Shown here: piece after piece, positions 1 through 36,966 of the stretch
How the letters are laid out: every line of letters starts with the position of its first letter
Numbering within the stretch: the first letter of the stretch is position 1
Virus record (IMG/VR): IMGVR_UViG_3300045965_000031
Location: 1 to 36,966 of that record
Source of the DNA: a virus
Reading direction: 5' to 3' (one strand)
Length of the DNA: 36,966 nt
Notes under the pieces: model-generated
The model's database searches: none
The model's input: only the letters and a program-made list of their open reading frames with translations
What the model was told of the DNA's origin: nothing
Made by a program: the position numbers and the translations under genes

Positions 1-127
1 GCGACGAAACTGGCCGAAGCGCCGCCCGACGATATCGTGATCGTCACCGAGGGCATCGAGGACGGGCTCACCATGGCCTGCGCCGAGCCGGCCTGGCGCG
101 TCATCGCCGCCGTGTCGCTCGGCAACG
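1..127. repeat. Terminal direct repeat, left copy
   Basis: Bases 1-127 are identical to 36840-36966. The primase reading frame continues without a break across the join, so the overlap marks one circular or circularly permuted molecule of 36,839 bp. A length of exactly 127 equals a k-mer size often used by de Bruijn assemblers, so the repeat is more likely an assembly overlap than a physical phage terminal repeat. Confidence 0.95.
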
Positions 128-450
128 TGGTCAATCTGCGTTTGCCCGAGCAGCTCAAGCATATCGTTTTCATGGCGCAGAATGACGACGGCGACGACGC
201 GAAAGCCAATCTGCGTCGTGGGCTCAATCATCTGATCCGCCGTCACGGCATCGTGCGCGTGGCCGAGGTGCCGCAGGGTTTCAAGGACGTGAACGACGTC
301 GCGCAGCACAACGAGCGAGTCCTGGCTGCGCGATTCCGAGAGGTGACCGACCCGGCCGCGGATTGCAACGGACTTCCAACCCCTGCCGTTGAATCACACG
401 ACCCGGCCGGGTCGGTCGCCGCCCCGATGCAGAGCGAGCGTTCGGCATGA
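1..450 (+). CDS. DNA primase, Toprim domain (3' part; gene begins at 36084)
   Basis: C-terminal 149 codons of a 401-residue primase-like protein whose first 252 codons lie at the right edge of the window (ATG 36084). This part holds the Toprim fold. The acidic motif VTEGIEDG has its Glu at residue 269 of the joined protein. The second motif, MAQNDDGDD, has its acidic residues at 314-317, and a KDVND motif follows. These match Toprim primases of phages that make RNA primers at the fork. The stop overlaps the start of the helicase gene (ATGA, 447-450), so the two are translationally coupled and probably act together. Any gene call beginning at position 37 is only the truncated frame. Confidence 0.85.
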   Translation, partial: ATKLAEAPPDDIVIVTEGIEDGLTMACAEPAWRVIAAVSLGNVVNLRLPEQLKHIVFMAQNDDGDDAKANLRRGLNHLIRRHGIVRVAEVPQGFKDVNDVAQHNERVLAARFREVTDPAADCNGLPTPAVESHDPAGSVAAPMQSERSA

Positions 451-2390
451 GCGCCGACGAGCCCGCCGGCCCGCCGCCGCCGGTCGACGGTGCGACCGTG
501 CACCACCTCGCCGACTTCGTACAGAAATCCGGCGAGCGCACCGAGCCCGCGCCCGAGCCGGCGCCCAAGGCCGAGCGCAGCCGGCGCAAGCCCAAGGATC
601 CGGCGCCCGACTCGGCGCCAGGCGACGCGCCGCCGGTTATCATTCGCTACCCGTACAAGGACCCGAAGAACGCCGACGGACTTTGGGATGATTGCCCGGT
701 GCAGCCGCTGGGCGTGAACGGCGGCGACGCGCATTACCTCGACGCGCTCGGGCAGTATCGCGTGTTGAGCGCCGCCGATCACAGCCGGCTCGGGCTGATC
801 AAGCTGTTCGCGCCCAAGAGCGGCTATCTGCTCGAGCGCTGGCCGCGCATCAAGGACGGCGAGGTCAAGGGCTTTGCGCCCGAGCTGGCGCAAGGCGACA
901 TGCAGGACGCCGCGGCGCGCAAGGGCATCTGCAACCCCTCCAATATCCGCGGGCCCGGCGCCTGGCGCGGCGCCGGCGACAGCCTGATCTGGCATTGCGG
1001 CGACGCCATCCTGATCGACGGCCAGGAGCACAAGCCCGGGCTGATCGACGGCTATGTGTATCCGGCCGGCAAGAAGCTGCTGCGCCCGGCGCCCGCGCCG
1101 GATCCGGCCGCGATCGACGAATTGCGCCGCCTGCTGCAGGCCTGGAACTGGCAGCGCGACGAGCTGGCCGTGCAACTGCTGCTCGGCTGGATTGCCGCCG
1201 GCATGCTGGGCGGCGCGCTCGACTGGCGCCCGAACATCTGGATTACCGGCGACTATTCGACCGGCAAGAGCACCCTGCATGACGTGCTGAAGCACGTCAT
1301 GGGCCCGGAGGGCATGATTGCCGTGGCCGACACTACGGCCGCCGGCATCTACCAGAAGCTCGGGCACTCGACTCTGCCGGTCGCGGTCGACGAGCTCGAG
1401 AACGAAACCGACAACAGCAAAGCCGAAGCGGTGCTGAAGCTGGCGCGCAAGGCGAGTTCGGGTGCCGTCATGCTGCGCGGCGGCAGCGATCACAAGGGCA
1501 CCGAGTTCCTGGCCCGCGCCTGTTTCATGTTCTCGTCGATCCTGCTGCTCGGCCTGCTGCCGGCCGACCGCTCGCGGCTCGCCATCCTCGAGCTAAACCC
1601 GCTCGGCGATCGGCAAAAGCCGCCGATCGACCCGAAGCGCCTGGCCGAAATCGGCACACATCTGCGCGGCCGGCTGGCGCGCAATTTCGGGCGGCTGCTG
1701 CCGACCTTCAACTTCTACCGGGCCCAGCTACCAGGCTTGAGCGGACGCAGCGCGGACCAGTTCTGCACCCTGCTCGCCTGCGCCGACCTGGCGCTCGGCG
1801 ACGCGACGCCTGACGATCCCCAGGCGGTCGAGCCCTACGTGTCGGCGCTCGTCGCCATGCGGCTCGAGCACGAAAGCGACGAGCTGCCCGAGTTCCAGCG
1901 CGCGATCGACCATCTCGAGACATCGACCGTGCTGCGCGACGGCAAGCCGCGCACCATCGGCGAGTGGATCCATCTGCGCGAAAAGCAGGTCGAGGCCGAC
2001 GAGGTGCTGGGTGCCTATGGCTTGAAGATCATCTGGCAATCGCCCGGCCTCGATGAACAGGGCAAGCCCTTGCCGGTCGAGCGCTACCTGTTCGTGGCGA
2101 CCGCGCACCAGGCGCTCGCCAAGCTGTTCGAGAATTCGCGCTGGCGTTCGCCGGCGGGGGTTTCAGGGGTATGGACCCAGGCCCTTGCCCGTTCTTACGC
2201 GCCGCTTGCCGACAACAATGGCGTGGCCGTGCTCGACCGCGCCGGCCAGCCGGTCATACGCCACGCCTTGCGTAATGTCCGCACCTGGCTCGAGGGGCGC
2301 TGGCAGCGCGGCACGGCGGTGCCTTGGGCGCTGGTTCAGCAGCCGACCGATGCACACGAGCAACAGCCGATGCAGGCGGGCAACAAATGA
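447..2390 (+). CDS. Phage replicative helicase/ATPase (P-loop)
   Basis: A 647-residue protein starting at an ATG that overlaps the primase stop. The first ~70 residues are rich in Pro, Ala and Lys and look disordered. A Walker A motif, GDYSTGKST, lies at residues 268-276. A Walker B-like strand, LPVAVDELEN, has its Asp-Glu at 315-316. A hydrophobic block around SSILLLGLLPADRSRL then resembles the arginine-finger region of superfamily 3 or primase-associated ATPases. Pairing with a Toprim primase is typical of phage replication modules and supports DNA unwinding at the origin. Helicase activity is inferred from the motifs and the neighbour, and the exact ATPase clade is uncertain. Confidence 0.75.
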   Translation: MSADEPAGPPPPVDGATVHHLADFVQKSGERTEPAPEPAPKAERSRRKPKDPAPDSAPGDAPPVIIRYPYKDPKNADGLWDDCPVQPLGVNGGDAHYLDALGQYRVLSAADHSRLGLIKLFAPKSGYLLERWPRIKDGEVKGFAPELAQGDMQDAAARKGICNPSNIRGPGAWRGAGDSLIWHCGDAILIDGQEHKPGLIDGYVYPAGKKLLRPAPAPDPAAIDELRRLLQAWNWQRDELAVQLLLGWIAAGMLGGALDWRPNIWITGDYSTGKSTLHDVLKHVMGPEGMIAVADTTAAGIYQKLGHSTLPVAVDELENETDNSKAEAVLKLARKASSGAVMLRGGSDHKGTEFLARACFMFSSILLLGLLPADRSRLAILELNPLGDRQKPPIDPKRLAEIGTHLRGRLARNFGRLLPTFNFYRAQLPGLSGRSADQFCTLLACADLALGDATPDDPQAVEPYVSALVAMRLEHESDELPEFQRAIDHLETSTVLRDGKPRTIGEWIHLREKQVEADEVLGAYGLKIIWQSPGLDEQGKPLPVERYLFVATAHQALAKLFENSRWRSPAGVSGVWTQALARSYAPLADNNGVAVLDRAGQPVIRHALRNVRTWLEGRWQRGTAVPWALVQQPTDAHEQQPMQAGNK

Positions 2391-2394
2391 CCAC

Positions 2395-2435
2395 AAAATG
2401 CTGCACTGCCGCGTTAAAATGCTGCACTGCCGCGT
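2395..2435. repeat. Two-copy 21-bp tandem repeat
   Basis: A 20-bp unit beginning AAAATGCTGC occurs at 2395-2414 and 2416-2435, separated by one base. It starts five bases after the helicase stop and leads into the nested inverted repeats. A period of two helical turns suits a protein-binding site, but function is unknown. Confidence 0.85.
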
Positions 2436-2441
2436 CAGGCT

Positions 2442-2702
2442 ACGGACTTCATGTAACATCTGAAGTCCGTGGACTTCGTCAATCGTTGTAACAACTTAAG
2501 GCCAAACGGACTAAACGGACTAAACGGACTCCCTCGCGCGTATATACAGCGCGAAACGAGCACCACGAATCACCCGCACCCTTGTTGTGCAGAATTCTCT
2601 TACGCGCGAGGCGAGTCCGTTTAGTCCGTTTAGTCCGTTTGAACCTAACAAGTTGAAGTTAAAGATGAATTCTACGGACTTCAGATGTTACATGAAGTCC
2701 GT
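2442..2702. repeat. Outer inverted repeats of nested dyad region
   Basis: Arm 2442-2470 is the exact reverse complement of arm 2674-2702 (29 bp; one flanking base also pairs). Each arm is itself a hairpin: ACGGACTTCA, a 9-nt loop, then TGAAGTCCGT. The arms bracket a second, inner pair of inverted repeats. The core ACGGACT occurs ten times between 2442 and 2702, ordered forward-reverse, three forward, three reverse, forward-reverse. The symmetry suggests a replication origin or a cooperative operator. The region separates replication genes from terminase genes. Confidence 0.9.
2503..2641. repeat. Inner inverted repeats with 3+3 iterons
   Basis: The left arm 2503-2542 holds three head-to-tail copies of AAACGGACT (2504, 2513, 2522) followed by a CTCGCGCGTA block. 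The right arm 2601-2641 is its reverse complement with a single inserted G, holding AGTCCGTTT at 2614, 2623 and 2632. The centre, 2543-2600, is a 58-bp single-copy stretch. Nine-base spacing puts successive copies slightly less than one helical turn apart, as in many iteron arrays. Confidence 0.9.
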
Positions 2703-2772
2703 AAAGTGTTGTGGTGAATGTCGGGCGAGAGGAAACTGGCGCAAATGGCTGAAAAACCGTTGTTTTGGCACC

Positions 2773-2781
2773 TTATCCACC
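2773..2781 (+). other. DnaA-box-like nonamer
   Basis: TTATCCACC matches eight of nine bases of the bacterial DnaA box TTATCCACA. It sits about 70 bp right of the nested dyads. Alone it is weak evidence; next to the iteron-like repeats it slightly favours an origin function for the region. Confidence 0.35.
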
Positions 2782-2808
2782 GCGCCCGCTGCTGCAGGGC
2801 CCAGGATC

Positions 2809-2835
2809 GGTTGCGAACGCGAGGCGTTCGCAACC
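2809..2835 (+). promoter_or_regulatory. 12-bp perfect hairpin just upstream of the terminase-region start
   Basis: GGTTGCGAACGC, loop GAG, GCGTTCGCAACC: a perfect 12-bp stem ending immediately before the GAGG ribosome-binding site (2836-2839) of the gene at 2846. No T-run follows, so it is not a standard terminator. It may protect or attenuate the message, or tune ribosome entry. Confidence 0.6.
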
Positions 2836-2845
2836 GAGGTGCGCC

Positions 2846-3487
2846 GTGATCGACCGCCGGCCGGATCCGACGCGGCCCGGGCTCACCGCCGCGGCCGAGG
2901 CCGTGCTGCCCGAGGCGCTCGAGGCGCCGATCGAGGCCGAGGCCGAGCAGCTCGGCCTGCTGCCGCTATCGCCAGCCCGCAACGACGCCGGCCAGGCGGT
3001 CAACCGCCATGGCCGTCCGGTCGGCAGCCGGGCGAAACGCACTGAAGCCTGGGTCGATTTCCTGCTGTCGCGCTATCGCTCGCCGCTGGTCGGCATGGCC
3101 GAGCTCTACTCGCGCCCGGTCGCCGAGCTGGCCAAGGAGCTGGCCTGCAGCACGCATGAGGCGATGCAGCTCCAGCTCAACGCCATGCGCGACCTGGCGC
3201 CCTACCTGCACCAGCGTCTGCCGCAGGCGCTCCAGGTCCAGGTCGAGAGCGCCATTCCGCTGGTCCTGGCGGTCATGCCGGCCGGCGCGCATGCCGCGGG
3301 CAGTATCGAGCAGGATCAAGACCTTATCCCGCTGCTGCCGGGCGAAATTGCACGCGGCGAGTTGCACGCGTCGCCGAATGGCGAGGCGAAACAAGGGGAT
3401 AGCGCCAACGGGCAATTCCGTAGCCAGGAACCGCCGGAGCCCGAATCGCCGGCTGCGGCGCCGCCGGCGCGCGAGCCCGAACCATGA
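2846..3487 (+). CDS. Putative terminase small subunit / DNA-packaging protein
   Basis: A 213-residue protein. I chose GTG 2846 because GAGG lies six bases upstream; an in-frame ATG at 2765 would run through the hairpin. A central conserved-looking block includes GRPVGSRAKRTEAWVDFLLS and a helical stretch with SRPVAELAKELACS, which resembles proteins encoded just before TerL in other podoviruses. The C-terminus is Pro/Glu-rich and probably disordered. Small terminases recognise packaging DNA and load the large subunit. The call rests on position and partial resemblance, not on a clear HTH signature. Confidence 0.5.
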   Translation: MIDRRPDPTRPGLTAAAEAVLPEALEAPIEAEAEQLGLLPLSPARNDAGQAVNRHGRPVGSRAKRTEAWVDFLLSRYRSPLVGMAELYSRPVAELAKELACSTHEAMQLQLNAMRDLAPYLHQRLPQALQVQVESAIPLVLAVMPAGAHAAGSIEQDQDLIPLLPGEIARGELHASPNGEAKQGDSANGQFRSQEPPEPESPAAAPPAREPEP

Positions 3488-3738
3488 ACCGCCCGAGCTG
3501 CTCGAGCCGCACCACCCGCAGGCTGGTCGGCGCCCCGGTCGGCCTGGCGGCTCGCGCCCGCCGGCCGGCCGGGCCGTCGCCAACCCTGGCGCGGCCGGCC
3601 GGCGGTTTGCGCGCCAGCCCAGGGCGCGGCCGGGGGGGCCTTGACAGGCCGCGGCGTGTAAGGAGCCCGGCATTCGACCGCGCCCGCTTACCTGTGCGGA
3701 AAAACTCATGCGCATGGGGGTGGGGGTCCGGGGCATGA
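3484..3738 (+). CDS. Possible small Arg/Pro/Gly-rich protein
   Basis: An 84-codon frame whose ATG overlaps the previous stop (ATGA) and whose own TGA overlaps the ATG of TerL at 3735. This perfect two-sided coupling is the reason to list it. The product is very rich in Arg, Pro, Gly and Ser and has no recognisable fold, which is also what a chance frame in GC-rich DNA looks like. It may serve mainly to carry ribosomes from 3487 to the TerL start. I do not recognise the protein. Confidence 0.35.
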   Translation: MNRPSCSSRTTRRLVGAPVGLAARARRPAGPSPTLARPAGGLRASPGRGRGGLDRPRRVRSPAFDRARLPVRKNSCAWGWGSGA

Positions 3739-5228
3739 CCACGGTCAAGCCGGATCCCTTCACCGGGCCGCCGCCCGCCTCGCTCGACATGACCAGCTTT
3801 GCCTTCCGGGCGCCCGGCCCGGTGTGCAACGCGTTCTTCACCGACCGCTCGCCGGTGAGCTGCATCATGGGCCCGGTCGGCAGCGGCAAGACATCGGCGA
3901 GCCTGCTCAAATCCGTCTGGGTCGCCGCCGAGCAACCGCGCTCGCCGATCGACGGGCGGCGGCGCTGCAAGTTCGCCGTGATCCGCGACACCTATCCGGC
4001 GCTCGAGAAAACCACGCTGGCGACATGGTTCAACTGGATCCCGCGCAGCGCCGGCCAGTTCCGCGCCGAGCCGCCGCCGACGCATTGGCTCGTGTTCGAC
4101 CTGGGCCCCGCCGGTCTGGTCGACCTCATGGTCGAGTTCATTGCGCTCGGCGAGCACCGCGTCGAGGACGTCATGCGCGGCTGGGAGGGCACCGCGAGCT
4201 ATCTCAACGAGGCCGACCGCCTGCCGCCCGACGTGCTCACCTATGTGCGCTCGCGCGTCGGGCGCTACCCGCCCAAGTTTCACGGCGGCTCGCGGCCCGG
4301 CATGGTGTGGTGCGACATGAACGCGCCCGACACGGAAAACTGGACCTATGACAGCTTCGTCGCGCAGCGCCCGGCCGACTGGAAATTCTTTCGCCAGCCG
4401 CCCGGGCTCGATCCCCGGGCCGAGAACGTCAAGCAATTGCCCGAGGGCTATTACGACAACCTCATGAGCAATGCCGACTGGTGGGTGCGTCGTTTCGTGC
4501 GCAACGAGTTCGGCTACTCGCGCGACGGCAAGCCGGTGTTCCCGGAATTCAACGACGCGCGCCACGTCAGCGAGCACGAGCTGGCACCGATCCCCGGCCT
4601 GCCGCTGATCATCGGCGCCGACGCCGGGCTCAGGCCGGCCGGCGTCATCGCCCAGCGCGACGCGTTCGGGCAATGGCGCGTGCTCGACGAGCTGGTCGGC
4701 GAGGACATGGGCGCGCACCGCTTCGCCGAGCAGCTCGCGCGCAAGCTGGCCGAGCGCTATCGCGGTTTTCCGCTCAAAGCCTTTTGCGATCCGACCGCCG
4801 AGGCGCGCTCGGCCACCGACGAGGGCACCTGGGTCGAGGGCGTGTTCGGCGAATCCGGCATTCGCTTCCGCGCCGCGCCGACCAACCTGCTGCAGCCCCG
4901 GCTCGAGGCCGTGCGCGGCGTGCTCAACCGCACCATCGACGGCACAAGGCCGGGCCTCATCCTGTCGCCGCGCTGCAAGGTCATGCGCAAGGCGATGAAT
5001 TCCGGCTACCGCTATCGCCGCTTCTTGCTCGCCGGCGAGAACCGCTACGACGACCGGCCCGACAAGAACGAGTTTTCGCACCCCGTCGACGCGCTGCAAT
5101 ACGCGCTGCTCGGCGGCGGCGAGTTTTTCGAGGTGCGCAAGCGCACGCAGCAACACCGCCAGCACGCGCGCCCGATCGTCGCGCGCCACGAGTTCGACCC
5201 GTTCGACCACCGGAGGGCCCGCGCATGA
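3735..5228 (+). CDS. Terminase large subunit (TerL)
   Basis: A 497-residue packaging motor from ATG 3735 (an upstream ATG at 3708 would add nine residues). The N-terminal ATPase has Walker A GPVGSGKT at residues 46-53 and a Walker B-like strand ending NEAD, with its Glu near residue 159. The C-terminal RNase H-like nuclease shows acidic motifs IIGADAG (Asp296), FCDPTAE (Asp352) and HPVDALQYAL (Asp452). It pumps DNA into the prohead through the portal and cuts the concatemer. The start is coupled to the upstream frame by ATGA, and the stop overlaps the next gene in the same way. Confidence 0.92.
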   Translation: MTTVKPDPFTGPPPASLDMTSFAFRAPGPVCNAFFTDRSPVSCIMGPVGSGKTSASLLKSVWVAAEQPRSPIDGRRRCKFAVIRDTYPALEKTTLATWFNWIPRSAGQFRAEPPPTHWLVFDLGPAGLVDLMVEFIALGEHRVEDVMRGWEGTASYLNEADRLPPDVLTYVRSRVGRYPPKFHGGSRPGMVWCDMNAPDTENWTYDSFVAQRPADWKFFRQPPGLDPRAENVKQLPEGYYDNLMSNADWWVRRFVRNEFGYSRDGKPVFPEFNDARHVSEHELAPIPGLPLIIGADAGLRPAGVIAQRDAFGQWRVLDELVGEDMGAHRFAEQLARKLAERYRGFPLKAFCDPTAEARSATDEGTWVEGVFGESGIRFRAAPTNLLQPRLEAVRGVLNRTIDGTRPGLILSPRCKVMRKAMNSGYRYRRFLLAGENRYDDRPDKNEFSHPVDALQYALLGGGEFFEVRKRTQQHRQHARPIVARHEFDPFDHRRARA

Positions 5229-5422
5229 TCGGCCTGCTTGTTACGCTGTTGATCGTCGTCATCGTCATCGGCGCCATCTGGTATCTGCTCGAGCTGCTGC
5301 CGCTCGATCCGACATTCAAGCAGGTGGCGAAAGTCATCCTGCTGGTGATCATCGTGCTGATTCTGATTTCGGCATTGCTCGGCTATCTGCCCGGCCCGGG
5401 CCTGCCGAAATCGTGGTGTTGA
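5225..5422 (+). CDS. Small two-TM membrane protein (Thivi_2564-like; holin candidate)
   Basis: A 65-residue protein coupled to TerL by ATGA. Two strongly hydrophobic stretches (about residues 3-22 and 37-56) flank a short polar linker, LELLPLDPTFKQ. The pattern resembles the small Thivi_2564 family membrane proteins of bacteria and phages. Length and topology also fit a class II holin, although the gene sits far from any lysozyme. Location is the inner membrane; the role in lysis is only a guess. Confidence 0.65.
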   Translation: MIGLLVTLLIVVIVIGAIWYLLELLPLDPTFKQVAKVILLVIIVLILISALLGYLPGPGLPKSWC

Positions 5423-5427
5423 GATCC

Positions 5428-6288
5428 ATGCCAAAATTCTTCTGCATCTATCACGGCAATTGCGCCGATGGATTCGCTTCGGCATGGATCGTGCGCCATG
5501 TGCTTAGCGAAGAAAATGTCGACTTCCATGCGGGCGTCTACCAAGACCCGCCGCCAAAAGTGAGCGGGCGGAATGTCATCATGGTGGACTTCAGCTACAA
5601 GCGCCCCGTGCTCGAGCAGATGGCGCAATCAGCAAACGCCATTTTGATCTTGGATCATCACAAGACCGCTGAGGAAGATCTTCACGACTTGCCACCGCCG
5701 CTGCCTTTCCGGGAATGGAGAAAAAATCCGGCCGGCTGTTCGGCGCTTTTCGATCTGACCAAATCCGGCGCGGGCCTGACCTGGGATTACATGTGCGTTG
5801 GATACCGCCGCCCTGATCTGATCAACCACATCGAGGATCGTGACCTGTGGCGCTTTGCGTTGGAAGGAACGCGGGAGATTCAGGCGAATGTCTTTTCGTG
5901 GCCCTATGATTTTGAGGTTTGGGATCGGCTGATGCGGACGCCAGTCAAGAATCTACGGGCCGAAGGCGAGGCCATCGAGCGGAAACATTTCAAGGATATC
6001 GATGAGCTGATTCGGGTCGTGACGCGCCGCATGAAGATCGGCGGTTACATCGTTCCGGTTGCCAACCTGCCTTACACGCTGACGAGCGACGCTGGCCATA
6101 AGCTCGCCAGCAACGAGCCCTTCGCCGCCTGCTATTGGGATACGCCCGAAGGCCGGGTGTTCTCGCTGCGCTCGCGCCCTGATGGCGTCGATGTATCGGA
6201 AATCGCCAAGCAGTACGGCGGCGGCGGGCACAAGAACGCGGCCGGCTTCCGCGTTTCATTCGATCAATTGGAGCAGTTTTTGCCATGA
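5428..6288 (+). CDS. DHH/DHHA1-family phosphoesterase
   Basis: A 286-residue protein from ATG 5428, six bases after the previous stop. Visible motifs, in order: YHGNCADGF (residues 8-16), MVDFSY with its Asp at 54, LDHHKT with DHH at 76-78, an HIEDRDLW acidic motif, and the DHHA1 signature GGGGHKNAAG at 264-273. These residues bind two metal ions in the NrnA/RecJ superfamily, which cleaves short RNAs, pAp, linear dinucleotides or ssDNA ends. By eye its G+C is clearly lower than that of its neighbours, which suggests recent acquisition. Possible roles are nucleotide recycling or removal of a host signalling nucleotide; the substrate is unknown. Confidence 0.88.
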   Translation: MPKFFCIYHGNCADGFASAWIVRHVLSEENVDFHAGVYQDPPPKVSGRNVIMVDFSYKRPVLEQMAQSANAILILDHHKTAEEDLHDLPPPLPFREWRKNPAGCSALFDLTKSGAGLTWDYMCVGYRRPDLINHIEDRDLWRFALEGTREIQANVFSWPYDFEVWDRLMRTPVKNLRAEGEAIERKHFKDIDELIRVVTRRMKIGGYIVPVANLPYTLTSDAGHKLASNEPFAACYWDTPEGRVFSLRSRPDGVDVSEIAKQYGGGGHKNAAGFRVSFDQLEQFLP

Positions 6289-6533
6289 GCGGAGATCCAC
6301 GCATGAGCAAGACCGACCAGGCCGAGCTCGACGCCGCATGGCCGAAGGCCGCCATGCCGGAAATCACCGTGCCGCTGAAAACCGTCATGATGCAGTGGCT
6401 CGAGGAAACCGCCCGGCTCAACAACCGCACCCCGGTCGAGGAAGTGCAGCGGCTGATCGCCGAAGCCTGGCGCCTCGACCCGCACCGGCTCGCCAAGGGC
6501 GCCAGCGAGCCCTACCGGAAATCGCCGCCATGA
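6285..6533 (+). CDS. Small protein with ribbon-helix-helix-like pattern
   Basis: 82 codons from ATG 6285 (ATGA overlap with the DHH gene). A second ATG at 6303, eight bases after GGAG, would give 76 residues and may be the real start. The core has a short strand, EITVPL, then two helices (MMQWLEETARLN and PVEEVQRLIAEAWRL), an order that resembles MetJ/Arc-type DNA-binding proteins. No specific family is recognised, so a regulatory role is inference. Confidence 0.55.
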   Translation: MSGDPRMSKTDQAELDAAWPKAAMPEITVPLKTVMMQWLEETARLNNRTPVEEVQRLIAEAWRLDPHRLAKGASEPYRKSPP

Positions 6534-6919
6534 GCGAGGCCGACCGGCTGCGCGCCATCGCCGCGCTGTGCCACGAGGCGCAACGCGTGTGGTGCACGCT
6601 CAATGACTGGCTGCCGGTCATGCCGGCCTGGGAGGAAGCGCCGGCGGAACTGCAGCGCGAGGCGCTCGACACCGTGATCAAGCTGATCAAGCACCCAGGC
6701 ATGAGCGCCGCCGATTTCCACAACGATTCGGTCGAGCTCGCCCGCCGCCGTGGCTGGACCTATGGGCCGGTGCATGATCCCGGCCTGAAGCAGACACCGC
6801 ACCTGCTGCCCTGGCACAAGCTGGGTTATGCGCAGCAATCGCTCGACGGGCTGGTCGTGGCCATCGTGCGGGCCACCGAAACCGGCATCGCGCCGCCGGT
6901 CGAGGGCGTGGCGCAATGA
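6530..6919 (+). CDS. RyR-domain-like phage protein
   Basis: A 129-residue protein from ATG 6530, overlapping the previous stop. The segment from FHNDSVELARRRGW through WTYGPVHDPGLKQTPHLLPW resembles the RyR repeat domain found in many small phage and bacterial proteins, whose hallmark is GW-x-YGPV-x-D. The domain is often linked to nucleotide or ligand sensing, but phage versions are uncharacterised. It belongs to the accessory run between TerL and portal. Confidence is moderate for the domain and low for any function. Confidence 0.55.
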   Translation: MSEADRLRAIAALCHEAQRVWCTLNDWLPVMPAWEEAPAELQREALDTVIKLIKHPGMSAADFHNDSVELARRRGWTYGPVHDPGLKQTPHLLPWHKLGYAQQSLDGLVVAIVRATETGIAPPVEGVAQ

Positions 6920-7170
6920 GCGACCGGCGCATGCCATCGGGCCTGATGTTCCGCGAGGCCGCGCGCCACGCCCAGGCCTGGTGGGATTTGCGCGGGCGTT
7001 TCCTCATCCGCAATCCCGAGTTTCAAGACCCCGACTTGGGCGTGCCGTCGGGCATCCTGCGCGGCCTGCCGTTCATGCAGCTCACCCGCAAGGAGATCCT
7101 GCGCGTGGTCGAAGTCTGGGATCAGAACCACGGGCCGGCGCTGGTCGCCGGCCGGCCGGCGACGGAGTAG
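6916..7170 (+). CDS. Hypothetical phage protein, 84 aa
   Basis: Coupled to the previous gene by ATGA and followed after a 5-bp gap by the next GTG start. The sequence is Trp/Arg-rich in its first half (HAQAWWDLRGRF) and has an amphipathic helix, LTRKEILRVVEVWDQN. No TM segment, signal or known family is visible. Dense packing with neighbours supports it as a real gene. Confidence 0.6.
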   Translation: MSDRRMPSGLMFREAARHAQAWWDLRGRFLIRNPEFQDPDLGVPSGILRGLPFMQLTRKEILRVVEVWDQNHGPALVAGRPATE

Positions 7171-7175
7171 GCGCC

Positions 7176-7640
7176 GTGCGGGCCCGGCTCAGCTTCGATC
7201 GTCCGCGCATTGCCGCCTGGCTGTGCCGCTTTCCCGCGCTGCCGCGCTATCCGCGCGCCGATGAAATCGTCGTCGCGCTCGAGCTCGACGACCAGCGCCG
7301 GCCGGGCGCCCGCGGCTATGTCTGGTACAGCGCCATGCAGGAGCCGAAGGGTGCGCTGTGCCTGCATCTGGCGATCGACTGCCGCCTGCACGGGCTGTGG
7401 TCGCGCGAGGTGCTGCACGATATCGAGCGGCTGCCGTACCTGCTCGGCTATCGCTGGCTGTTCGCCGGCGGCATGACACCGCCGGCCGAGGCCATGGCGC
7501 AGGCCGCCGGCTGGCAGCAGGCGCCGGGCGGCATCTGGTACACCGAACTGCCGGGACTCTGGGGGAGTTATCATGGGCCAGATCATCAAAGCGATTCTGT
7601 CGCCGATCACCTCGCTGGTATCGGCGTTCACGGGCGGTGA
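7176..7640 (+). CDS. Putative GNAT-like acetyltransferase fold protein
   Basis: A 154-residue protein from GTG 7176, chosen because GGAG lies eight bases upstream at 7164-7167. The pattern LHGLWSREVLHDIERLPYL, then GYRWLFAGGM and a final AMAQAAGWQQ, resembles the CoA-binding loop, helix and C-terminal 'ageing-loop' of GNAT proteins encoded near portal genes in some podoviruses. Canonical acetyl-CoA residues are not clear. It overlaps the next gene by 68 bp, and its last ~22 residues share DNA with that gene. Confidence 0.5.
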   Translation: MRARLSFDRPRIAAWLCRFPALPRYPRADEIVVALELDDQRRPGARGYVWYSAMQEPKGALCLHLAIDCRLHGLWSREVLHDIERLPYLLGYRWLFAGGMTPPAEAMAQAAGWQQAPGGIWYTELPGLWGSYHGPDHQSDSVADHLAGIGVHGR

Positions 7641-7950
7641 CAAGGACGAGGACCGCATGCCGGAACCGGCGGCGCCGCAGCGCGATGCCGCGCTCGACGC
7701 GCAGCTCGCGCAGACCCAGGCCGACGCGCTGGCCGCGCGCCAGGCTGCCGACGAGCAGGCCCGCGCCGAGCGCGAGAGCATCGCCAAGCAGCTCGCCGAG
7801 AGCGAGGCGCGTGAGGCCGAGCGCGAAACCAAGGAGAAGGCCGCTGCCGCCGAGGACACCCGCCAGCGCGCTCTGCGCGCCCGCGGCCGGGCGTCGCTGA
7901 TCGCCCAGGGCAGCACCGAGGAAGGCGTCAAGACCACGTTCGGAGGCTAG
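7573..7950 (+). CDS. Coiled-coil virion-region protein upstream of portal
   Basis: A 125-residue protein from ATG 7573, with a strong GGGGGAG site five bases upstream. The N-terminus, MGQIIKAILSPITSLVSAF, is an amphipathic hydrophobic helix. A long Ala/Glu/Arg coiled coil follows (about residues 38-105). The C-terminus has RGRASLIAQG, a motif I associate with small proteins encoded before podovirus portals. It probably belongs to head assembly or the head-tail junction; the exact role is unknown. It ends three bases before the portal start. Confidence 0.65.
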   Translation: MGQIIKAILSPITSLVSAFTGGDKDEDRMPEPAAPQRDAALDAQLAQTQADALAARQAADEQARAERESIAKQLAESEAREAERETKEKAAAAEDTRQRALRARGRASLIAQGSTEEGVKTTFGG

Positions 7951-7953
7951 CCC

Positions 7954-9597
7954 ATGGCCGAGGACTATGCCGCGCCCGCCAGCACCGCCGGCAGCGCGGG
8001 CGACAGCAAGACCGAGCGCCTGATGAAACGCGCCGAGCGCGCGTTCGGCCGCAAGAGCAACTACTATTCGCTGCTGCGCGACACCTACGAATATACCCAG
8101 CCCGAGCGCTCGAGCTACGCCCAGGTCGGCGAGGGCCAGCAACGCAACCGGGTTTACGATTCGACCGCCATCATCGGCACCGCACGCCTGGCTAACCGGA
8201 TCCAGCGCATTTTGTTTCCGCCCTATCAGCGCTGGGCCATGCTGCGTCCCGGCAAGGACGTGCCCGCGCAATGGCAGCGCCCGCTCGGGCTGGTGCTCGA
8301 GAAGATCACCGAGCGGCTGTTCGCCGAAATCCAGACCAGCAACTTCGACACCGCCATCAACGAAATGGCGCATGACCTGGCGGTCGGCACCGGCGTGCTG
8401 CTGATCGAGAACGGCCGGCTTGGCGGGCGTCACGACGCGCCGGCCTTGCGCTTCACCGCCGTGCCGTCGGCATGCGTGGCGTTCGAGAACGGGCCGTTCT
8501 CGACGGTCGAGGGCATCTTCTACCGGCGCAAGGAAGCGGCGCGCGATATCCGCCGGCTCTATCCCGACTTGCGCAGCCTGCCGCACGCCATCGCCCAGGC
8601 CGAGGCGAGGAACCCCGATCAGGAATTCGAGCTGATGCAGGCGACCTACTACGACGCCGACGCGGCCGAATGGAAATTCTGCGTCATCGCCTGGACGGAA
8701 AAAACCGTGCTGGTCGAGCGGCGCTATCGGACGAACCCGTGGATCGTCATTCGCTGGCAGCTCGCGCCCGGCGAAATCGAGGGCCGCGGCCCGTGCCTGC
8801 AGGCCATGCCCGATATCAGGACCTGCAACAAGGTGGTCGAGCTGGTGCTCAAAAATGCCAGCCTGTCGATCGCCGGGCCCTACACCGCGGTCGACGACGG
8901 CACGCTGAATCCCGACACGCTGGTCATCGAGCCCGGCGCCGTGATTCCGGTCGGCGCCAATGCCGGACCCAAGGGCCCGAGCCTCATGCCGCTCGAGCGC
9001 TCGGGCGATTTCTCCGTCGCCGAGCTGGTGCTCGAGGACATGCGCACGAACATCAAGAAGATGTTGTTCGACAGCCAGATGCCGCCGCCCGAGGGGCCCG
9101 TGCGCAGCGCGACCGAGATTGTCGAGCGCATGAAGGAGCTGCAGGGCGACATCGGCGCCGCGTTCGGCCGGCTCAATCAGGAGGGCGTCACGCCGATCAT
9201 CCTGCGCTGCCTCGATATCCTCGACGAGATCGGCGAAATCGTGCTGCCGCTGAAGATCGACGGCCGCGAGATTGCCATCCAGCCGCTGTCGCCGCTGGCC
9301 CAGGTACAGGCCATGGACGACGTGCAATCCATCATCCAGTACGCGCAGCTCGTCGGCAGCACGCTCGGGCCCGAGGCGCTCAATGCCGGCTTGAACAGCC
9401 GGCGCGCCGCGGTCCGCATCGGCGACCTCATGGGACTGCCGATCGAGGTGCTGCAGACGCCCGAGGAAGTGGCCGCGCAGCAGCAGGCCCAGGCCGAGGC
9501 CGCGCAGCAGGAGGCGCTGCTGCAGTCGCCTGCCGTGGCGCAGATCGCCGGCAACGCCACCAAGCCGCAAGAGCCGGCGCCGAGCCCCATGACATGA
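7954..9597 (+). CDS. Portal (head-to-tail connector) protein
   Basis: A 547-residue protein with GGAGG upstream of ATG 7954. Typical podovirus connector features are an N-terminal helix-rich part with YTQPERSSY and RVYDSTAI, a LANRIQRILFPPYQRW segment, a central wing region, and a C-terminal Gln/Ala-rich coiled tail (VAAQQQAQAEAAQQEA). Twelve subunits would form the ring at one vertex through which TerL packages DNA and to which the tail tube proteins attach. Length is as expected for the T7/BPP-1 type connector family. Confidence 0.92.
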   Translation: MAEDYAAPASTAGSAGDSKTERLMKRAERAFGRKSNYYSLLRDTYEYTQPERSSYAQVGEGQQRNRVYDSTAIIGTARLANRIQRILFPPYQRWAMLRPGKDVPAQWQRPLGLVLEKITERLFAEIQTSNFDTAINEMAHDLAVGTGVLLIENGRLGGRHDAPALRFTAVPSACVAFENGPFSTVEGIFYRRKEAARDIRRLYPDLRSLPHAIAQAEARNPDQEFELMQATYYDADAAEWKFCVIAWTEKTVLVERRYRTNPWIVIRWQLAPGEIEGRGPCLQAMPDIRTCNKVVELVLKNASLSIAGPYTAVDDGTLNPDTLVIEPGAVIPVGANAGPKGPSLMPLERSGDFSVAELVLEDMRTNIKKMLFDSQMPPPEGPVRSATEIVERMKELQGDIGAAFGRLNQEGVTPIILRCLDILDEIGEIVLPLKIDGREIAIQPLSPLAQVQAMDDVQSIIQYAQLVGSTLGPEALNAGLNSRRAAVRIGDLMGLPIEVLQTPEEVAAQQQAQAEAAQQEALLQSPAVAQIAGNATKPQEPAPSPMT

Positions 9598-9890
9598 GCG
9601 GCGAGCGCGACTGGAACGTGTTCGACAAGATGCCGCGCCCGCTGTCGCGCCCGCAGCTCGCCGAGCGCGATCGCCTCGACATGCTGTTCGCGCAGACCTT
9701 CACCACGCCGGCCGGCGCCGAGGTGCTGCGCCATCTCAGGGCGGTGACGATCGAGCAGCCCGCCTGGGTCCCCGGCCAGGATCCGAGCCAGGGCTTTGCC
9801 CGCGAAGGGCAGAATTCCATTGTGCGCGAGATTGAGCGGCGCATCGCGCGTGCAACACAGGGCCCGCCGCAGGAGACGAAGCGACCATGA
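9594..9890 (+). CDS. Bbp19-like small phage protein
   Basis: 98 residues, ATGA-coupled to portal. The block MLFAQTFTTPAGAEVLRHLR followed by GREGQN-type sequence (here FAREGQNSIVREIERRI) matches the pattern of the Bbp19 domain named from Bordetella phage BPP-1, found between portal and scaffold genes. The helical fold suggests a head-assembly accessory; biochemical function is unknown. Confidence 0.65.
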   Translation: MSGERDWNVFDKMPRPLSRPQLAERDRLDMLFAQTFTTPAGAEVLRHLRAVTIEQPAWVPGQDPSQGFAREGQNSIVREIERRIARATQGPPQETKRP

Positions 9891-10075
9891 GCAACCCGGC
9901 TTATTTCGATCAGCGGCACGCCGACGTGGTGAACGCGCTCACCGCGGCACAAAAGACCATCGCCGCCATGGAGGACTTCGCGCCGGCCGACCTGACCGCG
10001 CTCGGCGAGTCGATCGCCGAGTATCTCAACACGCCGCATTCGGCGCCCGAAGCGGCGCCCAGTGTCGAGGCCTGA
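9887..10075 (+). CDS. Hypothetical small protein, 62 aa
   Basis: ATGA-coupled to the Bbp19-like gene. The product is mostly helical with an Ala/Pro-rich tail and contains no Cys or TM segment. Phage structural operons often carry such short acidic proteins beside the scaffold. No family is recognised. Confidence 0.55.
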   Translation: MSNPAYFDQRHADVVNALTAAQKTIAAMEDFAPADLTALGESIAEYLNTPHSAPEAAPSVEA

Positions 10076-10105
10076 AAACCGGAAAACAGTGAAGGAGCCG
10101 CCACC

Positions 10106-10465
10106 ATGGCACCACGCGGCAAGCGACCGACTCGCGACGAACCGCAAGAGCCTGACGATCCGATTCCCCGGGCCCGTCGATCACCGCCGGCGACACCCGC
10201 CCCGCTGCCGCCCGATCGGGAGCTGCAGCAGCAGGAACGCGCCCGCCAGGTCGACGACAGCCGGAAGAAAACCGAGGCGATCGGCGATCAGCTCTGGAGC
10301 ATGCATCAGATCGTTGCCGGCATGCCGCGCGACCAGATGAGCGACGACCTGTACCGGCTCGACGAGCAGATCGTGCGTTATCTCGACAAGCACGGGCCCG
10401 AGGCTCCGCCCGACCCGTCGAAAGTGAACGCGCCGGCTGCGGCTGAGCTAGACAAGGGCACGTAA
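10106..10465 (+). CDS. Hypothetical protein, 119 aa, disordered N-terminus
   Basis: ATG 10106 follows AAGGAG by eight bases. The first ~40 residues are Pro/Arg-rich and probably disordered. A charged helical core follows (LQQQERARQVDDSRKKTEAI, then DDLYRLDEQIVRYL). It lies three bases before the scaffold gene. It may assist capsid assembly, but nothing in the sequence is diagnostic. Confidence 0.6.
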   Translation: MAPRGKRPTRDEPQEPDDPIPRARRSPPATPAPLPPDRELQQQERARQVDDSRKKTEAIGDQLWSMHQIVAGMPRDQMSDDLYRLDEQIVRYLDKHGPEAPPDPSKVNAPAAAELDKGT

Positions 10466-10468
10466 GCC

Positions 10469-11410
10469 ATGCCGGATCCCGCAACGAACGGTGCCGCCGC
10501 GCCTGGCGGCGGCACCGCGACGGGCTTGAGCGACGGCAAATCCTTGCTCGAGTCCGTTAAGCCCGATGGCACCGGCGCGCCGGCCGACGGCCACCCGGCA
10601 ACCACCGCGACGCCGCCGCCCAAGGACGCCAGGCCGGCCCGTCCCGACTACCTGCCCGAGAACTTCTGGGACGGCGAGAAGAACGAGGCGCGCGTCGAGG
10701 ATCTCGCCAAGGCCTTCACCGATCTGCGCGGCAAGATCGCCCGCGGCGACCACAAGGCGCCCGACAAGCCTGAGGGCTACAAGGTGCCGACGCCCGAGGG
10801 CTTTGCCATCGCCAAGGACGACAAGGTGCTGCCGGCCTTTCTCAAAGCCGCGCACGCGCAAGGACTCTCCCAGGCCCAGCTCGACGCCGTGCTGAAGCCG
10901 GTTTTTTCCATCCTGCAGGCCATGCCCAAGGGCAACGAGCTGAATGAGCAGGAATTGGACAAGCTGCGCGAGGACGTGGCCGCCGCCGAGATGAAAAAGC
11001 TCGGGCCGCAGGCGCCCTCGATCGTCAAGAACATCGCGACCTGGCTCAATGGGCTGATGAGGAAGGGCGTGATCGGGCCCGAGGAACACAACGGCGTTCA
11101 TGCCGCCATGACCAGCGCCGAGGCGGTGCGCGGCCTGTCGAAAATCATGGCCATGACGCAGCCCGGCATCATGCCCATGGCCGACGTCGCCGCGCTCGGC
11201 GCCGGCTCGCTCGAGGACGGCCATGCGCTTCTGATGGACGGCTACGCCAAGGGCGGCGAGGCCACGCCCGAGGGCCGCGAGCTGTTGCGCAAGGGCCGCG
11301 AGATTCTCGCCAGCCTCGACAAGGCCGGCGCGCTGCCGGCCGAGGCGCCGCTCGGACTCAACGTCAAGCGCGTCGCGACCACCACGCCGGCGCTGGCGCC
11401 GAAACGATAA
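10469..11410 (+). CDS. Capsid assembly scaffolding protein
   Basis: A 313-residue protein, acidic and Ala/Pro-rich at the N-terminus, then helical. The motif LPENFWDGEKNEARVEDLAK is characteristic of podovirus scaffold proteins, with a GYKVPTPEGF-type repeat and a long alpha-helical centre. The C-terminus is basic (LNVKRVATTTPALAPKR), as in scaffolds whose tail binds the coat protein. It would shape the procapsid and then leave. Scaffold usually sits directly before the capsid gene, but here a 3.8-kb accessory block intervenes. Confidence 0.82.
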   Translation: MPDPATNGAAAPGGGTATGLSDGKSLLESVKPDGTGAPADGHPATTATPPPKDARPARPDYLPENFWDGEKNEARVEDLAKAFTDLRGKIARGDHKAPDKPEGYKVPTPEGFAIAKDDKVLPAFLKAAHAQGLSQAQLDAVLKPVFSILQAMPKGNELNEQELDKLREDVAAAEMKKLGPQAPSIVKNIATWLNGLMRKGVIGPEEHNGVHAAMTSAEAVRGLSKIMAMTQPGIMPMADVAALGAGSLEDGHALLMDGYAKGGEATPEGRELLRKGREILASLDKAGALPAEAPLGLNVKRVATTTPALAPKR

Positions 11411-11434
11411 AAGCGACAGGGAGCATTGACGCCG

Positions 11435-13603
11435 ATGAGCGAACGGGAACTGATCGAGCTGGCAATCGCCGAGACCGACGCGCTGATCCAGATCAGCGAC
11501 GAGGAACGCGAGCTGCTCGACAAGCACAGGCAAACCCTGGCGACGCTCAATGAGCAGATCCCGCCCGAGCCCGAGCCGCCCGAGCCCGAGCCGCCCGAGC
11601 CCGAGCCAGAACCCGACGAGACGGTGCTGCTCGGGCAGCCGGGCGACACGGTTCTGATCTTGCCCAGGCTGCCGACGCCGATTCTCGTCGTCGACGGCAA
11701 CGGCCATTGCGACCTCGTGCAGGTAAGCTGGCCGTTGAGTTACTGGAAATGGTTTCACAATGCCGACGGATCCGTTTACGGCACCGAAGTACATGCCAGC
11801 GGGCAAAAGGTGACTCTGCGAAATCTGACATTTATCCGCGACGGCGCGAGCGCACCCTCGATTGCCATTGCCGACTTGCCGTTTGAAGGCACCGCACCGC
11901 CGCCCGACGGCGGCGAACCGGCGCCGCCCGACGGTGAATTCGAGCCCTTGCCGCCGGCGGTTTTTCCCAAGGTGACGGAAGGCAACATTGCGATCGAGAT
12001 CGAGTGGACGACGCCCGACCCGGAGCGCATCGGGCGGCGGGGCCGGCAACGGCGCACGGAAATCCTGAGCTTTCGCGAAAGCGACGGCGAGGACCTGGGC
12101 ACGTTCGAGCCCGACTCGCCGTTCACCGCCGGGGCGCGCATGGTGCGCATGCGCCACGCCGACGCGCCGCTTTACGTGCTGATCGTGCGCGATACGTCGG
12201 ACCCCGAGCATTACTGGCAGGTCTGGTTTGTGAACTTCCAGATGTGGAACGCCGTGCCGGCCGATCTGCCCGGCTATACCGCGCGCATCTTCAAGGGCGA
12301 CACGCTGGCCGCCAGCTACGATGTTCCCAAGCATTATTGGGCCGGGCAATGGCGCCATGTGAACGAGCCCTGGCCAATCATCCGCATGCCGCCGGCCTGC
12401 GTACCCTGGGTCATGCAGCTCGAGGCCGCCGCCGCCAAGGGCGTGCAGCCGCTCGCCCTGGCGCCGCACTACGAGGTGATGCAAGTCAGGACCATGACCA
12501 AATCCATGCCCGACACCGGCGACCGCGGCGAAATCGGGCTCTATACCGAGTTTCAGGGCGAATGGCTGGCGACCGGGAATCCAAACGCGTTTGCCGGAAT
12601 GATCGTGCAGGACGAGGAAGGCGCCTGCTTCCCCATGGGCTGGATCGACGAGCATGCCGGCCGCCCGCTGTCGCTCGACGATTACCCGACGATCGACGCC
12701 AAGCCCGGCTCGGGCTCGCCCTACCAGGTGCCCGAGATTCCCTGCGAGCTGATCCTCGACACCGGGCATATGCCGGGCTTCGGCTATCTCGCCTATGTCG
12801 CGACCGAGGATCCCTGGCATCTGTGGCTTCTGCAATGCAACGTCACCTGGGCGTTGTTCAGCTATCACCAGGGCTATCGCCAGCAGGGCAAAGGCCGCAT
12901 CGGCTACGAGCAGACGCGTTCGTATTTCTGGCAGCTTCGATCCCTGGCGCGGGCGGCGCGCCTCTCGCCGGCGAGCCCGCCCGCCTGGCTGCTCGGGCGC
13001 GATTATTTCGAGCGGCTGCTCGAGAACAACCGCGAATTTTTCCAGGCCGATTTCATCGACGACCCGGCGCCGGTTCATGCCGTGCTGCGCCAGGCCGTGC
13101 AGGCGCCCGCCGATTATGAAGGCTGGGGCAATCAGCAGACGGCGCCGTGGCAGGAGGAATTCGGCGTGATCGTGCTGGCCGAGCTGGTCAAGATCGGGTT
13201 CGGCTGGCAGGCGCCGCTGATGTGGAAGGCCGATAGCTCGCTCGCCCGGTTCGGCCAGCGCGACGGCTGGCCGCGGGCGTTCGGCTGCCCGTATCGCATC
13301 ATCGTCAATGCCGCTTATGGCGCGCCGTTCGCCGCGAGCTGGGCCGAGGCGCTCACGCTGAATCGGGCGGCCGGCAATCTCGACCCCGAGCACGAAGGCG
13401 ACGACTGGGTCGATTGGTACAACTATTTCGACTATGCCCGCGCCGCGCATTGCAGCCTGGCACAACTCGACCTGTTATTGGCCGAGACCGAGCCCAATCT
13501 CGCATGGTTTGCCGGGCAACTCAGCCGTCCAGATGCCTGGAATCCATGGCGCTGGTGCTTCAGGGATCCAACGGCGGGCCGGCGCGAATCGGAGGCAAAA
13601 TGA
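11435..13603 (+). CDS. Large accessory protein of unknown function, possible toroid-fold hydrolase
   Basis: 722 residues from ATG 11435 (AGGGAG 11 bases upstream; a TTG at 11426 is an alternative). The order is a short helical N-terminus, a Pro-Glu repeat linker near residues 44-60, a beta-rich region with a second Pro-rich linker, then a large Trp/Tyr-rich helical domain to the end. The large domain has repeated aromatic helices (DPWHLWLLQCNVTWALF, DWVDWYNYFDYARAAH). That pattern resembles an alpha/alpha-toroid, as in polysaccharide lyases and glycosidases. I do not recognise a catalytic signature. It could be a virion-associated carbohydrate-active protein or a moron product. Confidence 0.6.
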   Translation: MSERELIELAIAETDALIQISDEERELLDKHRQTLATLNEQIPPEPEPPEPEPPEPEPEPDETVLLGQPGDTVLILPRLPTPILVVDGNGHCDLVQVSWPLSYWKWFHNADGSVYGTEVHASGQKVTLRNLTFIRDGASAPSIAIADLPFEGTAPPPDGGEPAPPDGEFEPLPPAVFPKVTEGNIAIEIEWTTPDPERIGRRGRQRRTEILSFRESDGEDLGTFEPDSPFTAGARMVRMRHADAPLYVLIVRDTSDPEHYWQVWFVNFQMWNAVPADLPGYTARIFKGDTLAASYDVPKHYWAGQWRHVNEPWPIIRMPPACVPWVMQLEAAAAKGVQPLALAPHYEVMQVRTMTKSMPDTGDRGEIGLYTEFQGEWLATGNPNAFAGMIVQDEEGACFPMGWIDEHAGRPLSLDDYPTIDAKPGSGSPYQVPEIPCELILDTGHMPGFGYLAYVATEDPWHLWLLQCNVTWALFSYHQGYRQQGKGRIGYEQTRSYFWQLRSLARAARLSPASPPAWLLGRDYFERLLENNREFFQADFIDDPAPVHAVLRQAVQAPADYEGWGNQQTAPWQEEFGVIVLAELVKIGFGWQAPLMWKADSSLARFGQRDGWPRAFGCPYRIIVNAAYGAPFAASWAEALTLNRAAGNLDPEHEGDDWVDWYNYFDYARAAHCSLAQLDLLLAETEPNLAWFAGQLSRPDAWNPWRWCFRDPTAGRRESEAK
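11564..11608 (+). repeat. Three tandem 15-bp repeats coding PEPEP linker
   Basis: CCCGAGCCCGAGCCG is repeated at 11564 and 11579, then at 11594 with one change in the last base. It encodes a rigid Pro-Glu linker between the N-terminal helix and the beta region of the 722-residue protein. Copy number could change by slippage without breaking the frame. Confidence 0.9.
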
Positions 13604-13848
13604 ACCGGATCCCCGACGAGGTCATCGAGGCCATGGCAAAGGCGCACGTCGGCGTGTATTGGGACAATGTGACGACGGCAACAACCAGAAACCGAGCGCG
13701 ATTGAAAATGCGCGCCGCGCTGCGCGCCGCCGGGGCGATGGACTGGAAGCTGTGCCCGCGCGACCATCCAAAGAATTTTCCATCATCGCACGACTGGTCC
13801 GGAATCTGGACGAGCCTATGGGACGCAGCACCGGGAGCAGGGGAATGA
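13600..13848 (+). CDS. Hypothetical protein, 82 aa
   Basis: ATG 13600 overlaps the stop of the 722-residue gene, with GGAGG nine bases upstream of the start. The product begins MNRIPDEVIEAMAKAH and has a basic helix, NRARLKMRAALRAAG, plus several Trp residues near the end. Not recognised; carried within the accessory cassette. Confidence 0.55.
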   Translation: MNRIPDEVIEAMAKAHVGVYWDNVTTATTRNRARLKMRAALRAAGAMDWKLCPRDHPKNFPSSHDWSGIWTSLWDAAPGAGE

Positions 13849-14057
13849 GCGACGAAGAATTGATCGACTATCTGGGACTCGGCGACGAATCCACGGCTGC
13901 GCAAATCATCGCCAAAATTGCGCCCGAAAAACGGGCTGTGTACGAGCGCATGGCGCAAGTCGAGTTCGAGATCAAACTCTGGCAGGAGGGCGTAGCCCCG
14001 AAGCCGGCCGGCGTCATTCCATGCGGGCCGCGCGAAGTGAAGGAAGCGGGGGAATGA
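13845..14057 (+). CDS. Hypothetical protein, 70 aa
   Basis: ATGA-coupled to the previous gene. An acidic N-terminus (MSDEELIDYLGLGDES) precedes a basic helical centre and a Pro/Gly-rich end. No known domain or TM segment. The coupling on both ends argues that it is translated. Confidence 0.5.
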   Translation: MSDEELIDYLGLGDESTAAQIIAKIAPEKRAVYERMAQVEFEIKLWQEGVAPKPAGVIPCGPREVKEAGE

Positions 14058-14224
14058 CGACGCTTTCCAGGCGCATCAGCCCGAGGGAGCGCAGCTCGGC
14101 GCGATTCGTCGTGCTGGCGCGGCACAGGCTGCAAGACGCCTTTATTGAAAGCAATCTGACCCAAATAGAGGTTAACGTGGCCGGCAAGCCGGTGCTGCCA
14201 TGCGCAAAATCCGTGATCGTGTGA
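14054..14224 (+). CDS. Possible small basic protein, 56 aa
   Basis: ATGA-coupled to the previous gene. The short product is rich in Arg and Ser (MTTLSRRISPRERSSARFVV) with no recognised fold. Coupling supports it, but its composition is close to chance, so it is listed with low confidence. Confidence 0.4.
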   Translation: MTTLSRRISPRERSSARFVVLARHRLQDAFIESNLTQIEVNVAGKPVLPCAKSVIV

Positions 14225-14234
14225 GCGACGCGCC

Positions 14235-14384
14235 ATGATCCGAAAAACCGCCAAGGGCTACGAGGTGCGCTCGGAGAAGGGCAAGAACCTGGGCGGCCCC
14301 TATCGTAGCCGCGGCGAGGCCGTGCGGCGCTTGAAGCAGGTCGAGTATTGGAAAAATCGTAAGCGGAAATCTTTGACGCGATGA
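14235..14384 (+). CDS. Small basic phage protein, 49 aa
   Basis: ATG 14235 to TGA 14384, overlapping the methyltransferase start by ATGA. The product contains GYEVRSEKGKNLGGPY and EAVRRLKQVEYWKNRK. It resembles a widespread short phage protein with the pattern 'V-x-SE-x-GKxLG-x-Y-x-S-x-EA-xx-RL-x-QVEYFK'. It is short enough to be missed by gene finders with a 60-codon cut-off. Role unknown; it may bind nucleic acid, given its charge. Confidence 0.65.
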   Translation: MIRKTAKGYEVRSEKGKNLGGPYRSRGEAVRRLKQVEYWKNRKRKSLTR

Positions 14385-14998
14385 TACCGTTTCCGGCGGG
14401 CCCGTTCGGCGCGATCGTCGCCGATCCGCCCTGGCGCTTTGTCAAATATGCCGGGCATGGCGTGCCGACCCGCGCCGGCGAGCCCTACGACACCATGACC
14501 TTCGAGCAGCTCGCCGCGCTGCCGGTGCCGCAGATCGCGGCGCGCGATTGCGCGCTGTTCCTCTGGGTCATCGACTCGCATCTGCCGCAGGCCTGGCGCC
14601 TGATCGGCGCCTGGGGCTTTGCGTTTTCGTCCGTGGCCTTTGTCTGGGTCAAGATCTGTCAGGGCGACCCGGGCAAGCCGCGCATGGGCATGGGGCTCAC
14701 CACGCGCAAGGAAAGCGAGCAATGCCTGCTCGCGTTCCGCGGCAAGCCCCGGCGCCAGGCGCGCGACGTGCGCCAGGTCATCATGGCGCCGCGGCGCGAG
14801 CACAGCCGCAAGCCGGATTGCGCGCTCGAGCGCGTCGAGCGGCTCTATGCCGGGCCCTATCTCGAGCTGTTCGCGCGCAGCCGCCGGTCGAACTGGTGCG
14901 ATTGGGGCGAGCAGGCCGGGCGGTTCGAGTCTGATCTTGACAAACTCAGGCCGACGGGCGCAGCGTGCGGGCGTCGGCCGAGCCCTGGCTTTCGCTAG
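14381..14998 (+). CDS. MT-A70 family adenine methyltransferase
   Basis: 205 residues. The catalytic DPPW motif is at residues 15-18 (IVADPPWRF). A cofactor-side motif follows around residues 55-62 (CALFLWVIDS), then the GLTTRKESEQCLLAFRG strand typical of the MT-A70 group. These enzymes transfer methyl from S-adenosylmethionine to N6 of adenine in DNA, or in RNA in eukaryotic members. In a phage it may protect DNA from host restriction or mark packaging or replication sites. No partner restriction enzyme is present. It ends the accessory cassette before the capsid gene. Confidence 0.85.
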   Translation: MIPFPAGPFGAIVADPPWRFVKYAGHGVPTRAGEPYDTMTFEQLAALPVPQIAARDCALFLWVIDSHLPQAWRLIGAWGFAFSSVAFVWVKICQGDPGKPRMGMGLTTRKESEQCLLAFRGKPRRQARDVRQVIMAPRREHSRKPDCALERVERLYAGPYLELFARSRRSNWCDWGEQAGRFESDLDKLRPTGAACGRRPSPGFR

Positions 14999-15133
14999 GA
15001 ACCCGACAGACCGGGCGGAAAGACGCTCACGCAGGCCCCGCGGCAAGGGGGAAGTGCACTACCCGCAAGGGCAAGCGGCCGCGGCATATCGGACCCGATG
15101 AGGGTTACGACCCGCGTTCGCCGGCAAGAGCGG

Positions 15134-15203
15134 CATATAGGCGCGAAACGTACCAACCCGCTGTGGATCCGATCCACAGGTAACGTTTCGGAGGCCCTAT
15201 ATG
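15134..15203 (+). promoter_or_regulatory. Leader structure hiding the capsid RBS and start codon
   Basis: Three nested stems lie at the capsid start. 15134-15141 pairs with 15196-15203 (CATATAGG/CCTATATG, which includes the ATG). 15144-15151 pairs with 15183-15190 (CGAAACGT/ACGTTTCG). A central hairpin is formed by CTGTGGATC at 15161-15169 and GATCCACAG at 15171-15179. The GAGG ribosome site at 15191-15194 falls in the internal loop. The fold could delay or modulate capsid translation, or mark an RNA processing site. Confidence 0.6.
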
Positions 15204-16040
15204 TCAGTCGGCTTACCAGCAATCGCCATCATCGAATTCGACGCCATGGTCAAGGCTGCCTATCAGGGCAGCGGCAAGCTGCGCTCGCGCGTGCGCGTCA
15301 AGACCGGAGTCGTCGGCAGCTCGTGTCGGTTCCGACGCTACAACAAGGGCATGGCTACGCCGCGCATCACGCAGACCGACGTCACGCCCATGAACACGAC
15401 CTACGGCGAGGCAACCGCCACCATGCAGGATTGGGTCGCGCCGGAGTATACGGATATTTTCGATCAGGCCGCGACGAACATCGAGGAACGGCCCGTTGTC
15501 GCGACCAACATCGCCGGCGCGATCGGGCGGCGCGAGGACCAGATGATTATCGACGTGCTCGAGGCGAATGCCGGCTCGCCCGACGTCGACACTGCGGTCG
15601 GCGGCGCCGCCAGCGGGCTCAACATGGCGAAGATCCGGCGCGCGAAAAAGATCCTCGACGACCGCGCCGTTCCCACCACCGACCGCACCTTCGTGCATTC
15701 CGCCGCCGGCCTCGAGGCGCTGCTCGGCATCACCGAAGTCACCTCGAGCGACTACAACAGCATCAAGGCGCTGGTACAGGGCGAAATCAACACCTGGGTC
15801 GGCTTCCTCTGGGTCATGATCGAGACGCGGACCGAGGGCGGGCTCGCCTATGCCGCCACCCTGCGCAGCAACTTCGCGTTCCACAAGGACGCCGTGGGCT
15901 TGGCCATCGGCATCGATTTTCGGACCGAAGTCAACTACGTCCCGGAAAAGACCAGCTGGCTCGCCAACGGCTTGTTCAAGGCCGGGGCGACGGTCATCGA
16001 TCCCCTGGGCGTGGTCGAGGTGCAGACCACCGAGACGTAA
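15201..16040 (+). CDS. Major capsid protein
   Basis: 279 residues from ATG 15201, with GAGG seven bases upstream. The sequence has the look of a small HK97-fold coat protein: an N-terminal arm, an early FDAMVKAAYQGSGKLRS segment, a central AGAIGRREDQMIIDVLEAN helix, and a C-terminal GAVGLAIG-like strand (here KDAVGLAIGIDF) ending in LGVVEVQT. It sits two genes before tail tube A and downstream of scaffold, as expected. It forms the icosahedral shell. A structured leader precedes it. Confidence 0.85.
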   Translation: MSVGLPAIAIIEFDAMVKAAYQGSGKLRSRVRVKTGVVGSSCRFRRYNKGMATPRITQTDVTPMNTTYGEATATMQDWVAPEYTDIFDQAATNIEERPVVATNIAGAIGRREDQMIIDVLEANAGSPDVDTAVGGAASGLNMAKIRRAKKILDDRAVPTTDRTFVHSAAGLEALLGITEVTSSDYNSIKALVQGEINTWVGFLWVMIETRTEGGLAYAATLRSNFAFHKDAVGLAIGIDFRTEVNYVPEKTSWLANGLFKAGATVIDPLGVVEVQTTET

Positions 16041-16101
16041 CGCGCGACGTGCAAGGACGTTCGCGAACGATCGAGCTATCTGGCACAAGGAGTCTCATGC
16101 A

Positions 16102-16416
16102 ATGGCGTTCAATCGCGCAAACTTCGCCCCCATGGGCAACGAGTCGAAAGGGCTGCCGACCGTGGCGACCGGCCTGCCGTCGCCCGGCGGACCGCGCATG
16201 TGGTGCTATGCGACGCAGGACGCGATCGCCACCGTGGCCGCCGCCGATTATTTCGTATCGATCCGCGACCTGCTGCAGATCGGCGACTTGATTTACGTCG
16301 CGGTCTATTCCGCCGGCGCGCTGTCGACCGCAAGCCTTGTCGTGGTCAAGGACAAGACCGCGACCTCCGTCGACACCACCGACGCGACGGCGCTCACCGT
16401 CACCGACGCCGGTTAA
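16102..16416 (+). CDS. Probable head decoration / capsid-associated protein
   Basis: 104 residues. ATG 16102 was chosen over the nearby out-of-frame ATG 16097 because AAGGAG (16087) suits it and the product begins MAFNRANFAPMGNESKG. The rest is a beta-rich domain with DYFVSIRDLLQIGDLIYV and SLVVVKDKT. Similar small proteins follow capsid genes in other podoviruses and are taken to decorate the head. A terminator-like hairpin comes next. Confidence 0.65.
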   Translation: MAFNRANFAPMGNESKGLPTVATGLPSPGGPRMWCYATQDAIATVAAADYFVSIRDLLQIGDLIYVAVYSAGALSTASLVVVKDKTATSVDTTDATALTVTDAG

Positions 16417-16432
16417 GCCATCCTGCCAGCCT

Positions 16433-16461
16433 GGCGGGCACCGTCTGGGGCGGTGCCCGCC
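16433..16461 (+). terminator. Strong hairpin after capsid genes
   Basis: GGCGGGCACCG, seven-base loop, CGGTGCCCGCC: a perfect 11-bp GC-rich stem, followed by GCCCTTTG with only a short T-run. It most likely acts as a partial terminator that lowers tail-gene transcription relative to capsid. The next gene starts 22 bases further on. Confidence 0.7.
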
Positions 16462-16482
16462 GCCCTTTGACGGGAGGGTGTC

Positions 16483-17073
16483 TTGAGCGATATCGCCGTT
16501 TCGATCTGCAGCAACGCGCTCCTGATGCTCGGCGCCGGCTCGATCACGTCCTTCACCGAGGGCACCGAGAAAGCCATGGTCGCCGGCGAGCTTTACCCGG
16601 GAGTCCTCGAAACGCTGATCGCCAGCTATCCCTGGCGCTTCAGCATGAAGAAGATGCAGCTCGCGCGGGAAACCGCGGTCCCGGTCAACGAGTATCAGCA
16701 CCAGTTCACCCTGCCGTCCGACAGCCTGATCCTGCGCGCCTGCTACACGTCGGGCACGCCGGGCGCGGTGCCGTTCCGCGAATACGAGGTGTTCGGCAAC
16801 GTGATCGCCTGCAACGCGCTCGAGCTGTGGGCCGAGTACCAGTTCCGCCCCGACGAGGCGCGCTTCCCCGCCTATTTCAAGCAGGCCCTGCAGGTGTCGC
16901 TGGCCGCGGTCATGGCCAAGCCGATCACCGAGGAAACCGAGATTGCCGAGTTGTGGGCGAGCGTCGCCGAAAGCATCACCGCCAATGCCCGCCGCATCGA
17001 CGCCCGCCAGCAGCCGCCGCAGCGGATCCGGCAGTTTCCGCTGGTCGACGCCCGCTTTCGTTTGAGCGGCTAG
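16483..17073 (+). CDS. Tail tubular protein A (adaptor, T7 gp11-like)
   Basis: 196 residues. It starts at TTG 16483, six bases after GGGAGG. The N-terminus SICSNALLMLGAGSITSF and the YPWRFSMKKMQLA segment are typical of podovirus tail tube A, which forms the ring between portal and nozzle. The length matches the family (about 190-200). Its place directly before tail tube B and after the capsid supports the call. Confidence 0.87.
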   Translation: MSDIAVSICSNALLMLGAGSITSFTEGTEKAMVAGELYPGVLETLIASYPWRFSMKKMQLARETAVPVNEYQHQFTLPSDSLILRACYTSGTPGAVPFREYEVFGNVIACNALELWAEYQFRPDEARFPAYFKQALQVSLAAVMAKPITEETEIAELWASVAESITANARRIDARQQPPQRIRQFPLVDARFRLSG

Positions 17074-17076
17074 CCC

Positions 17077-18999
17077 GTGGCCACGCGCCAGATCCAGACC
17101 AATTTCACCGCCGGCGAGCTCGACCCGCGGCTGGTGGCGCAGACCCGGCTCAAAGCCTACTACAACGGCGCCGAGCTCATGCGGAACGTGCTGGTGATTC
17201 CGCAGGGCGGCTTCAAGCGCCGCCCCGGCCTGCAGCTCACCTTCGCCTTGGGCGCCGGCGCCGATTTCCTGCCGATCCCGTTTTCGTTCAACACCGAGCA
17301 GCTTTACCTGCTCGTCCTCCGCAATGCCGCATTCGATATCATTCTGGTCGATCCCGTGGGCTTCAACGACGCCTGGGCGGCATCGGGCGTGCAGCCCTAT
17401 ACCGAAGCGGAACTGCCGCTGATCAATTGGGCGCAATCCGCCGACACGCTGTTGACCGTGCATCCCGACCGCGAGCCGCAGCGCTTCATCCGCATAAGCC
17501 ATGTCTCGTGGAGCGTGGCCGCGATCCCGTTCACCAATATTCCGACCTATGATTTCGGCAGCGGGCCCGAGCCGGTCATGTCGGCGACGCGCGGCTGGCC
17601 GCGCGCCATCACCTTCTTTCAGCAGCGCCTGTTCCTCGCCGGCCTGCGCTCGCGCCCGCAGACCATCCTGGCATCCAAGGTTGCCGATTTCCTCAATCTC
17701 GACACCGGCACCGGCGCCGACGCCGACGCGATCAACGTCACGCTCGATACCGACCAGATCAATCCGATCGTCAACCTGCACGCCGGCAAGACCTTGCAGA
17801 TTTTCACCACCGGATCCGAGTTCATCCTCGATCCGGGCGAGGCGCCGGTGACGCCGAAAAACATTGCGGTGCGCGAGCAGACGCGTCGCGGCTCAAAGCC
17901 GGGCGTGCGGCCGGGCGAGCTGGACGGGGCGAGCTACTACATCCAGCGCGGCGGCAAGGCGTTGCGCCAGTTCCTGTTCGCCGACCTCGAGCAGGCCTAC
18001 AAGGCGACGAATATCAGCGTCGTGGCGCCGCATCTGATCCAGGACCCGCGCAGCCTGGCGGTCCGCAAGTCCAACGCGCTCGACGACGCCGACTATATTT
18101 TCATGGCCAATGCCGACGGCAGCGCGACCGCGTTCACGTCGCTGCGCGACGAGGAAGTCAAGGCCTTCACCCTGCTCAACACGCCGGGCGAGTTCCGCCG
18201 CGTGGCCACGGTCGAGGGCGTCACCTACTGGATCACCCGGCGGATCATCGGCGGCGCGACGAAGCATTTCGTCGAGCGGTTCCGCGAGGACGGCTTGACC
18301 GACTCGGCGGTGTTCGTCACCCGCCCGGCGGCGACGAGTAGCGTGGCGCTCGCCGGGCAGACCGTGTTCGCCTGGTCGGCGGGCGTCAGCGTCAGCGCGG
18401 TTCACGTCCGCCGCAATGGCGCCAGCCTGCTTGCCAGCGAATACAGCGTCGCCGGCCTGCCGGGCGCGAGCGGCTCGATCACGCTGAACACGCCGGCTCT
18501 GGCCGGCGACGTCATCAGGATCACCTATCCGCTGTCGAGCCTCGCCGGACTTGGCCATCTGAACGGCGAGCAGGTTGTGGCGATCGTCGACGGCGCCGTG
18601 CAGCAGCCGCAGACCGTGACCGCCGGCGCGATCCCGCTGGCGCCGCCGGCCGAGACGCAGGCCGAGGCCGGCCTGTTCTATACCTGGCTGGTGCGGACCA
18701 TGCCGGTCGAGATCCAGTTGCGCGACGGCTCGACCATGGTCGGACGCAAGGCGCGCATCGTGCGCGCCACCGTGCGGCTGGACCGCACCAAGGGCATCAA
18801 GGTCAATGGGCAGATCGTCCCGTTCCGGCAATTCGCCGACGCGCCGCTTTCGCCGCTCGACGCGCCGATCGCGCCCAGGACCGGCGACTTCCGCATATCC
18901 GGCCTGCAGGGCTGGTCCGACCGGGTGCAGCTCACCTTGAACAACGACGCGCCCCTGCCGGCGACCGTGCTCGGCATCGCCTACACTGTGCAGGCCTGA
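17077..18999 (+). CDS. Tail tubular protein B (nozzle, T7 gp12-like)
   Basis: 640 residues from GTG 17077, three bases after tail tube A. The N-terminal NFTAGELDPRL and GGFKRRPGLQL motifs are characteristic of phage nozzle proteins. The remainder is beta-rich, in keeping with propeller and barrel domains. It closes the tail tip and gates DNA release. Shorter than T7 gp12, as is common in BPP-1-like phages. Confidence 0.88.
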   Translation: MATRQIQTNFTAGELDPRLVAQTRLKAYYNGAELMRNVLVIPQGGFKRRPGLQLTFALGAGADFLPIPFSFNTEQLYLLVLRNAAFDIILVDPVGFNDAWAASGVQPYTEAELPLINWAQSADTLLTVHPDREPQRFIRISHVSWSVAAIPFTNIPTYDFGSGPEPVMSATRGWPRAITFFQQRLFLAGLRSRPQTILASKVADFLNLDTGTGADADAINVTLDTDQINPIVNLHAGKTLQIFTTGSEFILDPGEAPVTPKNIAVREQTRRGSKPGVRPGELDGASYYIQRGGKALRQFLFADLEQAYKATNISVVAPHLIQDPRSLAVRKSNALDDADYIFMANADGSATAFTSLRDEEVKAFTLLNTPGEFRRVATVEGVTYWITRRIIGGATKHFVERFREDGLTDSAVFVTRPAATSSVALAGQTVFAWSAGVSVSAVHVRRNGASLLASEYSVAGLPGASGSITLNTPALAGDVIRITYPLSSLAGLGHLNGEQVVAIVDGAVQQPQTVTAGAIPLAPPAETQAEAGLFYTWLVRTMPVEIQLRDGSTMVGRKARIVRATVRLDRTKGIKVNGQIVPFRQFADAPLSPLDAPIAPRTGDFRISGLQGWSDRVQLTLNNDAPLPATVLGIAYTVQA

Positions 19000-19002
19000 G
19001 CC

Positions 19003-19737
19003 ATGGGCGCGATGCTCGGGCTCGGCATGTTGGGCGGCATGGCCGGCGGCGGCGGCGCCTCGTCGGGCGGCCTGCTGTCGACCCTGGGCGCGTTCACGTC
19101 GGCCGGCCTGCGCGTGGCACAGGGCCAGGCCGAGGCCGAGTCCTATCTCGACCGGGCGGTCATCTCGGGGCGCCGCGCCGACCAGTATGCCATGCGCGCC
19201 GAGGACGCCATGCGCGTCGCCGAGAGCCGGGCCGACGCCATGCGGCGGCGGGCCGGCGCCGGCGACGAGCAGGCCGAGCTGGCGGGGCTCGAGGCGCGCG
19301 GCGCGGCGCTCGCCGGCAAGGCATCGGCCAACACGCTGCGCGAGAATCTGCGCCGCACGCTGTCGACGCAGCGCGCCATCTTCGGCGCCAGCGGCGTGCG
19401 CGCCGACGAGGGCACGCCCGAGGTGATCGCCGCAAGCAGTCGGGCCGAGGCCGAGTACGACGTCGGCATGATCGAGCGCAATGCCGCCATGGCGAGCGCG
19501 GCGAAACGCATTTCCGGCGCCAATATCCGCGCCGACTCGGCCGAGCTGCGGCTCGGCGCCGTCGACGAGCTCAGGACCGGAATCGCCAATCGCCTATCCC
19601 TGCTGGCGGACGCCGACATGGCGCGGCTCGAGGGCCAGGCGTATCGGCGCCAGGCGGGCAAGGCGCGCAGCTTCGGCTTCATGCAGGGCGGCTTAAGCCT
19701 GCTCGATTTCGCGCAGAGGAAAGCCTACATTGGCTAG
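19003..19737 (+). CDS. Internal virion/core protein (T7 gp14-like position)
   Basis: 244 residues. A Gly/Ala-rich hydrophobic N-terminus (MLGLGMLGGMAGGGGASSGG) could insert in the outer membrane. A long alanine- and arginine-rich helical part follows (residues 40-200). Size, composition and place directly after the nozzle match the ejection proteins that extend the tail channel through the cell envelope. It overlaps the next gene by eight bases. Sequence similarity alone would not prove the role. Confidence 0.7.
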   Translation: MGAMLGLGMLGGMAGGGGASSGGLLSTLGAFTSAGLRVAQGQAEAESYLDRAVISGRRADQYAMRAEDAMRVAESRADAMRRRAGAGDEQAELAGLEARGAALAGKASANTLRENLRRTLSTQRAIFGASGVRADEGTPEVIAASSRAEAEYDVGMIERNAAMASAAKRISGANIRADSAELRLGAVDELRTGIANRLSLLADADMARLEGQAYRRQAGKARSFGFMQGGLSLLDFAQRKAYIG

Positions 19738-22700
19738 CGTTCCCACTTATAACCGCTCGATCCTGCCGCAGGCCGATATCGGCGCCCGGCCGCGCACCGT
19801 GTTCGAGGACAGCCCGGGCGTGGCCACGGTGTCGCGCCAGGAGCTCGGCACCGTGGTTTCCGACGGCGGGCGGCGCGAGGGCGCGCTCGCCGACCGCATC
19901 GACAAGCTGGTTTCGTTCGAGCTGGCGCGCGAGAGCGAGCGGGCGCAGATCGAGGGCGCCAAGGAAGGCGCCGCCGCCGGCGCCGAGCCCGGCTTTGCCA
20001 CACGGGACGAAATGACGATCCGGGCGCAGGCCTTCAACAAGGCCGGCCTGCAGTCGGCGGCGCAGCGTTTCGAGCTCGACGCCCGCAACAAGATCAACGA
20101 GCTGGAGTTCAAGCACCGGCGCGATCCGCAGGCGTTCATGACCGAGTCGGCCGCGTTCGAGCAGAGCGCTGCACGCGAGGTGCCGGCGGAAATCCGGCTG
20201 CAATACAACTTGATGTATCGCGGCCTGAGCCAGCCGGCGCTCAACCGCGTGCGCGTGCAGGCCGAGGCGTTCGAGCACGACAAGGCCAAGGCGGCATTCA
20301 ATGCCGCCTATCCCGACCAGCTCGCCTCGATCCAGAAGAACGCGCAGAGCAGCGCCACGGACCCGGCCGCTGCCGTCGCGGTCGAGCAGGATCTGCAGCG
20401 GCTCGAGGGCAACCTGGTCTATTTCGGGCCGAAGGAGGCGTTCGAGTTCAACGGCAAGCAGTACCCGGCCGATCCGACCCGCGCCGGCGCGTTCCCGCTC
20501 GAGCAGATGGTCGAGAAATACGGCAAGACCCGGGACGAGGCGCGCGAGAATGGCGAATTGGGCAAATGGAAGGTGTCACCCAAGACGCGCGAGTGGATCG
20601 AGTCGTGGAAGGCCGCGCAGCTCGACCCCAAGACCGGCTCGCCCCTGCGCGAGGAACAGGTGCAGAAGCTGTCCAACGCCATGTATGCCGACCTGGCCAA
20701 GATCCACGCCAGCCAGGAGGTCGACCGCTCGTTCTATGTCAAGCTGGTCGACGACGACCTGGCGAGCCGGGCGGCGCGCGGCACGGGCGTCGAGGGCGTC
20801 AGCGAGGCGCGCACGCTCGAGCTGCTCGGGCCGGTCGCCGCGGCGCAGTACAGGCAGAAGGCCAAGCTGGCCGATGACGCCTACGCGTTCCGCAACAAGG
20901 TGCAGTACATGACGCCGGCCGACCGCCAGGCCGAGGTGCTGAAGTTCGAGCCCGCCGCCGGCGCGCCCGGCTATCATCAGCAGCAGGAATTTTTCAAGGC
21001 GCAGCTCGCCGTGGTCGCCGATATCGAGAAGGCGATCAAGGAGGATCCCGCCGCGTTCGTGCTCGGCATGCCGAACATCGCCGGCGCCGGCGGCAAGGTC
21101 GACCGCGAGAAATCCTTCGAGGCGCAGCGCCATGTCGGCGTGCCGACCGGCGAGGAATGGTTCCTGACCAAGGGCGACGTCGAGCGCATCAAGCAGCGTG
21201 CGACCGCGCTCACCGGGCAGCAGAAGGGCAATTTCATCAATGACCTGCGCAAAGAGTTCGGCAAGGACTGGCCCTATGCGGTCCGCGACCTGCAGCGCGG
21301 CAAGCTGCCGGAGGAACTGATCGTGCTGTCGACGGTGAGCGACCCCGCCGCAAGGGCGCAGCTCGCCGACGCGCAGACCCAGGGCGCCGACGCGCTGGCC
21401 AAGGTCATCGGCAACGACAAGAAGAAGGATATCGACGGCCAGGTCGAGAGCAAGTTCGACGAGTTCGCCCGCTCCTTCGCCTATTCCGCCGACGGCCAGA
21501 AGATCACCGCGCGCCAGATCGACTCGGCCAAGCTGCTCGCCTATCGCTACGCCGCCGGCGGCGACACGCCGACCAAGGCGGCGCAGAAGGCGGTCGAGCA
21601 CCTCGCGACCAACGATTACGATTTCATCAAGAACGGCGCCGCCGGCGCCATCGCTCGGGCGCCGAAAGGCCAGGGCCGGCAATACGAAGCCTATGGCTCG
21701 CTGGTGCTCGACCGGCTGAAGCCGTCCGATATCGACACGCCGACGGCCGATCCCGCGACCGGGCTCACCCAGGCGCAGACCGACGCCGAATATCTCAAAT
21801 CGGTGCAGCGCGGCAATTGGGTCGCGAGCCCCGACGATGAAGGCTGGATAAGGCGCGACGAGTTCGGCAATCCGGTCTATCGGCGCGTCATCGTCCCCGG
21901 CAGCCTGGCGCCGCCGCCGGTGCCCGCGCAGAAAAGCCTGATCGAGTCCGGCAATGTCGACTTGGCCGCCCGGCCGCGGCTGCCGACCGGCAAGTATGCC
22001 GAGCTGGCGCCCCGTGCGTTCAATGTCGACGGCCAGGAGGTGCTGCTGTCGACCATCGGGCCCGACGGCGAGCGGCTCACCGCCGAGCGGGCGATCGAGT
22101 CCTACAAGGCGACCGGGCAGCATCTCGGCAAGTTCAAGAGCCAGGTCGCCGCCAATGCCTATGGCAAGGAGCTCGCCGCCTATGCCGCCGCGCTCAACCC
22201 GCGCATGCGGTTCGAGCCGCTCGGCTTCAAGGGCGCCGACGCCAAGAATCAGCCTCTCGCCATCGGGCCCGGCGAGACGGAGCGCGCCATGTTCGGCGAG
22301 ACGCCGCCGCCGCCGCTCGAGCAGGTTTTGCGCCAGGGCGGCGCCGGTGTCCGACAAATGCAAGTCATTCCGCGCACCCTGCCCGAGGCGCGCCCGTGGT
22401 ACGCGCCGCCGCCCGAGGCGCCGGCCGCGGCGCCGGCGGCACCCGCGCCAGGCGCCCGGTCCGCGGCGCCGGCCGCGCTGATCGAGCACGTCGCCAAATG
22501 GGAGAAGTTCCAGCCCAACAAATTCTTCGACGTCGTCGGCGACAATATCGGCTACGGCACGGCGGCGCGCGGGCGCGAGACGATCACCGAGCCCGAGGCG
22601 CGCCGCGAGCTGGTCGGCGCACTCGACACCTATCTTGCCGAAATCGACCGCATCAATCCGAACCTGCCGGCCGGGATCCGCAACGCGCTCGCCTCGCTCG

Positions 22701-22936
22701 CCTTCAACACCGGCGGCGCGTGGCTGCATCTCGACCTGGCGCCGGGCGACCGGCGGCGCAATTACAACGAGGCCGGCGGGCTGAACTTGCGCGGGCTGAT
22801 CGCCGCCGGCGAGCTCGACAAGGCGCGCGAGCGGTTCATGGCTTACGTGAACACGCGCAAGGGCGAGCGGCTCGAGGGGCTGGCCAACCGGCGGCGCGAC
22901 GAGCTGGCGAAATTCTGGCCGAAGGGCGCCGGGTAA
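19730..22936 (+). CDS. Internal virion protein with C-terminal lysozyme-like domain
   Basis: 1068 residues from TTG 19730, with GAGGA about ten bases upstream. The first ~900 residues are helical, with a Pro/Ala-rich linker near 880-910. From ~915 to the end is a lysozyme-like domain: KWEKF with Glu925, then FFDVVGD with Asp934 nine residues later, as in T4 lysozyme (Glu11/Asp20). A GYGT motif is at 941-944. The Thr that precedes the GYG in T4-type enzymes is absent, a form seen in a phage subfamily ending GYGT. The domain probably opens peptidoglycan during ejection. It is the only muralytic domain I find in the genome. Confidence 0.82.
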   Translation: MASVPTYNRSILPQADIGARPRTVFEDSPGVATVSRQELGTVVSDGGRREGALADRIDKLVSFELARESERAQIEGAKEGAAAGAEPGFATRDEMTIRAQAFNKAGLQSAAQRFELDARNKINELEFKHRRDPQAFMTESAAFEQSAAREVPAEIRLQYNLMYRGLSQPALNRVRVQAEAFEHDKAKAAFNAAYPDQLASIQKNAQSSATDPAAAVAVEQDLQRLEGNLVYFGPKEAFEFNGKQYPADPTRAGAFPLEQMVEKYGKTRDEARENGELGKWKVSPKTREWIESWKAAQLDPKTGSPLREEQVQKLSNAMYADLAKIHASQEVDRSFYVKLVDDDLASRAARGTGVEGVSEARTLELLGPVAAAQYRQKAKLADDAYAFRNKVQYMTPADRQAEVLKFEPAAGAPGYHQQQEFFKAQLAVVADIEKAIKEDPAAFVLGMPNIAGAGGKVDREKSFEAQRHVGVPTGEEWFLTKGDVERIKQRATALTGQQKGNFINDLRKEFGKDWPYAVRDLQRGKLPEELIVLSTVSDPAARAQLADAQTQGADALAKVIGNDKKKDIDGQVESKFDEFARSFAYSADGQKITARQIDSAKLLAYRYAAGGDTPTKAAQKAVEHLATNDYDFIKNGAAGAIARAPKGQGRQYEAYGSLVLDRLKPSDIDTPTADPATGLTQAQTDAEYLKSVQRGNWVASPDDEGWIRRDEFGNPVYRRVIVPGSLAPPPVPAQKSLIESGNVDLAARPRLPTGKYAELAPRAFNVDGQEVLLSTIGPDGERLTAERAIESYKATGQHLGKFKSQVAANAYGKELAAYAAALNPRMRFEPLGFKGADAKNQPLAIGPGETERAMFGETPPPPLEQVLRQGGAGVRQMQVIPRTLPEARPWYAPPPEAPAAAPAAPAPGARSAAPAALIEHVAKWEKFQPNKFFDVVGDNIGYGTAARGRETITEPEARRELVGALDTYLAEIDRINPNLPAGIRNALASLAFNTGGAWLHLDLAPGDRRRNYNEAGGLNLRGLIAAGELDKARERFMAYVNTRKGERLEGLANRRRDELAKFWPKGAG

Positions 22937-25900
22937 TGGCGAACATCTGGTCGGCACCGCTCGAGCGCAATGAGGAAGTCTGGGCCCGCGGACTCGCCGG
23001 CATGCCGACCTCCTATGGCGACCTGTTCAAGGCCGCCGGCGAGGAAGGGCTGGTGCGCAACCCGGTGCCGTCGCTCTATCGCGTGGTGCAGCGCGACAGC
23101 TATTTCCCGCATCTGGTGACGGACCCTATGACCGGACAGGAGGCATGGTCAGGCGAGGTGTGGGAACCGGCCGCGCGGCCGAGCCGGATCCTGTCGAGCG
23201 AGGAAGCGGAGAACCGCTACGGCATACCCGGCGAGCTGAGCTTTATCGGCATGGGCCAGGTGCCCGAGCTGCTGGCGCAGGAGCTGGTCGAGCTGAAGCG
23301 CGACGAGATTGCCCGGCGCGATATCATGCGGCGCGGCCCGGGCGGCATCGGCGGCTTTGCCACCCAGGCCGCCGCCGGCCTGCTGGCCAGCCTGGCGGAC
23401 CCGGCCAATATCGCCTCATCCTTCATTCCGATCGTATCCCAGGCGCGCTACCTGCAGGCCCTGCGCAACGCGGCCGGCGCCGGCGGGCGCTTCATCACCC
23501 GGGCCGGCCTGGGTGCGGCCGAGGGCGTCGCCGGCGCTGCCGTGGTCGAGCCGGTCATCTATGGCGCGGCGCGCCAGGAGCGCGCCGACTATGGCGCGGT
23601 CGACAGCCTGGTGAACCTCGCCTTCGGCGGTTTCCTGGGCGGCGGCTTGCATTCGGCCGGCGGCGCCGTCGGCGACCGGCTCGGGATCAGCGCCTGGGCC
23701 CGCGACACGGCGAGCGAGGACCGGGCGCGCACGGCGGTGCAGCTCAACCGCATCGAGCAGGACGGGCGCGAGCGCGCCACGCGCAGCAGCGTCGCCGACC
23801 TGGCGACCGGGCGGCGCGTCAATGTCGAGGGCACGCTCGACACCGAGCCGACCTGGCGCCTGGGCGACCCGCTGCCGGCCGAGATCCTCGAGGCGCGCCG
23901 CCAGGCGCAGGCCATGGCGTCGACCATGGTCGACACCCCCGCGCGCCAGCGCGACCGCGATCTGTGGGAAGGCGAAGCCTACGGCAAGGGCGCCGCGTTC
24001 AAGCAGATGCGCGCCGACATCGTGATCGGGCTGCCCGGCTCGGGCAAATCATCGGCCATCACCGGCAACCTCAAAACCGCGCATGGCGCGCTCGAGATTG
24101 ACGCCGAGCGCATCAAGGAGCTGATCCCGGAATATCGCGACGGGCTCGGCAGCCTGGCGACGCAGCAGGAGGCCGACGAGGTGGCGCGGCGCGTGCTGGC
24201 CCGGGCGCTGATCAACGGCGACAATATCGTGCTGCCGATCACCGGCAATGCGCGCGAGAGCATCGAAAAGCGCATCAACGCGCTGGCTCAGGCCGGCTAC
24301 GACGTTCATCTGCACTTCGTCGACCTGCCGGTCGAGAAGGCGGTGCAGCGCGTCATCACCCGGTTCAACCGGCGCCGCCGGTTCACCGATCCCGACGCCG
24401 TGCTGGCCATGGGCGACAATCCCCGCAACAATTTCGAGGCGTTCAAGAATGACCCGCGCGTATCGAGCTGGTCCGAGTTCTCCAACAACGTCGCCGAATT
24501 CACCGCCGCCAAGCGCGTCGGCGGGCAGCGACGCCGCGACCGACGTGGCGCTGATCGATCAGAGCGACCTCAGACAGCTCGAGCTTCTGGAGAAGCAATT
24601 GGCGGCGGCTATGAAGGATTCCCGGCTACCGCACAAGCGGCCCGCGCGCACACCGTTACCGGAACCGCGATCGACGTCCGACTGAAGGTGATCGAGCTGG
24701 ACCAGCTCGTGACCAGCCACACGATCGAGCTCGCCGAGAACCCGCTCTATCCGCAGGCGCTGCAGCCGCGCGAGCGGACCCGCGCCGCCAGCGCCGAGCA
24801 GATTCAGAAAATGGCCGCCGAGCTGAATCCCGAACTGCTCGGGCCCAACCCGTCCGCGGCCGAGGGCGCGCCGATCATCGGGCCCGACAACGTGGTCGAG
24901 AGCGGCAACGCCCGGGTGCTCGCCATCGCCCGCGCCTACGCGCAAGGGCTGGTCGGCGGCGACCAGTACCGCAGCTTCCTGCGCGGGCTCGGCTTCAACC
25001 TGACCGGGCTGACCAACCCGGTGCTGGTGCGCGAGCGGCTGACGCCGCTCAATCCGACCGAGCGCCAGCGCTTCGCGCTCGACGCCAACACGCCGGGCGT
25101 TGCCCGGTTTTCCGCCGCCGAGCAGGCCAGGAGCGACGCGCAGCGCATGCGGCAGACCGCGCTCGAGCTGCTGCGCCCCGGCGATATCGAGAACGAGGCC
25201 AACGCGCCGTTCCGCCGGGCGTTCGCCGACAGCCTGCCGGTGGCCGAGCGCGCCACGCTGTTCGACGCCAGCGGCGCGCTGTCGCCTGAAGGCCGCCGGC
25301 GCCTCGAGGCCGCCATGCTGGCGATCGCCTATGACGACGCGCAGCTATTGACCCGGTTGGTCGAAACCCGGGCCGAGGCGCTCGGGCCGATCGCTGGCGC
25401 GCTCAACGACGTCGCCGGCGACTGGGTGCGCATGCGGGGTGAGGCCCGCGCCGGCCGCATCATCGCCGAAACCGACACTACGCAGGACCTGCTCGCCGCC
25501 GTGGCCATGGTCGACCGGGCGCGGCGGGAGAATATTGCGGTCCAGTCCATCGCCGACCAGCGCGGCCTGTTCGGCGACGCGCTCACGCCGCAGGCCCGCG
25601 GCTTCCTCGAGCTGTTCTTCGAGCCGCCCCGGCCGGCAAGCCCGGGCAAGCCGGCCGTCGAGCCCTTGACCCGGCTGCGCTCGCGCACCGCCATCGCCGG
25701 CGAGCTGTCGCGCTATATCGACCAGGCCATGCAGACCCGGCCGGGCCCGACCCTGTTCGGCGACGCCATGCCGCCGGTGACGGCCGCCGATATTCTCGCC
25801 GCGAAGCGCCCCGACCTGGCGCCGATGAGCGAGCAGCCGTCCGCCCAGGCGATCGACCTCGAGCCCGGCCGCACGCTCGAGCGGCCGGCCGGCGCCGCCC

Positions 25901-26796
25901 CGATCGCCGCCGCGGTCGAGCGCCTGGAAGCGGCGGGTCGCAGCTTGCGCGAGGAAGCAGCCGCGGCGACGACTCGGCCCGATTGGATTGAGCGCCAGAA
26001 GGCCCGCCGGAAAGCGGCAGCCGAGCCGGCCCGCACCGAAGTCAAGGCGCAGATCGTCGGGGGGCCGGCGGCCGAGCTGCCGGCCGAGGTGCCGGCGACG
26101 GTGTTCAGCGGCTATGGCCGTCCCGAGAAGGGTTCGATTTACGGCACGATTCAAGAGCCGATCCTGGGCGGCGGCAAGTATTATGCATTCTCGCGCCAGG
26201 CCGCCGAGTATTTCGGGCCGCAGATCGAGCCGCTTGCCACCAGCGGATTCCGCAACCCGCTGGTGATTCGCAGCGACGATGAATTCAAGGCCTTGATCCG
26301 CGCCGCCGGCTGGCAATTTCCGATTCAGAGTGGCTTGCCGGCCGAGCAGATTGCGCGCGAGCAGCGCGCCATGAACGAGCTGATCAAGCGGCGCGGGCAC
26401 GACGCCGTGGTCATCACCTGGGACGACCTGGCGCAAGGCGATTTCGACCGTTACGGCCACGGGATCAAGACGCTGCGAACCGCGTTCGGCGAGCCGCAGA
26501 TTTATGTCCCGGGCCCGGCGCGCCGGGCGCCCGAGGGCGGGCCAAGGCTGGCGCAGGAGCGGGCCCAGGCCGGCGCCACCGGCGAGGACCTCGCCGCCCG
26601 CGTGCAGGCCGAGGCCGACTATGCCGCACGCCAGGCCGAGCTCGAGGCCGAGCTCGCGGCCGTGCGGAAACAGATCCGCGCCGACGATCCCGCCAGCCTG
26701 GCCGAGCTCGAGGCGCTCAAGGATATCGACGAGCAGGCCGGGGCCGAGCGCGCCGGCTACGACTTTGCCGCAAGCTGTCTGACGCGGGGCGGGTGA
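22936..26796 (+). CDS. Ejection protein with Zeta-kinase, ParB (DdrB-type) and ART-like domains
   Basis: 1286 residues from ATG 22936 (TAATG overlap). The N-terminus has hydrophobic Ala/Gly helices (FATQAAAGLLASLADP and NLAFGGFLGGGLHSAGG) typical of virion channel proteins. Residues ~355-540 are a Zeta-toxin-like kinase: P-loop GLPGSGKSS at 365-373, then EIDAERIKELIPEY with Asp389 and Arg392. From ~576 to ~720 a DdrB-type ParB domain follows, with GPDNVVESGNARVLAI. Residues ~1053-1192 look like an ADP-ribosyltransferase: VFSGYGRPEKG, GGGKYYAFSRQAAEYFG, RRGHDAVVI and FGEPQIYVP. The catalytic ART triad is not obvious. The architecture matches phage 'polyvalent proteins' thought to be injected with DNA to disarm the host. 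Confidence 0.8.
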   Translation: MANIWSAPLERNEEVWARGLAGMPTSYGDLFKAAGEEGLVRNPVPSLYRVVQRDSYFPHLVTDPMTGQEAWSGEVWEPAARPSRILSSEEAENRYGIPGELSFIGMGQVPELLAQELVELKRDEIARRDIMRRGPGGIGGFATQAAAGLLASLADPANIASSFIPIVSQARYLQALRNAAGAGGRFITRAGLGAAEGVAGAAVVEPVIYGAARQERADYGAVDSLVNLAFGGFLGGGLHSAGGAVGDRLGISAWARDTASEDRARTAVQLNRIEQDGRERATRSSVADLATGRRVNVEGTLDTEPTWRLGDPLPAEILEARRQAQAMASTMVDTPARQRDRDLWEGEAYGKGAAFKQMRADIVIGLPGSGKSSAITGNLKTAHGALEIDAERIKELIPEYRDGLGSLATQQEADEVARRVLARALINGDNIVLPITGNARESIEKRINALAQAGYDVHLHFVDLPVEKAVQRVITRFNRRRRFTDPDAVLAMGDNPRNNFEAFKNDPRVSSWSEFSNNVAEFTAAKRVGGQRRRDRRGADRSERPQTARASGEAIGGGYEGFPATAQAARAHTVTGTAIDVRLKVIELDQLVTSHTIELAENPLYPQALQPRERTRAASAEQIQKMAAELNPELLGPNPSAAEGAPIIGPDNVVESGNARVLAIARAYAQGLVGGDQYRSFLRGLGFNLTGLTNPVLVRERLTPLNPTERQRFALDANTPGVARFSAAEQARSDAQRMRQTALELLRPGDIENEANAPFRRAFADSLPVAERATLFDASGALSPEGRRRLEAAMLAIAYDDAQLLTRLVETRAEALGPIAGALNDVAGDWVRMRGEARAGRIIAETDTTQDLLAAVAMVDRARRENIAVQSIADQRGLFGDALTPQARGFLELFFEPPRPASPGKPAVEPLTRLRSRTAIAGELSRYIDQAMQTRPGPTLFGDAMPPVTAADILAAKRPDLAPMSEQPSAQAIDLEPGRTLERPAGAAPIAAAVERLEAAGRSLREEAAAATTRPDWIERQKARRKAAAEPARTEVKAQIVGGPAAELPAEVPATVFSGYGRPEKGSIYGTIQEPILGGGKYYAFSRQAAEYFGPQIEPLATSGFRNPLVIRSDDEFKALIRAAGWQFPIQSGLPAEQIAREQRAMNELIKRRGHDAVVITWDDLAQGDFDRYGHGIKTLRTAFGEPQIYVPGPARRAPEGGPRLAQERAQAGATGEDLAARVQAEADYAARQAELEAELAAVRKQIRADDPASLAELEALKDIDEQAGAERAGYDFAASCLTRGG

Positions 26797-26799
26797 CGC

Positions 26800-29412
26800 A
26801 TGGCTTACGAGGATTGCATCCGGGAATTCCGCCGCGCCACCGGCTCGCGCCTGGGCGAGGATCAGCTCACCGACCTGTTCACCGACATGACGACGCGCGC
26901 CAAGCGATTACAGCGTGAGTTGAACATGAACCCGCAGCAGGCCTTCGAGCGGGCCCGCCAGGAATTGAACGATCTGACCGCGCTGGCGGCGCAGATCGAG
27001 AAACGCAATCGCGTGCTCAACCTGCAGAAGCGCGTCAACCGCCGCAACTTCTATCTGGGCGCGCTCGACATGGTGACGCCGCTCACCCGCTACATCACGC
27101 CGGGCGTGCTGGTTGGGCTCGAGGCCAAGCTCACCGGCGTAAGCCGGCTGTTCCCGAACGCGCGCAAATCCGTGCAGGGCGCCGGCAATGCGCTGAAGGC
27201 CCGCTGGCTCGAGGGCATGGTGAGCGAGTTCGAGCGCGAGGGCGTGTTTCGCACCGTGCGCAATGGCGACCTCGATCGCGTCTGGGCGCGCGAGCTGTTC
27301 GAGCTGAACTCGGGCGACAGCGGGCGCCCGGGTATCACCGGCAACCAGGCGGCGCTCACCATTGCCAAGATCGTTTTCAATTACCAGCAGCAGGCCCGGC
27401 TCGAGCTGAACCGCCAGGGCGCCTGGGTCGGCAACTACCAGGGCTTCATCACCCGCACCTCGCATGACCCCGACCGGATCCGCGACGCCGGCTTCGAGGC
27501 CTGGCGCGACTTCATGCTCGGCAGCGATACCGGCCGCCCGCGGCTGGCCGAGCGCACGTTCGACGGCGTCGACCAGCGCGAGGATTTTCTGCGCGACGCG
27601 TACAACGCGTTGACGTCGGGCATTCATTTGACCCAGGAAGGGCTCGAGGGTTTCAAGGACCCGGCTTTCGTCGGGCCCGGCAACCTGGCGCGCAAGGTGT
27701 CGCAAAGCCGCAAGCTGCATTTCGTCGACGCCGACGCGTGGAGCGATTACCACGCCCGGTTCGGCCAGGGCAGCCTGATCGAATCGGTCATCAACGGCCT
27801 GCGGCTGAGCGCCGACAATGCGGCGCTCATGCGCGAGTTCGGCACCAACCCGAAATACGAGTTCGAGGCCGATCTGCGCTGGATCACGCAGCGCTATCGC
27901 AATGACGAGAAGGTCATGAGCCGCATGGGCCGCGGCCTGTCGAGCATCGAGCAGCGGGCCCGCCATCAGTTCATGCAGCTCGACGGCACCGCGCGCATGC
28001 CGGTCAACCGCCAGGGCGCCGCGATCGGCAGCGGCGCCCGGGCGTTGATTGCCATGGGCAAGCTGGGCGCCGTGGTGGTCAGCGCCATCACCGACGTTCC
28101 CAACAAGGCCGCCGAGCTGCGCTTCCAGGGCGCCAATCTGCTCGAGGCGTATTTCGACGGCGTCGCGTCTCTGTTCCGCGGCCGCGGCAGCGGGCAGGAA
28201 CGCGACGTCGCCGACCTGCTGAATGTCGGGTTTGAGGGCTGGCTCGGCGATATCGCCGCCCGGTTCGACGGCCAGGACACCACGCCCGGCCAGTTGTCCA
28301 AGGCGCAGAACCTGTTCTTCAAAATGTCGGGCATCAACTACTGGACCGACGCGCAGCGGCTCGGCATGTCGCTCATGGCATCGCGCCACCTGGCGCGCCA
28401 GCTCGACACGCCGTTCGATCAACTGCCCGGCCGGCTCGGGCCCTTGCTGGAAAGCTACGGCATCGGCCGCGGCGAATGGGAGCTGCTCGGCACCGTGGTC
28501 ATGACCCAGGCCAACGGCCGGCGCCACGTCACGCCCGACCGGGCGTTCGCCATTCACAGCGAGGATATCCTCGCGCATCTCAGCGCGATCGACGCGGCCG
28601 GGCTGGTGCCCGAGCGCCTGCGTGGCGTGACCGAGCGCCTGCGCCAGGCGGCGACCGCCGAGCAGCGCGAGGCCGCGGCGCAAAGATTCCGCGAGGACCT
28701 GTCGCTCGCCTTGCAGAGCTTCTACACCGACCGCAGCCGCTACGGCATCCTCGCCGCCGACGCCAAGGAGTTCGCCAAGGTGCAGCAGGGCAGCCAGCCG
28801 GGCACCGTGCTCGGCGAGGCCGCGCGCCTGTTCATGCAGTTCAAATCCTTCCCGGTGGCCGTCGTGACCAAGCTGCTCGGGCGCGAGCTGTACGGCTACG
28901 AATCGCGCGCCCATGCCGCGGCCGGCATCATTCACATGATCGTCGCCACGACGGCGTTCGGCTATCTGGCCATGACCATGAAAGACTTCCTGAAGGGCCG
29001 CAATCCGCGCGACCCGACCAGCGGCAAGACCTGGGCCGCGGCGCTGACCCAGGGCGGCGGGCTCGGCATCTATGCCGATTACCTGTTCGGCGAATACAAC
29101 CGCTATGGCGGCGGGCTCGAGACGCTGGGCGGGCCGTCGATATCCTTCATCGGCGACGTGCTCAGGCTGTACGGACGCGCCACCGACGGCGACGACGTTT
29201 CGGCGAACGCGGTCCGCTTCGCCATCAACAACACGCCGTTCATCAACCTGTTCTATGTGCGGCCGGCGCTCGACTACCTGCTGCTGTACCAGTTCCAGGA
29301 GGCGCTCAATCCCGGCTTCCTGCGGCGCTACGAGCGGCGCGTCGAAAAGGAAAACAACCAGACGTTCTGGCTGAAACCGAGCGAGTCCGCGACCCTGCTC
29401 GGCATGAGGTGA
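26800..29412 (+). CDS. Large internal virion / ejection protein
   Basis: 870 residues, three bases after the previous stop. The N-terminus is a helical, charged region (MAYEDCIREFRRATGSRL to QIEKRNRVLNLQKRVNRRNF), followed by a long helical body. A conserved-looking C-terminal part begins at AARLFMQFKSFPVAV, includes a probable membrane helix (IIHMIVATTAFGYLAM) and continues to GGLGIYADYLFGEYNRYGGG. This resembles the C-terminal domain of large virion proteins in many podoviruses and in polyvalent proteins. It is probably co-ejected with the preceding protein to form the translocation channel. Confidence 0.72.
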   Translation: MAYEDCIREFRRATGSRLGEDQLTDLFTDMTTRAKRLQRELNMNPQQAFERARQELNDLTALAAQIEKRNRVLNLQKRVNRRNFYLGALDMVTPLTRYITPGVLVGLEAKLTGVSRLFPNARKSVQGAGNALKARWLEGMVSEFEREGVFRTVRNGDLDRVWARELFELNSGDSGRPGITGNQAALTIAKIVFNYQQQARLELNRQGAWVGNYQGFITRTSHDPDRIRDAGFEAWRDFMLGSDTGRPRLAERTFDGVDQREDFLRDAYNALTSGIHLTQEGLEGFKDPAFVGPGNLARKVSQSRKLHFVDADAWSDYHARFGQGSLIESVINGLRLSADNAALMREFGTNPKYEFEADLRWITQRYRNDEKVMSRMGRGLSSIEQRARHQFMQLDGTARMPVNRQGAAIGSGARALIAMGKLGAVVVSAITDVPNKAAELRFQGANLLEAYFDGVASLFRGRGSGQERDVADLLNVGFEGWLGDIAARFDGQDTTPGQLSKAQNLFFKMSGINYWTDAQRLGMSLMASRHLARQLDTPFDQLPGRLGPLLESYGIGRGEWELLGTVVMTQANGRRHVTPDRAFAIHSEDILAHLSAIDAAGLVPERLRGVTERLRQAATAEQREAAAQRFREDLSLALQSFYTDRSRYGILAADAKEFAKVQQGSQPGTVLGEAARLFMQFKSFPVAVVTKLLGRELYGYESRAHAAAGIIHMIVATTAFGYLAMTMKDFLKGRNPRDPTSGKTWAAALTQGGGLGIYADYLFGEYNRYGGGLETLGGPSISFIGDVLRLYGRATDGDDVSANAVRFAINNTPFINLFYVRPALDYLLLYQFQEALNPGFLRRYERRVEKENNQTFWLKPSESATLLGMR

Positions 29413-29415
29413 GCC

Positions 29416-31413
29416 ATGCCCGATATTCCCATCCTCGAGAACGACCGGCGCCAGCAATACACCGCAACCGTCGGGCAGACGCAGTTCCCCTACGACTTCC
29501 CGATTTTCGGGACGGCCGACCTCGACGTGTACCGCACGCGCGGCGCGGTCACGACCCTACTGGCATTCAGCACCGACTACACCTTGACCGGAATCGGCGC
29601 GGCGGGCGGCGGCAATGTCGTGCTCAATGCCGGCGCCGTGGTCGGCGACATCATCACCGTGAACGGCAGCATGGCGGTCGAGCGGACCAGCGACTATCAG
29701 GAATCGGGCGACCTGCGCTCGGCCGTGCTCAATGCCGACTTCGACCGCATCATCATCATGATTCAGGAGCTGCGCTCGGCGGTCGAGAACACCGTGCAAC
29801 TGCCGCCGACCACGCCGCCCGGCATCGACCTGGTGATCCCGCCGCCGGCGCCGCTCAAATACTGGCGCTGGTCGGCGTCGAACGAGATCGAGTTCGTCGA
29901 CCTGCCGGCCGGCGGCGGCGGCGGGCCGGCGCTCACTGTGCCCATCCCGCGCGACCAGGGCGGCACCGGCAGCGCCAGCGGCTGGCAGATCGGCGTCATC
30001 ACCACGACGCCCTACACGGTGACGCCGACCGACGACAAGCGCACGCTGGTTTTCAACCGGCCGGGCGGGGTCGCGGTCAACCTGCCGGCGACCGACCTGG
30101 TGCCCGCCGGCTTCAGCTTCGACTTCTACAATCTGGGCGGGCTGGTCACATTCACGCCGAACGGGCTCAACACGGTTTATCCCGGGCTCGCCAGCCTGGC
30201 GGCGCCGCAGGGCGCCCGCGGCGACTTCAACAATGGCGGCGGCGCGGCGGCGTCGGGTGTCTGGTACGGCAGCCGCACCCAGCTCCCGCCCGCCGCCATT
30301 CCCGACGCGCAGGGCGGGCGGCTTACCCTGGTGCGCGGGGTGCCGCTGCCGAGCGCCAGTATTCGCGCGCTGACGCCGAGCGCCACCGATACGACCGGCG
30401 ACACGGTGACGTTCCCGACCGCACATAATTTCGTGACCGGCATGGGCGTCTGCGCCAGCGCCAATGGCGGCGGGCTGCTGGCCGGCAACCGGGTCTTCGC
30501 CCGGGTCAACTCGCCGACGCAGATTCAATTCCACCCGAGCCGGGCCGACGCCGACGGCAACCTGAACCGGGTCGACCTGACGGCCGCGATATCGGCCAGC
30601 ATCGGACCGTGCGAGATTTTCCTCGAGCGCTTCGCCGGCAAGCAGATCACGCTCTGGACCGGCGCGACCTGGGAGACGATCGCCATCCAGTCCGACACCG
30701 CGCTCAATCTGGCGGCGGTGCCGGCCGACAAGAACGGCGACGTGTTCGCCTATAAGGACGCCAACGGGGCGCCGCTGCTCGAGCTCGTGCAATGGTCGGC
30801 CGACACCGTGCGGGCAACCGCGCTCGCCCTGCAGGACGGCATCGAGGTCAAGGCCGGCGACCCGACCCGGCTCTATCTCGGCACGTTCCGCACCACGGGC
30901 GTGATCGGGCAGACCGAGGATTCGGGCGAGGTCGACCAGCGCCCGGCGCGCCGGTTCCTGTGGAACCGCTATAACCGCCAGGCGCGCAGCGTCCGCAGCA
31001 TCCATAGCGGCGCCGTCTCTTACACCTACGGCTCGACCACCTGGCGCCGGCCGAACGCGAACGGCATCAATGCCACAATGGGCTTGCAGCTCGTGCGCGG
31101 GCTCGACCTCGAGCCGGTCAACCTCAACGTGACGCATCTGTGCTTCACCGACAGCAGCGAAGCCTGCCAGGTTTCCATCGACCTGAACGGGGCGCTGGCG
31201 CCGGCCGGCGCGGCGAATATCGTCGGCGTGCAGATTGCCGGCGGCGGCTATGCCCTGGGCCCGGCGCACTATGCCGGCTATCCCGGCATCGGGTTTCATC
31301 ACTTCTACCCGCTCGAGCGCTCCATGACGGGCACCATCAACTTTTATCTTTACGGCAAGGTCGACGGCTCGAGCGTCGGCGAGGGCGCGGTGTTCGGGAG
31401 TGTGCAGGCATGA
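29416..31413 (+). CDS. Tail fibre / receptor-binding protein
   Basis: 665 residues. The N-terminal ~130 residues (TATVGQTQFPYDFPIFGTAD, LDVYRTRG, then SDYQESGDLRSAVLNADFD) match the T7 tail-fibre N-terminal domain that anchors fibres to the tail tube. The rest is beta-rich and Gly/Asn/Thr-rich, with a C-terminal IGFHHFYPLERSMTG segment. This is the likely host-range determinant. No C-type-lectin variable repeat of a diversity-generating retroelement is seen. Overlaps the next gene by ATGA. Confidence 0.87.
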   Translation: MPDIPILENDRRQQYTATVGQTQFPYDFPIFGTADLDVYRTRGAVTTLLAFSTDYTLTGIGAAGGGNVVLNAGAVVGDIITVNGSMAVERTSDYQESGDLRSAVLNADFDRIIIMIQELRSAVENTVQLPPTTPPGIDLVIPPPAPLKYWRWSASNEIEFVDLPAGGGGGPALTVPIPRDQGGTGSASGWQIGVITTTPYTVTPTDDKRTLVFNRPGGVAVNLPATDLVPAGFSFDFYNLGGLVTFTPNGLNTVYPGLASLAAPQGARGDFNNGGGAAASGVWYGSRTQLPPAAIPDAQGGRLTLVRGVPLPSASIRALTPSATDTTGDTVTFPTAHNFVTGMGVCASANGGGLLAGNRVFARVNSPTQIQFHPSRADADGNLNRVDLTAAISASIGPCEIFLERFAGKQITLWTGATWETIAIQSDTALNLAAVPADKNGDVFAYKDANGAPLLELVQWSADTVRATALALQDGIEVKAGDPTRLYLGTFRTTGVIGQTEDSGEVDQRPARRFLWNRYNRQARSVRSIHSGAVSYTYGSTTWRRPNANGINATMGLQLVRGLDLEPVNLNVTHLCFTDSSEACQVSIDLNGALAPAGAANIVGVQIAGGGYALGPAHYAGYPGIGFHHFYPLERSMTGTINFYLYGKVDGSSVGEGAVFGSVQA

Positions 31414-31622
31414 GCGACGTCGACATGAAACGCACCACGGAAATCCTGCGCGCGCTCGACCTGGCGGTGCGCGCCGTCTGCCCGATCGACGGGGTGAGCA
31501 TCCGCCAGCCGCCCGAGGACCGGGCGCAATGGGCGTTCATTGCCGCGCCCGAGGCGACCGCCGCGCAGAAGCAGGCCGCCGCCGCCGTGCTCGCGAGCTG
31601 GCAGCCGCCGCCGGTCGCCTGA
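31410..31622 (+). CDS. Small protein downstream of tail fibre, 70 aa
   Basis: ATGA-coupled to the fibre gene. The sequence contains CPIDGVSIRQPPEDRAQWAF and EATAAQKQAAAAVLASW, a pattern found in short proteins encoded after tail fibres in many tailed phages. Probably a fibre-associated or assembly factor; function unknown. Confidence 0.6.
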   Translation: MSDVDMKRTTEILRALDLAVRAVCPIDGVSIRQPPEDRAQWAFIAAPEATAAQKQAAAAVLASWQPPPVA

Positions 31623-31647
31623 TCCCGCCGGCGCCGGGCCCGTGGCC

Positions 31648-31896
31648 ATGCTGAACGGCGTCGGCGAGGTCGCGAAAACCGTCGCCAGTTCGCTCGGCGG
31701 CGCGCCGGTGCTGCTCTTCGTCGTCGTGCTCAACGTGCTGATGGTTTCCGGCGCCACCTATTTCCTCAGCAAGCAGGAACAGTATCGCCACCTCGAGCGC
31801 ATGCAGGTCATGGGCCTGTTCGCCGACTGCATCGGGGCCCGCTTCCATGCGCCCCGACAACCGCCGCCCGAGCGGTCCGAAATCCCTGCCAATTGA
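31648..31896 (+). CDS. Single-TM membrane protein (holin-like candidate)
   Basis: 82 residues from ATG 31648 (GTG 31642 would add two). One clear TM helix (about residues 16-38: GAPVLLFVVVLNVLMVSGAT) follows a short N-terminal helix. A charged cytoplasmic part (SKQEQYRHLERMQ) comes after it. Position at the end of the late genes suits a lysis role, but no endolysin or spanin lies beside it. Similar proteins in related phages are annotated only as membrane proteins. Confidence 0.6.
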   Translation: MLNGVGEVAKTVASSLGGAPVLLFVVVLNVLMVSGATYFLSKQEQYRHLERMQVMGLFADCIGARFHAPRQPPPERSEIPAN

Positions 31897-31912
31897 CCGC
31901 GCATGCGCGGTC
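31895..31912. other. 18-bp perfect palindrome at end of late operon
   Basis: GACCGCGCATGCGCGGTC overlaps the stop of the last rightward gene. It can form a short GC-rich hairpin but has no T-tract. It may slow polymerase, terminate with Rho, or serve as a protein site. Confidence 0.6.
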
Positions 31913-32167
31913 CGCTCCTGGGCGCGCCCGACACCGGCACCAGACGCAACGCGCATGCAGCGACGAATTTCGGGCGCGGCGAAGCCGACTGACTTTCACA
32001 GCATGCAAAATTTGCACGGCGACACGCGTGGTCCCCGTTGCACGTTCCGATTGTGGCCGTGCCTGACTGCGTCAAGCCCGGCCGCGCCAGCAAAACTCGG
32101 CACCGCGAATCAACACGAAATGACGTGCAAGTGTTCGTGCTTCATTCGGGGTGACAGCGACGAACCC

Positions 32168-32250
32168 ATGTTGCATCCATTTGATTTCATTGCTGCGGGA
32201 TGTCATCTCGCCGGAATGGACCAACCAATAAAATCAATAGGATGCAACAT
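32168..32250. repeat. Imperfect 25-bp inverted repeat in AT-rich region
   Basis: 32168-32192 is the reverse complement of 32226-32250 with 22 of 25 bases matching; the outer 11 (ATGTTGCATCC / GGATGCAACAT) are perfect. The spacer is 33 bp. Could be an integrase arm-site pair, an operator, or an origin-like hairpin. Confidence 0.75.
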
Positions 32251-32473
32251 AATTTACATTTTGTTACATTGCATTATGACAAATCGCACCCTAAATCGCC
32301 CGTGCATGCCTATTATAAAGAGAGCCACTTGGCGCAAGTTATTGCGTTGCCGTGCAGGTTTCTTCAAAGTGAGCAACGCGTGCAATTCTTGTAATAATTG
32401 TTGACCCCGGAATCCCGATGGCGAAACGCACTTACGCCGTTGTCTGGAATAATTCTGAATTATGCTTCACGTG

Positions 32474-32508
32474 AAAAAAAACCGGCCGCCTCGCATGGAG
32501 TGGCCGGC
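32474..32508 (-). terminator. Rho-independent terminator of the leftward operon
   Basis: Read on the minus strand: GCCGGCC, a loop, GGCCGGT, then a run of eight T. A perfect GC-rich 6-bp stem, extendable by wobble pairs, with a U-tract is a classic intrinsic terminator. It lies about 100 bp beyond the stop of the small HTH gene at 32612. Confidence 0.85.
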
Positions 32509-32611
32509 TTCGGAGTTCCCTTACAATCAGAATGATATGCTGCCGCGGATCCCGAGTCGAGCCCGTTCTCGGGCGCCAGTCGCGCGCACGAACGGGACCC
32601 GGCGGACCCGC

Positions 32612-32866
32612 CTAGCCCCGGGCGCGGCAGATCGCGTCAACCTGGCCGGGCGTCACCTCCATATACTGCATAACGCGCAACAGCTTCGCGACCGGAACCG
32701 GCACGGAAACTTCCGCGTGGGCCCAGCGCCGCGCCGTGCGGACGTCGACGCCGAAAAACTGAGCGGACGCGGCCTGAGTCAGGCCGAACCCACGCAGGGC
32801 CTTGGCAAATTGCGGCGCCGTCATGCGGACAGTCTGTCCTAAAGCAGACTTCGCGCTACCGGACAT
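32612..32866 (-). CDS. Small HTH DNA-binding regulator A
   Basis: 84 residues from ATG at 32866, with GGGAGGAG about ten bases upstream, 24 bp after the integrase stop. The helix-turn-helix is FGLTQAASAQFFGVDVRTARRW; the second half, VSVPVPVAKLLRVMQYM, is conserved in its paralogue. It is about two-thirds identical over 75 residues to the product of 35024-35290 on the other strand. As the last gene of the integrase operon it may feed back on the AGGAC-type operators at 34189 and 34990. It may start instead at the internal Met before TAPQF. Confidence 0.8.
   Translation of the reverse strand: MSGSAKSALGQTVRMTAPQFAKALRGFGLTQAASAQFFGVDVRTARRWAHAEVSVPVPVAKLLRVMQYMEVTPGQVDAICRARG
32826..32840. 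promoter_or_regulatory. Third GGAC-N5-GTCC dyad, inside regulator A
   Basis: CGGACAGTCTGTCCT shares the GGAC-N5-GTCC frame of the two promoter operators, and its inner dyad extends to GGACAG/CTGTCC. It lies in the 5' codons of the HTH gene. No matching -35/-10 pair flanks it, so it may be an auto-regulatory site within the gene or a coincidence. Confidence 0.4.
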
Positions 32867-32890
32867 GGCCGCCGGGCTCCTCCCTTGTTT

Positions 32891-34144
32891 TCAGTCCGCT
32901 GTCGTGGGCAGCGCCGGCAACGCCGCTTGGGGAACGCCGAACAGGCCACCCGCCGCCAGACGCCGCTCGGCAGCAATCTGCGCCATGCGCTCAATCCTGA
33001 TCCGGTAGCGCGCGATAATCCGCTCGACGTTCTGCTCGGTATGACCGGACATGGAGGCGATTAACAGCGTCGACAGGCCGGCGACCGCCGCATCCGTCAC
33101 CATCGTATGACGGAGCCAGCGGAACTCCGCCTTGGCCAGCGCCGCGCACGGCTCGAGCCCGAGCCGCGCACTGCCGCGCACGGCTACCGATCGAATGAAA
33201 TTGAACTGCTTGTGGAAGCCCCGCGCGCCGTAAGCCTCGCCTTTGCGATCGTTGATGATGATCACCGTCGGCACCACGTTATCGCGGCGTACGCGCGCCA
33301 GCAGGTCCGGCCGGCGTGCCAGCTCCCACTCGAGCCGGCGCTCGACCTCCGGGCAATCGCATAACGTCATCGGCTGCTCGGTCTTGTGCTGGACGAACCG
33401 GAATCGGTTTTGCCGGTAGTGCGACCAGTCGAGCCGCAGCACGTCACCGGGGCGCTGGCCGAGCCAGGCATTGAGCAGCACCGCGGTACCAACGCCGCTC
33501 AGCCCAAGCGCATCCGCCGCCGCAACGAACCGGTCGATCATGTCGCGCGACCAGAGCACGGGCTCGATTATGCGCTTGAGCCGCCGCAGCTCGACCGCTT
33601 CCCACGGATTGATCCGCACCAGCTCGCGCACCTCCTTCACCTTGCGCCCGAAACGCCACAGATGCAGCGCAAACCGCACCGTCGTGCGCGCCATTTCGCG
33701 GGCGCCGCTGGCGTCGAGCTCCTCATACCACTCGGCGCAATCGTCCTCGTCGATTTCCTCGATCATGTTGGGGCCCGCCCAACGCATGAGTTTGCCCATG
33801 GCGCATTTGTATTTGTTCTTGGCGCCCGGGCTCAGTTCGGCATATCTGGTCGATTGTCTGTAGAGCTCGACCAAATGCTCGACGGTGCCGTGATGCACGC
33901 GGCGCGCGGTCGCCTGTTCGATAACAGAAGCGGCTGGAAGGATTGCGACCTTGCCCGATCGCGCATTGTCGACGGTGAGATTGAGCTCGGCTGCTTGCTG
34001 CAGGGCTGCGGCGAAATTGTCCGCGAGCCGGACATTGATGAAACCGAGCGGCTTAAGATAGGCGGGCGGGCGCCACATATAGCGGTGGCTGCCATCGGCA
34101 TTGGTCAGCGTCACGAAGAATCGCGGCGTGTCGATCGTCGCCAT
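32891..34144 (-). CDS. Tyrosine-type site-specific integrase
   Basis: 417 residues from ATG 34144 (MATIDTPRFF); a promoter ending about 34183 makes longer starts unlikely. The core-binding part spans about residues 85-180. The catalytic domain shows Arg231 in GQRPGDVLRLDW, Lys254 in HKTEQP, FRWLRHT with Arg345 and His346, GH at 367-368, and the nucleophile Tyr380. The usual first His of HxxR is Arg342, as in some phage integrases. It would insert the phage at an attB site. Gene lies between an unknown protein and a small HTH protein on the same strand. Confidence 0.9.
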   Translation of the reverse strand: MATIDTPRFFVTLTNADGSHRYMWRPPAYLKPLGFINVRLADNFAAALQQAAELNLTVDNARSGKVAILPAASVIEQATARRVHHGTVEHLVELYRQSTRYAELSPGAKNKYKCAMGKLMRWAGPNMIEEIDEDDCAEWYEELDASGAREMARTTVRFALHLWRFGRKVKEVRELVRINPWEAVELRRLKRIIEPVLWSRDMIDRFVAAADALGLSGVGTAVLLNAWLGQRPGDVLRLDWSHYRQNRFRFVQHKTEQPMTLCDCPEVERRLEWELARRPDLLARVRRDNVVPTVIIINDRKGEAYGARGFHKQFNFIRSVAVRGSARLGLEPCAALAKAEFRWLRHTMVTDAAVAGLSTLLIASMSGHTEQNVERIIARYRIRIERMAQIAAERRLAAGGLFGVPQAALPALPTTAD

Positions 34145-34182
34145 TGTAAGGGAACTCCCATTGCATGTTATGTGGAAACAAC

Positions 34183-34211
34183 AGCATAAGGACAAAACGT
34201 CCTGGTGGCAA
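34183..34211 (-). promoter_or_regulatory. Integrase promoter with operator in the spacer
   Basis: Minus strand: -35 TTGCCA (34206-34211), 17-bp spacer, -10 TATGCT (34183-34188). The spacer contains AGGACGTTTTGTCCT, which is AGGACAAAACGTCCT on the plus strand (34189-34203). A repressor bound there would sit between the two polymerase contacts. The transcript would start about 30 bases before the ATG at 34144. Confidence 0.72.
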
Positions 34212-34306
34212 AGGCTTTGTTTCACATGAAATGAGTCGCGCCTCGCTTGGCGCCGATGACTCGAGTCACATGCTAACAGGTTCTGTGTACTGATCCGGCC
34301 GGCGGC

Positions 34307-34636
34307 TTAATGCAGCGACGACGGGTCGCGAAAGCGGTCGAGCGCCCGCTTAAGCACCTGGCCGAGCTGCTGGCCCTGGGCATCGCCGTGTCGCTCAAGA
34401 TGGCCGGCAATGTCGTCGCAGAGCGTGAGCGCCTCGCTGATCGCAGACCAGTTCTGCCGCACTTTCCGGTCAAGCCCGTCGCGCGAGCGCACCCGCCGGC
34501 GCAATTCGTGCAATCCGTCCATGGTGCGCCGCGCCCGGCGCAATACCTCAACCCATTCGGTTTCGCCCATCTCATCGAGCCAGCCGATCGCTGCGTCGAG
34601 CGCGGCGAGAAAGTCGGGGTGATCGCTGCCGATCAT
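34307..34636 (-). CDS. Hypothetical helical protein, 109 aa
   Basis: Starts three bases after the stop of the excisionase-like gene and precedes the integrase promoter region. The product is helical and charged (LDAAIGWLDEMGETEWVEVL; LTLCDDIAGHLERHG). No domain recognised. It probably belongs to the integration/excision operon. Confidence 0.6.
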   Translation of the reverse strand: MIGSDHPDFLAALDAAIGWLDEMGETEWVEVLRRARRTMDGLHELRRRVRSRDGLDRKVRQNWSAISEALTLCDDIAGHLERHGDAQGQQLGQVLKRALDRFRDPSSLH

Positions 34637-34639
34637 CTC

Positions 34640-34936
34640 TTAGTGCGGCGGGCGTTTAGCCTTGCCCAGCCGCACCGCGCGCTGGCGATCGAGCTGGGAA
34701 CGATAGGGCCCGCTCGGTTTGGCGGCGCGTTGTCCGGTGAGCATAGTGTACCGCTTAAGCCATTTGTCTAAATCGAGGCGAAACCAAAGGGCTCCCCGTC
34801 GATCGCCAATCCGAGGTTTCGGAAAGTCATGCTCTTTCACAAGCCGCCCATAATTGTCATAGAACCATCGCACTGGTTTGCGGAACCACTGGGCGACTTC
34901 TTCTCGCGTCATCCAGGGCGATTCGCTGCTATCCAT
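34640..34936 (-). CDS. Excisionase / AlpA-like DNA-binding protein
   Basis: 98 residues from ATG at 34936, with AAAGGA upstream on the minus strand. The winged-helix pattern MTREEVAQWFRKPVRWFYDNYG, then FPKPRIGDRRGALWFRLDLDKWL, is typical of AlpA/MerR-type excisionases. These bend the att site and steer integrase to excision. It is the first gene of the leftward operon behind the promoter at 34985-35013. Confidence 0.72.
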   Translation of the reverse strand: MDSSESPWMTREEVAQWFRKPVRWFYDNYGRLVKEHDFPKPRIGDRRGALWFRLDLDKWLKRYTMLTGQRAAKPSGPYRSQLDRQRAVRLGKAKRPPH

Positions 34937-34984
34937 ACTCGTTCCTTTCCTGAAAGAGTCTGATTAGCGCGATGATTTTTAAAC

Positions 34985-35013
34985 ATTTTAGGACGTTACG
35001 TCCTCTAGCGCAA
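34985..35013 (-). promoter_or_regulatory. Leftward lysogeny-operon promoter with operator in spacer
   Basis: Minus strand: -35 TTGCGC (35008-35013), exactly 17 bp, -10 TAAAAT (34985-34990). The dyad AGGACGTTACGTCCT (34990-35004) fills most of the spacer. It is the same arrangement and the same AGGAC-N5-GTCCT dyad as at the integrase promoter. Divergent from the HTH gene at 35024, so the operator could also influence that gene. Confidence 0.75.
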
Positions 35014-35023
35014 CGCGATCCTT

Positions 35024-35290
35024 ATGGGGCAAAATGCCCGCATGACGGCGGGGCAGTTCCGTGAAGCATTGCGCGAGTTCGGGCTTACCCAGGTTGCGGC
35101 TGGCCGCTTCTTCGGAGTCGATCAGCGCTCGGCGCGCCGCTGGCTTCACGCTGACGTTGCCGTGCCGGTCTCTGTCGCGAAGCTGTTGCGCGTGATGCAA
35201 TGCATGAGGCTCACGCCCGAGCAGGTCGACGCCATGAGCAAGAGCCGCTCGCGCGACCGCAGCGCCAAGCCGCCGCAGCGCCAAACCTAG
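35024..35290 (+). CDS. Small HTH DNA-binding regulator B (paralogue of A)
   Basis: 88 residues from ATG 35024; ATG 35042 is an alternative that begins MTAGQF. Neither has a strong ribosome site, so the message may be leaderless. The HTH FGLTQVAAGRFFGVDQRSARRW and the VAVPVSVAKLLRVMQCM core match regulator A closely. The C-terminus is basic (SRSRDRSAKPPQRQ). It diverges from the leftward operon and lies beside its operator, so it is the best candidate for the lysogeny or Cro-like control protein. No larger CI-like repressor is present. Confidence 0.78.
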   Translation: MGQNARMTAGQFREALREFGLTQVAAGRFFGVDQRSARRWLHADVAVPVSVAKLLRVMQCMRLTPEQVDAMSKSRSRDRSAKPPQRQT

Positions 35291-35400
35291 CGTCGGATTG
35301 ATCAACTCGAGCGCGCGCAACCGTGCGACAGTCGCGCGAGTGAAACCGCATGCAGTGCAACGATCAATTGACATGACGCGCTGGCCTTTCTCACTTAGAC

Positions 35401-35535
35401 GTAAACAAACGACATAAAACGCGCGAAGTTTGGGTAACTCAACGGTAAATAAACGCAGCGGCGTTCGACGCCATGTCGGACGAGAACGTAAACTATCGTC
35501 TATTAGCTGTAAAGAAATCCGCATATAACGTAAAA
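35401..35535 (+). repeat. Five helically phased GTAAA repeats
   Basis: GTAAAC 35401, GTAAAT 35445, GTAAAC 35488, GTAAAG 35509 and GTAAAA 35530: spacings of 44, 43, 21 and 21 bp, i.e. whole multiples of about two helical turns. The first two extend to GTAAAYAAACG. All face the same way, so one protein could line one side of the helix. The DnaA box begins 66 bp after the last copy. Confidence 0.65.
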
Positions 35536-35595
35536 CAGCCGCAAATAACCCGGGAAAACCGCCCGACACGAAGTCTTGTCGGTGGTCAAAAAAGT

Positions 35596-35604
35596 TGTGG
35601 ATAA
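35596..35604 (-). other. Perfect DnaA box
   Basis: TGTGGATAA on the plus strand is the exact reverse complement of TTATCCACA, the high-affinity bacterial DnaA site. It is followed by an AT-rich tract (about 35626-35641) that could unwind. This supports a host-DnaA-dependent replication origin or DnaA-controlled promoter. Confidence 0.65.
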
Positions 35605-35683
35605 GTCAGCGGAATCTTTGTCCTTGCAATATTTATACTTTGCTGTCTAGCCTTGGCGCTTCCCGGCTCGAGGGGACGCCGGC

Positions 35684-35887
35684 ATGAAGCTTACGCTCAG
35701 CAGCACCGATCATACCGTGAACGTCGGCGGCACCCTGGCCTATGTCTGGGAGGGCGTGACCGAGCAGGGCGAACGGTGCCACGCCTTGATTGTCAGCCTC
35801 GCCTTCGACCGCGACGCCGACCCCCGCCAGCTCGAGCTGCCGCGCCCGCCGGCAACAACCCGCTTTCCCGCAGGGTTTCGCCCGTGA
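35684..35887 (+). CDS. Hypothetical protein, 67 aa, start of replication block
   Basis: ATG 35684 with GAGGGGA eight bases upstream. The sequence YVWEGVTEQGERCHALIV resembles a short beta-rich protein found upstream of phage replication genes. The end is Pro/Arg-rich. Function unknown; its stop overlaps the next GTG (GTGA). Confidence 0.6.
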   Translation: MKLTLSSTDHTVNVGGTLAYVWEGVTEQGERCHALIVSLAFDRDADPRQLELPRPPATTRFPAGFRP

Positions 35888-36087
35888 GGGCCGAGCATAA
35901 TTGCACGACCTGCGCGCTGGCCGCCTGGCGCGACGCCAAATCCGGCCGATGCATGGCGCCGGTCGAGGACCGCGAGCCGCCATTCCCGGCCTGGATGCGA
36001 AACGTCCGCAACGGGCCCGAGCTCACCCGGGCGCAGCCCTACACGTATTGCACCGCCTGGCAGGAAGCCGGCGAGGCCGCGGCATGA
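35884..36087 (+). CDS. Small Cys-containing protein, possible zinc-binding
   Basis: 67 residues from GTG 35884, coupled on both sides (GTGA and ATGA). Four cysteines are spaced as CTTC near residues 7-10, GRC near 23, and YTYC near 55, which could bind one zinc ion. It lies directly before the primase and could assist it. No known family recognised. Confidence 0.55.
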   Translation: MRAEHNCTTCALAAWRDAKSGRCMAPVEDREPPFPAWMRNVRNGPELTRAQPYTYCTAWQEAGEAAA

Positions 36088-36966
36088 TTGCCCCGGCGCC
36101 GATTGACCAGGTGGCGCGCATGCTGAACGCGCGGGCGTTCGAGCTATGCCGCGAGCTGCTGCCGGCGGGCTATCGCGACGGCAATGAGTATCGCGTCGGC
36201 AATCTCGCCGGCCAGCCCGCCGGGAAAAACGGCGGCTCGATGAGCGTGCATCTGTACGGCGAGAAGGCCGGCATCTGGGCCGATTTCAACCCGGCCGAGG
36301 GCGACCGCCACGGCGACGCGCTCGACCTGGTGGCCTGGGTCAAGTTCGGCGGCTCGCGCAAGCGGGCGTTTGCCTGGGCGCTGTCGTGGCTCGGGCTCGA
36401 CAATCGCGACCCGCGCCGGCTGGCCGACACCCGTTACGCCGCGGCTCGGCTCGAGACGGAATGCAAGGCCGACGCCGATCGCGTGGAACGCTACCGGCGC
36501 GCTGCCATGCAGCGCTATCTCGAGGCCGAGCGCGAGCTCGCCGGCACGCCGGTCGACAAGTATCTGCTGGGCCGCGCGATTGATCTGCGCCGGCTGCCGC
36601 GCAATCCCGGCGCGATCCGGTTTCACCCCAGGCTGGCCTGCGTGGAGGTCGGGCGCCCGCTGCCCGCCATGGTGGCCGCCATTCACAGCACCGCCGGCAA
36701 GATGGTCGGCATCCATCGCACCTGGCTCGAGCAGCGCGACGACGGTCGCTGGATCAAGGCGCGGCTCAAGGAACCGAAGAAAACCTTGGGCCGCTATCAG
36801 AGCGAAGGCGGCTGCATTCGGCTATGGCGCGGCGCGAGTGCGACGAAACTGGCCGAAGCGCCGCCCGACGATATCGTGATCGTCACCGAGGGCATCGAGG
36901 ACGGGCTCACCATGGCCTGCGCCGAGCCGGCCTGGCGCGTCATCGCCGCCGTGTCGCTCGGCAACG
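36084..36966 (+). CDS. DNA primase, Toprim domain (5' part; continues at position 128)
   Basis: ATG 36084 overlaps the previous stop (ATGA). The 5' part has a helical start, then a GNLAGQPAGKNGGSMSVHLY and GIWADFNPAEGDRHGD segment, typical of phage primases that keep the CHC2-like fold without zinc cysteines. A linker (TPVDKYLLGRAIDL) and the beginning of Toprim follow. The frame is continuous with position 1 because 36840-36966 repeats 1-127; the joined protein is 401 residues. Confidence 0.83.
   Translation, partial: MIAPAPIDQVARMLNARAFELCRELLPAGYRDGNEYRVGNLAGQPAGKNGGSMSVHLYGEKAGIWADFNPAEGDRHGDALDLVAWVKFGGSRKRAFAWALSWLGLDNRDPRRLADTRYAAARLETECKADADRVERYRRAAMQRYLEAERELAGTPVDKYLLGRAIDLRRLPRNPGAIRFHPRLACVEVGRPLPAMVAAIHSTAGKMVGIHRTWLEQRDDGRWIKARLKEPKKTLGRYQSEGGCIRLWRGASATKLAEAPPDDIVIVTEGIEDGLTMACAEPAWRVIAAVSLGN
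36840..36966. repeat. Terminal direct repeat, right copy
   Basis: Identical to bases 1-127; see the left copy. One copy should be removed to obtain the circular sequence of 36,839 bp. Confidence 0.95.

Follow-up and report, generated by a model that had tools for sequence, protein, structure and literature searches.

The block of nested inverted repeats at positions 2442–2702 of the DNA analyzed here (hereafter the window, that is, the whole stretch of 36,966 nucleotides covering positions 1 to 36,966 of the IMG/VR virus record IMGVR_UViG_3300045965_000031) is most probably a bidirectional replication origin, which would be read by the C-terminal domain of the helicase encoded just upstream (447–2390). 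We favor this reading because the layout of the block recurs in helicase relatives, because the model of the helicase is similar to the self-loading helicases of replicons, and because the iterons and the helicase C-terminus co-vary; it is from these observations that we infer binding by the helicase, replication from the block and its direction, the assembly of a double hexamer, and the site of melting. A preliminary description, made from the sequence alone, had left the choice between an origin, a plasmid-like copy control, and a packaging or recombination site: in this list, the same recurrent layout, helicase model, and co-variation strengthen the origin, and packaging comes out weakened, if still alive.

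The block carries 10 exact copies of ACGGACT in perfect mirror order (2442, 2464[-], 2506, 2515, 2524, 2614[-], 2623[-], 2632[-], 2674, and 2696[-]), separated by spacings of 22-42-9-9-90-9-9-42-22, which bears out the 10-copy nest first noticed in the sequence. The entire window holds 13 copies when 2.3 are expected, a number that none of 100 dinucleotide shuffles attained. The copies are distributed into four sets (table 1) and, as the preliminary description had it, the outer 29-bp arms are exact reverse complements that each form a hairpin with a 10-bp stem, and three mirror-ordered iterons lie in each inner arm; the 58-bp center that it proposed is right provided that the CTCGCGCGTA/TACGCGCGAG dyad is counted, the iterons alone delimiting 83 bp. 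The claim that the whole block is close to a mirror of itself also stands, with 84 of 130 positions complementary across the axis, against a mean of 32.5 and a maximum of 49 in 2,000 shuffles. Folded as single-stranded DNA, the block reaches -94.4 kcal/mol (z -18.6). A 33-bp part of the right spacer (2641–2673) ranks within the top 0.18% of contig segments of its length for AT content, and the center, at 59% GC, has a longest alternating purine–pyrimidine run matched by 0.19% of contig segments of equal length and a best 30-mer alternation matched by 7.1% of them. The GC skew of the stretch was uninformative.

Table 1. Features of the window around the repeat block (strand "." for elements given without orientation).
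Feature	Positions	Strand	Basis or remark
Phage primase, C-terminal (TOPRIM) end, cut by the contig start	37..450	+	Toprim_3 8.9e-10; phrog_510 DNA primase
Predicted self-loading hexameric helicase, proposed initiator	447..2390	+	phrog_21086/35358; AF2 model; co-variation with iterons
Outer-left set	2442..2470	.	Two opposed iterons, forming a hairpin
Left spacer	2471..2505	.	35 bp, 43% GC
Inner-left set	2506..2530	+	Three iterons, 9-bp period
Center	2531..2613	.	83 bp; dyad 2533-2542/2601-2610; 14-nt alternating purine–pyrimidine run 2535-2548
Inner-right set	2614..2638	-	Three iterons, 9-bp period
Right spacer	2639..2673	.	35 bp, 29% GC (contig, 67%); candidate site of melting
Outer-right set	2674..2702	.	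Hairpin of two opposed iterons; matches the outer-left set exactly as its reverse complement
Small-terminase-like gene (named by position)	2846..3487	+	Homologs directly upstream of TerL in relatives; outside the proposed origin
Terminase large subunit (TerL)	3708..5228	+	phrog_2, 5.2e-19

This block starts 52 bp past the helicase stop, within a gene order that runs from the primase end through the helicase, the block, the small-terminase-like (hereafter TerS-like) gene, TerL, and a DHH-family gene to a T7-like portal and scaffold. In G002, a close relative in which the primase gene is whole, this gene also carries DUF7146. The TerS-like gene matches no PHROG family and likely starts at the GTG at 2846, an earlier TTG at 2765 being possible.

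Poor conservation of the dyads in close relatives would have spoken against the significance initially given to this symmetry, but both G002 and L006 keep the block, and in the same orientation as in the window. G002 departs from it at 8 of 261 bp, and four of these differences make up two A-T to C-G pairs at mirrored positions (2513/2631 and 2522/2622). Such mirrored changes show that the arms evolve together, and their support goes to joint evolution only, not to cruciform formation, because one homogenizing event among the repeats could yield all four. A DNA search of phage records with the block or with the first 12 kb of the window returned no match.

The preliminary description had also proposed looking for the same architecture downstream of helicase genes in other phages, and it is indeed found at the loci of helicase relatives. 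Using an alignment of four helicases as query, we retrieved 30 viral loci and scanned each of them in full, with no motif presumed, for exact copies of one 7-mer present at least twice per orientation within 420 bp; a scan restricted to downstream sequences misses arrays lying 1–3 kb away, which the whole-locus scan recovers. At least six copies of one 7-mer were found in 26 of the 30 loci as compared with 10 of 320 simulations, and at least seven copies in 21 loci as compared with 1 of 320, the 30 loci being partly nonindependent (L082/L090 and L086/L087 share arrays, and L071/L073 are close). Eight stretches of these phages were scanned as controls, and clusters of seven and of six turned up in one stretch each. 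The layout is thus conserved despite divergent iterons: the word varies by phage or small group (e.g., GTGCAAC, GGTTTCA, ACAAGAC, GGGACAC, and CCATACC), and the common plan reads outer set, spacer, inner set, center, inner set, spacer, outer set. Relative to the helicase gene, the array lies directly 3' in 16 loci, further 3' in 10, and upstream in one (L069), and none was found in the remaining three (L070, L075, and L080). With regard to L069, its order is rearranged over positions 493–7652 into array, TerS-like gene, primase, helicase, and TerL. A G-rich GGGTNNGGGGG-like string was also seen just before the outer-left set in 11 loci (L064–L066, L068, L071, L076, L081, L083, L084, L088, and L091) and is absent from the window.

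Outside the window's clade, arrays were also found in named phages and in contig G001. In phi1422, whose primase belongs to PHROG families shared with the window's clade, the array (about 14,006–14,312 of its record) sits directly behind the primase/helicase gene with spacings of 9-10-15-63-8-90-8-63-15-10-9; in G001, it follows a DUF927 helicase gene, and in Acjo_20, it precedes the primase gene. KLER1-1 has a weak array behind its primase gene; in MQ-4, an array of a 6-mer follows the primase gene at a distance of 1.6 kb. No array was found in PY223 (L092), from which the plan is absent, and ZRG1 (L093) has copies of CCGTTAG, the mirror plan being absent.

Searches that started from the motif gave more mixed results. 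Scanning viral contigs for three tandem ACGGACT copies yielded 11 stretches, two of which are known relatives (G002 and the L006/L012 contig). Most of the other nine look like protein-coding repeats, for which reason a shared heptamer alone means little; L040 is the exception, being noncoding and mirror ordered. Long arrays of a ACGGACTGC-like 9-mer, apparently protein coding (Thr-Asp-Cys type), were encountered in several phage contigs (L035, L036, L039, and L041–L044). Bacterial genomes scanned for a pattern of two CGGACT pairs placed in inverted order yielded 17 loci; in six of them (five from Myxococcota and one from Synergistales), primase or primase-helicase genes lie no more than a few kilobases away. 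Eight Bacteroidales loci (L046, L054, and L056–L061) were rejected as origins, as they look like multicopy, REP-like intergenic CGGACT inverted repeats, and three of these loci lie in a single MAG. No primase was seen in the stretches examined of L045, L048, and L052; the last was discarded as an array inside an ORF, and the other two show the plan, L045 with an integrase gene and L048 with an SNF2-type helicase gene and spacings nearly those of the window.

Across arrays, the geometry itself shows regularities. Among 171 cases of neighbors sharing the same orientation, 89 are spaced by 8–9 bp, 63 by 11–13 bp, and 8 by 10 bp; by inspection, the short steps belong mostly to inner sets and the long ones mostly to outer sets, and outer-to-inner distances group near 41–44 and near 48–53 bp. 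Expressed as helical phase, a step of 8–9 bp is one turn minus about 60 degrees and a step of 11–13 bp one turn plus about 60 degrees. As for base composition, array centers average 63% GC, and right spacers have a mean of 35% GC versus 65% for their loci, with a deficit of at least 15 points in all 20 arrays measured. For purine–pyrimidine alternation, 24 of 28 centers rank among the top 5% of the locus they belong to, most of them being its single most alternating stretch, in a test whose centers were chosen with the sequences already in view and include several from near relatives; the four others are those of the window (7.1%), phi1422, and the Myxococcales loci L055 and L049. Alternating centers may form Z-DNA. 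It is tempting to see in these regularities a widespread class of phage origins of fixed geometry, in which inner sets (8–9 bp steps) would face each other across a Z-DNA-prone core with outer sets (11–13 bp) about four or five turns outside, the two pitches would match opposite-handed hexameric staircases, so that the DNA would spell out the assembly of an MCM-like double hexamer and a strained core, and the unlike spacers would set the side of melting; we regard this generalization as speculative and rather doubtful.

On the protein side, the helicase has no Pfam match, and its AF2 model (pLDDT 83.4) has as best VIA match the SCCmec helicase Cch (5dgk, Z 17.1, rmsd 5.9, 439 residues), followed by SaPI5 Rep (7ola, Z 16.6) and MCMs, when Foldseek matches include poxvirus D5/E5, SaPI5 Rep, and NrS-1. 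It is thus predicted to be a self-loading hexameric helicase of the Cch/SaPI Rep/MCM-like kind. Beyond residue 478, the model is covered by Cch and by few other VIA matches, and the fold of the C-terminal part is for this reason barely tested by the comparison. This C-terminal domain (about residues 501–632) is nonetheless the part that we propose as the iteron reader, on the basis of its co-variation with the iterons.

In this regard, we compared iteron similarity with protein similarity by Mantel tests over 23 phages, leaving out loci with no array (L070, L075, and L080), near copies (L062, L073, and L016), and truncated, near-copy, or duplicate loci (L015/L033 [MT835534], L084, L087, and L090). 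Iteron similarity was correlated with that of the helicase C-terminus (Spearman 0.262, p = 0.0035) and of the helicase core (0.184, p = 0.044), and neither with that of the N-terminus (-0.042, p = 0.67) nor with that of the TerS-like gene (0.065, p = 0.22). The signal of the C-terminus persisted given the core (partial r 0.204, p = 0.021) and given the TerS-like gene (0.254, p = 0.008). These correlations are weak (r about 0.2–0.4), plain Pearson coefficients were significant for all proteins compared, the TerS-like gene included (0.277, p = 0.0005), and a cruder earlier version based on single 7-mers gave smaller values in which the C-terminus did no better than the core.

If the block is an origin, its initiation could proceed as follows. 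The C-terminal domains of helicase subunits would bind the iterons, and the inner sets, which face each other, would bring two hexamers head to head around the center, with the outer sets holding or loading additional subunits. Strain would then open the AT-rich right spacer and perhaps also the alternating center, upon which the hexamers would move onto single strands and depart in opposite directions, priming being ensured by the TOPRIM primase encoded just ahead of the helicase.

The main alternative, which we consider unlikely, is that the block is a packaging start (pac or cos): the small terminase, whose gene follows just downstream, would bind the iterons, and the large terminase would cut at or near the center. 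Its best argument, adjacency to the TerS-like gene, is also the strongest result against the origin, and it is for this reason that the co-variation and outside-clade tests were made. Across the window's clade, wherever the TerS-like gene can be placed, the array precedes it by no more than about 0.8 kb; this adjacency also holds in 10 loci whose array is remote from the helicase, and the array of L069 remains with the TerS-like gene although TerL has moved. Small terminases are moreover ring-forming DNA-binding proteins. However, the neighborhood of terminase genes expected of a pac or cos site is not seen in phi1422 and G001, where the small terminase gene lies 7 and 9 kb off, respectively, and the arrays adjoin the helicase, and the Myxococcales and Synergistales loci have replication genes beside the array, with no terminase seen there. 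Nor does the site change with the small terminase as a packaging site should, iteron similarity carrying no TerS-like signal when the helicase C-terminus is controlled for (partial r -0.008, p = 0.54). The window's clade is known from metagenome contigs alone, in which the array is internal; the phi1422 genome is described as circularly permuted (PMC3391216). A regulatory operator, a transcription terminator, or a recombination/inversion site built of repeats is highly improbable: a repressor or recombinase could recognize the inverted arms and perfect hairpins, which could also fold, but no gene for either protein lies consistently beside the arrays in the stretches examined, the block has no Rfam match and a constant orientation in the window, G002, and L006, and at least 10 sites, arranged on a conserved plan of four sets, are more than an operator usually has.

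Considered as an origin, the block is best compared with those of SaPIs, in which iteron sets flank an AT-rich stretch. Both have short iterons directly downstream of a self-loading helicase gene, the helicase model of the window matching SaPI5 Rep. Unlike these staphylococcal islands, the window is from a phage of high-GC hosts, and its sites are grouped into four sets nested in mirror order, the outer ones being hairpins, with the right spacer as the AT-rich part. We therefore keep the block apart from plain SaPI/Cch-type origins, usually understood as two sets flanking an AT-rich center, as its own center is not AT-rich. Two hexameric helicases seated on opposed sites, as we propose here, are known from origins of the SV40 T-antigen type, although their sites are unrelated to ours, and iterons read by a phage primase-helicase are, as commonly described, found at the ori and crr of phage P4. 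According to one report (PMC7581432), SaPI Rep and Cch2 recognize, through a C-terminal domain, iterons directly downstream of their gene, Cch2 binding direct repeats downstream of its own operon, when T-antigen recognition resides in an N-terminal domain, at the opposite end of the protein. SCCmec Cch is the best structural match of our helicase model, but the putative origin of Cch2 counts three iterons of 5 nt within 23 bp of direct repeats (PMC7581432), as compared with about 10 or more mirror-ordered sites here. The PLE satellite likewise offers an iteron origin in a phage-related element, yet with a RepA_N protein for which no helicase or primase activity is predicted (PMC7145576). Neither the four-set mirror layout nor the repeat words found a match in the literature searched, subscription papers being mostly outside its reach.

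What began as one odd palindrome would thus become a searchable origin class, whose binding word varies by phage or small group when its geometry recurs, allowing origin calls even for phages that metagenomes alone have revealed. Divergent words on a recurrent plan offer a natural series for deciphering the code by which Cch/MCM-like self-loading helicases recognize DNA and for studying how a pair of hexamers comes together and melts the duplex, and the isolated phages with arrays (phi1422 and Acjo_20, with weaker cases in KLER1-1 and MQ-4) render this class testable.

Several minor elements also accompany the block. TGTAACA or its complement occurs in both outer hairpin loops and in the left spacer (2452–2458, 2487–2493, and 2684–2690) and is near the iteron word of Acjo_20 and phi1422, and a short CTTA element lies in the left spacer of many arrays, about 7–14 bp before the inner-left iterons (e.g., L064, L066, L083, L086, and the window at 2494–2499). 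Farther downstream, between TerL and the portal gene, the DHH phosphoesterase-type gene (5413–6288, phrog_4771) has a homolog beside the primase in L088. Between the helicase stop and the block, two tandem AAAATGCTGCACTGCCGCGT copies (2395–2435; 20 bp, 21-bp period) are kept in G002, as is a perfect 14-bp hairpin with a 3-nt loop (2807–2837) just before the GTG at 2846, which might hide the ribosome site of the TerS-like gene.

Follow-up and report, generated by a model that had tools for sequence, protein, structure and literature searches.

Single terminal cysteines in an effector-carrying, epsilon15-type gp16 and its gp17 partner suggest a disulfide joint between two ejection proteins

The window, meaning the whole stretch of DNA analysed here, is a 36,966-base virus record (IMGVR_UViG_3300045965_000031). 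The genes and features on which the analysis draws are the following.

3708-5228: TerL-like gene
5413-6288: DHH phosphoesterase gene between the TerL and portal genes (phrog_4771, E 1e-106), for which no PADLOC match was obtained
7954-9597: portal gene
16483-17073, + strand: tail tubular A-like gene
17077-18999, + strand: tail tubular B/nozzle-like gene
19003-19737, + strand: internal virion protein in the gp14 position, no cysteine (phrog_418, PHROG E 6.2e-12)
19730-22936, + strand: gp15-like protein with a C-terminal lysozyme domain (Pfam PF00959, E 1.7e-9)
22936-26796, + strand: cargo-bearing ejection protein of gp16 type, 1286 aa (ORF and translation)
22987-23742, + strand: conserved N-terminal core, residues 18-269 (phrog_3003, PHROG E 9e-37; alignments)
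24010-24453, + strand: predicted Zeta-type P-loop kinase domain, residues 359-506 (Pfam PF06414, E 1.9e-16)
24661-25038, + strand: DdrB-type ParB domain, residues 576-701 (Pfam PF18763, E 3.3e-32)
26092-26511, + strand: ART-PolyVal-like region, residues 1053-1192 (hhalign, one comparison; alignments)
26689-26793, + strand: conserved C-terminal helix/tail, residues 1252-1286 (tail in all separately encoded members)
26776-26778, + strand: codon of Cys1281, sole cysteine of the gp16-like protein, six from its end
26800-29412, + strand: gp17-like partner, phrog_684, 870 aa, with a single cysteine (PHROG E 5.6e-159)
26815-26817, + strand: codon of Cys6, sole cysteine of the gp17-like protein
29416-31413: tail fibre gene

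The gp16-like gene sits between the genes for the gp15-like (lysozyme) protein, which has no cysteine over 1068 aa, and the gp17-like (phrog_684) protein, downstream of the tail tubular A and B genes. This gene order is shared with Pseudomonas phage Ab31, Pelagibacter phages, Vibrio phage 1.182.O, Alcaligenes phage Piluca, and epsilon15. Because the genes in matching order in epsilon15 are named gp14, gp15, gp16, and gp17, the slot of the window gene is that of epsilon15 gp16. The first-pass annotation had placed the gene in a T7-type core-protein slot; it does adjoin internal virion proteins, but the slot is not strictly that of T7 gp15/gp16, and no sequence relation was detected between the gp16 core and either T7 gp15/gp16 or P22 gp7/gp20/gp16. 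The window gp17-like protein matches the T7-gp16-type PHROG 342 (E 2.8e-8), and T7 gp16 was considered as a natural gp16-gp17 fusion, for which the alignment is weak (35 columns). Residue 2 is a cysteine, and the only one, in the gp14-type internal proteins of T7, epsilon15, phiV10, YeP6, Piluca, and TPWB-05 (MC...; loci L125 for T7, L027 for epsilon15, and L127, L129, L005, and L024); the counterparts in the window and in Ab31, Greip, and VP2 lack it.

An ATG-initiated reading frame spans exactly the interval annotated for the gp16-like gene. Its N-terminal core is common to the Ab31, Vibrio, and Pelagibacter proteins, several of which are annotated "internal virion protein", and 28 columns are invariant in an alignment of seven sequences. 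Hydrophobic N-terminal helices had been described for this segment; it is indeed Ala/Gly-rich and helical in the model of a relative, but the best 19-residue hydropathy is only 1.39, and a clear membrane helix is thus absent. The core fold was modelled by AlphaFold at pLDDT 74, yet there were no PDB matches with E < 1, and a search for a solved structure matching the gp16 core or gp17 found none. At the other end of the protein the tail is predicted to be helical in a relative (L118).

Between these ends lie the parts that had been read as a Zeta-toxin kinase, a ParB domain, and an ART-like domain, for which profile searches and structure predictions had been proposed; these domain assignments mostly held up. 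The first of these is a predicted Zeta/PNK-type kinase: the Zeta_toxin match scores 60.5 bits against a cut-off of 22.3, the P-loop GLPGSGKSS lies at residues 365-373 as described, and a profile comparison matches the solved zeta toxin 1gvn (1gvn_B) with E 1.9e-6, with an alignment of similar strength to Pnkp1. Lys371 aligns with zeta Lys46, Arg158 is kept, and Thr118, a UNAG contact, is kept as Thr. The motif EIDAERIK is present at 387-394, but its Asp389, singled out in the first-pass annotation, is not the Zeta catalytic base; the column of Asp67, the catalytic residue of zeta toxin (PMC3062530), holds Glu391, a conservative change, and that of Glu116 holds Pro. With these two substitutions the phosphorylation of UDP-GlcNAc that had been attributed to the domain cannot be presumed and is not supported. 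A Zeta domain 29% identical to that of the window occurs in halovirus HCTV-5 gp114 (L026:3539-7420), a protein annotated with ParB that has 2 cysteines and a different gene context.

The DdrB-type ParB assignment holds at 111.6 bits against a cut-off of 27.6, and this domain is 30-40% identical to phage proteins including P1 DdrB. Support for the ART-like domain is weaker and comes from profile-profile comparison. A single hhalign comparison, of the window region plus one genomic homologue (L229) against seven ART-PolyVal sequences, gave a probability of 87% and E 3.9e-6, the value having been brought up to this level by adding L229 and a better ART-PolyVal profile, whereas a Pfam search up to E 10 gave no match of residues 1053-1192 to ART-PolyVal (PF18760). 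A PDB sequence search gave no relevant match for the region, tblastn in phages and plasmids found no relative, and an AlphaFold prediction from two sequences reached pLDDT 49. The ART-PolyVal active site is H-Y-D, according to Iyer et al. (PMC5512222). In the window region the position of the His is occupied by Ser1058, so ART activity appears doubtful on the aligned residues, though Tyr1082/1083 and Asp1156 are retained. The homologue L229 (G330:C9) is a protein on a cellular-genome contig whose ART-like domain is 40% identical to that of the window and has Arg at the strand-1 position.

Loci were gathered from contigs of viral and cellular genomes by means of the N-terminal core, and also by gp17. 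Separately encoded proteins in the slot range from 398 aa (core, linker, and tail) to about 1800 aa. Relatives carry ART, ParB, lysozyme, GGDEF, NUDIX, JAB, or no cargo at all. Pfam assigns LPD3 to the protein of L029 and ddrB-ParB to those of L028, L051, L082, and L123. A GGDEF (diguanylate cyclase) domain fills the slot in L050:6977-8905 (E 3e-9), and RadC/JAB occurs in forms in which gp16 and gp17 are fused (L060). In L206:2463-5957, L210:2423-5971, and L214:2495-5884 an ADPrib_exo_Tox-type ART (E down to 6e-26) stands directly before the C-terminal tail, with a NUDIX domain in addition in L210; all three keep the single-cysteine rule described below. Matches below cut-off were a weak HipA-like one in L206 and PBECR1 in L044. 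The gp16 slot is thus a swappable cargo bay framed by the conserved N-terminal core and C-terminal helix, and Zeta-ParB-ART is one among many cargo combinations. The suggestion that this three-domain order may be new stands, as it was found only in the window and in a close relative, L002, whose protein is 90% identical.

Proteins of known systems share parts of this arrangement. The internal virion proteins gp16 and gp17 of epsilon15 (Uetakevirus) agree with the window pair in gene order, in gp17 homology, in the single C-terminal cysteine of gp16 (AAACFLRNP), and in Cys5 of gp17, but epsilon15 gp16, at 634 aa, is by its length too short for three cargo domains. Piluca gp47 and the gp16-like protein of Acinetobacter TPWB-05 (SLT plus ddrB-ParB by Pfam) share the slot, the DdrB-ParB, and one C-terminal cysteine; a transglycosylase (SLT) replaces Zeta, the ART-like region is absent, and the N-terminus is divergent. 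The Vibrio phage 1.182.O protein (AUR93058) has a homologous N-terminal core, ART-PolyVal cargo (Pfam, E 3e-17), and the C-terminal cysteine, but is 566 aa long and has neither Zeta nor ParB. Polyvalent proteins, as presented by Iyer et al. 2017 (PMC5512222), combine several effectors, and their packaging and injection have been proposed; DdrB-ParB, ART, and Zeta are among the domains listed, including a lysozyme-DdrB fusion of Acinetobacter prophages. The gp16-like protein fits this type, with several unrelated effector domains on one polypeptide near late genes, and its reading as a polyvalent protein encoded at the position of an ejection protein is well supported: by synteny, by an N-terminal core shared with proteins annotated as internal virion proteins, and by the other effectors that relatives carry in the same place. 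It is a new architecture within a known class; the text of that paper has no mention of epsilon15, cysteine, or disulfide, nor, in the portion covered, of the core/tail frame of the slot. MuF-effector fusions likewise join a virion protein to exchangeable effectors, Zeta included (PMC5512222), but on another carrier protein, whereas in the window protein a conserved end lies on either side of the effectors. The window protein probably enters the bacterium before the viral DNA, bearing its three enzyme-like parts, and the cargo bay points toward new early-infection effectors of the ART, NUDIX, GGDEF, ParB, and Zeta types.

The unexpected part of the locus, missed in the first-pass annotation, is a paired single-cysteine rule, from which we infer a mechanism. 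All separately encoded slot proteins end in the conserved tail with one cysteine. We reduced 103 complete gp16/gp17 pairs to 45 at 70% gp17 identity and to 31 at 50%. In the collected contigs gp17 starts were picked by closeness to the gp16 stop and not by cysteine, and annotated phages kept their starts as deposited, APEC excepted (an upstream GTG adjoining the gp16 stop). Exactly one cysteine, lying within the last 10 residues, was found in gp16 in 45/45 non-redundant pairs (31/31 at 50%), and gp17 has a cysteine within its first 20 residues in all 45, this being the only one of the protein in 44 (31/31 at 50%). The rest of gp16 holds no cysteine in 28,339 residues and the rest of gp17 a single one in 38,148, where about 160 and about 217, respectively, would be expected from the nozzle-like proteins of the same loci (0.57% Cys; 355 in 62,708). 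This is far beyond chance. An additional set of about 50 loci, in which near-copies are numerous, obeys the rule, as do epsilon15, phiV10, VP2, Dunaliella virus SI2, and others, with gp17 often only 20-30% identical. The rule reaches from Pelagibacter phages to distant epsilon15-like lineages. The exceptions are a second cysteine in gp16 of L019 and one extra cysteine each in gp17 of TPWB-05 and L196. A literature search, most subscription journals lying outside its reach, brought up no account of cysteines or disulfides in ejection proteins.

Two explanations of the pattern would dispense with any function of the thiols. The end residues could be forced if the end of gp16, the ribosome site, and the start of gp17 share the same bases: overlaps of a few bases between the genes are frequent, and the final Arg/Gly codons of the gp16 tail could contain a Shine-Dalgarno sequence. 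Both cysteines are nevertheless kept across gaps of 134 bp in SI2, about 520 bp in TPWB-05, and about 2.85 kb in ZCVPP1 (gp16 family match E 3e-8), and overlap cannot account for the missing cysteines in the remainder of the proteins; it was rejected as a cause, since the gene pairs that lie apart largely refute it, and we give it next to no weight. Alternatively, ejected proteins may simply avoid cysteine, the end positions being tolerated leftovers. Indeed 69/76 gp15-like neighbours are Cys-free, and T7 gp15/gp16 and P22 gp7/gp20/gp16, which share the ejection role and the Cys-free body, have no cysteine at all, the end pair included; cysteine avoidance is therefore broader than any staple and occurs without one. 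Mere tolerance, though, would not hold a cysteine at the same place in all 45 lineages, which makes avoidance alone a very improbable account.

The reading we prefer, at a probability of roughly 0.6, is that Cys1281 of the effector-bearing, epsilon15-type gp16 is disulfide-bonded to Cys6 of gp17 and that both exit the virion as one end-to-end chain. An interchain disulfide between the two terminal cysteines would imply equal copy numbers and export of cargo carrier and gp17 as one chain. Exclusion of cysteine elsewhere would probably prevent wrong cross-links while the chains thread the portal in an oxidising environment, and the reducing cytoplasm could then cut the bridge, freeing the cargo to act. 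These questions bear on the ordered exit of podophage ejection proteins from the capsid and their connection across the envelope. If true, the disulfide joint would define a general delivery design of conserved ends, exchangeable effector cargo, and a redox-sensitive joint.

Another arrangement of the same genes bears on this proposal. In one clade gp16 and gp17 form a single polypeptide of about 1730-2750 aa. At the junction (...YAQAIRAAADRVGNDDAARSAMQMASKGQLTAMEIDTLL...) the gp16 tail helix continues straight into the gp17 head and both cysteines are absent; a peptide bond would here have replaced the disulfide. Outside L141, the coding part of the fusions is Cys-free, although the nozzle proteins encoded at these loci have 3-8 cysteines. 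The only clear break of cysteine exclusion among the fusions is the fused protein of L141 (L141:1-5835), with seven cysteines in a cargo segment (CSPSKDCAQYCYA), possibly a GP88-like domain. In a gp17 tree the nine fused representatives form one clade with support 100, nested inside the separate forms, and so represent one inherited fusion event; that the clade is a single evolutionary event counts against the staple as evidence. The existence of fused forms also means that not every system needs release from gp17. The fuller proposition, in which the sole cysteines staple the two ejection proteins, cytoplasmic reduction frees the effectors, and the device is near universal in epsilon15-type modules with one replacement by fusion, is possible at somewhat less than even odds.

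The fusion clade also helps to weigh two explanations that give the cysteines a role without pairing them. The end cysteines could act separately, in gp16-gp16 and gp17-gp17 disulfides, at a shared metal site, or through acylation anchoring gp16 and gp17 individually to the membrane. Both have a single thiol close to a flexible end, and gp14 of T7, epsilon15, and some others has its lone cysteine at residue 2, so a single end-thiol in gp16 does not have to find its partner in gp17. That both cysteines are lost together exactly where the ends are fused would be unexpected for independent functions, and we consider separate action unlikely. Somewhat less likely still, the Cys-bearing ends could be non-covalent docking or packaging signals with cysteine as a required contact residue; conservation does extend past the cysteines, to A-A-A-x-C in the gp16 tail and C-I-x-x-V/I-x-x-A-x-G in the gp17 head, but docking leaves unexplained both the exclusion of cysteine elsewhere and its loss from both ends in the fusions. 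For the disulfide joint, a cysteine pair present in dozens of distant phages and missing where the chains are fused makes a specific prediction that is cheap to test.

Two further proteins resemble fusions. One (the slot protein of podovirus ctype202, L025:3772-11214, 2480 aa, with ddrB-ParB and 0 Cys) was tried as a second gp16-gp17 fusion and rejected, its gp17 homology being undetectable. In L209:2587-7131 a nozzle-like protein appears joined in frame to an N-terminally truncated gp17, which probably reflects a deletion in the remnant of a prophage.
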